Virus record (IMG/VR): IMGVR_UViG_3300013115_000501 | Location: 1-28,355 of that record | Length of the DNA: 28,355 nt | DNA from: a virus | Reading direction: 5' to 3' (one strand) | Shown here: piece by piece, positions 1-28,355 of the stretch | Numbering within the stretch: position 1 is the stretch's first letter | Layout: the number at the start of each line of letters is the position of its first letter | The notes under the pieces: model-generated | What the model saw: only the letters and a program-made list of their open reading frames with translations | Database searches by the model: none | What the model was told of the DNA's origin: nothing | Made by a program: the position numbers and the translations under genes

Positions 1-1
1 G

Positions 2-3000
2 GAACTGGAAGCCCTGGCCGGCGAAGGTGCTCCGGTTGCCGAGGAAGCCGAAGGCGAGGAAGCCGCGCCTCTGACTCCTGGCGAGCGGGTGGCCGAGGCA
101 TTCTCCGAGCGTTTGGCGAGCGAGTCCATCCACAGTTCGCAAGACGTGGGCATTATCGCGGAACTCCTGAAGCGTGTGACCGAGGTGCGTGCCGCTGACC
201 CGGCCATTGGGGAGCGAGCATTCGAGGAGGCTGACATCCAGGTGGAGGGCCCGCGTGCCCGGAAGCCAACCCTGGAGAAGGCCCTCGATCGCATTGGGCT
301 CCTCGATCTCATCGGAGACATACGCAAGGGGCGCACGCCCGAAGACCGGGTGATGAAGACCAAGCACCCCGTTCTGAATATCATCCGCAACCAGGGCGGC
401 ATTGCGACGGTCAGGCAGAACGCTGCGGGCGAGTGGGAGCGGACAACGCTGGCAGGCGAATTGGCCGCGATGGACATCACACCGAAGACGTTCCCCGGCC
501 TATTCCGTGACCCCCGGAAGGCGCGCGGTAACAGGCCAGCCCCACGCGGTGAGGTCGATGCGTTTGACTTTACGGAGTCTGGGCTCTTCGAGGTGGATGA
601 CCGGGGGCATGTTGTCGATGTCAACGATGTGCTGGAAGCGATTTCGGAAGAGGTCGCGGGCCGCCCCAGGCCCACTCGGGAAGAAGCGGAAGAGATGGGC
701 GCGATCAGCCAGCCCCGGCTGGAACTCGAGAGGGTCTTTTCGGAGTTGGGGATCGATCCCGAGGTAATGACCGACGAAGAGATTCTGGAGTCTCTCAGCC
801 GGTACATCCCCGAGGCCCCAGACCCTGCGGTCGAGGAGGTCAGCCTTGACGAGGACGATGATCCCTTCTTCCAGACGCTGAACCAGAATGCCTACACCAA
901 GTCTGCCGACATGACGCCCGAGCAGACGGCGGCAGCGTTCCGGCATATCGACTCCCGGCCGGATGCTGAGCGCATCCGCGAAGCCCTGGTGCGGCTGCAC
1001 GGGACTCCCTGGGAAGACCAAGCCATGTACGGCGCGCTAATCCGCCAGCACCTGGAAGACCTCATGGCGGGGAGCGAGGTGGATTACACGAGCGGGCTCG
1101 ATGAGGTGGGCAAGAACGGCAAGCCGGGCTGGATACGCTTGGCCGCCGAGGAAGGCCCCGAGGCGCTTTGGCGTGGGCTAGAGAAGTACAAGGTGCTGGG
1201 CACGCCCGGCAAGCCTGTCTGGGCCATCAACTCAAGTTTCCTCAACTGTGAGCCCTCGGCGGATTGCGCGAAATTCTGTTACGCGGCAGACGGCTATCGG
1301 TACAAAACTGACGCTTCGGTAATGAAGAGCGAGGTGATCCAGTGGGCAGTTGAGCAGAATCCGCAGAGAGCCGGTGAGATTGGTGCCCGGCAATACAAGG
1401 CAACGGCAGAGTTTGCGGTAGGCAAGGCACTGCGGATCAATGACAAGGGCGACCTCTCCCCGGCCTATATCCCCTTTATCGAGTCGCTGAACAAGAACGG
1501 TGTGCGGACTCAGGTGTTCTCCAAGCGACCTGAACTGCTCCGTAAGGTGCCCGAGGACAACCTGCGCCTGTTGTCGGTCGATGACTCCAATAGCCAGCAG
1601 ATGGCCGCTGACAACCCTGACCTGTTGCTTGCCGTGGTCTACCAGGGCAGCGAAGACATCCCCTTCCTGAAGCAGTACGCGGACAGGGTGCAGGTCATCC
1701 TGCCCGTCAAGAAGGGGCAGAGGACGCTGGACAAGGCTGAGATCCAGGCGATCCCGAAAGAGTTCAGGCCCAATATCTGCCCGGTCGATGGGTTTGGTAA
1801 GACCGTTGGCACGATTGGCAAGTACAAGGACGGGAAGCCAGAGTGGAACTGCGGTTCCTGCGACAAGAACGCTGGGCTAGGCTGTTTCCGGGGGACGACC
1901 TCCAAGGCCATCCTCGACGTTATAGGGAAGGATCTACGCAATGCCCCAGAAGAACTCCTCGAAGACCTCGACTCCCTTATCAGCGCAGCCGGCGAGCTTG
2001 ATGGAGACGCAAGACGACTCCTTCTTGGACGGGCTAATCTACTCGTATCTGCGCTACGGGAGGGCGTTAAGCTCGAAGAAGCGGAAGCAACTCCTCAAGG
2101 CTATCAAGAAACAGGCGACCCTGACGGCCTCGGATCTGCTGAACTAGACCCAAAGACCACCACCCTCGAGCAGCCCGCAAGGCCGGGCACCCGTGGCTCG
2201 CTCACCTATGCCGAGGACTTGTCCAAGACGGTTCTGACTCTCTCGGAGTCTGAGAACCTTTCGACGGCCCTGCATGAACTCGGGCACCTCTTCTTTGTGA
2301 TGATGGTCAAGGATGCCCAGACCGAGGGCGTGCGCCCAGAACTCCAGAGGGACATGGAAACCGCCTTGAATTACCTGGGGGCTTCCTCGGTGCGGGATCT
2401 CATCAAAGACCCCGAGACTGGGCAACTCAGCGAGCAGGGGCGCGAGTTCCATGAACGCTGGGCCCGTTCCTTCGAGGCGTACCTGCGCGAGGGCAAAGCG
2501 CCGATCCCTGAACTCCGTGATGCGTTCCGTCGCTTCCGCAGTTGGCTGATCGAAGTCTACCGGCAGATCAGGGGCCTGAACGTCGAACTCTCCGATGACA
2601 TACGGGGAGTCTTCGACAGGTTGCTAGCCACCGAGGAGGCGATCGCGGCAGCGGCAGCGTCCAGCCCGGCCCAGCGTGCGTTTGAGTCTCAGGAGCAGTC
2701 TGGGCTCTCTGATGCAGAGTATGCCGCTTACGAGAAATCGTTCCGCCGCATATCGGACGAGGCTGAAGAGAGACTGATCGCCCAGGTGCTTCGCGAGGAG
2801 GCCCAAGCCGAGATCGAACGAGCAGGGAATCGACGCGACCAGGCACGCGAGCAGGCCGAGGTAGACGTGAGGGCCCGGCCGGTTGCTCAACTTCGCTACT
2901 GGCTGCAACGTGGCGAAACCATTGCCGAGGGTTCGCCAGCGGCAGGGCTCCCTACAGAGGGCAGGAAGCTCGACACGGCAAGGGTGGCGCAGATCTTGGG

Positions 3001-6000
3001 GCGTTCCACCAAGGACGTGCAGCGGGTTATGGGGGGCACCGGGCAGTACGGCATGACCCAGCACGGTGGGCAAGAGCCGGGCATTGTGGCCGAGCTTTGG
3101 GGGTTCTCTTCTGCCGAGGCGATGATCCGCGCTCTCTACGACTCGAGTGGGATCGAGCAGGAGATCGAAGCGGAGACAGAGCGCAGACTACGGCAGGGCC
3201 AGGGCGATCCCTTGCGCGACGGGTCGATTCATGCCCGCGCCCAGGAGGCGATTGACGGGGACGCCAAGGCGAGTTTCCTGATGCGCCAGCTTTCTATCCT
3301 GGGGCACCGGGCGGGTATTGCGAAGAACCTGCCGCAGAAGGTGCTGAAGGACGCCGCCGAGCGAATCATTGACGGGAAGGCCATTCGGGACATCAGGCCC
3401 GGCCTGTACCGCGCCGCCGAGGCCAGGGCTTCCCAGGAGGTGCTCGATGCTGTGGCTGCCCAGGACTGGGCGGCAGCGCACGCGGCTGGCCGGCAGCAAC
3501 TCCTGAACCACTACCTGGCGAAGCAAGCCGAGGCCATGAAAGCCGAGAGCGAGAAGTGGCGACGGTTCTGGTCAGACTTCAACAAGAAGGCACTCCGCAA
3601 GCGGTTGGCCCAGACTGGCAGCGGATACCTCGAGGCTGCGGACTCACTTCTCGATCGGTTCGACATTCGCCAACTCTCGAACAAGCAGGCCAATATCAAC
3701 CTCGGTGAGTGGATGATGAGTATCCTCAGCAACGTCGATGCGTACAACAAGGCGCTAAACGGCGAGGACGGGAGCACGGGGACGATGCTCCCTGAGCCGC
3801 AGTTCGCCTTCAGGGAACTCGCCTTCGATACCGAGTACCGCAAGCACTGGCGGATGCTCACGGTGGCCGAGGCCAAAGAACTCACCGCTGCACTCTCCAA
3901 TATCAAGCACCTCGCGCTGCGAGAGTTGACGATCAAACTGGAGAACGAGGAGCGGGAGTTCCTGGCGGTTCGCAACGAAGCGACGGCGCAGATCACCAAG
4001 ACCCGCCGCAAGTTCAAGCCGCCGCCGATAGGCGCACGCAATGACCCGGCCCATACGCTCCACTCCTGGGCGGCAAACTATTTGGTGGATCACCGAAAGC
4101 CCACCTCTCTGCTCCACGAGATGGACGGCGGTTACGATGGGATAATGACCCGGCTCATTGTCCACCCGATGGACGCAAGCCACGCCAAGGAAGAGGCCAT
4201 GCTCCTCGACGCGGGGGAGAAACTCCAGGCCCTCTTCGCCCCCTATATCCGTAGCGGGTTCTTTGAACCAGACGCTTGGAAGCGGAGCCTCGACATGGGT
4301 GGGGTGGTGAGTCTGACAGCGAAGGCCCTGGACAAGAAGAGCCCACTGGCCCCGAGGATCACGGACAAGAAACTCGTGCCCGGCACGGCCAATATCGAAC
4401 TCTCCCATTTAGAGCGCATCATGGCAGTGATGAACATGGGCAACGCCGGGAACATGCAGAGGCTCGAGGATGGCTACCACTGGAACCGTGAAGAGATGCG
4501 GGCAATTCTGGCAACCATGCAGAAGCCCGATATGGATTTCATCCAGGGGGTTTGGGACTTCATCGAGACATACTGGGAAGAGATCGCCGCGATTGAGAAG
4601 CGGCGCACCGGGGTCAAGCCCGAGAAGGTCAAGGCCATCGAGATCCAGACCCCGTTTGGGACATACCGGGGCGGGTACTTCCCTGCCGTCTACGATGGGG
4701 ATCAGCTTGCGATTGCCACGACCAACACTGACACTTTTGAGGCTTACCAGGACTTCCTCGCCGCCCAAGGCAGAACGAAGACCCAGGACAGTTTCACGAA
4801 GGCCCGCGCTCGCAAGGTCAAGAACAGGCCCATGCGGCTTGATTTCGATGTGATCTTTCGGCATGTGGGGGATGTGATTCACCGGCTCTCGTTTGAGGAT
4901 TGGGCAGTCAATACCGGCAAGCTCTTGGCCGATCAGCATATGGCCCAGACGATCCTCGAGATGTATGGCCCCGAGGTATGGAGGGCCATCAAGGACTGGC
5001 ACGCCGATGTAGTCCGTGGCGAAGGGCAAGGGGTCACTACTGCGACGGAGAGGCTCTCGGGGTATTTCAGAACCGGCATGGCAGTGTCCTCAATGGGCAT
5101 GAACCTGGGCACGTCAATCCTCCAGCCCTGGGGATTGTTCAATGCGCTGAAGCCCTCCAATCTCGGGCCCAAGTGGGTCGCGAAGGGTTTTCAGAGTTGG
5201 TGGCGGGACTTCGATAGTGCGGAGGGGCAGGCTCACATGATTCGCACTATTCGCCATATCCGCGAGGTGTCTCCGACCATGCGGAACCGGCTCTCGGCTG
5301 CCGCCTCGAATACGCGGGAGATGCGGGAAGTGGCGAGCCAGTTGAACAAGGAGGGGGTTCTGGGCCCAGTGCGTAGCAAGTTCTTCCTGCCGATAATTAT
5401 GATGCAGGCGACGGTGGACATACCGATATGGCTTGGCGCATACGCGAAAGAGATGCAGACCGGGAGCGGCGAAGAGTCCAAGGCGATCGCGATGGCCGAC
5501 AGGATGGTCATCAATACCCAGGGCAGTGGCCGCATTGGCGACCTGTCAGGAGCCCAGCGTCAGCAAAAGGTTCTAACCCTGTTCATGTCATTTATGAATA
5601 CAGTGAACGACCAAGCCGCTCTGGACATCCGCTGGGCCAGGAGCGGAAACATCAACCCCATGAAGCTAGCCCTAGGACTGGCCTCGCTCTATATGCCATA
5701 CGTTTTTACGAAGATGATGCAGGACTTCCTACGCGACTCCTGGGACGAAGAGGAAGACGATCCGTGGCCTCTCTTTGCTCTAAAATACGGAGCGGGAGCA
5801 ATAGCGGGGGGGTATTTCGGTGGGTTCACAGTAATACGAGAAGGCACCGGGATGATCGAAGGGTTCGACTATCGAGGCCCAGCGGCTCTGGGCATCGTTC
5901 CCAAAACCGCCGCTGCCGTGAAGGTACTCCTGGACGAAGACCCGATCGATGATAGGGGAGTGACTTCGCTCATCATGGCGACCTCTGTAGTCGCCCGCGT

Positions 6001-6094
6001 GCCTGGCGTGCAGCCCAAACGCTGGTACGAGTTGTGGATGGAAGACGAAGACATAGACCTGGGCACCATTGTCTACGGCCCAAGGAAGGACTGA
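2..6094 (+). CDS. Giant phage polyvalent protein (5'-truncated) with GP88-like and zincin domains
   Basis: The frame is open to the left edge, so the N-terminus is missing. GTG at 89 is only an internal codon, though it is used for numbering here. Over 2000 residues remain. Residues about 365-600 carry a Cys-rich domain like the phage GP88 family: NCEPSADCAKFCYA, then LRINDKGDLS, then WNCGSCDKNAGLGCF. About 700-850 is a zincin domain with HELGH at 729-733, the type found in large polyvalent phage proteins. The middle is charged and helical. The C-terminal 700 residues contain a GGYFPAVYD segment and weakly hydrophobic helices near the end. Proteins of this type are packed in the virion and ejected with DNA; host-takeover or peptidase roles are inferred. 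The tailspike gene starts 3 bases after the stop, which fits a late virion operon. The class is confident; individual functions are not proven. Confidence 0.85.
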   Translation, partial: ELEALAGEGAPVAEEAEGEEAAPLTPGERVAEAFSERLASESIHSSQDVGIIAELLKRVTEVRAADPAIGERAFEEADIQVEGPRARKPTLEKALDRIGLLDLIGDIRKGRTPEDRVMKTKHPVLNIIRNQGGIATVRQNAAGEWERTTLAGELAAMDITPKTFPGLFRDPRKARGNRPAPRGEVDAFDFTESGLFEVDDRGHVVDVNDVLEAISEEVAGRPRPTREEAEEMGAISQPRLELERVFSELGIDPEVMTDEEILESLSRYIPEAPDPAVEEVSLDEDDDPFFQTLNQNAYTKSADMTPEQTAAAFRHIDSRPDAERIREALVRLHGTPWEDQAMYGALIRQHLEDLMAGSEVDYTSGLDEVGKNGKPGWIRLAAEEGPEALWRGLEKYKVLGTPGKPVWAINSSFLNCEPSADCAKFCYAADGYRYKTDASVMKSEVIQWAVEQNPQRAGEIGARQYKATAEFAVGKALRINDKGDLSPAYIPFIESLNKNGVRTQVFSKRPELLRKVPEDNLRLLSVDDSNSQQMAADNPDLLLAVVYQGSEDIPFLKQYADRVQVILPVKKGQRTLDKAEIQAIPKEFRPNICPVDGFGKTVGTIGKYKDGKPEWNCGSCDKNAGLGCFRGTTSKAILDVIGKDLRNAPEELLEDLDSLISAAGELDGDARRLLLGRANLLVSALREGVKLEEAEATPQGYQETGDPDGLGSAELDPKTTTLEQPARPGTRGSLTYAEDLSKTVLTLSESENLSTALHELGHLFFVMMVKDAQTEGVRPELQRDMETALNYLGASSVRDLIKDPETGQLSEQGREFHERWARSFEAYLREGKAPIPELRDAFRRFRSWLIEVYRQIRGLNVELSDDIRGVFDRLLATEEAIAAAAASSPAQRAFESQEQSGLSDAEYAAYEKSFRRISDEAEERLIAQVLREEAQAEIERAGNRRDQAREQAEVDVRARPVAQLRYWLQRGETIAEGSPAAGLPTEGRKLDTARVAQILGRSTKDVQRVMGGTGQYGMTQHGGQEPGIVAELWGFSSAEAMIRALYDSSGIEQEIEAETERRLRQGQGDPLRDGSIHARAQEAIDGDAKASFLMRQLSILGHRAGIAKNLPQKVLKDAAERIIDGKAIRDIRPGLYRAAEARASQEVLDAVAAQDWAAAHAAGRQQLLNHYLAKQAEAMKAESEKWRRFWSDFNKKALRKRLAQTGSGYLEAADSLLDRFDIRQLSNKQANINLGEWMMSILSNVDAYNKALNGEDGSTGTMLPEPQFAFRELAFDTEYRKHWRMLTVAEAKELTAALSNIKHLALRELTIKLENEEREFLAVRNEATAQITKTRRKFKPPPIGARNDPAHTLHSWAANYLVDHRKPTSLLHEMDGGYDGIMTRLIVHPMDASHAKEEAMLLDAGEKLQALFAPYIRSGFFEPDAWKRSLDMGGVVSLTAKALDKKSPLAPRITDKKLVPGTANIELSHLERIMAVMNMGNAGNMQRLEDGYHWNREEMRAILATMQKPDMDFIQGVWDFIETYWEEIAAIEKRRTGVKPEKVKAIEIQTPFGTYRGGYFPAVYDGDQLAIATTNTDTFEAYQDFLAAQGRTKTQDSFTKARARKVKNRPMRLDFDVIFRHVGDVIHRLSFEDWAVNTGKLLADQHMAQTILEMYGPEVWRAIKDWHADVVRGEGQGVTTATERLSGYFRTGMAVSSMGMNLGTSILQPWGLFNALKPSNLGPKWVAKGFQSWWRDFDSAEGQAHMIRTIRHIREVSPTMRNRLSAAASNTREMREVASQLNKEGVLGPVRSKFFLPIIMMQATVDIPIWLGAYAKEMQTGSGEESKAIAMADRMVINTQGSGRIGDLSGAQRQQKVLTLFMSFMNTVNDQAALDIRWARSGNINPMKLALGLASLYMPYVFTKMMQDFLRDSWDEEEDDPWPLFALKYGAGAIAGGYFGGFTVIREGTGMIEGFDYRGPAALGIVPKTAAAVKVLLDEDPIDDRGVTSLIMATSVVARVPGVQPKRWYELWMEDEDIDLGTIVYGPRKD

Positions 6095-6097
6095 CCA

Positions 6098-8923
6098 ATG
6101 ACAATCTCCACAGAATCCACGCGCGTGGAGTACGACGGGGACGGCGGCACCAAGCCGTTTGCGGTTCCCTTCAAATTCCTCGACAAGGTTGATCTGGTGG
6201 TGCTGCTCCGCGACAAGGCGGCAGGCACGGATGTGGTGCAGACGCTGACCACGCACTACACGGTCACGGGCGCGGGTGCAGCCAGTGGCACGGTGACGTT
6301 CGTGACGGCCCCGCCCACCGGCCAGCGGGTGGTGATCTACAACGACCCAGACCTGACGCAACTGGTGGACTATCAGAGCGGTGACACGTTCCCGGCCGAG
6401 ACACACGAGCAGGCGCTGGATCGTCTGACCTTGCAGCAGAAGCGGACGCGGGAATTGGTGGAGCGTGCGCCTCGCCTTCTCGAGGGTGACCTGAATGACG
6501 GCACGGGCACGTTTGACGCCAACCTGAACAGGATCAAGAACCTGGGCGTTCCTACTGCCAATGCGGACGCAGCGACAAAGAACTACGTGGATTCAACGGT
6601 CACGAATACCGTGGGCCCAATCCCTTCCGGCGGCACCTATGTGACAGCCACCGGCTCGACCACAGCGCGCACGATCTCCGACCGCTGGGCAGAGGTGTTC
6701 AATGTCAAGGACTACGGTGCGGTAGGGGACGGGGTTGCTGACGATACCGCAGAGATCCAGGCGGCTATCGACGCTGCTGGGGCATACGGTCACGTCTATA
6801 TCCCGTCTGGGACTTACATGCTATCGGATTCTTTGAAGGTCTTTAAGAACATACGAATGACCGGCGAGGGGATTGACTCAAAACTCCAAATGCTCCCCGG
6901 CAGCACAATGACAACACCGGGGATGATCCAACTGCCCAACACAATCAGCACAGACGGGTGGGCGACCAGCACCGCATACGCCTTGCAGGACTTTGTTTTC
7001 AACCCGGTGACGTTCGAGAATTATGTCTGCATTACTGCCGGGACTTCCGGGGCGACGGCCCCCACGGGCACCTCGGACGTTTCGGATGGGGTGTGCCAAT
7101 GGCGCTATCTATTCACGGCAGCCAGCGCAACCAGCGCGACTAATGTTGCCAACCGCTCCAGGATTGGACACTTCTTCCTTCATGGGAATAGCGTTGCCAA
7201 GTACGGGATTCTGGGGGTGACGAATCACACCTCTTTTATCGACTTGGTGATCCAAGGTACAACGGTGGCGGGCATACGCACGGGGTTTGGGTGGTGCAAC
7301 TATCTTGAGCGGGTAGAGGTGTCGTATACGAGTGGCGACGGCATCCAACTCATGGACAGCAACAACAACGAGACAGAGCTTAACTCCTGCAAGGTGTTTG
7401 CGAATGACGGGATAGGCATCCGGGTGAATGGGTACTCCGCCCTCAAGCTTGTCAACTGCTTGATGGAGTTCAACAAAAAAACAGGCTTCTATTCAGCCAT
7501 AGGCGGCAGAGGTCTGCATATTGATACATGCTATTTCGAGAGCAATTCAGAGGACGGTATTACCTTCGCACAGCCCCTGCCGTACACGGGTGGCACGTCT
7601 GACGTAAACATCAAGGCCGATATTATTTTGAATGGTTCCGCGTCAGATACTCAGACAGCGCGGGCATACCTCAACCACGGGGTAACCGTAAGCAACTGCT
7701 ACACGCTTGCGCGCTATGACAATGCGCCCACGAATGGGTTTTCCTTTGTCATGGCCCCCTCGGTGGATGGGTTGGTACTCACGGGCAATGCCGTGGGGGA
7801 TTCGTCAGTGGTAGACGCTGCCTTGCTCGGTACTCCGGGGCACCCTGAGACAAACGCGGCCGGTGTGAATGACGGCCTTGGATCCCCCACCGGAATGACG
7901 GCAAACGGTAATACTGGGTTTGCCTCCACTCTGGAAGTGTCATCGGTGGGGAATCTTGGCCTAAACCATATCGCCGCCTACGACCACCGTTTTGATACCG
8001 CACTCAATCGCAATATTGCGGTAACCGATATGGGCAAGTGGGGGGTAATCTCTGCGAGCAACGGGGGGACGTTTACCCGTTCCGCCGAAGTTTTTACGCC
8101 GGCCCCGAGACTTCCCGTATATGAGTTGGCCTGGGCGACTGCGAATGGGAGTCACCTGTTTGGGTACACGGTAGACGCGGCCGACTTCCCTGACCTCCAC
8201 AACAAGCAGATGATTATCGGGTGCTGGGTGAAACACCCGTTCTCTGGGAATGGAAATATCGCGCCCTACTTCAAACTCGGGGCCTCGGCCAATATAGCAC
8301 TAACCTCGAGTCACTCTTCAGATACGTCGTGGCGGAAATGGTTCTTTCGCTTCAAGATGCCAACCACGGGCACAGTGGGTTGGTCTGTGCGGAAGATTGG
8401 TGCGGCTGGCACAGTCCACGCGGCAGCGCCGATCCTCTGCGAGTACGGCGCGGACACGGAGCTACTCCTGTCCCAGGAGCCGCAGTTTACTGGGGTTACT
8501 TGGGGATCAGCCGCACCAGTGGCTGGGACGTATGCTGTGGGAAATATCGTCTACAACACAGCCCCCACAGCGGGCGGCACGATAGGCTGGGTCTGCACTG
8601 TTGCAGGCACCCCCGGCACCTGGAAGACCTTCGGGACAGTTGACCCCCAAACCGTCTTCACCGGCTCCGCTACTTGGAATCCGGGGACTGTCGGTTCATG
8701 GGTGGCAAAGTCAGTCAGCGTGTCGTGTCCGGGTGCGACGGTGGGGATGTTCGTGAAGTGCTCTCTTTCGTCTTTGGATGACGGGCCCAACATGTTCACA
8801 GTTTCGATTTCGGGCTTTGTGGAATCTGGCGGCGGCTCCGTCCGGGTGTCCCTTGCGAACATGAAAAGCGCATCCGTCGCCATTCCCAGCGGAACCGTCA
8901 AGGTCAGTGCATCGGCCACTTAG
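6098..8923 (+). CDS. Tailspike 1: T7-fibre-like N-terminus plus pectate-lyase-fold body
   Basis: 941 residues; ATG is preceded by AAGGAAGGA. Residues about 1-125 resemble the N-terminal virion-anchoring domain of T7 tail fibre gp17 (AVPFKFLDKVDLVVLLRD, then FPAETHEQALDRLTLQQ). A linker with NADAATKNYVDS follows. VKDYGAVGDGVADDTAEIQ at about 203-221 is the start of the pectate_lyase_3 parallel beta-helix common in phage depolymerases. Near residues 287-335 there is a small W-Y-C rich insertion (YALQDFVFNPVTFENYVCI) resembling a carbohydrate-binding module. The last 250 residues look like beta-sandwich receptor-binding modules. It probably binds and may cleave host surface polysaccharide. The N-terminal 220 residues are strongly similar to the next gene, so the two are paralogues with different heads. 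Catalytic residues cannot be assigned by eye. Confidence 0.88.
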   Translation: MTISTESTRVEYDGDGGTKPFAVPFKFLDKVDLVVLLRDKAAGTDVVQTLTTHYTVTGAGAASGTVTFVTAPPTGQRVVIYNDPDLTQLVDYQSGDTFPAETHEQALDRLTLQQKRTRELVERAPRLLEGDLNDGTGTFDANLNRIKNLGVPTANADAATKNYVDSTVTNTVGPIPSGGTYVTATGSTTARTISDRWAEVFNVKDYGAVGDGVADDTAEIQAAIDAAGAYGHVYIPSGTYMLSDSLKVFKNIRMTGEGIDSKLQMLPGSTMTTPGMIQLPNTISTDGWATSTAYALQDFVFNPVTFENYVCITAGTSGATAPTGTSDVSDGVCQWRYLFTAASATSATNVANRSRIGHFFLHGNSVAKYGILGVTNHTSFIDLVIQGTTVAGIRTGFGWCNYLERVEVSYTSGDGIQLMDSNNNETELNSCKVFANDGIGIRVNGYSALKLVNCLMEFNKKTGFYSAIGGRGLHIDTCYFESNSEDGITFAQPLPYTGGTSDVNIKADIILNGSASDTQTARAYLNHGVTVSNCYTLARYDNAPTNGFSFVMAPSVDGLVLTGNAVGDSSVVDAALLGTPGHPETNAAGVNDGLGSPTGMTANGNTGFASTLEVSSVGNLGLNHIAAYDHRFDTALNRNIAVTDMGKWGVISASNGGTFTRSAEVFTPAPRLPVYELAWATANGSHLFGYTVDAADFPDLHNKQMIIGCWVKHPFSGNGNIAPYFKLGASANIALTSSHSSDTSWRKWFFRFKMPTTGTVGWSVRKIGAAGTVHAAAPILCEYGADTELLLSQEPQFTGVTWGSAAPVAGTYAVGNIVYNTAPTAGGTIGWVCTVAGTPGTWKTFGTVDPQTVFTGSATWNPGTVGSWVAKSVSVSCPGATVGMFVKCSLSSLDDGPNMFTVSISGFVESGGGSVRVSLANMKSASVAIPSGTVKVSASAT

Positions 8924-8933
8924 GAGCAGTTGT

Positions 8934-11195
8934 ATGACAATCACCAGCACTCAAAATCGGATCACCTACGCGGGCAACGGGGCACCGGGTGTGCCTGGGG
9001 TGACCGCATTCTCGGTGCCGTTTCGGTTCCTCGCACCCGGCGACTTGGTGGTGCTCGTCCGCGACAACGCCACGGGCGTGGACACCACCAAGACCCTGGA
9101 TACGCATTACTCGGTGGCCGGCGAGGGTGCAGCAGCGGGCGGCACGGTGACGTTCCTGATCGAAGACGGGGAGCCGCAGACGGGCGAGACGCTGATCATC
9201 TACGGCAACCCGGCGCTCACCCAGACGGTGGACTACATCAGCGGCGGCGTCTTCCCAGCGGAGACACACGAGCAGGCCATGGACTTGCTGACCCTCCAGC
9301 AGGCGCGGACTCGCGAGCTTGTGGAGCGCACCCCGGGTCTGGTTGAGGGAGACACAGACGGCTCAGGCGCGTATGACGCGAACCTAAACAGGATCAAGAA
9401 CCTCGCTGTGCCCACTGCGGACGCAGACGCAGCGTCGAAGAACTATGTAGATTCCACCGTAACCAACACCGTGGGGCCTATCCCTTCGGGCGGGACATAC
9501 GTGACTGCTACGGGGTCAACCACAGCGCGCACGATTGCCGACCGCTGGGGTGAAGCATTCAACGTCAAGGACTTTGGCGCTGTGGGGGATGGTGTTACGG
9601 ATGACTCTGATGCAATCCAGGCGGCTCTGGACGCATGGCGCGAAGCGCCCACGGTTACCCATCCTAACCGCACGGGTGCGGCAAGTCTCTTGTTTCCACC
9701 GGGAGAGTACCTGTGCAATGATAATCTGAGTGTCACTTTCACAGAGGTCAATATAGGCAACAAGGATATTTCTGGGTACGGGGCAACGCTACGCTCCGCG
9801 GTTACCTCTGGAGACTTTCTCTTCTTCAAGTGCGAGGCTCTGGTGAGAAATATCTCGGTTAGAGGACTGCTGCTCAAGTCAGTTAATCAAGCCGAAGACT
9901 CCTTGCTGCGCGTTGATGGTGGTACTACCACTCCCGGCCCTTATGGCCTGCCCTTCTTCTACCAGTGCTCCTTCACTGACGTTACTCTGGAGGACTTTGG
10001 AGCCGATGGCTGGAAGTGCCAGAATGCCTTCTTTGAGAATAACTTCTATGACTGTTCTGCCAGGTCTAGCGTCGCGACGGGCGACGGATTCTTGTTTGAA
10101 GAGCCTGACTACTCAGGGATGAGTTCCATTAACCTGTTTGGCACTAACACATCCGGATGCGAGCACGGTGTATACGTCAAGAATCCCCTGTCTGACCTGA
10201 ACATTATTGGCGGCACGTTCCTCCAAGCGCAGAAGAACGGTATCCTCTACGAAAATGGACAAGGGTGCCTGGTATCTAACGTACACGTGGAGAACAACTG
10301 GGAAGGAGCGGCAGATCTCGCAAGCGGCGGGGCTGGTGTCCAGATAAACGGCTGGGGCTCAGCCATGAATATCCGGGGCACCTCCAACAGTAAGCAACTT
10401 ACGACCGTAGGATTCTACGTATCCGAGGGGAGAGTCTCAGACGCACAGGGAATTTTTGCAGGCGTTAACACCCAGTACGAGATCGCAGTAGCGGGGGCTG
10501 GGCCTAATTACGGAACGGTGAATTACTCAGGAAGTGGTGAGATCAAATACATCACCCCACAGGTCAATGTAAACCGCTCTGGCGCTAATGGCCTCCAGCT
10601 TGGTTCCGACCCTGAAAATCATCTGGGTAAGATCTATTCCAAGAGCGATGGCGTTGGGTTCGATCAGACCATGTACAGGTGGACAGGAGTCGGAGACTCC
10701 TACTATGCCTACCGCCTCTCTCCGCAAGCGGCTGCCACACTTGACCTTCAGACCAGTTCACTGAAAGATATTGGGTCTGAGGTGTGGACAACCGTTTACA
10801 CGGTAGACACCTCTGGGGCCATTGGGTTTACCAACCCGACACCGATTGCCGACAGTACCAACGATCTGGGCACATCGGCCAAACGCTGGCGGTCTATTTT
10901 TACGGATTCGATAGTTTCAACTATATCGACGCTCGCAGACGAGGCTACCCCAACGGTTGCTGGTGGTTCGATCTTTGTGACCAGCGGAACGGCCAACGAT
11001 CCTATCACGGACTTCGATAACGGCACCGTGGGCCAGACCATCACCATCCTCGCGGAGCACGCCATAACGATCACAGACGGCACGAACATTATCCTCCACG
11101 GGTCAGCCAACTTTGTCATGGCTGCCTCTGACTCGCTGACCTTGGTGCTCAAAGCCGATAACAAGTGGTACGAGACTGCGAGGATGGTGAACTAG
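8934..11195 (+). CDS. Tailspike 2: paralogue with same anchor and different beta-helix
   Basis: 753 residues from the ATG at 8934, chosen because AGGAG (8922-8926) lies 7 bases upstream and the protein then begins MTITSTQNRITYAGNG like tailspike 1; the frame is open further upstream but that would overlap the previous gene. The T7-fibre-like anchor is followed by AASKNYVDSTVTNTVG and the pectate-lyase-fold entry FNVKDFGAVGDGVTDD, nearly identical to the neighbour. The body diverges completely after that. The C-terminus (NDLGTSAKRWRSIFTDS, then ILAEHAITITDGTNIILHG) is a typical fibre-tip sequence. It likely recognises a different receptor or sugar than tailspike 1, or forms a branched spike with it. 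Its stop codon is directly followed by the next start. Confidence 0.87.
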   Translation: MTITSTQNRITYAGNGAPGVPGVTAFSVPFRFLAPGDLVVLVRDNATGVDTTKTLDTHYSVAGEGAAAGGTVTFLIEDGEPQTGETLIIYGNPALTQTVDYISGGVFPAETHEQAMDLLTLQQARTRELVERTPGLVEGDTDGSGAYDANLNRIKNLAVPTADADAASKNYVDSTVTNTVGPIPSGGTYVTATGSTTARTIADRWGEAFNVKDFGAVGDGVTDDSDAIQAALDAWREAPTVTHPNRTGAASLLFPPGEYLCNDNLSVTFTEVNIGNKDISGYGATLRSAVTSGDFLFFKCEALVRNISVRGLLLKSVNQAEDSLLRVDGGTTTPGPYGLPFFYQCSFTDVTLEDFGADGWKCQNAFFENNFYDCSARSSVATGDGFLFEEPDYSGMSSINLFGTNTSGCEHGVYVKNPLSDLNIIGGTFLQAQKNGILYENGQGCLVSNVHVENNWEGAADLASGGAGVQINGWGSAMNIRGTSNSKQLTTVGFYVSEGRVSDAQGIFAGVNTQYEIAVAGAGPNYGTVNYSGSGEIKYITPQVNVNRSGANGLQLGSDPENHLGKIYSKSDGVGFDQTMYRWTGVGDSYYAYRLSPQAAATLDLQTSSLKDIGSEVWTTVYTVDTSGAIGFTNPTPIADSTNDLGTSAKRWRSIFTDSIVSTISTLADEATPTVAGGSIFVTSGTANDPITDFDNGTVGQTITILAEHAITITDGTNIILHGSANFVMAASDSLTLVLKADNKWYETARMVN

Positions 11196-12266
11196 GTGCC
11201 CACCCTCCGAGGCAAAGTCGCGCGCCAGCACTTCCCGTCCGGGCAGGATGGGCAGGTGCTCGTGCTTGACACCGCGAGCCCGCACGGCATTGCGTGGCGC
11301 AGCGGGATCGACCGACTGGTGACGGACATCACCCCGGAACTCGCAGGGGACTTGGACTGCCAGGGCTACGAGTTGACCTCGGTTGGCGGCATAGGTTTCA
11401 CGGCCGGCACGTCACTGATTGCCGGAATCCAGAACCAGAACCTGCTGGACAAGACAGCCGCCGAGAGCATTTCCGGCGTCTACACGCATGATGCGGATAT
11501 TGTCATGGCCGACAATTCGATCACGGGCCTGGACACGCTGACGTTCACCGACGGAGCGGGCACGATTGCCGGGGTACAGAACCAGAACCTGCTCGACAAG
11601 AGCGCGACCGAGACAGTGGCCGGTGCCTGGACATACGGCTCCGAGATCGCAATGGGCACGAACAAGATTACCGGGGTGGGCGACCCTACGGCGGCCCAGG
11701 ACGCAGCGACCAAGGCATACGCCGACACGCAGCACGCGGGCTACCTATGCACCAGCGGTGTGTGGTCTGCCGGCGGAATGGGGGGAACACTGGGGGCTGG
11801 GGCCAACTTTGTGCCCATCACCGATATCACCTCGTGGACGGCTCATGCCCCCAACAGCGGCTGGACGGAAACGAGCAGCGAGTTCGAGTACACCGGCGAC
11901 TACCCGGCGGGAGGCACGAAGACTTTCCTCGTTCAGTACGCGATCCAGTTGCAGTTGAACGCCAGCGGGGCCACCGCAGCATATATCGGCCTTGCGGCGA
12001 AGATCACCAAGGACACAGGCACAGGGTCAGGCTACGCAGATGTTCCGGGCTCGATTGAGATTTCAGACATCGACGCCTACACCACGGGCTTCGGCCTGAA
12101 CTTCCATTGGCACAGCGTGTCTGGCAGTTGCATCGTTTCCGTGGAAGCGGGGGACACCATCGCCTTCAACTACGGCACCTACGGGTTTGGGGCATACACG
12201 CCGACCGCGTATGCGACCAACACCGGGACAGAAGGCGCGACGCTCACGATTACGCCCATAGGATGA
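11196..12266 (+). CDS. Tail fibre-like protein with tandem repeat and jelly-roll-like C-terminus
   Basis: 356 residues, GTG start immediately abutting the TAG of tailspike 2, with a purine-rich stretch (CGAGGATGG) before it. Residues about 70-165 contain two copies of a unit built on AG(I/V)QNQNLLDK(T/S)A.E(S/T)(I/V)(S/A)G, followed by TNKITGVGDPTAAQDAATKAYAD, a motif common in phage fibre shafts. The last 170 residues (WTAHAPNSGWTETSSEFEY, then FLVQYAIQLQLNASG) look like a compact beta domain of the C1q/TNF jelly-roll kind, which is an inference from pattern only. It probably forms an accessory fibre or a distal tip. There is no T7-type anchor, so it may attach to one of the two spikes. Confidence 0.75.
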   Translation: MPTLRGKVARQHFPSGQDGQVLVLDTASPHGIAWRSGIDRLVTDITPELAGDLDCQGYELTSVGGIGFTAGTSLIAGIQNQNLLDKTAAESISGVYTHDADIVMADNSITGLDTLTFTDGAGTIAGVQNQNLLDKSATETVAGAWTYGSEIAMGTNKITGVGDPTAAQDAATKAYADTQHAGYLCTSGVWSAGGMGGTLGAGANFVPITDITSWTAHAPNSGWTETSSEFEYTGDYPAGGTKTFLVQYAIQLQLNASGATAAYIGLAAKITKDTGTGSGYADVPGSIEISDIDAYTTGFGLNFHWHSVSGSCIVSVEAGDTIAFNYGTYGFGAYTPTAYATNTGTEGATLTITPIG

Positions 12267-12273
12267 GGGACAG

Positions 12274-12483
12274 ATGAGCCACCACAAATTTGAAGACTTG
12301 GCAGTGCGCGACCACGTTGCGGGGGTGCGCGAGGCTTCGGAGTTGCTCGGCGGATTCACCCCAGCCCAGCAGGCGAAGGTGGACGCCATCGAGGCGTTGC
12401 TCGTGGAGATCGGCACGCCCACCATCGACGAGGAACTGGATTCGGTAATCGTGGCCCTCACCGAAATCAGAGACAGGCCATGA
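12274..12483 (+). CDS. Small hypothetical protein (69 aa)
   Basis: Starts at ATG 12274, with GAGGGA (12265-12270) overlapping the stop of the preceding fibre gene. The protein is acidic and helical (QQAKVDAIEALLVEIGTPTIDEELDSVIVALTEI). I do not recognise a family. No signal peptide or membrane segment is visible. Its TGA overlaps the ATG of the next small ORF by four bases (ATGA), indicating translational coupling. It sits between the fibre genes and the lysis block and could be a fibre chaperone or a structural accessory, but nothing in the sequence proves that. Confidence 0.6.
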   Translation: MSHHKFEDLAVRDHVAGVREASELLGGFTPAQQAKVDAIEALLVEIGTPTIDEELDSVIVALTEIRDRP

Positions 12484-12629
12484 TGCTGACGCTGGAACTC
12501 TCGAGCGAGCACGTGGAGGTGGTGCTCAACGCATTGGCGGAGCGCCCGCTGCGCGAAACGATAGGGGCCTTCCTGGCCGTGCAGCAGCAGGTTAAGGGGC
12601 AGGAGGAGGAGCCCGGTGAGTTCGCATGA
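12480..12629 (+). CDS. Very small hypothetical protein (49 aa)
   Basis: A short ORF starting ATGATG at 12480, overlapping the previous stop by four bases. It ends at 12629 and overlaps the next start (GTG 12616) by 14 bases. The product is MMLTLELSSEHVEVVLNAL..., amphipathic and acidic, ending in a run encoded by AGGAGGAGGAG that also serves as the ribosome-binding site of the next gene. No family is recognised. It is kept because of the tight coupling on both sides and codon use like its neighbours. Confidence 0.5.
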   Translation: MMLTLELSSEHVEVVLNALAERPLRETIGAFLAVQQQVKGQEEEPGEFA

Positions 12630-12918
12630 TTCCCTCGGGCAGTGGTGGCAGTACATCGTGGCCGGGGTTTCGACCCTGGCCGTGGCTGCGGGGTCGCACT
12701 TGAAACTCCGCGACCGGGTGAAGACGTTGGAGGTGCGGCAGGGGGTGATCGAGGCCAAGGGCGAGGTGCTTGACGAAACCCATGACACGGTAATCCGCAT
12801 GGAGAGCAAGGTCACGATGCTGGAGAACGATCTGCGAACGAGCAGCGATGCCTTCGCGCGCGACATGCGCGGGGTGCGTGACTTCATGGCGAGGCTCGAG
12901 AAGGCTTTGAAGCTGTGA
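12616..12918 (+). CDS. Single-TM coiled-coil membrane protein of the lysis module
   Basis: 100 residues from GTG 12616, with a strong AGGAGGAGGAG just upstream. Residues about 10-27 (WWQYIVAGVSTLAVAAGS) form one membrane segment near the N-terminus. The rest is a long charged helix with heptad-like spacing (VKTLEVRQGVIEAKGEVLD, then VIRMESKVTMLENDLRTS), so a coiled coil is likely. This topology resembles i-spanins and some holin-associated proteins. Its stop overlaps the endolysin start by four bases, so it is part of the lysis operon. Whether it is a holin, an anti-holin or a spanin-like protein cannot be decided from the sequence. Confidence 0.65.
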   Translation: MSSHDSLGQWWQYIVAGVSTLAVAAGSHLKLRDRVKTLEVRQGVIEAKGEVLDETHDTVIRMESKVTMLENDLRTSSDAFARDMRGVRDFMARLEKALKL

Positions 12919-13250
12919 GCCGCCAGCCGATGACGCCTGCGGAGTTTGATGCGGCGTGTCGTGCCCTCGTGGCCGCCTGCCCGTTCCTCTCGGAAACCAG
13001 TGGGAGAAGAACCTCGGAACGCAATGAGGGGGCCGGTGGCTCTCCTGCGTCGAAGCACGTACTCGGCATGGCACGTGACTTTGCGCCGGATCTGGGGTAC
13101 GGGCTTTCACAAGCCGAGGCGCAGGCTGAAGAGCTTGGCCTTTGGGCTACCGCACATGATGCTGGCAGCGGGATGCACCTGCACGTGCAGGGCTTGCCTG
13201 TGGGGCCACCCGCCCGCTGGTGGCTAGCCAAATTTGGAGGAACGGACTGA
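12915..13250 (+). CDS. Endolysin, M15-family-like peptidase
   Basis: 111 residues, GTG start overlapping the previous TGA. The core SKHVLGMARDF (46-56) matches the SxHxxGxAxD zinc motif of M15 peptidases (VanY / L-alanyl-D-glutamate endopeptidases), with H48 and D55 as ligands. The MHLHV segment near 87-91 supplies the third histidine (H90 by alignment to the HxH of the family), and the RTSERNEGAGGSPASKH run is typical of phage versions. It would cut peptide cross-links of peptidoglycan. There is no signal peptide or membrane anchor, so export depends on a holin. Neighbours are a membrane protein upstream, a holin-like peptide downstream and spanin-like genes after that. The family call is strong; the exact bond cut is not determined. 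Confidence 0.85.
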   Translation: MSRQPMTPAEFDAACRALVAACPFLSETSGRRTSERNEGAGGSPASKHVLGMARDFAPDLGYGLSQAEAQAEELGLWATAHDAGSGMHLHVQGLPVGPPARWWLAKFGGTD

Positions 13251-13438
13251 TGGATTTCATCACCACGCTGCAAGGATTGGACTGGGCTGCGCTGCTCGAG
13301 GTGGCGCTCCAGGCCGTGGGACTCTTCTCGCTGATCGCCACGATGACGAACAACTCGAGCGACAACGTGATCGCTGACTTTCTGCTCCGCGCGGTCAACA
13401 CATTGGGCGGCAATGTGGGCAAGGCCAAGAACGTGTGA
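13250..13438 (+). CDS. Holin-like small membrane protein
   Basis: 62 residues from ATG 13250, which overlaps the endolysin TGA by one base and has GGAGG at 13236-13240; an upstream in-frame start at 13220 would lie inside the endolysin gene and is less likely. One hydrophobic stretch (WAALLEVALQAVGLFSLIATMT) is followed by a polar tail ending GGNVGKAKNV. This tail ending is a pattern I associate with small phage proteins encoded beside endolysins. Holin activity is inferred from size, hydrophobicity and position; a second membrane segment is not obvious. Confidence 0.6.
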   Translation: MDFITTLQGLDWAALLEVALQAVGLFSLIATMTNNSSDNVIADFLLRAVNTLGGNVGKAKNV

Positions 13439-13692
13439 GTGGCTGGCTCGTCGCCGTAGGGGTGGGCGTTGCGCTGGGGGTGTTCGCGGGGCTGGGTTGG
13501 CTCCGCGCCGCCAAGCGTGAGGGTCAACTCGGGGGGGAGCTTGATGATGCACATTCTCAACTTGCTGGAGCGCGGCGCGCGTTCGCTGAGTTGTCGCGTC
13601 CAATTGTGCGCGGCGCTGATCTTGCTCGTCGCCTTAGGCGTAGGATGCTGCACCGGGACTCCGACGATGGGCCCGGTGCCCCAGTGCCCTGA
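13435..13692 (+). CDS. Putative inner-membrane spanin subunit (Rz-like)
   Basis: 85 residues from GTG 13435, overlapping the previous stop. Residues 4-23 (WLVAVGVGVALGVFAGLGWL) form an N-terminal membrane anchor, followed by a charged helical region (KREGQLGGELDDAHSQLAGARRAF), the usual arrangement of an i-spanin. A second ORF with lipoprotein features starts inside it in the +1 frame, the classic Rz/Rz1 nesting. It is shorter than lambda Rz (153 residues). Family-level sequence similarity cannot be judged, so the call rests on topology and gene arrangement. Confidence 0.55.
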   Translation: MSGWLVAVGVGVALGVFAGLGWLRAAKREGQLGGELDDAHSQLAGARRAFAELSRPIVRGADLARRLRRRMLHRDSDDGPGAPVP

Positions 13693-13810
13693 GCCCACGG
13701 ATGCCATGATCCACGAGATCTTGGCCGCCCGTGTGCCGCCGGCCACCGAGGAGTACGTCGCGCGCACCGAGAACCTGTGCGCGGCGCTGCGCTCTATGGC
13801 GGCCGACTGA
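13547..13810 (+). CDS. Putative outer-membrane lipoprotein spanin (Rz1-like)
   Basis: 87 residues. Start taken at ATG 13547 (ATG 13544 is an alternative) with GGGGAG at about 13534-13539. It overlaps the i-spanin candidate for about 145 bases in another frame. A basic N-terminus precedes a hydrophobic core LCAALILLVALGVGCC. The Cys after ALGVG is a plausible, though not canonical, lipobox (Gly instead of Leu/Val at -3). The mature part is short and begins TGTPTMGPVPQCPEP, proline-containing like many Rz1 proteins. Together with the previous gene it would fuse inner and outer membranes in the last lysis step, implying a Gram-negative host. Confidence 0.55.
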   Translation: MHILNLLERGARSLSCRVQLCAALILLVALGVGCCTGTPTMGPVPQCPEPTDAMIHEILAARVPPATEEYVARTENLCAALRSMAAD

Positions 13811-14088
13811 TGGATCCGGCGGATCTGCTGGCGGCGAAGCACGAGGAGCGCACTCGCGACCGCACGGTGGTGGGGCTGTGGCTCGCTGAACTCCCCCCCG
13901 AGGAGCGCGAGCGTTTCCGCCAGTTCATCTTGGCGTATAAGGCGCACGCGGCCTACCGGATTCCCGTCCTGCTCGAGGCGATCCGCGCCGACGAGGTGTT
14001 GGGTGAGGGCGGCGCGGAGTTTCCGGACACAACCGGCGAGAGCATGAAGAAATTCCTGAAACGCTATGACGCCGAAGCCACCGACTGA
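13810..14088 (+). CDS. Small hypothetical protein (92 aa)
   Basis: Start set at ATG 13810, overlapping the previous TGA by one base. The product is highly charged and helical (MDPADLLAAKHEERTRDRT, then LPPEERERFRQFILAYKAH). No membrane segment or cysteine motif is seen and no family is recognised. Its 3' end overlaps the phosphoesterase start by 23 bases. Its position between lysis genes and the phosphoesterase gives no functional clue. Confidence 0.6.
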   Translation: MDPADLLAAKHEERTRDRTVVGLWLAELPPEERERFRQFILAYKAHAAYRIPVLLEAIRADEVLGEGGAEFPDTTGESMKKFLKRYDAEATD

Positions 14089-14944
14089 AGTCCTCGAGGC
14101 CGCTGCGGTTGACCCGGAGGCCAGGGCTGCCGCACGCGAGCGAGTGCAAAAGCTCGAGGCACCTGACCCGTATCCCGCAGCCCCGCGTCCCACCCTGGGC
14201 GGCATCGACATCCTCGTGGTGCCGGACTCCCATGCCACGCCCGGCATTCCCAACCACCGCTACGAATGGCTGGGCCGCCTCGCCAATGACCAGGGCGTAG
14301 ATGTGACTATCGATATTGGTGACTGGTTCGACATGAACTCGCTGAACGCATACGACAACAAGCCGGGAAGCCGCAGTTTTGAGGGTCGCCGGTATTGGGA
14401 GGATATTGACATTGGCCTGGACGCCCGGCTGAGATTCCGCCGCGAGCTTGCCGGCCACGAGCCCCGTCTGATCGCCTGCCTAGGCAATCACGAGGCAAGA
14501 ATCACACGCTTCGTGGAGGAGGAGATTCGCTTCGAGGACATCATCGGCCTGGATGATCTGCGGGCCGAGGAGTTGGGCTGGGAGCAGGTGCCTTTCCTCG
14601 AGCCCATCGAGGTCGCGGGTACTTTTTACGCACATTATTTCACCAGCGGGGTCATGTCTCGCCCAGTGGGAGGGATTCACCAGGCGTCAGCAATAGTGGC
14701 GAAGCAGTTAACAAGCGGCGTTATGGGCCACACGCACACGATGGATTACGCGGTAAGGACGGATGCCGCGGGCCGTCACCTGCACGGACTGGTGGTGGGG
14801 TGCTTCTTCGAGCACCACATGGATTGGGCGGGCCCGGCGAATGCCCTTTACAACCGGGGGGTGGCGATCCTGCGGAATGCCCAGGGCGGGGAGTTCGACC
14901 TGGAGTGGTGGTCGATGGAGCGCATCAAGGCCCGCTATGGGTAA
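14066..14944 (+). CDS. Calcineurin-like metallophosphoesterase
   Basis: 292 residues with the full metallophosphoesterase signature in order: D54-x-H56 (VVPDSHA), G85-D86 in DIGDWFD, GNHE at 140-143, and GHTH at 221-224, preceded by an FYAHYFTSG segment near 190-198 that supplies a further histidine. These residues bind two metal ions. The enzyme would hydrolyse a phosphomonoester or diester; phage relatives are often found near replication or packaging genes but their substrates are mostly unknown. It is encoded between the lysis block and a SprT-like protein, with short overlaps on both sides (23 and 8 bases). A DNA-end or nucleotide substrate is possible but not shown. Confidence 0.85.
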   Translation: MTPKPPTEVLEAAAVDPEARAAARERVQKLEAPDPYPAAPRPTLGGIDILVVPDSHATPGIPNHRYEWLGRLANDQGVDVTIDIGDWFDMNSLNAYDNKPGSRSFEGRRYWEDIDIGLDARLRFRRELAGHEPRLIACLGNHEARITRFVEEEIRFEDIIGLDDLRAEELGWEQVPFLEPIEVAGTFYAHYFTSGVMSRPVGGIHQASAIVAKQLTSGVMGHTHTMDYAVRTDAAGRHLHGLVVGCFFEHHMDWAGPANALYNRGVAILRNAQGGEFDLEWWSMERIKARYG

Positions 14945-15311
14945 GCGCCTCCCCACCCGCGCCCGCCTGCACCAGATCCTGCGCTGGGCCTGCCACACAT
15001 GGGACACTGCCGCGCGCCTCCGCGTCGAGAAGCGTCTGCCCAAGGCGTACAAGGGGTGTCTTGGATGCGTGGAGTTCCCCGATGAGTTCCCGAAAGGGTT
15101 GCCGCCGCTGATCCGCGTCCTCAAAACCAACCGATCGCAGAGCGCGGAGACCCTGTTGCATGAGTTCGCCCACATCCTCGACGCGCACCGAAATGGGTTC
15201 AGCGATAGCCGGAAACACGAAGGCCACGACGCGAAGTTCCGCAACGTGGCCCATGAGGTGCTGGTTCGCTTCGTCTACGAAGGGGGCGAGGTCGAGAGTC
15301 AGGATTTCTGA
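14937..15311 (+). CDS. SprT-like small zinc metallopeptidase
   Basis: 124 residues from ATG 14937, overlapping the phosphoesterase end by eight bases; a longer in-frame extension upstream lies wholly inside that gene and is rejected. The core is LLHEFAHILDAH with HExxH at 75-79. A second conserved block GHDAKFRNVAHEVL (H97) gives the third ligand, as in SprT/Spartan-type domains (HExxH...HGxxF). Two cysteines, C41 and C44, form a CxxC that might bind another metal. SprT-like domains in cells act on DNA-bound proteins; a role in virions or against host proteins is conjecture. It is the last gene of the rightward late block. Confidence 0.7.
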   Translation: MGKRLPTRARLHQILRWACHTWDTAARLRVEKRLPKAYKGCLGCVEFPDEFPKGLPPLIRVLKTNRSQSAETLLHEFAHILDAHRNGFSDSRKHEGHDAKFRNVAHEVLVRFVYEGGEVESQDF

Positions 15312-15335
15312 GCCCCTCTGAGCCCCTCTGAGCCC
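15308..15335. repeat. Tandem 10-bp repeat at convergent gene ends
   Basis: The unit CTGAGCCCCT occurs at 15308 and 15318 and partly at 15328. The first copy contains the stop codon of the SprT-like gene. Because the unit is 10 bp, TGA appears at 15309, 15319 and 15329, closing all three forward frames. The rest of the convergent gap (15336-15382) is C-rich and shows no clear hairpin with a U tract. Confidence 0.8.
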
Positions 15336-15382
15336 CGATCTCCCACCCCTCACCCCAGTCCACCCGGCAGGATAAAGCCCCG

Positions 15383-16327
15383 TCAGCGGACGCTCAGCCG
15401 CCTAGCAAGCTCGCCAATAGCCGCCGCTGCCTGGAGAGGAACGACCGCATTCCCGAGGCACCTGAGCCTATCGTTGGCGTACTCCAGCCCGGTGGGAGTC
15501 CCATCAGAGCCTCGACGAAGGCCGGATTCAAGCGTTGGCGCGGGGCCTCCAGCGGCGAGCCACTCTCGCCAGCCGAGACTGTCGGCAGGCCCAGGCGGGA
15601 AGCCCTGACGGTCGCGTCCGTCAAGGTCACCCCCTCGCTCCGTCCGCTCTCCGTCGAGTACCCCGCTGACCCGCTCCCCACTGCGTCCTGGCTCGTGGGT
15701 GTCGGCCACTTGTCGGCCGCCGCTTGCAGGTCGCCCCCCCCGCTCTCTGTCCTGCCCAGTTCCTGCTTCCGCTCCGCGCTCTCCGCTCCCCCGGTGATCG
15801 TCCGAGGAGTCGGCCACGAAGAGCCCGAAGAATCGAGCCCTTCGGTGCGGGGCACCCACGGCGCTCGCGGGTATGCACAACCATTCGCTACGCCACCCGC
15901 CCGGCTCAATGTCCTCCAGTCCTCCGAGGATGCTGGGCAGTCCGTGAAGAGCGAAACCTGGGACGTTTTCCAGCACGAGGATGCGGGGTCGAATTTCATC
16001 GACCACCCGGAGGAGATCCTCTCCGAGCCATCTGTCATCTGCGAGCCCTTGACGCTGGCCTGCAACGCTGAACGGCTGGCAGGGGATTCCGCCAGCGATG
16101 CAATCCACTTTGCCGCGCCACGGCTTGCCGTCGAAGGTTGAGAGATCGTCCCAGATAGGCGCGCTATCCAGGGCCTGCTCTTCCATCCGCGCCACGAGAG
16201 TGGCCGCTGCGAAGCTTTCCCGCTCAACATGACAGACGGTGCGGTAGCCGGGCCACAGGATTCGGAGGCCAAGCTCGAGTCCTCCAATCCCGGAACAAAC
16301 AGCCAAGCCATTCACGCGAGTCTCCAT
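15383..16327 (-). CDS. DNA (cytosine-5) methyltransferase
   Basis: 314 residues, start at ATG 16327 (METRVNGLAVCSGIGG), overlapping the preceding winged-helix gene by 16 bases. The frame is open further upstream, but that part reads through other genes. C5-methylase motifs appear in order: I, SGIGGLELGL (12-21); IV, GIPCQPFS with the catalytic Cys83; VI, ENVPG (120-124); VIII, HRRARFFGL; and X, RLRCLGNAVVP near the C-terminus. The target-recognition region between VIII and X is short and repetitive, rich in Gly, Arg and Asp. It methylates cytosine in a DNA sequence that cannot be predicted, probably to protect phage DNA from host restriction. No partner restriction enzyme is seen. It is the last gene of the leftward operon. 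Confidence 0.93.
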   Translation of the reverse strand: METRVNGLAVCSGIGGLELGLRILWPGYRTVCHVERESFAAATLVARMEEQALDSAPIWDDLSTFDGKPWRGKVDCIAGGIPCQPFSVAGQRQGLADDRWLGEDLLRVVDEIRPRILVLENVPGFALHGLPSILGGLEDIEPGGWRSEWLCIPASAVGAPHRRARFFGLFVADSSDDHRGSGERGAEAGTGQDRERGGRPASGGRQVADTHEPGRSGERVSGVLDGERTERGGDLDGRDRQGFPPGPADSLGWREWLAAGGPAPTLESGLRRGSDGTPTGLEYANDRLRCLGNAVVPLQAAAAIGELARRLSVR

Positions 16328-16572
16328 GCCGTTGCCCGCTTCCCGGTCACGCTGCACTTCCGCGTGGTGGTGTCGCGCACCACGAACCCCATGCGCTCCA
16401 ATTCCGGCAACCTGCGCCACGCCTCCATGCCCAGGTGCGCCCCCAACTCGCGACCAGTGACTGGCCTCTTCGCCTCTCCCAGGCCCCTGAGTACTGCCCG
16501 GTGGAGTCTCCCCAGTTTGCCGCTGTCCTTCAGGGTCGCGAATGCTTCGGCGCTGGTGGAGGCGGAGGTCAT
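16312..16572 (-). CDS. Small winged-helix protein
   Basis: 86 residues from the ATG at 16572, which overlaps the previous TGA as ATGA; an upstream ATG at 16593 is less likely. The sequence LHRAVLRGLGEAKRPVTGRELGAHLGMEAWRRLPELERMGFVVRD reads as a winged helix-turn-helix: helix, helix, recognition helix, then a wing ending with ATAWRLA. It may bind DNA to regulate this operon, or assist the methyltransferase whose start it overlaps. Function is inferred from the fold only. Confidence 0.65.
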   Translation of the reverse strand: MTSASTSAEAFATLKDSGKLGRLHRAVLRGLGEAKRPVTGRELGAHLGMEAWRRLPELERMGFVVRDTTTRKCSVTGKRATAWRLA

Positions 16573-17357
16573 ACGCCGCACATCCCCTCGCATTCTTCCT
16601 CAAACATGTTGACCTGCCTAGTTTCATCCCAGTCCGGGTCATCAATGACCTCACGCAACGGGCGCAGGGACCGATGGACAAACTGCTCAGGGCCGATGGC
16701 CTCATCGACTTGGCAAGCATCCTCAAACGAGTCCGGGTCACGATCACGCATGGCAACCCATTCACGGTGTCCCTGGAAGGGGCAGAAGGTGCAAGCAGAG
16801 CGACCCGGCAGCGGGTGGCCGCGCCCCTCCATCCAGTCGAGGCAGTCGCCTCGGCGCATCGGAACGTCGTAGAGCAAGGGGAAACGGTTCTCGATCCATG
16901 AGTCTCTGGAAGGCTTTGCCCTCGTCGCCTCATCAACGGAAATGCCAACCCAGCACTCCACGCTGTACTTCCCTGCCGCGCGTTCTCCCCTGGAGAGTCC
17001 CAACTCGCGTCGAACTTCTTGCTTGCAGGCTTCTAGCTTAAACTGGCGGGTACACTGCCTCCGTCCAAGGGATTCGCGTCCATCTCGCTCAACCCAGAAT
17101 GGAACAGGAGTAAACCCTCCACGGACTGCCCGGTCGCGGAGATTGCCTTCGGTCGAAGTATGAATTGGGATAATGTGACCGAAGGTATCGATGAGCCATT
17201 TCAGATGCGTGTAAACGTGTTTCGGCTCGCTCTGCGTATCCGCGAAGACCGCGAAATCCGGCATGGGCGTAAGCTCTCCCTCCACCGCCATCAGATACAT
17301 CGCGGTTGACTGCACGCCTGCGCCCAGGCTTATGTAGCGGAGGTCGAAGTCAGCCAT
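16569..17357 (-). CDS. PAPS-reductase-like PP-loop ATP pyrophosphatase family protein
   Basis: 262 residues; start at ATG 17357, sharing one base with the upstream stop (TGATG). Near the N-terminus YISLGAGVQSTAM (8-20) is a PP-loop of the adenine-nucleotide alpha-hydrolase superfamily, followed by FAVFADTQSEPKHVYTHL, typical of PAPS reductase/CysH-like and DndC-related proteins. RRQCTRQFKLEACKQEVRREL and a later CTFCPFQGHREW add conserved cysteines that could bind an iron-sulfur cluster or zinc. Such phage proteins are common but their substrate is unknown. In this operon, next to a DNA methyltransferase, a role in nucleic-acid modification is possible; assimilation of sulfate is unlikely. 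No DndD/E or IscS partner is visible. Confidence 0.75.
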   Translation of the reverse strand: MADFDLRYISLGAGVQSTAMYLMAVEGELTPMPDFAVFADTQSEPKHVYTHLKWLIDTFGHIIPIHTSTEGNLRDRAVRGGFTPVPFWVERDGRESLGRRQCTRQFKLEACKQEVRRELGLSRGERAAGKYSVECWVGISVDEATRAKPSRDSWIENRFPLLYDVPMRRGDCLDWMEGRGHPLPGRSACTFCPFQGHREWVAMRDRDPDSFEDACQVDEAIGPEQFVHRSLRPLREVIDDPDWDETRQVNMFEEECEGMCGV

Positions 17358-17869
17358 CACTTGATGACCAGCCGTTCCTCTTGGACGAGGCGACAACCCT
17401 CAACTTCTTTCCCCGCTTTCAGGTCCGCCTTGATCGCGGCCTTGTCTGCTTCGATCTTCGGCGGGTGCTGATGCTCCGGCTTGAGTTGCCAGGGCTCCAC
17501 ATCGATTTCGACGCGGGGTGGCGTCTTGCGCCATGACACCGTGACGAGGTGATTCTTCACCGTTTCCCTGCCGACGATCCGTGGTGCGTGGCGAGCGAGG
17601 TATTCCTTCAACTTCTCGGCTTGCCGTTCGTGAAGGCGTTGCCGCTTGGTGAGCCGACCGACCTCTGCCTTGACCATCTCGGCCTCGCGCAGCAGTCCCT
17701 GCTGGAAAAGCGCAACGTCGAGGATCTTGTGGCGGCCCTGCTCAATGACATCATCGAGAAATTCCGCGAGCGACTCGTCTGTGATCTCGCCCGTTTCACG
17801 GTCGATCGCTGCGCTCATCGCCAATTCAACGTCATTGCCGTGCTCGTAGAGGCGTTTTGAGTCAGCCAT
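17357..17869 (-). CDS. Siphovirus Gp157-family protein
   Basis: 170 residues, ATG at 17869 overlapping the previous stop (TGATG). It has the usual layout: an acidic N-terminus with IDRETGEITDESLAEFLDDVIEQ, a long helix (EMVKAEVGRLTKRQRLHERQAEKLKEYLARH, residues about 65-95) and a C-terminal beta part (VSWRKTPPRVEIDVEPW). In streptococcal phages Gp157 members have been linked to phage resistance and often sit beside recombination genes, as here with an SSB-like and a Rad52-like gene. The molecular function is not established. Length fits the family. Confidence 0.8.
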   Translation of the reverse strand: MADSKRLYEHGNDVELAMSAAIDRETGEITDESLAEFLDDVIEQGRHKILDVALFQQGLLREAEMVKAEVGRLTKRQRLHERQAEKLKEYLARHAPRIVGRETVKNHLVTVSWRKTPPRVEIDVEPWQLKPEHQHPPKIEADKAAIKADLKAGKEVEGCRLVQEERLVIK

Positions 17870-18591
17870 CAGAAAGGCACCTCCTTAGTGTTGGGCGTCC
17901 ACTTCTTGATCTCGGACACCAGCGTTTCGAGTTTCGTGGCAGGCAGTTCTGACGATTCGTTGAACCCGAGGTTCTTCAGAGCGCCCAGGCCAATGGTCTT
18001 GACCTCGCTGGGCTTCAGGCCCAACTCAATCGCCCGCTCTCGCGTGACCTTGCCAACCCTGGCCCACTCCTCTTTCGTCAGCTTGCCGTTGGACTTCGGT
18101 GCGACCTTCTTGGGGGCCGGAGGTTGGGGCGGCTTGCCGTTGCCGTGCTTCGCGTTCTGCTCCGCCACGTATTTCGAGTCATCGAAGCGGCCCAGAAAAA
18201 CGTCCGCGCTGAATCCCAGGAGACTGAGGCACTTCGTAAAGGCATCAGTCACCGCTTTCTTCGGCGCATCCGCATCGACCCGCTGGCCGAAGGAAGCAGC
18301 ACCGTACTGCTCCACCGCCCCCTGCTCGCCCGTCTCCGGGTCAGTGAACCAGAGCCTCCCACGGATAATAAAGAGGTCAGCGGGGCCGTCCTCGCGAGTC
18401 CAGTCGAATCCCCAACCGACACCCATCGGCCCACCGAATGCAGTGGTGGCCTGAAGCACTTGCCACTGTGCGTCGATAGCCGTGAAGCCGCCGCGCTGGT
18501 TCACGTGGCGAGTGTGCGCCGGGTCAGTGGTTTCCACCTGCGACCAGAGCCGCAGAGGGTCGAGAGTCTTGTCGGTTTTTTTGGCAGCCAT
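17869..18591 (-). CDS. Rad52-like single-strand annealing protein (putative)
   Basis: 240 residues from ATG 18591, which overlaps the upstream TGA; an open extension to 18705 lies inside the neighbouring gene. The N-terminal half (LRLWSQVETTDPAHTRHVNQ, then GFDWTREDG, then AAASFGQRVD-type segment AAPKKAVTDAFTKC replaced here by DAPKKAVTDAFTKCLSLL) resembles phage Rad52/Sak-type annealing proteins, whose core ends in a K-x2-TDAx-K-LSxLGF helix. Here that ends GFSADVFLGRFDDSKY. A Pro/Lys linker leads to a helical C-terminus (LTKEEWARVGKVTRERAIELG). It would promote strand annealing during recombination-dependent replication, with the SSB-like protein encoded just upstream. The call is family-level by pattern. 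Confidence 0.65.
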   Translation of the reverse strand: MAAKKTDKTLDPLRLWSQVETTDPAHTRHVNQRGGFTAIDAQWQVLQATTAFGGPMGVGWGFDWTREDGPADLFIIRGRLWFTDPETGEQGAVEQYGAASFGQRVDADAPKKAVTDAFTKCLSLLGFSADVFLGRFDDSKYVAEQNAKHGNGKPPQPPAPKKVAPKSNGKLTKEEWARVGKVTRERAIELGLKPSEVKTIGLGALKNLGFNESSELPATKLETLVSEIKKWTPNTKEVPF

Positions 18592-18926
18592 CAGAACGGC
18601 ATCCCTTCTGCTTCGTCCTGGAAGGTGTCGCGATCCACGAGCGTCTGGATCTTCCGCAAGCTCAATGTGTTGAAGCATCGCGAGTCGCCGCTGGGGTTCT
18701 CCCATTTCCGACCGCCCAGGGCGTAGTGGGCCACCACCGGGTCGCCTGCCGAGAAGTCCTCGAGAACGTCGATCATCTCGAACGTGGCCTCCAAGCAGAT
18801 GAATTCAGGCCGCTCCCTTTCCGCGTTGAGGCAGAGCCAAAGCTCCCGCTTCTTGAAATCGTTCTTGAAGGTTTGGACGGGGCCAACGAAATCGACCAGT
18901 CCATCTACGCGTGTGAGTTCAGGCAT
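18591..18926 (-). CDS. DUF3127-like, probable OB-fold single-strand DNA-binding protein
   Basis: 111 residues, ATG at 18926 with AAGGAAG upstream. The pattern VDFVGPVQTFKNDFKKRELWLCL, then FICLEATFEMIDVLEDFSAGDPVVAHYALGGRKW, then CFNTLSLRKI fits DUF3127, a small OB-fold family related to single-strand binding proteins. The FxKRE motif is characteristic. It heads the recombination part of the leftward operon and is directly coupled to the annealing protein. It likely coats ssDNA during replication and recombination. No acidic C-terminal tip is clear beyond DEAEGMPF. Confidence 0.75.
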   Translation of the reverse strand: MPELTRVDGLVDFVGPVQTFKNDFKKRELWLCLNAERERPEFICLEATFEMIDVLEDFSAGDPVVAHYALGGRKWENPSGDSRCFNTLSLRKIQTLVDRDTFQDEAEGMPF

Positions 18927-18967
18927 GTTCTTCCTTTCGTGTGGCCCCCCCTCCCCAGCCAGTCCCC

Positions 18968-19006
18968 CCCGGCAAGGGGAGAGGGGGTGCCGGGAAAAAC
19001 CCCGGC
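18968..19006 (-). promoter_or_regulatory. Two mutually exclusive GC hairpins before the SSB-like gene
   Basis: Stem A: GCCGGG (18989-18994) pairs with CCCGGC (19001-19006) around a 6-base loop. Stem B: CCCGGCA (18968-18974) pairs with TGCCGGG (18988-18994) around a 13-base loop. Both use the segment 18989-18994, so only one can form. In the leftward transcript stem A comes first and begins at the stop codon of a 30-residue ORF. No U tract follows either stem. An attenuator or partial terminator is an inference. Confidence 0.5.
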
Positions 19007-19098
19007 TAGAGGGGGCAGGGAGCTAGGACGGCTGTCACTAGACCCGTAAGCAGGACGAGAAGCGCGGCCGTTGTAAATTCTCCGAGAGGGGTCAGCAT
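19006..19098 (-). CDS. Tiny single-membrane-span peptide (30 aa)
   Basis: ATG at 19098 shares one base with the upstream stop (TGATG), the same coupling style as other genes in this operon. The peptide begins MLTPLGEFTTAALLVLLTGL and continues VTAVLAPCPL; residues about 9-25 are hydrophobic enough for one membrane span. Its TAG at 19006-19008 lies at the foot of a GC hairpin. It may be a small membrane effector or a leader peptide controlling the genes downstream. No family is recognised. Confidence 0.45.
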   Translation of the reverse strand: MLTPLGEFTTAALLVLLTGLVTAVLAPCPL

Positions 19099-19421
19099 CA
19101 CTCGACCTCGCCTTGGAATGCGACGAGTTGAGTGCCGAATTTCTCTTCTGCTTTTTTGACTTTTCGGATCGCGGCATAGAGGTAGAGGGATGCAATTCCA
19201 ACCTCACCTTGGTTGATTGCCTCGATGCTGGAGGCAGCGGCCTCCCGCAGCGTGCGACATGCAGACACCAAGTTAAGTGCGTACTGTGCGCACCTCAGTT
19301 CGCCATGGTCTGGCCCGAGGACGCGGTCACAAATGGCGCAGTGGATTTCCGCGCATTCCGCTTCGTCATGAGCGTCCATGTCAACGATCCGATCACACGC
19401 GGGGCAGTAGCCAACCGGCAT
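19098..19421 (-). CDS. Zinc-ribbon-containing hypothetical protein (107 aa)
   Basis: ATG at 19421 overlaps the preceding TGA by one base. The N-terminal 45 residues contain two CxxC pairs (C6/C9 in YCPACDR and C28/C31 in HCAICDR) plus C23 and C44, so one or two zinc ribbons are likely. The C-terminal half is helical (SIEAINQGEVGIASLYLYAAIRKVKKAEEKF). It may bind nucleic acid or protein; nothing more specific can be said. It is part of the leftward early operon. Confidence 0.65.
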   Translation of the reverse strand: MPVGYCPACDRIVDMDAHDEAECAEIHCAICDRVLGPDHGELRCAQYALNLVSACRTLREAAASSIEAINQGEVGIASLYLYAAIRKVKKAEEKFGTQLVAFQGEVE

Positions 19422-19744
19422 CAGTAGTCGCCTCCGGTATCCTTCGCGAGTTCTTCCTCAACCTGCGGCCGGTGGAGCCGCTCGAAGCAGGACTCGCAAA
19501 ATTTCCACCCCTGCCGGTCGATCAGAATGGTTTCGGTGGGCTGAAGCGTTTGGCCGCAATCGCATACGGCTGCCCATGACGGGAGCACAGGCTCGCCGGT
19601 TGCGTGCCGCTCGACGGCCGGGGGCTGGAGCGTGAAGCGGTGGCACTCGTCGCGCAGGTCGCCCAGGCGATTCTCCACGGCCATTTCATGCAGGGTTTCC
19701 GGTGCGGCAGTGGAGAGGAACTCAAGATATTTGGGATCGGCCAT
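19421..19744 (-). CDS. Zinc-finger-like hypothetical protein (107 aa)
   Basis: Start taken at ATG 19744 (MADPKYLEFLS), four bases after the upstream gene's stop; the frame is open to 19843 but that part lies inside the neighbour. The N-terminal half is helical. The C-terminal half has CDCGQTL and, after 19 residues, WKFCESCFERLH, a treble-clef-like pair of knuckles. It may be a DNA- or protein-binding adaptor. No family is recognised. Confidence 0.6.
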   Translation of the reverse strand: MADPKYLEFLSTAAPETLHEMAVENRLGDLRDECHRFTLQPPAVERHATGEPVLPSWAAVCDCGQTLQPTETILIDRQGWKFCESCFERLHRPQVEEELAKDTGGDY

Positions 19745-19748
19745 CAGT

Positions 19749-20015
19749 TCAGCGGCCCCTTCCTTCGGGGTTGTAGTCGCCGTACCACGCCGCCTGATCC
19801 GCGACCGCCTTGGGCGTGTCCGGGTGCATCTCGCGCAGTTCATCCGCAGTCGGCTGGCGTCCAGTCATCTCCTCAAACCAAGTGGATATTGATTCTGCGG
19901 TCAGCGGATCGTCGCGGTCGCTGATGAAAGTCACGGGGCACTCGTAGCCGTATCCCTCATGCTCCTTCGTGGGCGCGGCTGGCTTGAAACTGATCTTCTT
20001 GATCGCGGGGTGCAT
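19749..20015 (-). CDS. First gene of leftward operon, hypothetical (88 aa)
   Basis: Start at ATG 20015, supported by a strong GAGGAG (20021-20026 on the complementary strand) about five bases upstream; the ORF is open further but runs into the control region. The protein (MHPAIKKISFKPAAPTKEHE, then CPVTFISDRDDPLTAESISTWFEEM) is small, soluble and unrecognised. It would be the first product made from the leftward promoter, a position often held by early host-control or anti-repressor genes, but the sequence gives no proof. Confidence 0.65.
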   Translation of the reverse strand: MHPAIKKISFKPAAPTKEHEGYGYECPVTFISDRDDPLTAESISTWFEEMTGRQPTADELREMHPDTPKAVADQAAWYGDYNPEGRGR

Positions 20016-20033
20016 TTTTTCTCCTCGTTTGGG

Positions 20034-20050
20034 GTACAGCCGGAATGTAC
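20034..20050. promoter_or_regulatory. Candidate operator palindrome
   Basis: GTACA (20034-20038), 7 bases, TGTAC (20046-20050) make a 17-bp inverted repeat, the size expected for a dimeric Cro/CI-type regulator. It lies between the two divergent early operons and overlaps the suggested leftward -10 box. The likely binder is the regulator encoded at 20116. Only one clear site is seen. Confidence 0.55.
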
Positions 20051-20071
20051 AGCAAGTGGCGAAGGGCGCAA
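20044..20071 (-). promoter_or_regulatory. Candidate leftward early promoter
   Basis: On the complementary strand TTGCGC (20066-20071) and TACATT (20044-20049) are separated by 16 bp. Each hexamer matches the sigma-70 consensus at four positions. Initiation near 20036 would give a short leader containing the GAGGAG of the first leftward gene. The -10 box sits inside the palindrome at 20034-20050, so repressor binding would block it. Moderate to weak by sequence alone. Confidence 0.4.
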
Positions 20072-20080
20072 CCCCTGCGC

Positions 20081-20109
20081 TTGACAATACCGCAGCCGTT
20101 CAGTAATAA
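20081..20109 (+). promoter_or_regulatory. Rightward promoter for a leaderless regulator mRNA
   Basis: TTGACA (20081-20086, perfect -35) and TAATAA (20104-20109) are 17 bp apart. The expected start point is about 20116, which is exactly the A of the regulator's ATG. No Shine-Dalgarno sequence lies between the -10 box and the ATG, so the message is probably leaderless, as known for lambda cI transcribed from pRM. Confidence 0.65.
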
Positions 20110-20115
20110 CCGCAC

Positions 20116-20334
20116 ATGGCCCACCCCATTCAGACTTTTCTCGCCGACAAGCCCAAGCAGACCCAAGCGTCTCTGGCCCGCGACTTGGGCGTAGGTAGAG
20201 CGCACATCTCGGAGATTGTCTCAGGGCGCTCCAAGCCCTCCTGGGCGCTTGCCCAGCGACTGGTCAAACTCACCGGGGGCGAGATTTCCCTCGCCGCCCT
20301 GGCGAATTGGGAGCCCGAGGAGGCCACAGAATGA
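20116..20334 (+). CDS. Cro/CI-like helix-turn-helix regulator
   Basis: 72 residues. TQASLARDLGVGRAHISEIVSGRSKPSWALAQRLVKLTGG (about 16-55) is a typical lambda-repressor-like HTH: helix 2 SLARDLG, turn, recognition helix RAHISEIVSG. There is no C-terminal peptidase domain, so it is Cro-like in size rather than a LexA-type CI. It is divergent from the leftward operon and first in the rightward one, and likely binds the 17-bp palindrome 66 bases upstream of its start. Its stop overlaps the next ATG (ATGA). The translation start is probably leaderless. Confidence 0.85.
   Translation: MAHPIQTFLADKPKQTQASLARDLGVGRAHISEIVSGRSKPSWALAQRLVKLTGGEISLAALANWEPEEATE
20319..20334 (+). repeat. 16-bp direct repeat, copy 1, at a gene junction
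   Basis: GGAGGCCACAGAATGA covers the Shine-Dalgarno, stop and start of the regulator/76-aa junction. A perfect second copy is at 20546-20561, covering the next junction. Confidence 0.8.
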
Positions 20335-20561
20335 GCGAGGAGAAGCCTACGGTGGCACTCTACGAGGGCGACCCACAGGGTTCTGGGCTGCGGTTTCTGG
20401 GGCGCACGGACAACGCAAGGCTCGTACGGCTGGTGCGTGAGCGGATAGACAAGGACAAAGCCAAGCGAAAGAAGTGGATTGAGGAGTTGGAGGTGGCTAC
20501 CGGGATGACCATAGAGGAAGCCCGCGAATGGTGGCGGCGAAAGCCGGAGGCCACAGAATGA
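20331..20561 (+). CDS. Small hypothetical protein (76 aa)
   Basis: ATG at 20331 overlaps the regulator's stop, and its own stop overlaps the next start in the same way. The product is basic and helical (RLVRLVRERIDKDKAKRKKW, then ATGMTIEEAREWWRRK). A nucleic-acid-associated role is possible from charge only. Its last residues (EATE) and the underlying 16 bases repeat the end of the preceding gene, see the repeat entries. Confidence 0.6.
   Translation: MSEEKPTVALYEGDPQGSGLRFLGRTDNARLVRLVRERIDKDKAKRKKWIEELEVATGMTIEEAREWWRRKPEATE
20546..20561 (+). repeat. 16-bp direct repeat, copy 2, at a gene junction
   Basis: Perfect copy of the element at 20319-20334. It serves as the ribosome-binding and ATGA coupling site of the replication gene. 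The two copies bracket the 76-aa ORF exactly. Confidence 0.8.
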
Positions 20562-21346
20562 AGGGGCACGTTCGCATTCCGCACGACTGGATTCTCGCTC
20601 ATCGGGGGGATGGCCGGGTTCTCGGGCTGGTCACCCTGCTCGAGCATTACCGATTCACGGGGGAGAGTATCTCCGTCCGGCAGCTTGCCCATGACTGCCA
20701 CCTGGACAAAAGCACCGTCTCGAGGATCTCCCGAAAGTGGAGAAACCACCTATTGGAGGCCGAAAACGAGCGAATGGCCGCAAGTGAGACAGTTGTGAGA
20801 CAAGAGTGGGACAAAATCTCGCCGCAAGTTGCCGATACTGCTGATGATTCTGAAAGCGGTGAGACAGTGGTGAGACAAGAGACAGACAAAGGTGAGACAG
20901 CCTTCTATCTACCTAAAGAACAAGAACAAGAACAAACAAAAGAGATAGCCCCAGACGCGGAGCGCCTGACCCTTCTCTTCGCTGACACCTTGGCCTCCGC
21001 TGCTGAAGAGCATGGGATCTCCCGCCGCAAGCAGGCGCGGCCTCCGAAGGCTTGGTTTGTCGAGATGGATCGTCTGTTGAGGCTGGACGGCATCCCGCCC
21101 GAGGTGGTGGAGTCGGTGCTGCTCTGGGCTCTGACCGAGAGCGACTTCTGGGGGACGGGTTGCGGCCAGGGCGTGCTTCAGAGCGTGCCGAAGCTGCGGA
21201 AGCATTGGGACATCATCGCGTCCCAGCGGGCGGAAGCGCAGCCAAGAGAGAGGTTTGACGTTGCCAAGCGCGTGCTGGCAGCCAGCGAGGGGGGGAAACG
21301 TGGACACCGAAGAGAAAGCGTTGCGCTTAGGTTGCTTAGAGAATAA
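20558..21346 (+). CDS. Phage replication initiator (O-like / replisome organiser)
   Basis: 262 residues from ATG 20558 (ATGA overlap; an upstream start at 20528 is less likely). Residues about 3-75 form a winged-helix domain (GRVLGLVTLLEHYRFTGESISVRQLAHDCHLDKSTVSRISRKW). The centre, residues 76-130, is low-complexity and encoded by an 11-bp iteron array. The C-terminal part (PPKAWFVEMDRLLRLDGIPPEVVESVLLWALTESDFWGTG, then LRKHWDIIASQ) resembles the C-terminal domain of phage replisome organisers and DnaD/DnaT-like proteins that contact the helicase loader. Iterons inside the initiator gene are the arrangement seen in lambda O. No phage polymerase is seen here, so host replication proteins are presumably recruited. 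Confidence 0.75.
   Translation: MKGHVRIPHDWILAHRGDGRVLGLVTLLEHYRFTGESISVRQLAHDCHLDKSTVSRISRKWRNHLLEAENERMAASETVVRQEWDKISPQVADTADDSESGETVVRQETDKGETAFYLPKEQEQEQTKEIAPDAERLTLLFADTLASAAEEHGISRRKQARPPKAWFVEMDRLLRLDGIPPEVVESVLLWALTESDFWGTGCGQGVLQSVPKLRKHWDIIASQRAEAQPRERFDVAKRVLAASEGGKRGHRRESVALRLLRE
20784..20945. other. Candidate replication origin: 11-bp iterons plus A-rich tract
   Basis: GTGAGACA recurs at 20784, 20795, 20859, 20870 and 20892, with degenerate copies at 20806 (GTGGGACA) and 20881 (GACAGACA). Within each of two clusters the spacing is exactly 11 bp, one helical turn. Since 11 is not a multiple of 3 the repeat passes through different reading frames, so selection acts on DNA, not on protein. 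An A-rich, G/C-poor run at about 20902-20945 (AAAGAACAAGAACAAGAAC and onwards) follows directly and could be the unwinding element. It lies inside the initiator gene. Confidence 0.7.
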
Positions 21347-21680
21347 CTGGCTGGCCTTCGGGCGCGAGATCAGCCCGGAAACGCTGCGCCTCCAGGCCAA
21401 TCTCACGAAGCGGATTCCCGTCGAGATATTCCGGGCAGCCTGCGAGCGGGCTTGTCTGCTGACGAAGGGGGGGTTTCCACCAGGGCCGGGGGACATTCTG
21501 GAGGCGGCGAGGTGCATCGCTCCGGGCGAAACCGTGCCCGGCCAGGAGAAGGCTACGCCCCGCTGGTGGCGGATTGCCGTCCGCGAAGTGCAGGGCAGGG
21601 TGGACGAGCGGCCCCAACTCCGAGGGCCACGGGGTGGCGAGGCGAGTTTTCTGAGCATTGCAAAGGGGGTAGGGGAATGA
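21300..21680 (+). CDS. Hypothetical protein, possible helicase-loader-like partner (126 aa)
   Basis: Start at GTG 21300, with GAGGGGGG 6-12 bases upstream, inside the end of the initiator gene (47-base overlap); an ATG-like start at 21255 would overlap more. The protein has LGCLENNWLAFGREISPETLRL and IPVEIFRAACERACLL, then a GGFPPGPGDILEAARC segment. I do not recognise a named family with certainty. The position directly after an initiator is where phage helicase loaders (lambda P-type) occur, so that role is suggested by context only. No Walker motif is present. Its 3' end carries the first copy of an 18-bp repeat. Confidence 0.55.
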   Translation: MDTEEKALRLGCLENNWLAFGREISPETLRLQANLTKRIPVEIFRAACERACLLTKGGFPPGPGDILEAARCIAPGETVPGQEKATPRWWRIAVREVQGRVDERPQLRGPRGGEASFLSIAKGVGE

Positions 21681-21682
21681 CC
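21665..21682 (+). repeat. 18-bp direct repeat, left copy, at queC start
   Basis: GGGGGTAGGGGAATGACC, identical to 23600-23617. It contains the ribosome-binding purines, the upstream gene's stop and the queC ATG. The two copies bound the queC-queE-dpdA genes exactly. Confidence 0.85.
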
Positions 21683-22312
21683 GAAGAGAAAATCGGGCCG
21701 ATCCGAAAGGTCTTGCTGCTTTCGGGGGGCGTCGATTCAGCATTCCTCCTGAGCAAGTCGAGACTGGGCGAACTGCCCGCGTCAAAGGGGATGCTGTGCC
21801 CGGTTTTCGTTGGGTATGGGCAACCGTCTGAGAAGTCGGAATGGCTGGCCGCGCAAGCGTTGGCCGAGGCGATGAGGGTGCCGATCCTTCGCATCGACGT
21901 TTCGGGGATCGACCTGGGGGACATGGGATGGGGTGTGGACGCGAGAATCGTCCCCGCAAGGAATATGTGGCTGATCGCCTTGGCCGCATCTTGCGTTCCC
22001 GCCGCAAAGGGCGACGTGCCGCAGCTTGGCTTTTCCGAGAACGAGGTGTGGATCGGAGCCGCCCCCCAAGATCATCAGGACTATCCAGATTGCCGCGAAG
22101 GTTTCCTCTCGGCGATGCGCGTGGCGGCGCTTCGGATTGGCGTGGATCTCCGCTGGTCAGACGCCAGCCGGGAGGAACGGGTCGAACATCTGCGAGAGCA
22201 GAATCTCCTCAATCTGACGCATTCGTGCTACTGCAACGTGCCGTGTGGAGACTGCCCGTCCTGCTTGCAGGACAGCGTGGAACTCGACCCGGCGACATGG
22301 TTGCCAAGATGA
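21677..22312 (+). CDS. queC: 7-cyano-7-deazaguanine (preQ0) synthase QueC
   Basis: 211 residues, ATG at 21677 overlapping the previous stop. The PP-loop LLLSGGVDSAF has S16-G-G-V-D-S21. VPARNMWLIALAAS and DYPDCREGFL are QueC signatures (VPxRN and YPDCR). The C-terminal C184-x-C186-x3-C190-x2-C193-x2-C196 cluster is the zinc site. The enzyme converts 7-carboxy-7-deazaguanine plus ammonia and ATP to preQ0. No glutamine amidotransferase (Gat) extension is present, so the expected base is preQ0 rather than the amidated form. It is followed, with a 4-base overlap, by QueE, its upstream pathway enzyme, and then by a DpdA-like transglycosylase, indicating use in phage DNA rather than tRNA. QueD and FolE are not in the window. 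Confidence 0.93.
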   Translation: MTEEKIGPIRKVLLLSGGVDSAFLLSKSRLGELPASKGMLCPVFVGYGQPSEKSEWLAAQALAEAMRVPILRIDVSGIDLGDMGWGVDARIVPARNMWLIALAASCVPAAKGDVPQLGFSENEVWIGAAPQDHQDYPDCREGFLSAMRVAALRIGVDLRWSDASREERVEHLREQNLLNLTHSCYCNVPCGDCPSCLQDSVELDPATWLPR

Positions 22313-22899
22313 AATTGGCGTGGCCTCCGTTCTGGACGATCCAAGGCGAGGGGCACCTGACCGGGCAGGGGATGGTGTTCTTGCGTTTCGCCGGTTGCTC
22401 AGTTGGGTGCCCTGGGTGCGACACGAACTACTCTGCGAAAACGCGGATGAGTCCCGAGGAAATAACCGAGAGCGTTCTCGCTGAGTTTCCACGCGAAATC
22501 CACGGCAGGAATCGCTGGGTCTGGCTGACGGGCGGGGAACCGACCGACCGCAATCTTGACCCCTTGCTGAAACTGTTCTCGGAGGCTGGTCTGAGCGTGG
22601 CACTCGCCACCTCTGGGGTGCGGCCGGTGAGGAACCCCGTCGATTGGCTGAGCGTGAGCCCTCACACCACGGAGTTGGCCCAGACATGGGGGAACGAGAT
22701 CAAGCTCGTGCCGGGCCTGAACGGGCTCGACCCGTGGAGTTGGCTGGAGGAGTGGGACTCGAAACTGAATTTCTGGCTCCGCTTCTTCCAGCCGCTCGAC
22801 GGTGACCCGGACTCCCTGGAGGTGTGCAAAGAAATTTTTAAAGCCTATCCGCACTGGGGGATCAGCCTCCAGACTCACAAGTTGATGGGGTTGCCCTGA
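22309..22899 (+). CDS. queE: 7-carboxy-7-deazaguanine synthase QueE (radical SAM)
   Basis: 196 residues from ATG 22309, chosen for its ATGA overlap with queC; ATG 22297 is an alternative. FWTIQGEGHLTGQ is the classic QueE start. GCSVGCPGCDT places C30, C34 and C37 as the CxxxCxxC ligands of the 4Fe-4S cluster. WLTGGEPT is the radical-SAM GGEP motif, and LQTHKLMGLP is the usual C-terminal end of the family. It makes 7-carboxy-7-deazaguanine from 6-carboxytetrahydropterin, which the host would have to supply. It feeds QueC directly. Confidence 0.92.
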   Translation: MKLAWPPFWTIQGEGHLTGQGMVFLRFAGCSVGCPGCDTNYSAKTRMSPEEITESVLAEFPREIHGRNRWVWLTGGEPTDRNLDPLLKLFSEAGLSVALATSGVRPVRNPVDWLSVSPHTTELAQTWGNEIKLVPGLNGLDPWSWLEEWDSKLNFWLRFFQPLDGDPDSLEVCKEIFKAYPHWGISLQTHKLMGLP

Positions 22900-23615
22900 T
22901 GCTCCGCGTTTACCTTGCATCCCCGGACAACCAACTCCAGGCCAATGCGGCCAGGGAGCAACCCGTGCTGCTCTCGTTTGCGCTTGCGTCCAAGAAGCCG
23001 TTTCTGGAAAAGGGATACCTCGCTTCCTTTGGCAGGGTGCTTTGTGATTCTGGAGCGTTCTCGGCCCACAACTCCGGGGCAGTGATCGACCCCGTAGCTT
23101 ACCGTGCCTGGGCGGAAAGCATCCCATGGGCAGACAACTGGGCGGCGCTGGACAGCATCGCGGGCGACTGGCGCGAGGGCATGAAGAACGCGGAGGCGTT
23201 TGGGTTTCCGACGTTCCACGATTCTGATCCCGATGACACGCTGGAGCCGCTGATCCAAATCTCAAGGGAGCGCGGCAACTGGTTGGGGATTGGTCTACTC
23301 CCACCGCGCACGGGCAGAGGCGACTGGTTGGCGCGCACGCTTGACCGCATTCCCGAGGATATCCATGTCCACGGCTGGGCGCTGGGGGGGTACGCGCTGA
23401 CCCATCACCGAATCAACTCGTTCGACTCAACTCACTGGTGGCGGGATGGGCAGAAATTGCGGCAGCGGATGCCCTGGCTCACCTATGGAGAAACGCTGGA
23501 AATCATGGTGAAGAAGATGCAGCGGATGCGGAGAACGAGCGTGGAAACGGTGGGCCAGGAGGAGATGTTTTCGGGCGCGACGGTTCTGGAGATCGCGGAG
23601 GGGGTAGGGGAATGA
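22899..23615 (+). CDS. DpdA-like DNA guanine transglycosylase
   Basis: 238 residues; ATG shares one base with the queE stop. It has tRNA-guanine-transglycosylase-like features seen in phage DpdA: LCDSGAFSAH with D50 as a likely catalytic aspartate, a LLPP segment near 133-136, and HVHGWALGGYAL followed by SFDSTHW with D176, the second aspartate region. It lacks the C-terminal zinc site of tRNA TGT. DpdA enzymes swap guanine in DNA for preQ0-type bases. Placement directly after QueC and QueE makes preQ0 insertion into phage DNA the likely role. The protein is short for the family and ends in a tail (VLEIAEGVGE) encoded over an 18-bp repeat and resembling the end of the gene before queC (LSIAKGVGE). 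Confidence 0.8.
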   Translation: MLRVYLASPDNQLQANAAREQPVLLSFALASKKPFLEKGYLASFGRVLCDSGAFSAHNSGAVIDPVAYRAWAESIPWADNWAALDSIAGDWREGMKNAEAFGFPTFHDSDPDDTLEPLIQISRERGNWLGIGLLPPRTGRGDWLARTLDRIPEDIHVHGWALGGYALTHHRINSFDSTHWWRDGQKLRQRMPWLTYGETLEIMVKKMQRMRRTSVETVGQEEMFSGATVLEIAEGVGE

Positions 23616-23617
23616 CC
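23600..23617 (+). repeat. 18-bp direct repeat, right copy, at rusA start
   Basis: Perfect copy of 21665-21682. It covers the dpdA-like stop and the ATG of the RusA-like gene. A shorter relative, GGGTAGGGGAA, occurs once more near 24035, inside the next ORF. Confidence 0.85.
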
Positions 23618-23971
23618 TACGCGCTGAAGCTCGAGATTCCGGGGCTGCCGCCGTGCAACACCGCGTCGAATAACCACTGGCGCGTGAGGGCGAGGCATAA
23701 CCGCAAGTGGCAGCACGACACGATCGTGGCCGCCAAGGCCCAGGGATTGCCCTCGGAACCCCTGTGGAAGGCCAAGGTGACGTGCACCCGGCACTCGAGC
23801 AGGGAGCCAGACTTCGAGAACTTGGCTCACAGCTTCAAGCCAGTGCTGGATGGCTTGGTGACGGGTGGGGTGCTCGTTGACGATAACCAGGCTGTGATCG
23901 GCCAACCGGACTATCGGTGGGAACGTGCCGCCCCAAAATCAGGGCGCATTACCGTGGAGGTGGTGGGGTGA
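23612..23971 (+). CDS. RusA-like Holliday junction resolvase
   Basis: 119 residues, ATG 23612 overlapping the previous stop (ATGA). The fold pattern matches RusA: PPCNTASNNHWRVRARHNRKW at the start, then P66-D67-F-E69-N in PDFENLAHSFKPVLDGL with K76 and D80, and VLVDDNQAVIG with D90/D91. RusA uses three or four acidic residues and a lysine of this kind to cut Holliday junctions. It probably resolves recombination intermediates before packaging. Downstream genes of the operon are small and unknown. The family call is firm. Confidence 0.88.
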   Translation: MTYALKLEIPGLPPCNTASNNHWRVRARHNRKWQHDTIVAAKAQGLPSEPLWKAKVTCTRHSSREPDFENLAHSFKPVLDGLVTGGVLVDDNQAVIGQPDYRWERAAPKSGRITVEVVG

Positions 23972-24285
23972 GAGAAATTAACGAGGCAGCCGAGCGCAAG
24001 TACCGAGAGGGCAGGGAACTCCACGGCCCCCACTGGGTAGGGGAAGCCCCGCACCTCGAGGCTATGAACGAAGCCCTGGATAAAATAATCTACCTGCGGC
24101 TGGTGCGGCAGGCACTGCGGCTCGATTGCAACCCCGATGAGCCGGAAACGCTCACCGCGAAGGAGCGCACCATATTCCAGATCCTCGACCGCCTCGACGA
24201 GATGGAGCGAGAGAGTGCCCTGGGCTTGCGACTGCTCGGCGTGCTCCTCGAGGGAAACGAGTCCTGGCGGAGGCTGTTCCCCTGA
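23968..24285 (+). CDS. Small helical hypothetical protein (105 aa)
   Basis: Start at GTG 23968, overlapping the RusA-like stop; an earlier start at 23917 would overlap that gene by over 50 bases. The product is helical and charged (INEAAERKYREGREL, then IYLRLVRQALRLD, then IFQILDRLDEMERESALGL). No family is recognised. It continues the tightly coupled rightward operon and ends shortly before another small gene. Confidence 0.6.
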   Translation: MREINEAAERKYREGRELHGPHWVGEAPHLEAMNEALDKIIYLRLVRQALRLDCNPDEPETLTAKERTIFQILDRLDEMERESALGLRLLGVLLEGNESWRRLFP

Positions 24286-24290
24286 GCGGA

Positions 24291-24509
24291 TTGGGCGACT
24301 TCGACAAGATGCCCTCCACGCGAGGACTGCGACCGGCTGACCTGCGCGTCCGCGATGCGTGGTTCGAGGGTGCCCGCCACGTGCTCAACCGCATCCTGGC
24401 TGACCGGGCTGATCCGCAGACCGTCGTGGGCGAGATCGAGGCGATTTGGGACGAGGCTCACCGACGCGAGAGCCAGCGCCCACGCAAGAAATTCTACCTC
24501 GACACTTGA
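24291..24509 (+). CDS. Small hypothetical protein (72 aa)
   Basis: The start is uncertain: TTG 24291 gives 72 residues, ATG 24309 gives 66. Neither has a good ribosome-binding site. The sequence LRVRDAWFEGARHVLNRILA, then VVGEIEAIWDEAHRRES is helical and charged with no recognised family. It is the last gene before the structured region that precedes the terminase genes. A packaging-related role is possible by location only. Confidence 0.5.
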   Translation: MGDFDKMPSTRGLRPADLRVRDAWFEGARHVLNRILADRADPQTVVGEIEAIWDEAHRRESQRPRKKFYLDT

Positions 24510-24693
24510 CGCGCCCCCAGATCTGTGACACGGGGGCGAGAAGACCTGGGGATACTCAGGTTGAGCCTCCCAAGGGCGCGAGTGGGCACCCCCCACCCGT
24601 TGACTGCGGCGAGGGACGGCGGGGCAGAGTTCCGGCTTGGGGCTGTGCCCTCGTCGCAGTCGCTCAGATGTTCAACTAACGCGGAGTAACGCT
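24510..24693. other. Structured non-coding region upstream of terminase genes
   Basis: No gene seen. A GC-only hairpin is at 24512-24518 / 24532-24538 (7 bp, 13-base loop) just after the preceding stop. A long hairpin pairs 24602-24615 with 24648-24661: 14 bp with a single G-T mismatch (G-U in RNA), around a 32-base G-rich loop. GTGGG/CCCAC at about 24579-24593 adds a small stem. No U tract follows. It could hold a terminator for the early operon, a structured RNA, or a packaging recognition site, since it directly precedes terS. No tRNA T-loop was found. Confidence 0.6.
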
Positions 24694-24987
24694 TTGCCTT
24701 TTGTGAAGGGGGAACCGAGGCCAGCGAACGCGGGCAGGCGTGCAGGGACGCCCAACAAGACCACCCGTGCGGTCAAAGAGGCTCTGATGCGCGCCCTGGA
24801 GGCAACGCGGGAAGACGGGGGCGAGCAGTTCTTCGCAGACCTGCGGGACAGCGATCCGAAAACATTCGCGACCCTGGTGAGCAAACTCATTCCCAACCAG
24901 ACGCACGTCACGGGCGACGAGGGCGGCCCGGTGGTGGTGTTCCGCGATTACACGGGGGGGGCCAGTGGCCGCAGCGACGAGGACTAA
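24694..24987 (+). CDS. Terminase small subunit-like protein
   Basis: 97 residues from TTG 24694. This start is chosen because GGAG at 24682-24685 lies eight bases upstream and the protein then begins MPFVKGEPRPANAGRRAG, a beginning common among small phage proteins encoded before TerL (compare the DUF5681 pattern KGxSGNPxGRPKG). A helical part follows (VKEALMRALEATREDGGEQFF, then DPKTFATLVSKLIP). It would recognise viral DNA for packaging. It overlaps the TerL frame by 23 bases. Small-subunit identity rests on position and this N-terminal pattern. Confidence 0.7.
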   Translation: MPFVKGEPRPANAGRRAGTPNKTTRAVKEALMRALEATREDGGEQFFADLRDSDPKTFATLVSKLIPNQTHVTGDEGGPVVVFRDYTGGASGRSDED

Positions 24988-26440
24988 CATCTCGGTGGGC
25001 GTGCCTCATTACCGCGTGCTCAACGCATTTATGGCGTCGCGCGCTCGGGTTTCGGCAATCATGGGGCCACTGGGCTCAGGAAAGACATTCGCCGCCGTTC
25101 AGCGCATCCTGGCGCATATGGTGGAGCAGGAGCCGAATGCGAAGGGCGAGCGGCCGACGCGATTCCTGGCTGTCCGCAATACCTATCCCGATCTCATGGG
25201 CACGACCGTTAAGGATTTCCTCGCGATCTTCGGGGAAGGGGCAGGTGCCCTGGGCAAGATGAGATACGGGGGCCTCGAGCCTCCAACGTATCGCGTGGAC
25301 TTCAACCTCGAGGACGGCACCCGCGTGCTCTCGGAGGTGATCTTCCTGGCGCTCGACCGCGATGATGCCGTGAGGAAGCTGCGCGGATTCCAAACCACTT
25401 TCGTGTGGCTTAACGAAATGAAAGAACTGGTGAAGAGCGTGGTTGACATGGCCGACCTCCGGCACGGTCGCTACCCCTCGATGGCAGCGGGTGGCGTGAA
25501 GCCCACCTTTCACGGCATGCTGGGCGACACCAACGCCCCGGATGAGGATCATTGGTACTACCACCTTGCCGAAGAGGTGCGGCCCAAGGGGTGGAAGTTC
25601 TTCCGGCAGCCGGCGGGTGTCTTCCCTGGCGAGAAGGAAGGCGAGTGGGTGCCCAATCCGGACGCCGAGAACCTCGCGAATCTCCCACAGGACTACTACC
25701 AGCAAGGGCTCGAGGGCAAGGATCCAGACTGGATTCGGGTCATGCTGTCGAATGAGTACGGCTTCGTAATCGAAGGCAAACCCGTGCATCCAGAGTATGT
25801 GGACAGCGTTCACTGCACGCCGGAGCCAATCGAGGTAGATCTGCGCTACCCGCTCATCATCGGCATCGACTTCGGCCGCACCCCTGCCGCTGTCCTAACC
25901 CAGCACATCGAGGACATGGGCCGCCGCGTGGTGCTGGATGAGCTCTGCGCCACCGATATGTCGGCAGCGATCTTCGGGCCTGAGCTCAAGCGGTGGCTGG
26001 ACAACCACTATCAGGGCATTCCCGTGGAGGTCTGGTGTGACCCGGCTGGCAGTGCCCAGGGCCAAGCCACCGAGGATACGCCCATCCGCATCCTGCGTGC
26101 CGCGGGCATCCCTGCCCAGCCCTGCTCGAGCAACTCGCCAGATCTGCGGCGTGCCGCGATTGCAAACCCCGCGAGGCGGATCTGCATGGACGGCAAGCCC
26201 GCTCTCCAGGTCAGCCCCAAGGCCAAGATGGTACGCAAGGGGCTTATGGGTGGCTTCGCGTACCGTCGCCTGAAGATCGCAGGCAGCGAACGCTACACCG
26301 ATCTGCCGGACAAGAACATCTACTCCCACCCGGTGGAGGCGGCTGAGTATGCGCTGATGGGCGGCGGCGAGGGCCGCGAGGCATTGATCCCCGCCAACCG
26401 CAACCGCAGCACACCCAGCCAAACGCAGGCGATCCTCTGA
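24965..26440 (+). CDS. Terminase large subunit
   Basis: 491 residues from GTG 24965 (GTG 24995 is an alternative with GAGGA upstream). The ATPase domain has the Walker A GPLGSGKT at 34-41 and a Walker B-like TTFVWLNEMKE near residue 150, with the catalytic Glu. The nuclease domain starts IIGIDFGRTPAAV (near 300) and continues with VEVWCDPAGSAQGQ, the acidic metal-binding residues of an RNase-H-fold nuclease. The enzyme cuts concatemers and pumps DNA into the prohead. The length fits the family. It is followed, with a one-base overlap, by small genes and the portal. Confidence 0.93.
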   Translation: MAAATRTNISVGVPHYRVLNAFMASRARVSAIMGPLGSGKTFAAVQRILAHMVEQEPNAKGERPTRFLAVRNTYPDLMGTTVKDFLAIFGEGAGALGKMRYGGLEPPTYRVDFNLEDGTRVLSEVIFLALDRDDAVRKLRGFQTTFVWLNEMKELVKSVVDMADLRHGRYPSMAAGGVKPTFHGMLGDTNAPDEDHWYYHLAEEVRPKGWKFFRQPAGVFPGEKEGEWVPNPDAENLANLPQDYYQQGLEGKDPDWIRVMLSNEYGFVIEGKPVHPEYVDSVHCTPEPIEVDLRYPLIIGIDFGRTPAAVLTQHIEDMGRRVVLDELCATDMSAAIFGPELKRWLDNHYQGIPVEVWCDPAGSAQGQATEDTPIRILRAAGIPAQPCSSNSPDLRRAAIANPARRICMDGKPALQVSPKAKMVRKGLMGGFAYRRLKIAGSERYTDLPDKNIYSHPVEAAEYALMGGGEGREALIPANRNRSTPSQTQAIL

Positions 26441-26841
26441 TGGGTGCCCAATTCTTCCGCGAAGCGTTCGACCCCAGCCAGTGCCTGCGCGACGTAGCCG
26501 CATGGGGCTACCCGCGCACGGTCAGCGAGGATGAGGCAGAGACAGCGACCTGGGTGCGCTATGGCGAGGACGTGCTGGCGTGGTTCGTGCCGCTGCCGGG
26601 AGCCGCAGTGATGCTCCACGTGTGCGCGTCACCCGAGGCACGCGGGCACCTGGGCACGCCCCGCCAGATGACTGCGCTCGAGGTGATCGCTGAACTCATG
26701 GGCGCTACCCGGCTGTGGGTGGTGACGGGCGGTGACGGCGACTTTCCGTGGGTGCGTAAGCCACTGCTCACCCGCTTCCTGACGCATCGAGGCTGGACTG
26801 CCAGCCCGGTGGGTGCCTACCGAGAACTGGGGGTGAACTGA
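26440..26841 (+). CDS. Hypothetical protein, possibly GNAT-like (133 aa)
   Basis: ATG 26440 overlaps the TerL stop by one base. The layout (FFREAFDPSQCLRDVAAWGY, VLAWFVPLPGAAVMLHVCASPEARGH, EVIAELMGATRLWVVTGGD, LLTRFLTHRGWTASPVGAYRELG) resembles small phage proteins with an acetyltransferase-like (GNAT) fold: a beta strand followed by an R/G turn, then a C-terminal F-L-x2-GW motif. The acetyl-CoA loop is not clearly recognisable. It lies between terminase and portal, where such genes are common in podoviruses. Function is unknown. Confidence 0.6.
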   Translation: MGAQFFREAFDPSQCLRDVAAWGYPRTVSEDEAETATWVRYGEDVLAWFVPLPGAAVMLHVCASPEARGHLGTPRQMTALEVIAELMGATRLWVVTGGDGDFPWVRKPLLTRFLTHRGWTASPVGAYRELGVN

Positions 26842-27608
26842 TGCCGCATGAGGGTGGCGCGCAAAACTTCCGGCACGGCAAATACGTTTCCCCGTGGTCT
26901 GGGCTGGGCACACGGACGCACGACATTTCGCGCTCAGGGATTCACGCGCATCAGAAGCTCACGGGGGAGTTTAACTGGGACAGCCTCGAGAACGTCCAGA
27001 AGCATCTGAAAGACCTGGACACGATCACCCAGATCGCACACAGGAAGGCTGATTACTGGGGCCGCGACTATGACCCCACCCGGCGGAAACCGGGCAGCCG
27101 CCACTTGGCCGACGAGAAGGTCAGTGACTTCAATCCCGGCTACTACCGGAACCCATTCCACTCTCAGGGGCTTGGCCCCGAGAGCTACGTGGGTATGTAC
27201 ATGTCCGACGTTCAGCGTGACCGGGTGCGCTACTGGGACGCGACAAAGCGCAAATTCGAGGCGCGGGTGGCGGAACTCCAGGGGATCGAGCGCGCCGGAG
27301 GGCAGGAGGCATACGACCAAGAACTCCAGGCCCGGCACGACCTGAGCAGACCGCTACCTGAAGCTGCCCGTGCGGCTGAGTTGCTTCGCCTCGACCGCCG
27401 TGGGGGCGGCGCACGGGGCGGGCAGGCTGCCCCCAGTGAGGGACGGCTAGCTGCACGGGCACGCACGGCCGAGCAGCGCAGATCCAGTGCGCGAGATCAA
27501 TCCACTGGCGGCGGCGGATCGACAAGGCGCGTGCTACGTGCGCGAAACGTATTGGAACCACTGGGGCTGCGGAGCGGACAAGCGTCTGCGCGCACGCTTC
27601 TGGGCTAG
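26841..27608 (+). CDS. Hypothetical protein between terminase and portal (255 aa)
   Basis: ATG 26841 overlaps the preceding TGA by one base. The first 165 residues (SGIHAHQKLTGEFNWDSLENVQKHLKDLDTITQ in part, then ADYWGRDYDPTRRKPGSRHLAD, then YYRNPFHSQGLGPESYVGMYMSD) look like a normal soluble protein. After residue about 175 the composition turns to Arg/Gly/Ala. From about 27487 the +1 frame looks more protein-like than this one, so the C-terminus may be wrong, either through a frameshift or through an overlapping gene. The TAG lies directly before the next gene's GGGGG ribosome-binding site. No family is recognised. Confidence 0.6.
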   Translation: MPHEGGAQNFRHGKYVSPWSGLGTRTHDISRSGIHAHQKLTGEFNWDSLENVQKHLKDLDTITQIAHRKADYWGRDYDPTRRKPGSRHLADEKVSDFNPGYYRNPFHSQGLGPESYVGMYMSDVQRDRVRYWDATKRKFEARVAELQGIERAGGQEAYDQELQARHDLSRPLPEAARAAELLRLDRRGGGARGGQAAPSEGRLAARARTAEQRRSSARDQSTGGGGSTRRVLRARNVLEPLGLRSGQASARTLLG

Positions 27609-27762
27609 GGGGAACTATGGGCATCGAGTGGGCAATCATGGCCTCAACGCTTTCGAGCATGGCGCAAACAGCAATGGCACTGGACAAACCGAAGGCTCCC
27701 AGGGAAGTGAAACCCCCGGAGGCTCCGGCGGATATGGGCAAAGAGGGGGCCATCCGCGCTGA
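27487..27762 (+). CDS. Possible overlapping or frameshifted ORF (91 aa)
   Basis: A GTG-initiated frame, +1 relative to the 255-aa gene. Its first 50 residues (INPLAAADRQGACYVRETYW, then NHWGCGADKRLRARFWARGN) have balanced, protein-like composition and a higher third-position G/C than the annotated frame over the same bases (my hand count: about 72% against 58%). After 27617 it runs within a clearly real gene in a different frame and becomes Gly/Ser-rich. No ribosome-binding site is evident. It could be a short real gene, the true end of the upstream protein after a frameshift, or chance. Confidence 0.3.
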   Translation: MREINPLAAADRQGACYVRETYWNHWGCGADKRLRARFWARGNYGHRVGNHGLNAFEHGANSNGTGQTEGSQGSETPGGSGGYGQRGGHPR

Positions 27763-27889
27763 GCGTGAGGCCGAGATGCGAAGACGCCGCCAGGGGAGCG
27801 GTGGCCGCGCCTCCACGATCCTGAGCGGTTCCCCGCTTGGCGTCCCCGGTCAAGCCAACACCGGCCGCAAACTGCTCACGGGGTATTAG
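27617..27889 (+). CDS. Small virion-associated protein before portal (90 aa)
   Basis: ATG 27617 with AGGGGG at 27607-27612. The N-terminus (MGIEWAIMASTLSSMAQTAMA) is weakly hydrophobic. The middle is charged (EGAIRAEREAEMRRRRQ) and the end, GGRASTILSGSPLGVPG, then RKLLTGY, resembles the GRASTILT...LLG tail found in small podovirus proteins encoded beside the portal. Those are thought to be minor virion or tail-assembly proteins. The assignment is by this pattern and by position; function is not proven. Confidence 0.65.
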   Translation: MGIEWAIMASTLSSMAQTAMALDKPKAPREVKPPEAPADMGKEGAIRAEREAEMRRRRQGSGGRASTILSGSPLGVPGQANTGRKLLTGY

Positions 27890-27892
27890 GCA

Positions 27893-28355
27893 ATGGCGAA
27901 ATCCGTAGAGGACTGCCTGCGGAGGCTCCGCGAACTGGAGAGCCGCCGGCACAACTGGGACAGCCACTGGGGAGAGGTGGCGGAGCGCGTCTGGCCTGCG
28001 GCTGACGAGTTCCTGACGGCCAGGGCTGTGGGCGAGAAGCGCAGCACGAAGATCTTCGATGCCACGGCCGCACTGGCCCTCGAGAAGTTTGCGGCAGCTA
28101 TGGAGTCGATGCTGACTCCGCGCAGTCAGAAGTGGCACACGCTGCGGGCGACGAACGAAGACCTGAACGATGACCCGGCCGTGAAGAAGTGGTTCGAGGA
28201 AGTGGCGCGGATCATGTTCCAGGCGCGCAACTCACCGAGGGCCGGCTACTACGCCCAGATGCACGAGGGCTACAAGTCGCTCGGCGCGTTTGGCAATGCG
28301 TGTCTCTTTGTCGACGAGCCGAAGAACGGCGCGGGCGTGCGCTACGTGCAGTGTC
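27893..28355 (+). CDS. Portal / head-to-tail connecting protein (3'-truncated)
   Basis: The frame starts at ATG 27893, three bases after the previous stop, and is still open at the window end, giving 154 residues of N-terminus. LRRLRELESRRHNWDSHWGEVAERVWP, KIFDATAALALEKFAAAMESMLTP and SQKWHTLRA match the start of the head-to-tail connecting portal family of podoviruses. The protein forms the dodecameric channel through which DNA enters and leaves. TerS, TerL and portal in this order confirm the packaging module. The scaffold and capsid genes should follow outside the window. Confidence 0.9.
   Translation, partial: MAKSVEDCLRRLRELESRRHNWDSHWGEVAERVWPAADEFLTARAVGEKRSTKIFDATAALALEKFAAAMESMLTPRSQKWHTLRATNEDLNDDPAVKKWFEEVARIMFQARNSPRAGYYAQMHEGYKSLGAFGNACLFVDEPKNGAGVRYVQC

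Follow-up and report, generated by a model that had tools for sequence, protein, structure and literature searches.

What does a cysteine-rich module related to GP88, a family for which the Pfam entry (PF17338) offers no more than the name 'Gene product 88', do inside a giant phage protein that is probably ejected into the host? The question is raised by the first open reading frame of the window (the whole 28,355-nt stretch of viral DNA analysed here), which spans positions 2-6094 on the plus strand and encodes 2,030 residues, its 5′ end being cut by the contig start. Our analyses suggest that the module is an interchangeable cargo with a radical-SAM-like fold, and that it belongs to a group of related modules fused into large viral proteins.

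Results

The features of the giant gene and of the gene that follows it are as follows.

2-6094, plus strand: giant polyvalent protein (phrog_9880), a relative of BPP-1 bbp10
305-883, plus strand: upstream domain, residues about 101-294, common to the giant protein of contig L265
884-2156, plus strand: exchangeable cassette, residues about 295-718; a C5 DNA methyltransferase stands here instead, in frame, in the twin contig L010
959-1921, plus strand: GP88-like seven-cysteine module, residues about 320-640; radical-SAM-like fold predicted from standalone relatives
1247-1279, plus strand: first cysteine cluster, C416-x5-C422-x3-C426, then Y-A
1430-1453, plus strand: L477-R478-I-N-D-K-G483-D484, at the end of strand 2, where the family has R-I-H-x-S/D-G-D-F
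1517-1582, plus strand: F506-S507-K508 and N520-L-x-L-L-S525-V-D527, counterparts of strand 3 (YTK/YTR) and strand 4 (NLxxxxS)
1778-1885, plus strand: second cysteine cluster, C593-P ... C617-x2-C620-D ... C628
2183-2851, plus strand: zincin-type metallopeptidase region, with HELGH at 2273-2287 (residues 758-762)
2852-6094, plus strand: conserved C-terminal part of the giant protein
6098-8923, plus strand: the gene right after the giant one, a tail spike with beta-helix domains and a T7 tail-fibre N-terminal domain (PF03906)

The first-pass annotation had described a GP88-like cysteine module directly before an HELGH zincin domain in one protein. The order of the two was confirmed, with the cysteine motifs and HELGH both present; "directly" is roughly right, as the gap runs from near residue 640, the end of the module, to residue 758, where HELGH begins. 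H31, E32 and H35 of the zincin alignment are invariant in all five sequences. The match to phrog_9880 (E 9e-229) covers residues 728-2013, and homologues of the giant protein were found by tblastn in 43 phage records. Upstream, residues 101-749 align with residues 717-1315 of the L265 protein at 44% identity. Homology to bbp10, annotated in BPP-1 as 'part of the structural protein cassette', and the virion genes nearby suggest that the giant protein is probably ejected into the host: T7-type tail-fibre/spike genes lie immediately downstream in the window, and tail-tube, lysin, internal-virion-protein or tail-spike genes adjoin in other carriers.

Kinship of the module to GP88 was weak by Pfam alone. 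The Pfam model matched residues 413-531 with 16.3 bits (E 0.009) and reached 20.3 bits in a six-frame search, both below the gathering score of 24.4 bits. The relationship was upheld by hhalign, in which the GP88 profile matched the cassette alone at E 7e-6 and the module's own subfamily at E 4.5e-8, and by a 72-member GP88 HMM, which gave the module 16.1 bits. Chance resemblance was ruled out by 2,000 shuffles (922 reported by the program), the best of which scored 4.7 bits. The three-cysteine cluster followed by C[Y/F]A that typifies GP88 is present in the window, and the R, I, G, D, S-K, N-L and S of the R-I-H-x-x-G-D-F, strand-3 and strand-4 motifs are kept; the family-invariant His of RIHxxGD is replaced by Asn and the Phe after GD by Leu. 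We have filed the module as a sister subfamily of GP88 and not as a GP88 member. GP88 homologues themselves occur in at least 381 phage records, and NCBIfam had no match for the cassette or for three GP88 proteins.

All seven cysteines of the 2,030-residue protein fall inside the module. Relatives of the giant protein hold only 43 cysteines in 172,976 residues (75 proteins), and at that rate the Poisson probability of the giant protein's count is about 1e-6, so a general cysteine-rich composition was ruled out. The L010 protein has a single cysteine, within the motif SPVC of its methyltransferase. Because the relatives are almost cysteine-free, the seven cysteines are probably metal ligands. 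The earlier idea of a metal cluster gained further strength from the conservation of both cysteine groups in all 33 related modules. Avoidance of cysteine in these giant proteins, except at likely catalytic or ligand sites, may make the functional cysteines of ejected proteins easy to pick out.

These related modules emerged only once the window module had been aligned with two distant GP88 proteins. Scans with single proteins (the window module or the vir335 GP88) recovered nothing or one near copy, a scan with the module's N-terminal part recovered L010 alone, and no convincing match to the window module came from tblastn of the 'phages' or 'plasmids' sets. The alignment led to 33 viral loci, all in open reading frames of at least 513 residues; the triad C-x5-C-x3-C[Y/F] and the second cluster occur in every one, and 237 of 253 cysteines lie inside the module. 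The triad is invariant in 22/22 aligned rows, and Pfam GP88 matched 8 of 20 other carriers at E <= 0.001 (best 3.1e-6). Thus the fusion is not an isolated case, and by their sequences the fused modules are a new GP88-related subfamily. Searches of phage records by tblastn turned up no cultured carrier of the fused type; against 50,697 such records the modules of L282 and L265 matched nothing. When 80 zincin relatives and five named phages were translated in six frames and searched with a 22-member profile of the fused modules, no hit came up; the module is therefore absent from those stretches and not just below the Pfam threshold. Two long UniProt entries recovered through BFVD, A0A6J5RM19 and A0A6J5SA55, are titled 'Gene product 88 domain-containing protein', and from their length fused GP88 is already in the databases. 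Our literature search found no paper describing GP88 as radical SAM, or a radical-SAM or GP88 cargo of injected polyvalent proteins; in the accessible parts of PMC10853773, PMC7159879 and PMC8066314 the relevant words stood in unrelated contexts.

The clearest view of how the module is used came from L010. This contig is identical to the window over 119/119 nt to the left of the cassette, where it stops at its contig end, and over 7,149/7,157 nt to the right. Between these shared flanks the reading frame of L010 continues, but it encodes a C5 DNA methyltransferase domain (PF00145, E 1.6e-23) where the window has the GP88-like module; the module is therefore an exchangeable cargo. Other slots are filled differently: searches of 72 slot regions against Pfam gave ART-PolyVal in 10, PBECR5 in four, PBECR1, GGDEF, MuF_C and GNAT in two each, and a DNA methylase in one. 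Homology of the window protein to other carriers often stops near residues about 287-330 and 631-709. In L265 homologous sequence adjoins the module to its left and its right, and L271 combines the module, a methyltransferase like that of L010 (40% identity, E 1e-59) and a zincin-like region in one open reading frame.

Structure prediction, which the first-pass annotation had suggested as a check, was run on the module region and gave a poor model (pLDDT 57; radical-SAM matches at Z <= 5.4), too weak to place a metal site directly. For this reason our fold argument rests on standalone GP88 relatives. The GP88 family model (pLDDT 94.4, pTM 0.91) is a partial TIM barrel, and rows 1-29 of the 50 listed for it by VIA-align are radical-SAM enzymes. 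The best match, 4fhe (rmsd 3.4, 164 aligned), has a Z of 7.5, in a range (Z < 8) that may reflect only a common arrangement; a family missing from such a list is not thereby excluded. In BFVD, phage proteins named as radical SAM follow the GP88 entries at ranks 23, 33, 38, 41 and 44. Radical-SAM enzymes have their cysteine loop after strand 1 and a GGE motif at the end of strand 2. In the GP88 model the loop that follows strand 1 contains the equivalent triad cysteines, and strand 2 ends with G-D. Foldseek returned no PDB match at E <= 0.001 for either the window-module or the GP88 family model. With HMMER filters applied, Pfam Radical_SAM (PF04055) failed to match the window even at a limit of E 1, and eight standalone GP88-type proteins even at a limit of E 10. 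The canonical CX3CX2C is absent, its place being taken by CX5CX3C in the window and in 33/33 carriers, and by CX6CX3C in D29; some radical-SAM enzymes have variant cysteine motifs. Given the poor window model and the missing CX3CX2C, we use "radical-SAM-like" for a fold that we infer for the module and not for membership of the family.

Discussion

Based on these observations, we think it somewhat probable that the module is an ejected Fe-S enzyme, reactivated in the host, that serves as an interchangeable cargo and probably in counter-defence. The giant polyvalent protein would be ejected from a BPP-1/T7-like podovirus, with residues about 295-718 as a cargo slot that is filled here by the GP88-like module. 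This would be a radical-SAM-like Fe-S domain on a partial TIM barrel, whose three-cysteine cluster after strand 1 would hold a [4Fe-4S] cluster binding S-adenosylmethionine, with the second, four-cysteine cluster in addition. The almost cysteine-free protein would pass through the tail unfolded and refold in the cytosol, where host Fe-S assembly machinery would load the clusters; the adjacent zincin may free the module, which would then make an S-adenosylmethionine-dependent modification that helps the phage withstand host defence. The target of the module is most likely a nucleic acid or nucleotide, given that a DNA methyltransferase can stand in its place. The methyltransferase swap in the twin has also strengthened the proposal of an early-acting cargo, which may work right after DNA entry.

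It is also possible, if doubtful, that the module is an injected host-takeover toxin, acting for example on host tRNA, nucleotides or a metabolite, and not a protector of phage DNA. Other occupants of the slot include ADP-ribosyltransferases and BECR-type nucleases, ART-PolyVal accompanies the module in 11 of 20 carriers, and viperin and TYW1 are among the VIA-align neighbours of the GP88 model. In contrast, the domain exchanged in the closest possible comparison, that with the twin, is a DNA methyltransferase, and RadC (4/20 carriers) and ddrB-ParB (2/20) point to DNA.

We consider it unlikely that the cysteine clusters bind zinc and that the module, built on a TIM-like scaffold, binds nucleic acid or has a structural role, without radical-SAM chemistry. 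The missing Radical_SAM sequence match, the non-canonical cysteine spacing and the modest structural Z would all fit such a domain, as would weak matches of the subfamily profile in PDB, among them zinc-type ribosomal L37Ae/eL43, which at E 0.52 and 0.96 are not significant. However, almost all members of the GP88 alignment have the three-cysteine cluster, while several lack the C-terminal one; the triad and G-D of the model occupy the places of the radical-SAM cysteine loop and GGE; and all of the top 29 VIA-align rows are radical-SAM enzymes.

Very improbable is a working pair of module and HExxH domain, comparable to fused radical-SAM/alphaKG-HExxH peptide-modifying enzymes, in place of a cargo and a protease. 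The two are consecutive in the window protein, and a radical-SAM/HExxH fusion catalysing cyclophane formation and beta-hydroxylation has been published, to judge by the title of Morishita 2024 as cited in PMC12633501. Nevertheless, the HExxH region is kept in relatives with other slot domains, with GP88 in 0/80 of their records; several of the 33 carriers (complete or partial open reading frames) lack HExxH or have it N-terminal to or far from the module; and the available text of PMC3650047 places the BPP-1 homologue in the CLCA_X metalloprotease-like family. That the difference from L010 is an uninformative assembly chimera is scarcely credible: these are metagenome contigs and L010 starts only 119 nt before the junction, but a single reading frame runs through both junctions in both versions, homology to other carriers often stops near the same boundaries, and L265 and L271 show the module between homologous flanks and beside the other domain type.

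A more specific form of the Fe-S cargo reading is speculative and rather improbable. Here an apo radical-SAM-type enzyme, activated by host Fe-S machinery, would modify incoming phage DNA or nucleotides as a non-methyl counterpart of the methyltransferase, and near-identical uncultured T7/BPP-1-like phages would swap DNA-protecting chemistries by a single cassette. The near-isogenic pair, one member with the module and the other with the methyltransferase at that position, offers a natural experiment that compares two cargoes in one background. If our reading is right, the enzymes that enter the host before or together with phage DNA would include a metal-cluster radical chemistry, and a catalytic class is suggested for the GP88 family.

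Comparison with known systems

Among radical-SAM enzymes, spore photoproduct lyase, QueE, viperin, TYW1 and NifB show the best likeness to the predicted standalone GP88 fold and, by that prediction, share the three-cysteine loop after strand 1; the window differs in its cysteine spacing and in having no Pfam Radical_SAM match. With GP88, including gp88 of Mycobacterium phage D29, the module shares the three-cysteine cluster with CYA, R-I-x-x-x-G-D, the strand-3 F/Y-T/S-K/R and the strand-4 N...S, and with D29-type GP88 also the C-terminal CP...CxxC cluster. In contrast to GP88, it is fused into a giant virion-type protein, has an extra N-terminal conserved part, and reads C-x2-C-x7-C in place of C-x2-C-x2-C.

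Bordetella phage BPP-1 bbp10 (NP_958679) is homologous in its zincin and C-terminal part (tblastn 30%, E 3e-106) and differs in carrying PBECR1 in the slot instead of the GP88-like module. The available main text of Iyer et al. 2017 (PMC5512222) on polyvalent proteins contains no mention of gp88, radical SAM or cysteine and so describes no GP88 or radical-SAM cargo. LPD22, if part of the window protein, would lie upstream of the contig start. As in the polyvalent proteins described there, the window holds a giant multi-domain protein near late genes, with several unrelated enzymatic domains (the GP88-like module and a zincin), and its relatives carry the LPD22, ART, PBECR and methylase domains of that class, with LPD22 in 4/4 and ART, PBECR5 or PBECR1 in 3/4.

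Giant protein and its variable slot

Our analysis has shown that the giant polyvalent protein carries a GP88-like, seven-cysteine module (residues ~320-640), and that the content of the slot holding it (residues ~295-718), ahead of the HELGH zincin (residues 758-762), has been exchanged between near-identical phages. The IMG/VR virus record (28,355 bases, topology class linear) contains the following features.

2-6094 (+): giant protein ORF, first open frame; 2,030 residues, start beyond the contig
305-883 (+): conserved domain upstream of the slot (residues ~101-294), common to L265, a locus with the fused module
14066-14944: metallophosphoesterase
17357-17869 (-): Gam-like end protection
17869-18705 (-): exonuclease
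24965-26440: terminase large subunit
27893 onward: head-tail adaptor

The last five (14066-18705, 24965-28354) are consistent with a podovirus fragment; Pfam had no match for the upstream domain. Residues 728-2013 of the giant protein matched phrog_9880 (E 9e-229) and, by tblastn, 43 phage records including bbp10 of Bordetella phage BPP-1. This homologue is annotated as part of a structural protein cassette and is located after an internal virion protein and an endolysin; a published survey assigns its zincin to the CLCA_X family (PMC3650047). The next genes downstream of the giant ORF encode tail spikes with the T7 tail-fibre N-terminal domain. They lie in tandem (6098-11195, +) with similar N-terminal domains and a common stretch ~71% alike, and a third ORF (11196-12266) has a short fragment of this domain; this is a receptor-binding duplication. 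A QueE-like radical-SAM protein (phrog_2076, E 7.6e-22) is followed directly by a queuine tRNA-ribosyltransferase-like protein (phrog_887, E 2.9e-11; 21841-23612, +), a pair whose sequences suggest that the phage may, in addition, carry out nucleic-acid modification of the 7-deazaguanine type.

Of the 80 loci most closely related in the zincin/C-terminal part, 71 had scannable slot regions (five lacked the zincin motif in the searched form and four had <150 residues upstream of it), making 72 with the window. Pfam found ART-PolyVal in 10, LPD3 and PBECR5 in four each, GGDEF, DUF7178, MuF_C, PBECR1 and GNAT in two each, and single cases of DNA methylase (the twin contig L010), PBECR3, DUF3293 and Pol-beta. 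Pfam GP88 was found in none of the 80 whole records, and a more sensitive fused-type profile had no match in these loci. The slot in front of the zincin thus holds variable cargo, and what fills it in the window is rare among these relatives.

Cassette exchange

A scan for close relatives returned a single contig, L010. The left flank (window 765-883) is identical (119/119 nt), and the right flank from 2157 onward is identical at 7,149 of 7,157 nt; this evidence is limited in that L010 starts just 119 nt ahead of the junction and both are uncultured-virus contigs. Between the flanks lies a divergent stretch of 1,306 nt in L010 and 1,273 nt in the window, with neither cassette breaking the reading frame. 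In L010 the cassette encodes a C5 cytosine DNA methyltransferase domain (PF00145, E 1.6e-23). The window also has a separate C5 DNA methyltransferase ORF (15386-16948, -), with only remote likeness to that cassette (BLASTP E 1e-6 over 86 residues).

At the level of sequence alignment, the swap has independent support from 33 other loci carrying the fused module (carriers). In BLASTP with the window protein, their module stretches mostly start at ~287-330 and end at ~631-709, near the swap limits of 295 and 718, and in some the alignment continues into the zincin part. L265 aligns across both limits (window residues 101-749), and in the carrier L271 the module and the zincin region share a single ORF with a homologue of the L010 methyltransferase (40% identity, E 1e-59).

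GP88 homology and the fused subfamily

Pfam GP88 scored only 16.3 bits against the window, under the cut-off of 24.4. By hhalign, a seven-protein GP88 profile matched the module with probability 84.4 (E 7e-6), 56 GP88 proteins gave E 1.1e-5 and placed strands 3 and 4 on FSK and NLRLLS, and the 22-row module subfamily matched GP88 with probability 94.9 (E 4.5e-8). A 72-member GP88 HMM gave a domain score of 16.1 bits vs at most 4.7 in 2,000 shuffles. In the reverse search, the fused-type HMM detected 23 of 72 GP88-type proteins, each with E <=0.001. Judged by these profile comparisons, the module is real, as the first-pass annotation had proposed. Actinobacterial genomes commonly encode standalone GP88-type proteins (L178-L251, most of them contigs of such genomes), and many of these proteins keep the Cys triad without the C-terminal Cys cluster.

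The carriers were obtained from an alignment of the module and two distant GP88 proteins, with which one scan found close relatives and a second gave the 33 loci. The ORFs that hold the 33 modules, measured between stops and in several cases truncated by a contig end, span 513-6,983 residues, and both C-x5-C-x3-C[YF] and C-x2-C-x6-8-C are present in 33/33. Because some loci are near copies, the alignment was limited to 21 carriers plus the window; its invariants are the seven cysteines, L-R, G, F-S-K, L-S-x-D, C-P and C-D. Other domains in 20 scanned carriers were ART-PolyVal (11), LPD22 (5), RadC (4), ddrB-ParB (2) and DNA methylase (1). A PHROGs scan of ten neighbours of five carriers gave tail protein phrog_376 three times, one each of endolysin, internal virion protein, tail fibre/spike and kinase (the last near the 513-residue carrier of L286), and no match for three. 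None of 50,697 phage records was matched by tblastn of two fused modules.

Cysteine pattern

All seven cysteines of the 2,030-residue window protein are inside the module (416, 422, 426, 593, 617, 620, 628), as are 237 of 253 in the carriers (78,014 residues). Seventy-five relatives have 43 cysteines in 172,976 residues, at most three each. In the L010-L089 loci, ORFs of at least 1,000 aa contain 36 cysteines in 186,254 residues vs 2,011 in 215,257 in other ORFs, the ORFs being called mechanically and the shorter set including some spurious ones. The sole cysteine of the L010 protein sits in SPVC, the position of the catalytic cysteine in C5 methyltransferases.

Thiol avoidance is plausibly a result of the protein having to cross the envelope unfolded; unfolding during ejection has been proposed for the N4 virion polymerase (PMC12633501). 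The near-absence of cysteine in giant ejection-type proteins (L010-L089, L265-L297) could be a general signature of such crossing. Whatever the cause, the window protein's seven cysteines are unlikely to be idle.

Predicted fold and proposed function

The module is predicted to have a radical-SAM-like fold. L102, a standalone GP88 protein, was modelled from 56 sequences (pLDDT 94.4, pTM 0.91); the model has alternating strands and helices, with the Cys triad (39, 46, 50) after strand 28-30 and G-D (111, 112) after strand 104-110. In VIA-align, rows 1-29 of 50 were radical-SAM enzymes, a class assigned in part from enzyme names, and the first other was a designed protein at rank 30. Spore photoproduct lyase 4fhe aligned over 164 residues (rmsd 3.4) with Z 7.5, and by VIA-align's own note Z <8 can be a common arrangement; other radical-SAM rows included SuiB, QueE, TYW1, viperin and NifB. 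Like the Z below 8, two further results speak against such a fold: Foldseek with this model gave no PDB hit with E <=0.001, and sequence profiles gave no link of GP88 to Radical_SAM. A PDB sequence search found no structure of the GP88-like family. The window module's own model was poor (pLDDT 57), and 13 of its 14 top VIA rows were radical-SAM enzymes (Z <=5.4).

We read the module as an ejected Fe-S, SAM-dependent enzyme active early in the host, with counter-defence as its most likely purpose. It would be packaged in the virion, then unfold and refold on ejection; the host would load the cluster, and the zincin could be the protease that releases the module. As for the substrate, which we infer, the swap for a DNA methyltransferase makes a nucleic acid the favoured target without proving it, because other slot occupants are ADP-ribosyltransferases and nucleases.

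Literature searches, including the text of PMC5512222, did not find the fused seven-Cys subfamily, methyltransferase exchange in near-identical phages or a radical-SAM-like reading of GP88. Taken separately, polyvalent proteins, GP88 and the processing of cargo by zincins are already known, and UniProt already has long GP88-named entries.

Follow-up and report, generated by a model that had tools for sequence, protein, structure and literature searches.

An array of short direct repeats spaced exactly 11 bp apart inside the initiator gene of an uncultured phage is very probably the initiator-binding part of a lambda-like theta-replication origin. The array was found in a phage record of 28,355 bp, the whole of which was analysed and is called here the window. 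We infer binding, stoichiometry, melting and origin activity from sequence comparisons. An iteron-plus-unwinding-element origin was proposed at this place in an initial annotation of the DNA, and it is supported as the best reading of a gene that combines an N-terminal HTH domain, a disordered linker at the array and a C-terminal domain alignable with that of lambda O. The elements of the putative origin are the following:

20558-21346, + strand: initiator gene, 262 aa; open reading frame with an N-terminal HTH domain, a disordered linker and a C-terminal lambda-O-like (DnaD-like) domain
20558-20782, + strand: region that encodes the N-terminal HTH domain, which presumably reads the array (predicted helices, weak HTH matches, block replacement in comparison with relatives)
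20784-20813, + strand: iteron cluster 1, three units at 11-bp spacing (GTGAGACA, GTGAGACA, GTGGGACA)
20859-20899, + strand: iteron cluster 2, four units at 11-bp spacing (GTGAGACA, GTGAGACA, GACAGACA, GTGAGACA)
20901-20911, + strand: CCTTCTATCTA element, identical across all relatives in three reading frames; DNA homology resumes here
20907-20946, + strand: A-rich tract, presumed DNA unwinding element (nearest-neighbour stability scan)
20951-21250, + strand: region that encodes the C-terminal O-like domain, which presumably contacts a helicase loader or helicase (alignment with the lambda O C-terminus)

All seven units lie within the initiator gene, the ATG of which overlaps (ATGA) the stop codon of the small gene before it. 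Five units are exact copies of GTGAGACA (20784, 20795, 20859, 20870 and 20892), the unit at 20806 is GTGGGACA with one mismatch, and the degenerate unit at 20881, GACAGACA, has two mismatches, which confirms the coordinates and spacing of the two annotated clusters. Inside each cluster the repeats are out of frame, in line with the annotated shift of reading frame from unit to unit. The units were also said to lie on one face of the helix. This holds for the exact 11-bp phase inside each cluster, but only roughly between the clusters, since the 75 bp that separate them are no multiple of 11 and correspond to about 7.1 turns at 10.5 bp per turn, placing both on roughly one face. The units are asymmetric and in direct order, and their palindromicity is not above that of shuffles.

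On both strands of the window GTGAGACA was observed 5 times against 0.83 expected, a number reached in none of 100 shuffles, and no copy was found outside the array. Period 11 in cluster 2 was detected by TRF as well. In synonymous shuffles, where codons are permuted among synonyms only and both protein and codon usage stay unchanged, the observed number of 11-bp-spaced unit pairs was reached in 3 cases out of 2000. None of the other 800-bp segments of the window reached this number at any spacing of 10-24 bp, and no RNA family, tRNA or promoter-like site accounts for the region. The array thus goes beyond chance and protein constraint, which argues for an origin; taken in the window alone, the signal is modest (3/2000 synonymous shuffles, TRF score of 42).

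Full-length relatives of the initiator are encoded by four viral contigs with three distinct sequences (L003 and L004 being nearly the same) and have the C-terminal domain in common with it, their C-terminal DNA being about 78-83% identical to that of the window. Upstream, the homology of the window to L002 and L004 ends at 20346 and resumes at 20899-20901, and that to L001 resumes at 20894. Such a break and restart indicates that the N-domain and the array were replaced as a block. The unit is CGAGACGATTT, in two clusters, in L001 and CAACCGAATCT in L002, while CAACCGGATCT plus GGGTAAATGGC are used in L003. Despite these different units, the main arrays keep exactly 11-bp spacing: the lag-11 score of L001, L002 and L003 was reached by 0 of 300 synonymous shuffles, and 11 was the best lag of 7-25. 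The linker peptides at the arrays are unrelated to that of the window. As 11 is not a multiple of 3, such arrays cannot arise from a peptide repeat. The expectation that the 11-bp phase would persist among relatives despite codon changes was borne out, with protein sequence and unit lost and the period retained. Homologues that keep the protein and lose the DNA repeat had been named as a refutation; the opposite was found, the period being kept and the protein changed. The retention of the period, with other units, next to the same C-terminus favours the origin, and the homologues show selection on the DNA itself.

Two observations on these loci are added. At 1780-1825 of L003 the second cluster uses GGGTAAATGGC and the first CAACCGGATCT, and a single reader domain does not explain both. 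In the window an exact 16-bp duplicate, GGAGGCCACAGAATGA, is present at 20319-20334 and 20546-20561 and flanks a small extra gene (20334-20561) that is missing at the equivalent place in the relatives; the duplicate is likely a footprint of the module exchange by which the N-domain arrived together with the array.

The A-rich tract annotated right behind the array is real: by nearest-neighbour energies, no other 40 bp of the window are as unstable as 20907-20946, immediately 3' of the repeats. This 40-bp stability minimum takes the equivalent place in L001, L002 and L004 and lies directly after the iterons in lambda, which again speaks for an origin. In the relatives the composition of the tract is kept and its peptide is not. 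The CCTTCTATCTA element is invariant in the window, L001, L002 and L003 in frames 1, 2, 0 and 2, respectively. Of 41 four-fold sites in the adjoining coding region, only 12 do not vary among the four sequences, so that 11 unconstrained invariant columns would arise with a chance of about 1e-6 (a rough value, sites being treated as independent), and this invariance across frames is a further argument for the origin. GC skew, suggested earlier as an origin pointer, was excluded from the evidence, as it tracks gene orientation and gives no independent signal.

In the model of the N-domain, helices were predicted at residues 19-34, 40-47 and from 51 onward with pLDDT of about 80-87. A domain search of the initiator N-terminus gave weak HTH matches only, fold prediction (mean pLDDT 54 and 50) was confident for the HTH alone, and Foldseek against PDB and BFVD was uninformative. 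The domain had been called a winged helix; the HTH part of this description is predicted, but the wing is absent from the low-confidence structure model, so the name is unsupported beyond HTH. Residues 79-132, encoded by the array and the A-rich tract, are predicted to be disordered (pLDDT < 50), in agreement with the earlier statement that the array encodes a disordered linker. Further on, phrog_2514 (DnaD-like helicase loader) matches residues 120-231 (E 5.1e-5) as well as lambda O (E 2.8e-37), and the C-terminus aligns with that of lambda O around the W...FW...S..KLR core, the homology being remote; this common domain also favours the origin reading. Phage_rep_O (PF04492) matches lambda O (E 5.7e-36) and has no match in the window protein, nor did Pfam match Rep_3 or another plasmid initiator domain there. 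Only remote Gordonia phage matches were obtained against proteins of named phages. Searches with the N-domains alone gave no further members of the window family, and mycobacteriophage matches at chance level only. The 141-aa ORF directly downstream of the initiator (21255-21680) is without a family match.

A scan for O-like C-termini yielded 23 distinct initiator genes, and most of the enterobacterial-looking ones carry lambda-type arrays at 20-24 bp; L030, described below, is an exception with its 11-bp array. Among 44 non-redundant initiators, arrays above all 150 synonymous shuffles were found in 11 cases at lag 11, in 1 at lag 10, in 3 at lag 12, in none at lag 13 or lags 16-19, and in 18 at lags 20-23, some of the lag-21 and 22 cases being harmonics or a 7-bp tract. 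Another group is formed by the RxRxIKPxFF initiators (PHROG 16167, 17247, 1408 and 2149), including those of HK639, Dewey, Bordetella IFTN and Vibrio 1.131.O phages, whose N-terminal domain is unrelated to that of the window. As in the window, 11-bp arrays lie in their linker before a low-complexity tract, but the tract is of the GATTCC or GGAAGG type, and the C-termini are of several unrelated kinds. In 110 independent, non-redundant genes of this group from bacterial genomes and viral contigs, a lag-11 array beyond all synonymous shuffles was present in 30, with 1 case at lag 10, none at lags 12 and 13, and 22 at lag 22. That 30 of 110 initiators with another kind of N-terminus have such an array, compared with a single one among 91 control genes, supports the origin. 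So does a pair of initiators with N-domain and array alike and unrelated C-termini: L030, which has ACGCGT three times at 11 bp and an N-domain of the RxRxIKPxFF type, and Vibrio phage 1.131.O, in which three ACGCGTCAACC-type units stand 11 bp apart and which shares the ACGCGT array with L030. Their N-domains are 61% identical, and their C-termini are without similarity. ACGCGT also occurs twice at 11 bp in Vibrio phage VvAW1, and L014 and Bantam gave weak lag-11 signals only. The 11-bp layout recurs in dozens of phages that are unrelated to one another and differ widely in the sequence of their repeats. The rep gene of TP901-1, considered as a further case, has no such array, and 40 of 300 synonymous shuffles do as well as its 15-bp repeat.

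Most 11-bp arrays of the RxRxIKPxFF set are followed by a CTGATTCC-type tract. In many of these genes this tract, right behind the array, is 7-bp-periodic and beats synonymous shuffles at lags 14 and 21; in actinophage genes an 8-bp GGAACAGG tract stands in its place. The lag-14 and 21 (perhaps 15) signals of the set appear to be due to the 7-bp GATTCC-type tract and were not counted as iterons. RxRxIKPxFF genes with a second periodic tract are the following:

L030, 2027-2890
L103, 1201-1905
L126-L285

In 36 genes with 11-bp arrays, the similarity of the units rose with the identity of the N-domains (partial Mantel 0.47, P 0.0005) but was not correlated with that of the C-domains (partial Mantel 0.01, P 0.41), as predicted for recognition by the N-domain. 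This result supports such recognition, to which the origin reading also appeals, though the correlation could be due in part to the neighbouring positions of N-domain and array within the gene. In the mechanism proposed, the N-terminal HTH domain would bind each asymmetric 11-bp unit head to tail, and one protomer per helical turn would place the protomers on one DNA face. The nucleoprotein filament would strain and then open the adjoining A-rich tract, and the C-terminal O-like domain would recruit a helicase or its loader. The peptide of the linker, which the array encodes, would be a by-product, constrained only to stay open and disordered.

The origin of lambda (ori-lambda, gene O), like that of the window, is situated within the initiator gene, where the DNA-binding N-domain is encoded on one side of it and the C-domain on the other, with a repeat array directly followed by an A-rich, easily melted tract, and the C-terminal domains are alignable. 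However, the iterons of lambda, 18-19 bp long and spaced by 20-24 bp, are imperfect inverted repeats, whereas the units of the window are asymmetric, direct and 11 bp apart, a difference from the longer lambda iterons that was noticed correctly from the start. The lambda O N-domain is Phage_rep_O, and that of the window initiator is not. Lambda iterons bind O dimers, and O opens the A+T-rich region beside them (PMC7466680; PMC5043065). Plasmid initiators, unlike lambda O dimers, bind direct, helically phased iterons as monomers (PMC5043065; PMC7466680), and plasmid iterons are asymmetric direct repeats in helix phase adjoining an A+T-rich region (PMC5043065). The window array is like those of iteron plasmids (P1, F, RK2, R6K type) in its asymmetric direct repeats in helical phase by such a region, but the Rep_3-type initiator domain of these plasmids was not found in the window protein, which gave weak HTH matches only. 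Plasmid iterons, as a rule, are about 17-22 bp long and located outside the rep gene, whereas the array of the window has an 11-bp pitch and is intragenic. The putative origin would work like that of lambda and occupies the same place, yet it lacks the inverted iterons of lambda and the unit length of plasmids. A precedent for the 11-bp one-face geometry is provided by the operators of CarH, an HTH protein that reads tandem 11-bp direct repeats on one DNA face (PMC9304148), although these are transcriptional operators, their unit nnnnTnnACAn is unmatched by the window, and the protein is unrelated to the window initiator. In mycobacterial RepA phages no repeats were found in the searched stretch outside the gene, and the origin was suggested to lie just upstream of repA or inside it (PMC7157519).

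Other explanations of the array were considered. The repeats could be a by-product of an 11-residue (33-bp) protein repeat, as the linker contains two copies of ETVVRQE...DK, one cluster encoding SETVVRQEWDK and the other GETVVRQETDK, with 88% identity across 32 nt. This explanation is already largely refuted and, in our opinion, highly improbable: the units stand at 11 bp, out of frame, and are rarely recreated by shuffles that preserve the peptide; relatives with unrelated peptides retain the period; and the region is predicted to be disordered. Hardly more credible is a mosaic or recombination junction in which the repeats were left by module exchange and CCTTCTATCTA is a boundary sequence, with no replication role. 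The DNA homology to the relatives, which ends at 20346 and resumes exactly at 20894-20901, would fit it, as would the 16-bp duplicate (20319 and 20546) around the extra small gene, but on either side of such exchanges every independent lineage carries an 11-bp array, each time with other units, and a boundary alone predicts neither the period nor the stability minimum.

An operator for the initiator itself or for the Cro-like HTH protein (20116-20334), which would control early transcription with the origin located elsewhere, is slightly less improbable, though still quite unlikely. Iteron initiators often autoregulate, the Cro-like gene is just upstream, and the HTH regulator CarH is known to have tandem direct repeats of 11 bp as its operators (PMC9304148). 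Against this, no promoter-like site was found at the array, which lies in the middle of the gene, and the unit is absent elsewhere in the window. The array, the A-rich tract and the O-like domain also occur together in a lambda-like manner.

In our opinion, one-turn 11-bp direct-repeat iterons in the initiator gene probably represent a general class of phage origins that is used with at least two unrelated N-terminal families, by phages and prophages from several phyla of bacteria. N-domain and array would then form an exchangeable specificity cassette on interchangeable helicase-recruiting domains. No description of 11-bp intragenic phage iterons was found in the open literature searched, and an earlier mention is possible. 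Mapped origins exist for few phages only. If this conclusion is true, the origins of very many phages and prophages, together with the site read by the initiator, could be read straight from sequence. The rule that emerges is a simple one: units spaced by one turn (11 bp) or two turns (about 21-23 bp) are looked for in the linker of the initiator, ahead of a tract of low complexity that often melts easily. For dozens of initiators the rule pairs a domain with its site sequence, which opens an HTH recognition code to experiment, as well as the transition from the inverted iterons of lambda, bound by dimers, to direct iterons of the monomer type. The array is also a clear case of a DNA function that shapes coding DNA, with the peptide it encodes shifting across all frames.

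Several other features of the window deserve mention. Within 21677-23615, a radical-SAM protein (QueE-like, by eye) and QueC (Pfam E 2e-16) are encoded by consecutive genes, and an ORF downstream of them (22899-23615) resembles a DpdA-type transglycosylase (by eye); this region is probably a 7-deazaguanine DNA modification cluster. A gene for a DUF3127 / PHROG single-strand-binding protein (18591-18926, - strand) adjoins an exonuclease-family (PHROG) gene (17869-18705), and both belong to a leftward recombination module. Between convergent genes, at 15307-15336, TCTGAGCCCC is repeated in tandem in three perfect copies. Finally, a 2,030-residue open frame at 2-6094, open at the window edge, encodes an unusually large multi-domain protein, which is perhaps carried in the virion.

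Follow-up and report, generated by a model that had tools for sequence, protein, structure and literature searches.

Illegitimate exchange at gene boundaries has been stated as a general idea, and in Island3 gp68 ends in a copy of the gp67 end, of which Brujita has one copy (PMC3029335). When re-measured, the Island3 gp67/gp68 repeat spans 65 bp (88%), and Brujita matches that stretch in two pieces. Short conserved boundary sequences of phages, as they are cited in PMC3029335, likewise place a short shared sequence at module boundaries and are proposed to be common to phages, whereas in the loci described here each phage has its own repeat. The start-associated sequences of Cluster K mycobacteriophages (PMC3203893) are, as here, repeats over the RBS beside start codons, but they follow one consensus at many genes, whereas our repeat has two copies around one module. 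Phage systems for 7-deazaguanine modification comprise FolE, QueD, QueE, QueC and DpdA, and such DNA modifications have been linked to protection from restriction (PMC6884629). An old question, to which the present loci speak, is how mosaic phage genomes can form at gene boundaries and leave coupled neighbours unharmed. T4-type mobile regulatory cassettes (PeSL; Arbiol 2010, as cited in PMC4503421) are said to be promoter-terminator elements; the likeness lies in gene modules being shuffled with regulatory sequence at their edges, whereas here the start signals lie inside coding ends.

The window analysed here is the whole of IMG/VR record IMGVR_UViG_3300013115_000501 (28,355 bp, possibly a fragment), and phage loci compared with it carry L-numbers (L006, L007, L012 and so on). 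It shares with the published 7-deazaguanine systems a QueE, a QueC and a DpdA-like protein encoded together, and differs from them in that the record is without FolE or QueD and the DpdA is short. As in Island3, the last gene of the insert ends in a copy of the 3′ end of the gene upstream. A cassette-free relative with one copy, the counterpart of Brujita, was found for the homologous cassette of L052 (in L038) and not for the window. The Island3 insert is one orphan gene, whereas the window has a three-gene base-modification module whose copied end also carries the SD and start of the next gene. The loci are a variant of the published precedent: a multi-gene modification module, with a copied end that includes a coupled start signal, recurring independently. 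We regard the repeat as probably an insertion scar, that is, a duplicated up126 end with its start signal, produced by low-homology entry of the module between up126 and rusA.

Setting and structure of the repeat

The window terminase is 51% identical to that of the Burkholderia phage BcepC6B. The local operon runs HTH gene, 76-aa gene, DnaD-like gene, up126, queC, queE, dpdA-like gene, rusA, 105-aa gene, 72-aa gene, terS and terL, with stops and starts overlapping at most junctions (Table 1). No match to up126 turned up in bacterial genomes, and DNA and protein searches among isolated phages gave none to the locus, to dpdA or to up126.

Table 1. Features of the operon and of its start-site repeats, in window coordinates
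Feature	Position	Strand	Remarks
Second start-site repeat GGAGGCCACAGAATGA, left copy, over the start of the 76-aa gene	20319..20334	+	
Second start-site repeat, right copy, over the start of the DnaD-like gene	20546..20561	+	
up126, 126-aa gene preceding the cassette; donor-type gene for the copied 3′ end	21300..21680	+	coding; homologues 85.7% (L007) and 48% (L012), both before a variable interval
Left 41-bp repeat copy: up126 C-terminal codons, SD, ATGA overlap with queC	21642..21682	+	last 19 bp identical to right copy
queC, 7-cyano-7-deazaguanine synthase-like	21677..22312	+	PF06508, 2e-16; SGGVDS and C-x5-C-x2-C-x2-C motifs
queE, 7-carboxy-7-deazaguanine synthase-like radical SAM	22309..22899	+	phrog_2076, 1.8e-22; CSVGCPGC cluster motif
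dpdA-like DNA guanine transglycosylase	22899..23615	+	phrog_887, 2.9e-11
Right repeat copy: up126-type 3′ end joined in frame onto dpdA, with the SD of rusA and the dpdA/rusA ATGA overlap	23573..23617	+	match to L007
rusA-like gene (Holliday-junction resolvase) following the cassette	23612..23971	+	phrog_34, 6.2e-12; identity 82% (L007), 73% (L010)

The 18-bp sequence GGGGGTAGGGGAATGACC occurs in exact copies at 21665-21682 and 23600-23617. The left copy spans the ATGA stop/start overlap of up126 and queC (ATG at 21677) and the right copy that of dpdA and rusA (ATG at 23612), and the upstream half of both is read in frame, giving a shared protein tail. An earlier, sequence-only reading of this DNA had reported the 18-mer over the queC and rusA starts, a tail (IAKGVGE / IAEGVGE) common to the proteins that end at the copies, and an interval holding queC, queE and a dpdA-like gene only; all three hold, the last through family matches. 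It had also foreseen clean loss between the copies, and in silico deletion indeed keeps up126 and rusA intact and ATGA-coupled. The length of 18 bp was right for the exact copy that it reported but falls short as the full extent: identity reaches 19 bp once the A at 21664 and 23599 is counted, and ungapped extension gives 41 bp at 78% identity (21642-21682 versus 23577-23617). The 9 mismatches between the 41-bp copies all lie within the first 22 bp, a clustering with a chance of 0.0014. Misassembly was judged an unlikely source of the repeat, because 19 bp is shorter than usual assembly k-mers.

The two copies could in principle be a convergent ribosome-binding/start sequence and nothing else, given that the same 18-mer and close variants stand at ATGA junctions of unrelated phages. 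An exact scan of IMG/VR for the 18-mer returned one further match, at an ATGA gene junction in the unrelated phage contig L028, which by our estimate is about chance level for a collection of that size. Convergence is nevertheless very hard to credit: the in-frame similarity reaches 22 bp upstream of the 19-bp core, the match of the right copy to the L007 up126 end (below) is far above shuffles and contradicts it, and the record has two sites only. No third site for GGGGGTAGGGGAATGACC was found in the window at up to 3 mismatches (0.05 expected by chance), and no consensus before many genes of the start-associated kind appeared (two sites in the record at up to 2 mismatches). Nor is the repeat the generic ribosome-binding sequence scattered through the genome that had been named as the case against the sequence-only reading. 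The repeat is more than a ribosome-binding sequence.

Genes of the cassette

The cassette encodes a QueC-like ATPase, a QueE-like radical SAM protein and a DpdA/TGT-type transglycosylase. The match of QueC to PF06508 is above the 22-bit cut-off and below the NCBIfam equivalog cut-off, and QueE matches NCBIfam TIGR04508 at 9e-28, below the curated cut-off. The DpdA-like protein has no match in Pfam, and its fold search was weak, with archaeosine TGT 1j2b second (E 1.5e-3) among other TIM barrels. Its residues D50 (DSGAF) and D176 (FDST), which we take to be the TGT catalytic residues, are invariant in 11 sequences. The record, possibly a fragment, contains neither FolE (PF01227) nor QueD (PF01242), so the module is not placed in the complete-pathway group. 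A QueE, a QueC and a TGT-like protein without FolE and QueD suggest that a host precursor is used for preQ0, and the protein families suggest that preQ0 or a derivative is put into the phage DNA against restriction. With a C5-cytosine methylase gene (15383-16357, minus strand) and a PAPS-reductase/SspD-like gene (16569-17360, minus strand), the window phage has further genes of DNA-modification type; by eye, a homologue of the latter appears downstream of rusA in L010.

A tblastn search with the window DpdA against 50,697 phage records gave no match, and a scan for close relatives of dpdA found none. The DpdA-like proteins of L116-L125 and the window make up a clade of short members, natively about 225 aa long, that is seen in uncultivated phages. 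Ends of the type Qxx(L/M/I)(F/W) (QEEMF, QISLF, QNILF), which resemble sliding-clamp binding motifs, occur in the window (about 23545-23570) and in L119, L120 and L123; in the C-terminal region the pattern is present in 4 of 11 DpdAs, versus 0.6% of 1742 proteins.

The up126-rusA interval in relatives

Relatives with up126 and rusA were retrieved through terminase-based searches. In L007, the closest informative relative, the interval holds a 358-aa gene, whose product has an MT-A70 methylase domain (PF05063, 6e-25) and a weakly ParB-like N-terminus, together with a 179-aa gene without family matches; L006 has the same 179-aa gene and rusA. The more distant L012 has 90 bp between up126 and rusA, with only a 29-codon ORF (read by eye), and L010 shows yet another gene end before rusA, at the contig edge. 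These differing contents make the up126-rusA address variable, and two of them are DNA-modification modules: here an MT-A70-type methylase gene can stand in place of the 7-deazaguanine module.

The boundaries of the L007 module are the up126 ATGA and the rusA GTGA, and no flanking repeat surrounds it. The expectation that relatives would carry a different modification module between two copies was borne out as to the module and its place, and failed as to the copies. The other expected arrangement, the 126-aa gene joined directly to rusA with one copy, did not turn up: a degenerate scan for the one-copy (empty-site) pattern returned only three unrelated ATGA junctions and no one-copy window junction. 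Since no cassette-free version of the window was found, we infer its insertion event.

The C-terminal tail of dpdA

The up126 end in L007 reads GGGCGCGACGGTTCTGGAGATTGCAAAGGAGGTGGGGGAATGA, and the end of the window dpdA agrees with it at 38 of 43 bases, including 24 of the 27 upstream of the 18-mer. This is the best match to the dpdA end in all loci, and none of 100 shuffles exceeds 27/43 and 20/27. In the window up126 itself the last codons match L007 at 11/21, between flanking segments at 20/21 and 19/21. The ten dpdA homologues compared, all of other phages and 43-53% identical, align only as far as residue 209-225, none of the ten carries an up126-type tail, and in the AlphaFold model of the dpdA product residues 220-238 have pLDDT below 50. 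Together, the L007 match, the homologues without a tail and the low pLDDT indicate that dpdA ends in a grafted up126 tail. The native part of dpdA ends near residue 225 and the remainder is derived from up126; the tail, of about 13 residues, is predicted to be unstructured. The graft also brings the SD and start overlap for rusA.

A stretch of 19 identical bp next to 22 upstream bases of which 9 differ is not expected from a single recent duplication unaided; mismatches clustered in this way would result if conversion followed, or if two up126 alleles recombined. The clustering is one reason to consider a two-step assembly, in which two phages with different up126 alleles recombined and there was no single insertion event: the donor's up126 end, already followed by queC, became the left copy, and that of the recipient became the right copy. 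The divergent tail of the window up126 between well-matched flanks, with the L007-type tail found on dpdA, points the same way. We hold this assembly to be improbable, because the 19-bp core would have to match in both alleles, yet L007 differs there, and the donor phage was not found.

Filled and empty sites in other phages

Homologous cassettes vary in gene order: queC-dpdA in L116, L117 (which is L046) and L118 (which is L052), dpdA-queE in L121, and queE-queC-dpdA in L122. In L119, L120 and L123-L125, dpdA was found with neither queC nor queE adjoining. L116 and L046 are homologous from the TG in the start codon of queC onwards, and L124 and L125 part at the dpdA end, about the stop codon. 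Taken together, the loci show that in uncultivated phages the genes for 7-deazaguanine modification travel as a small unit.

Two filled/empty pairs leave readable scars, one with and one without start-site duplication. L046 and L050 share 93-97% DNA identity over most of their shared length, and L046 has a 1,250-bp queC-dpdA insert where L050 has about 2 bp, with no target duplication. The insert sits at the 3′ terminus of a cytosine methylase gene, and the last residues of the methylase are changed; the next gene lies on the opposite strand, so there was no start signal to preserve. When the flanks of the L052 cassette are aligned to L038, they overlap by 12 bp at GGGGAAG(C/T)ATGA: the cassette-free L038 has one RBS-start, L052 has one on each side of its cassette, and it is the second copy that supplies the final codons (KGEA stop) of the L052 dpdA. 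The one-copy empty, two-copy filled pattern that the sequence-only reading predicted is seen in these relatives. In L037 a different gene follows the same AGGGGGAAGCATGA as in L052 and L038. The L121 cassette has a 19-bp repeat, GAAGGGGGAGACGACGTGA, over both starts, with two exact copies only in its record; a search by flanks for an empty relative of L121 found none. Duplication on insertion is not obligatory, as L046 and L007 demonstrate.

These loci bear on whether the repeat is a true exchange site, where recombination of homologous or annealing type between the copies brings modules in and takes them out. Such a site would account for a clean loss that keeps both neighbours intact, for different sequences after one RBS-ATGA in L052, L038 and L037, and for the other modification module at the same place in L007. 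It is unlikely all the same. The L007 module has no flanking repeat, L046 and L050 differ by a cassette and have no repeats, and the one-copy window junction was not found in the degenerate pattern scan. Each phage has its own repeat, so the copies could not pair between phages, and 13-19 bp is short for general recombination. The earlier proposal of a swappable cassette that uses the start region as exchange site therefore divides: a movable unit is upheld by L007, L012 and L052/L038, and the need for a repeat in the exchange is contradicted by L046/L050 and L007.

Proposed formation of an insertion scar

For the preferred reading, an insertion scar, we propose that the queC-queE-dpdA module entered between the coupled up126 and rusA through recombination that needs little if any sequence homology. 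In such ATGA-coupled operons the SD of the downstream gene sits within the last codons of the upstream gene, so that a viable insertion would often duplicate that end. One segment would have been kept twice, once finishing up126 and starting queC and once before rusA, and the second copy would have joined the dpdA end in frame, supplying a stop codon and a 13-residue up126-type tail. Surviving products would be those with up126 complete and an SD for both the incoming and the downstream gene; the scar would mark an insertion that passed selection for functional start signals. This reading explains directly when duplication would be required, namely when the SD of the next gene lies inside the upstream coding end. 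The repeat may also offer a route of clean cassette loss. The repeat sequence differs from phage to phage and belongs to the local host operon, which argues against an exchange signal borne by the cassette. Calculated anti-SD duplexes are strong at both window starts (−12.0 and −12.5 kcal/mol) and at both L121 junctions (−10.8 kcal/mol); that of the L007 rusA, whose SD is not duplicated, is weak (−4.1 kcal/mol).

Start-to-start repeats around other gene blocks

The control set comprised 3,303 blocks of genes on one strand, each 550-2,500 bp long, from 101 loci, with genes from a codon-scored caller; the window block is outside this count, as the caller did not call the window rusA. Start-to-start exact repeats of at least 13 bp flank 7 of the 3,303 blocks, two of which are the L121 and L052 cassettes. 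Such repeats occur in 3 of 10 cassettes with the window included (Fisher 1.1e-6) and in 2 of 9 without it (1.4e-4), p-values that are indicative because the threshold of at least 13 bp was picked after seeing the data and cassettes are few. Further blocks with long repeats, in L102, L128 and L037, suggest that the architecture is not confined to base-modification genes. Small gene blocks with repeats of 18-44 bp over the RBS/start lie in L128 (about 3907-4612), L102 (about 18679-19384, reverse-strand coordinates) and L037/L038; in L128 the 44-bp repeat continues promoter-like sequence.

A wider reading, possible but offered tentatively, is that the SD-stop-start overlap might be a general landing address for new genes that insertion duplicates, base-modification modules reusing this route and sometimes grafting foreign C-terminal codons. 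If so, a newcomer would inherit the resident's start signal and the resident would keep its own.

The window operon has a further start-site repeat, of 16 bp, around the 76-aa gene. L007 is without this gene, its HTH gene joining the DnaD-like gene at ATGAGCGAGGAGAAGC, which in the window is the start of the 76-aa gene; the 16-bp repeat appears to be a second, independent insertion scar. MSEEK opens both the product of the 76-aa gene and the DnaD-like protein of L007. Iteron-like 11-bp direct repeats, a possible origin of replication, lie within the DnaD-like gene (window 20784-20901, L007 3641-3770), and their unit differs between the window and L007.
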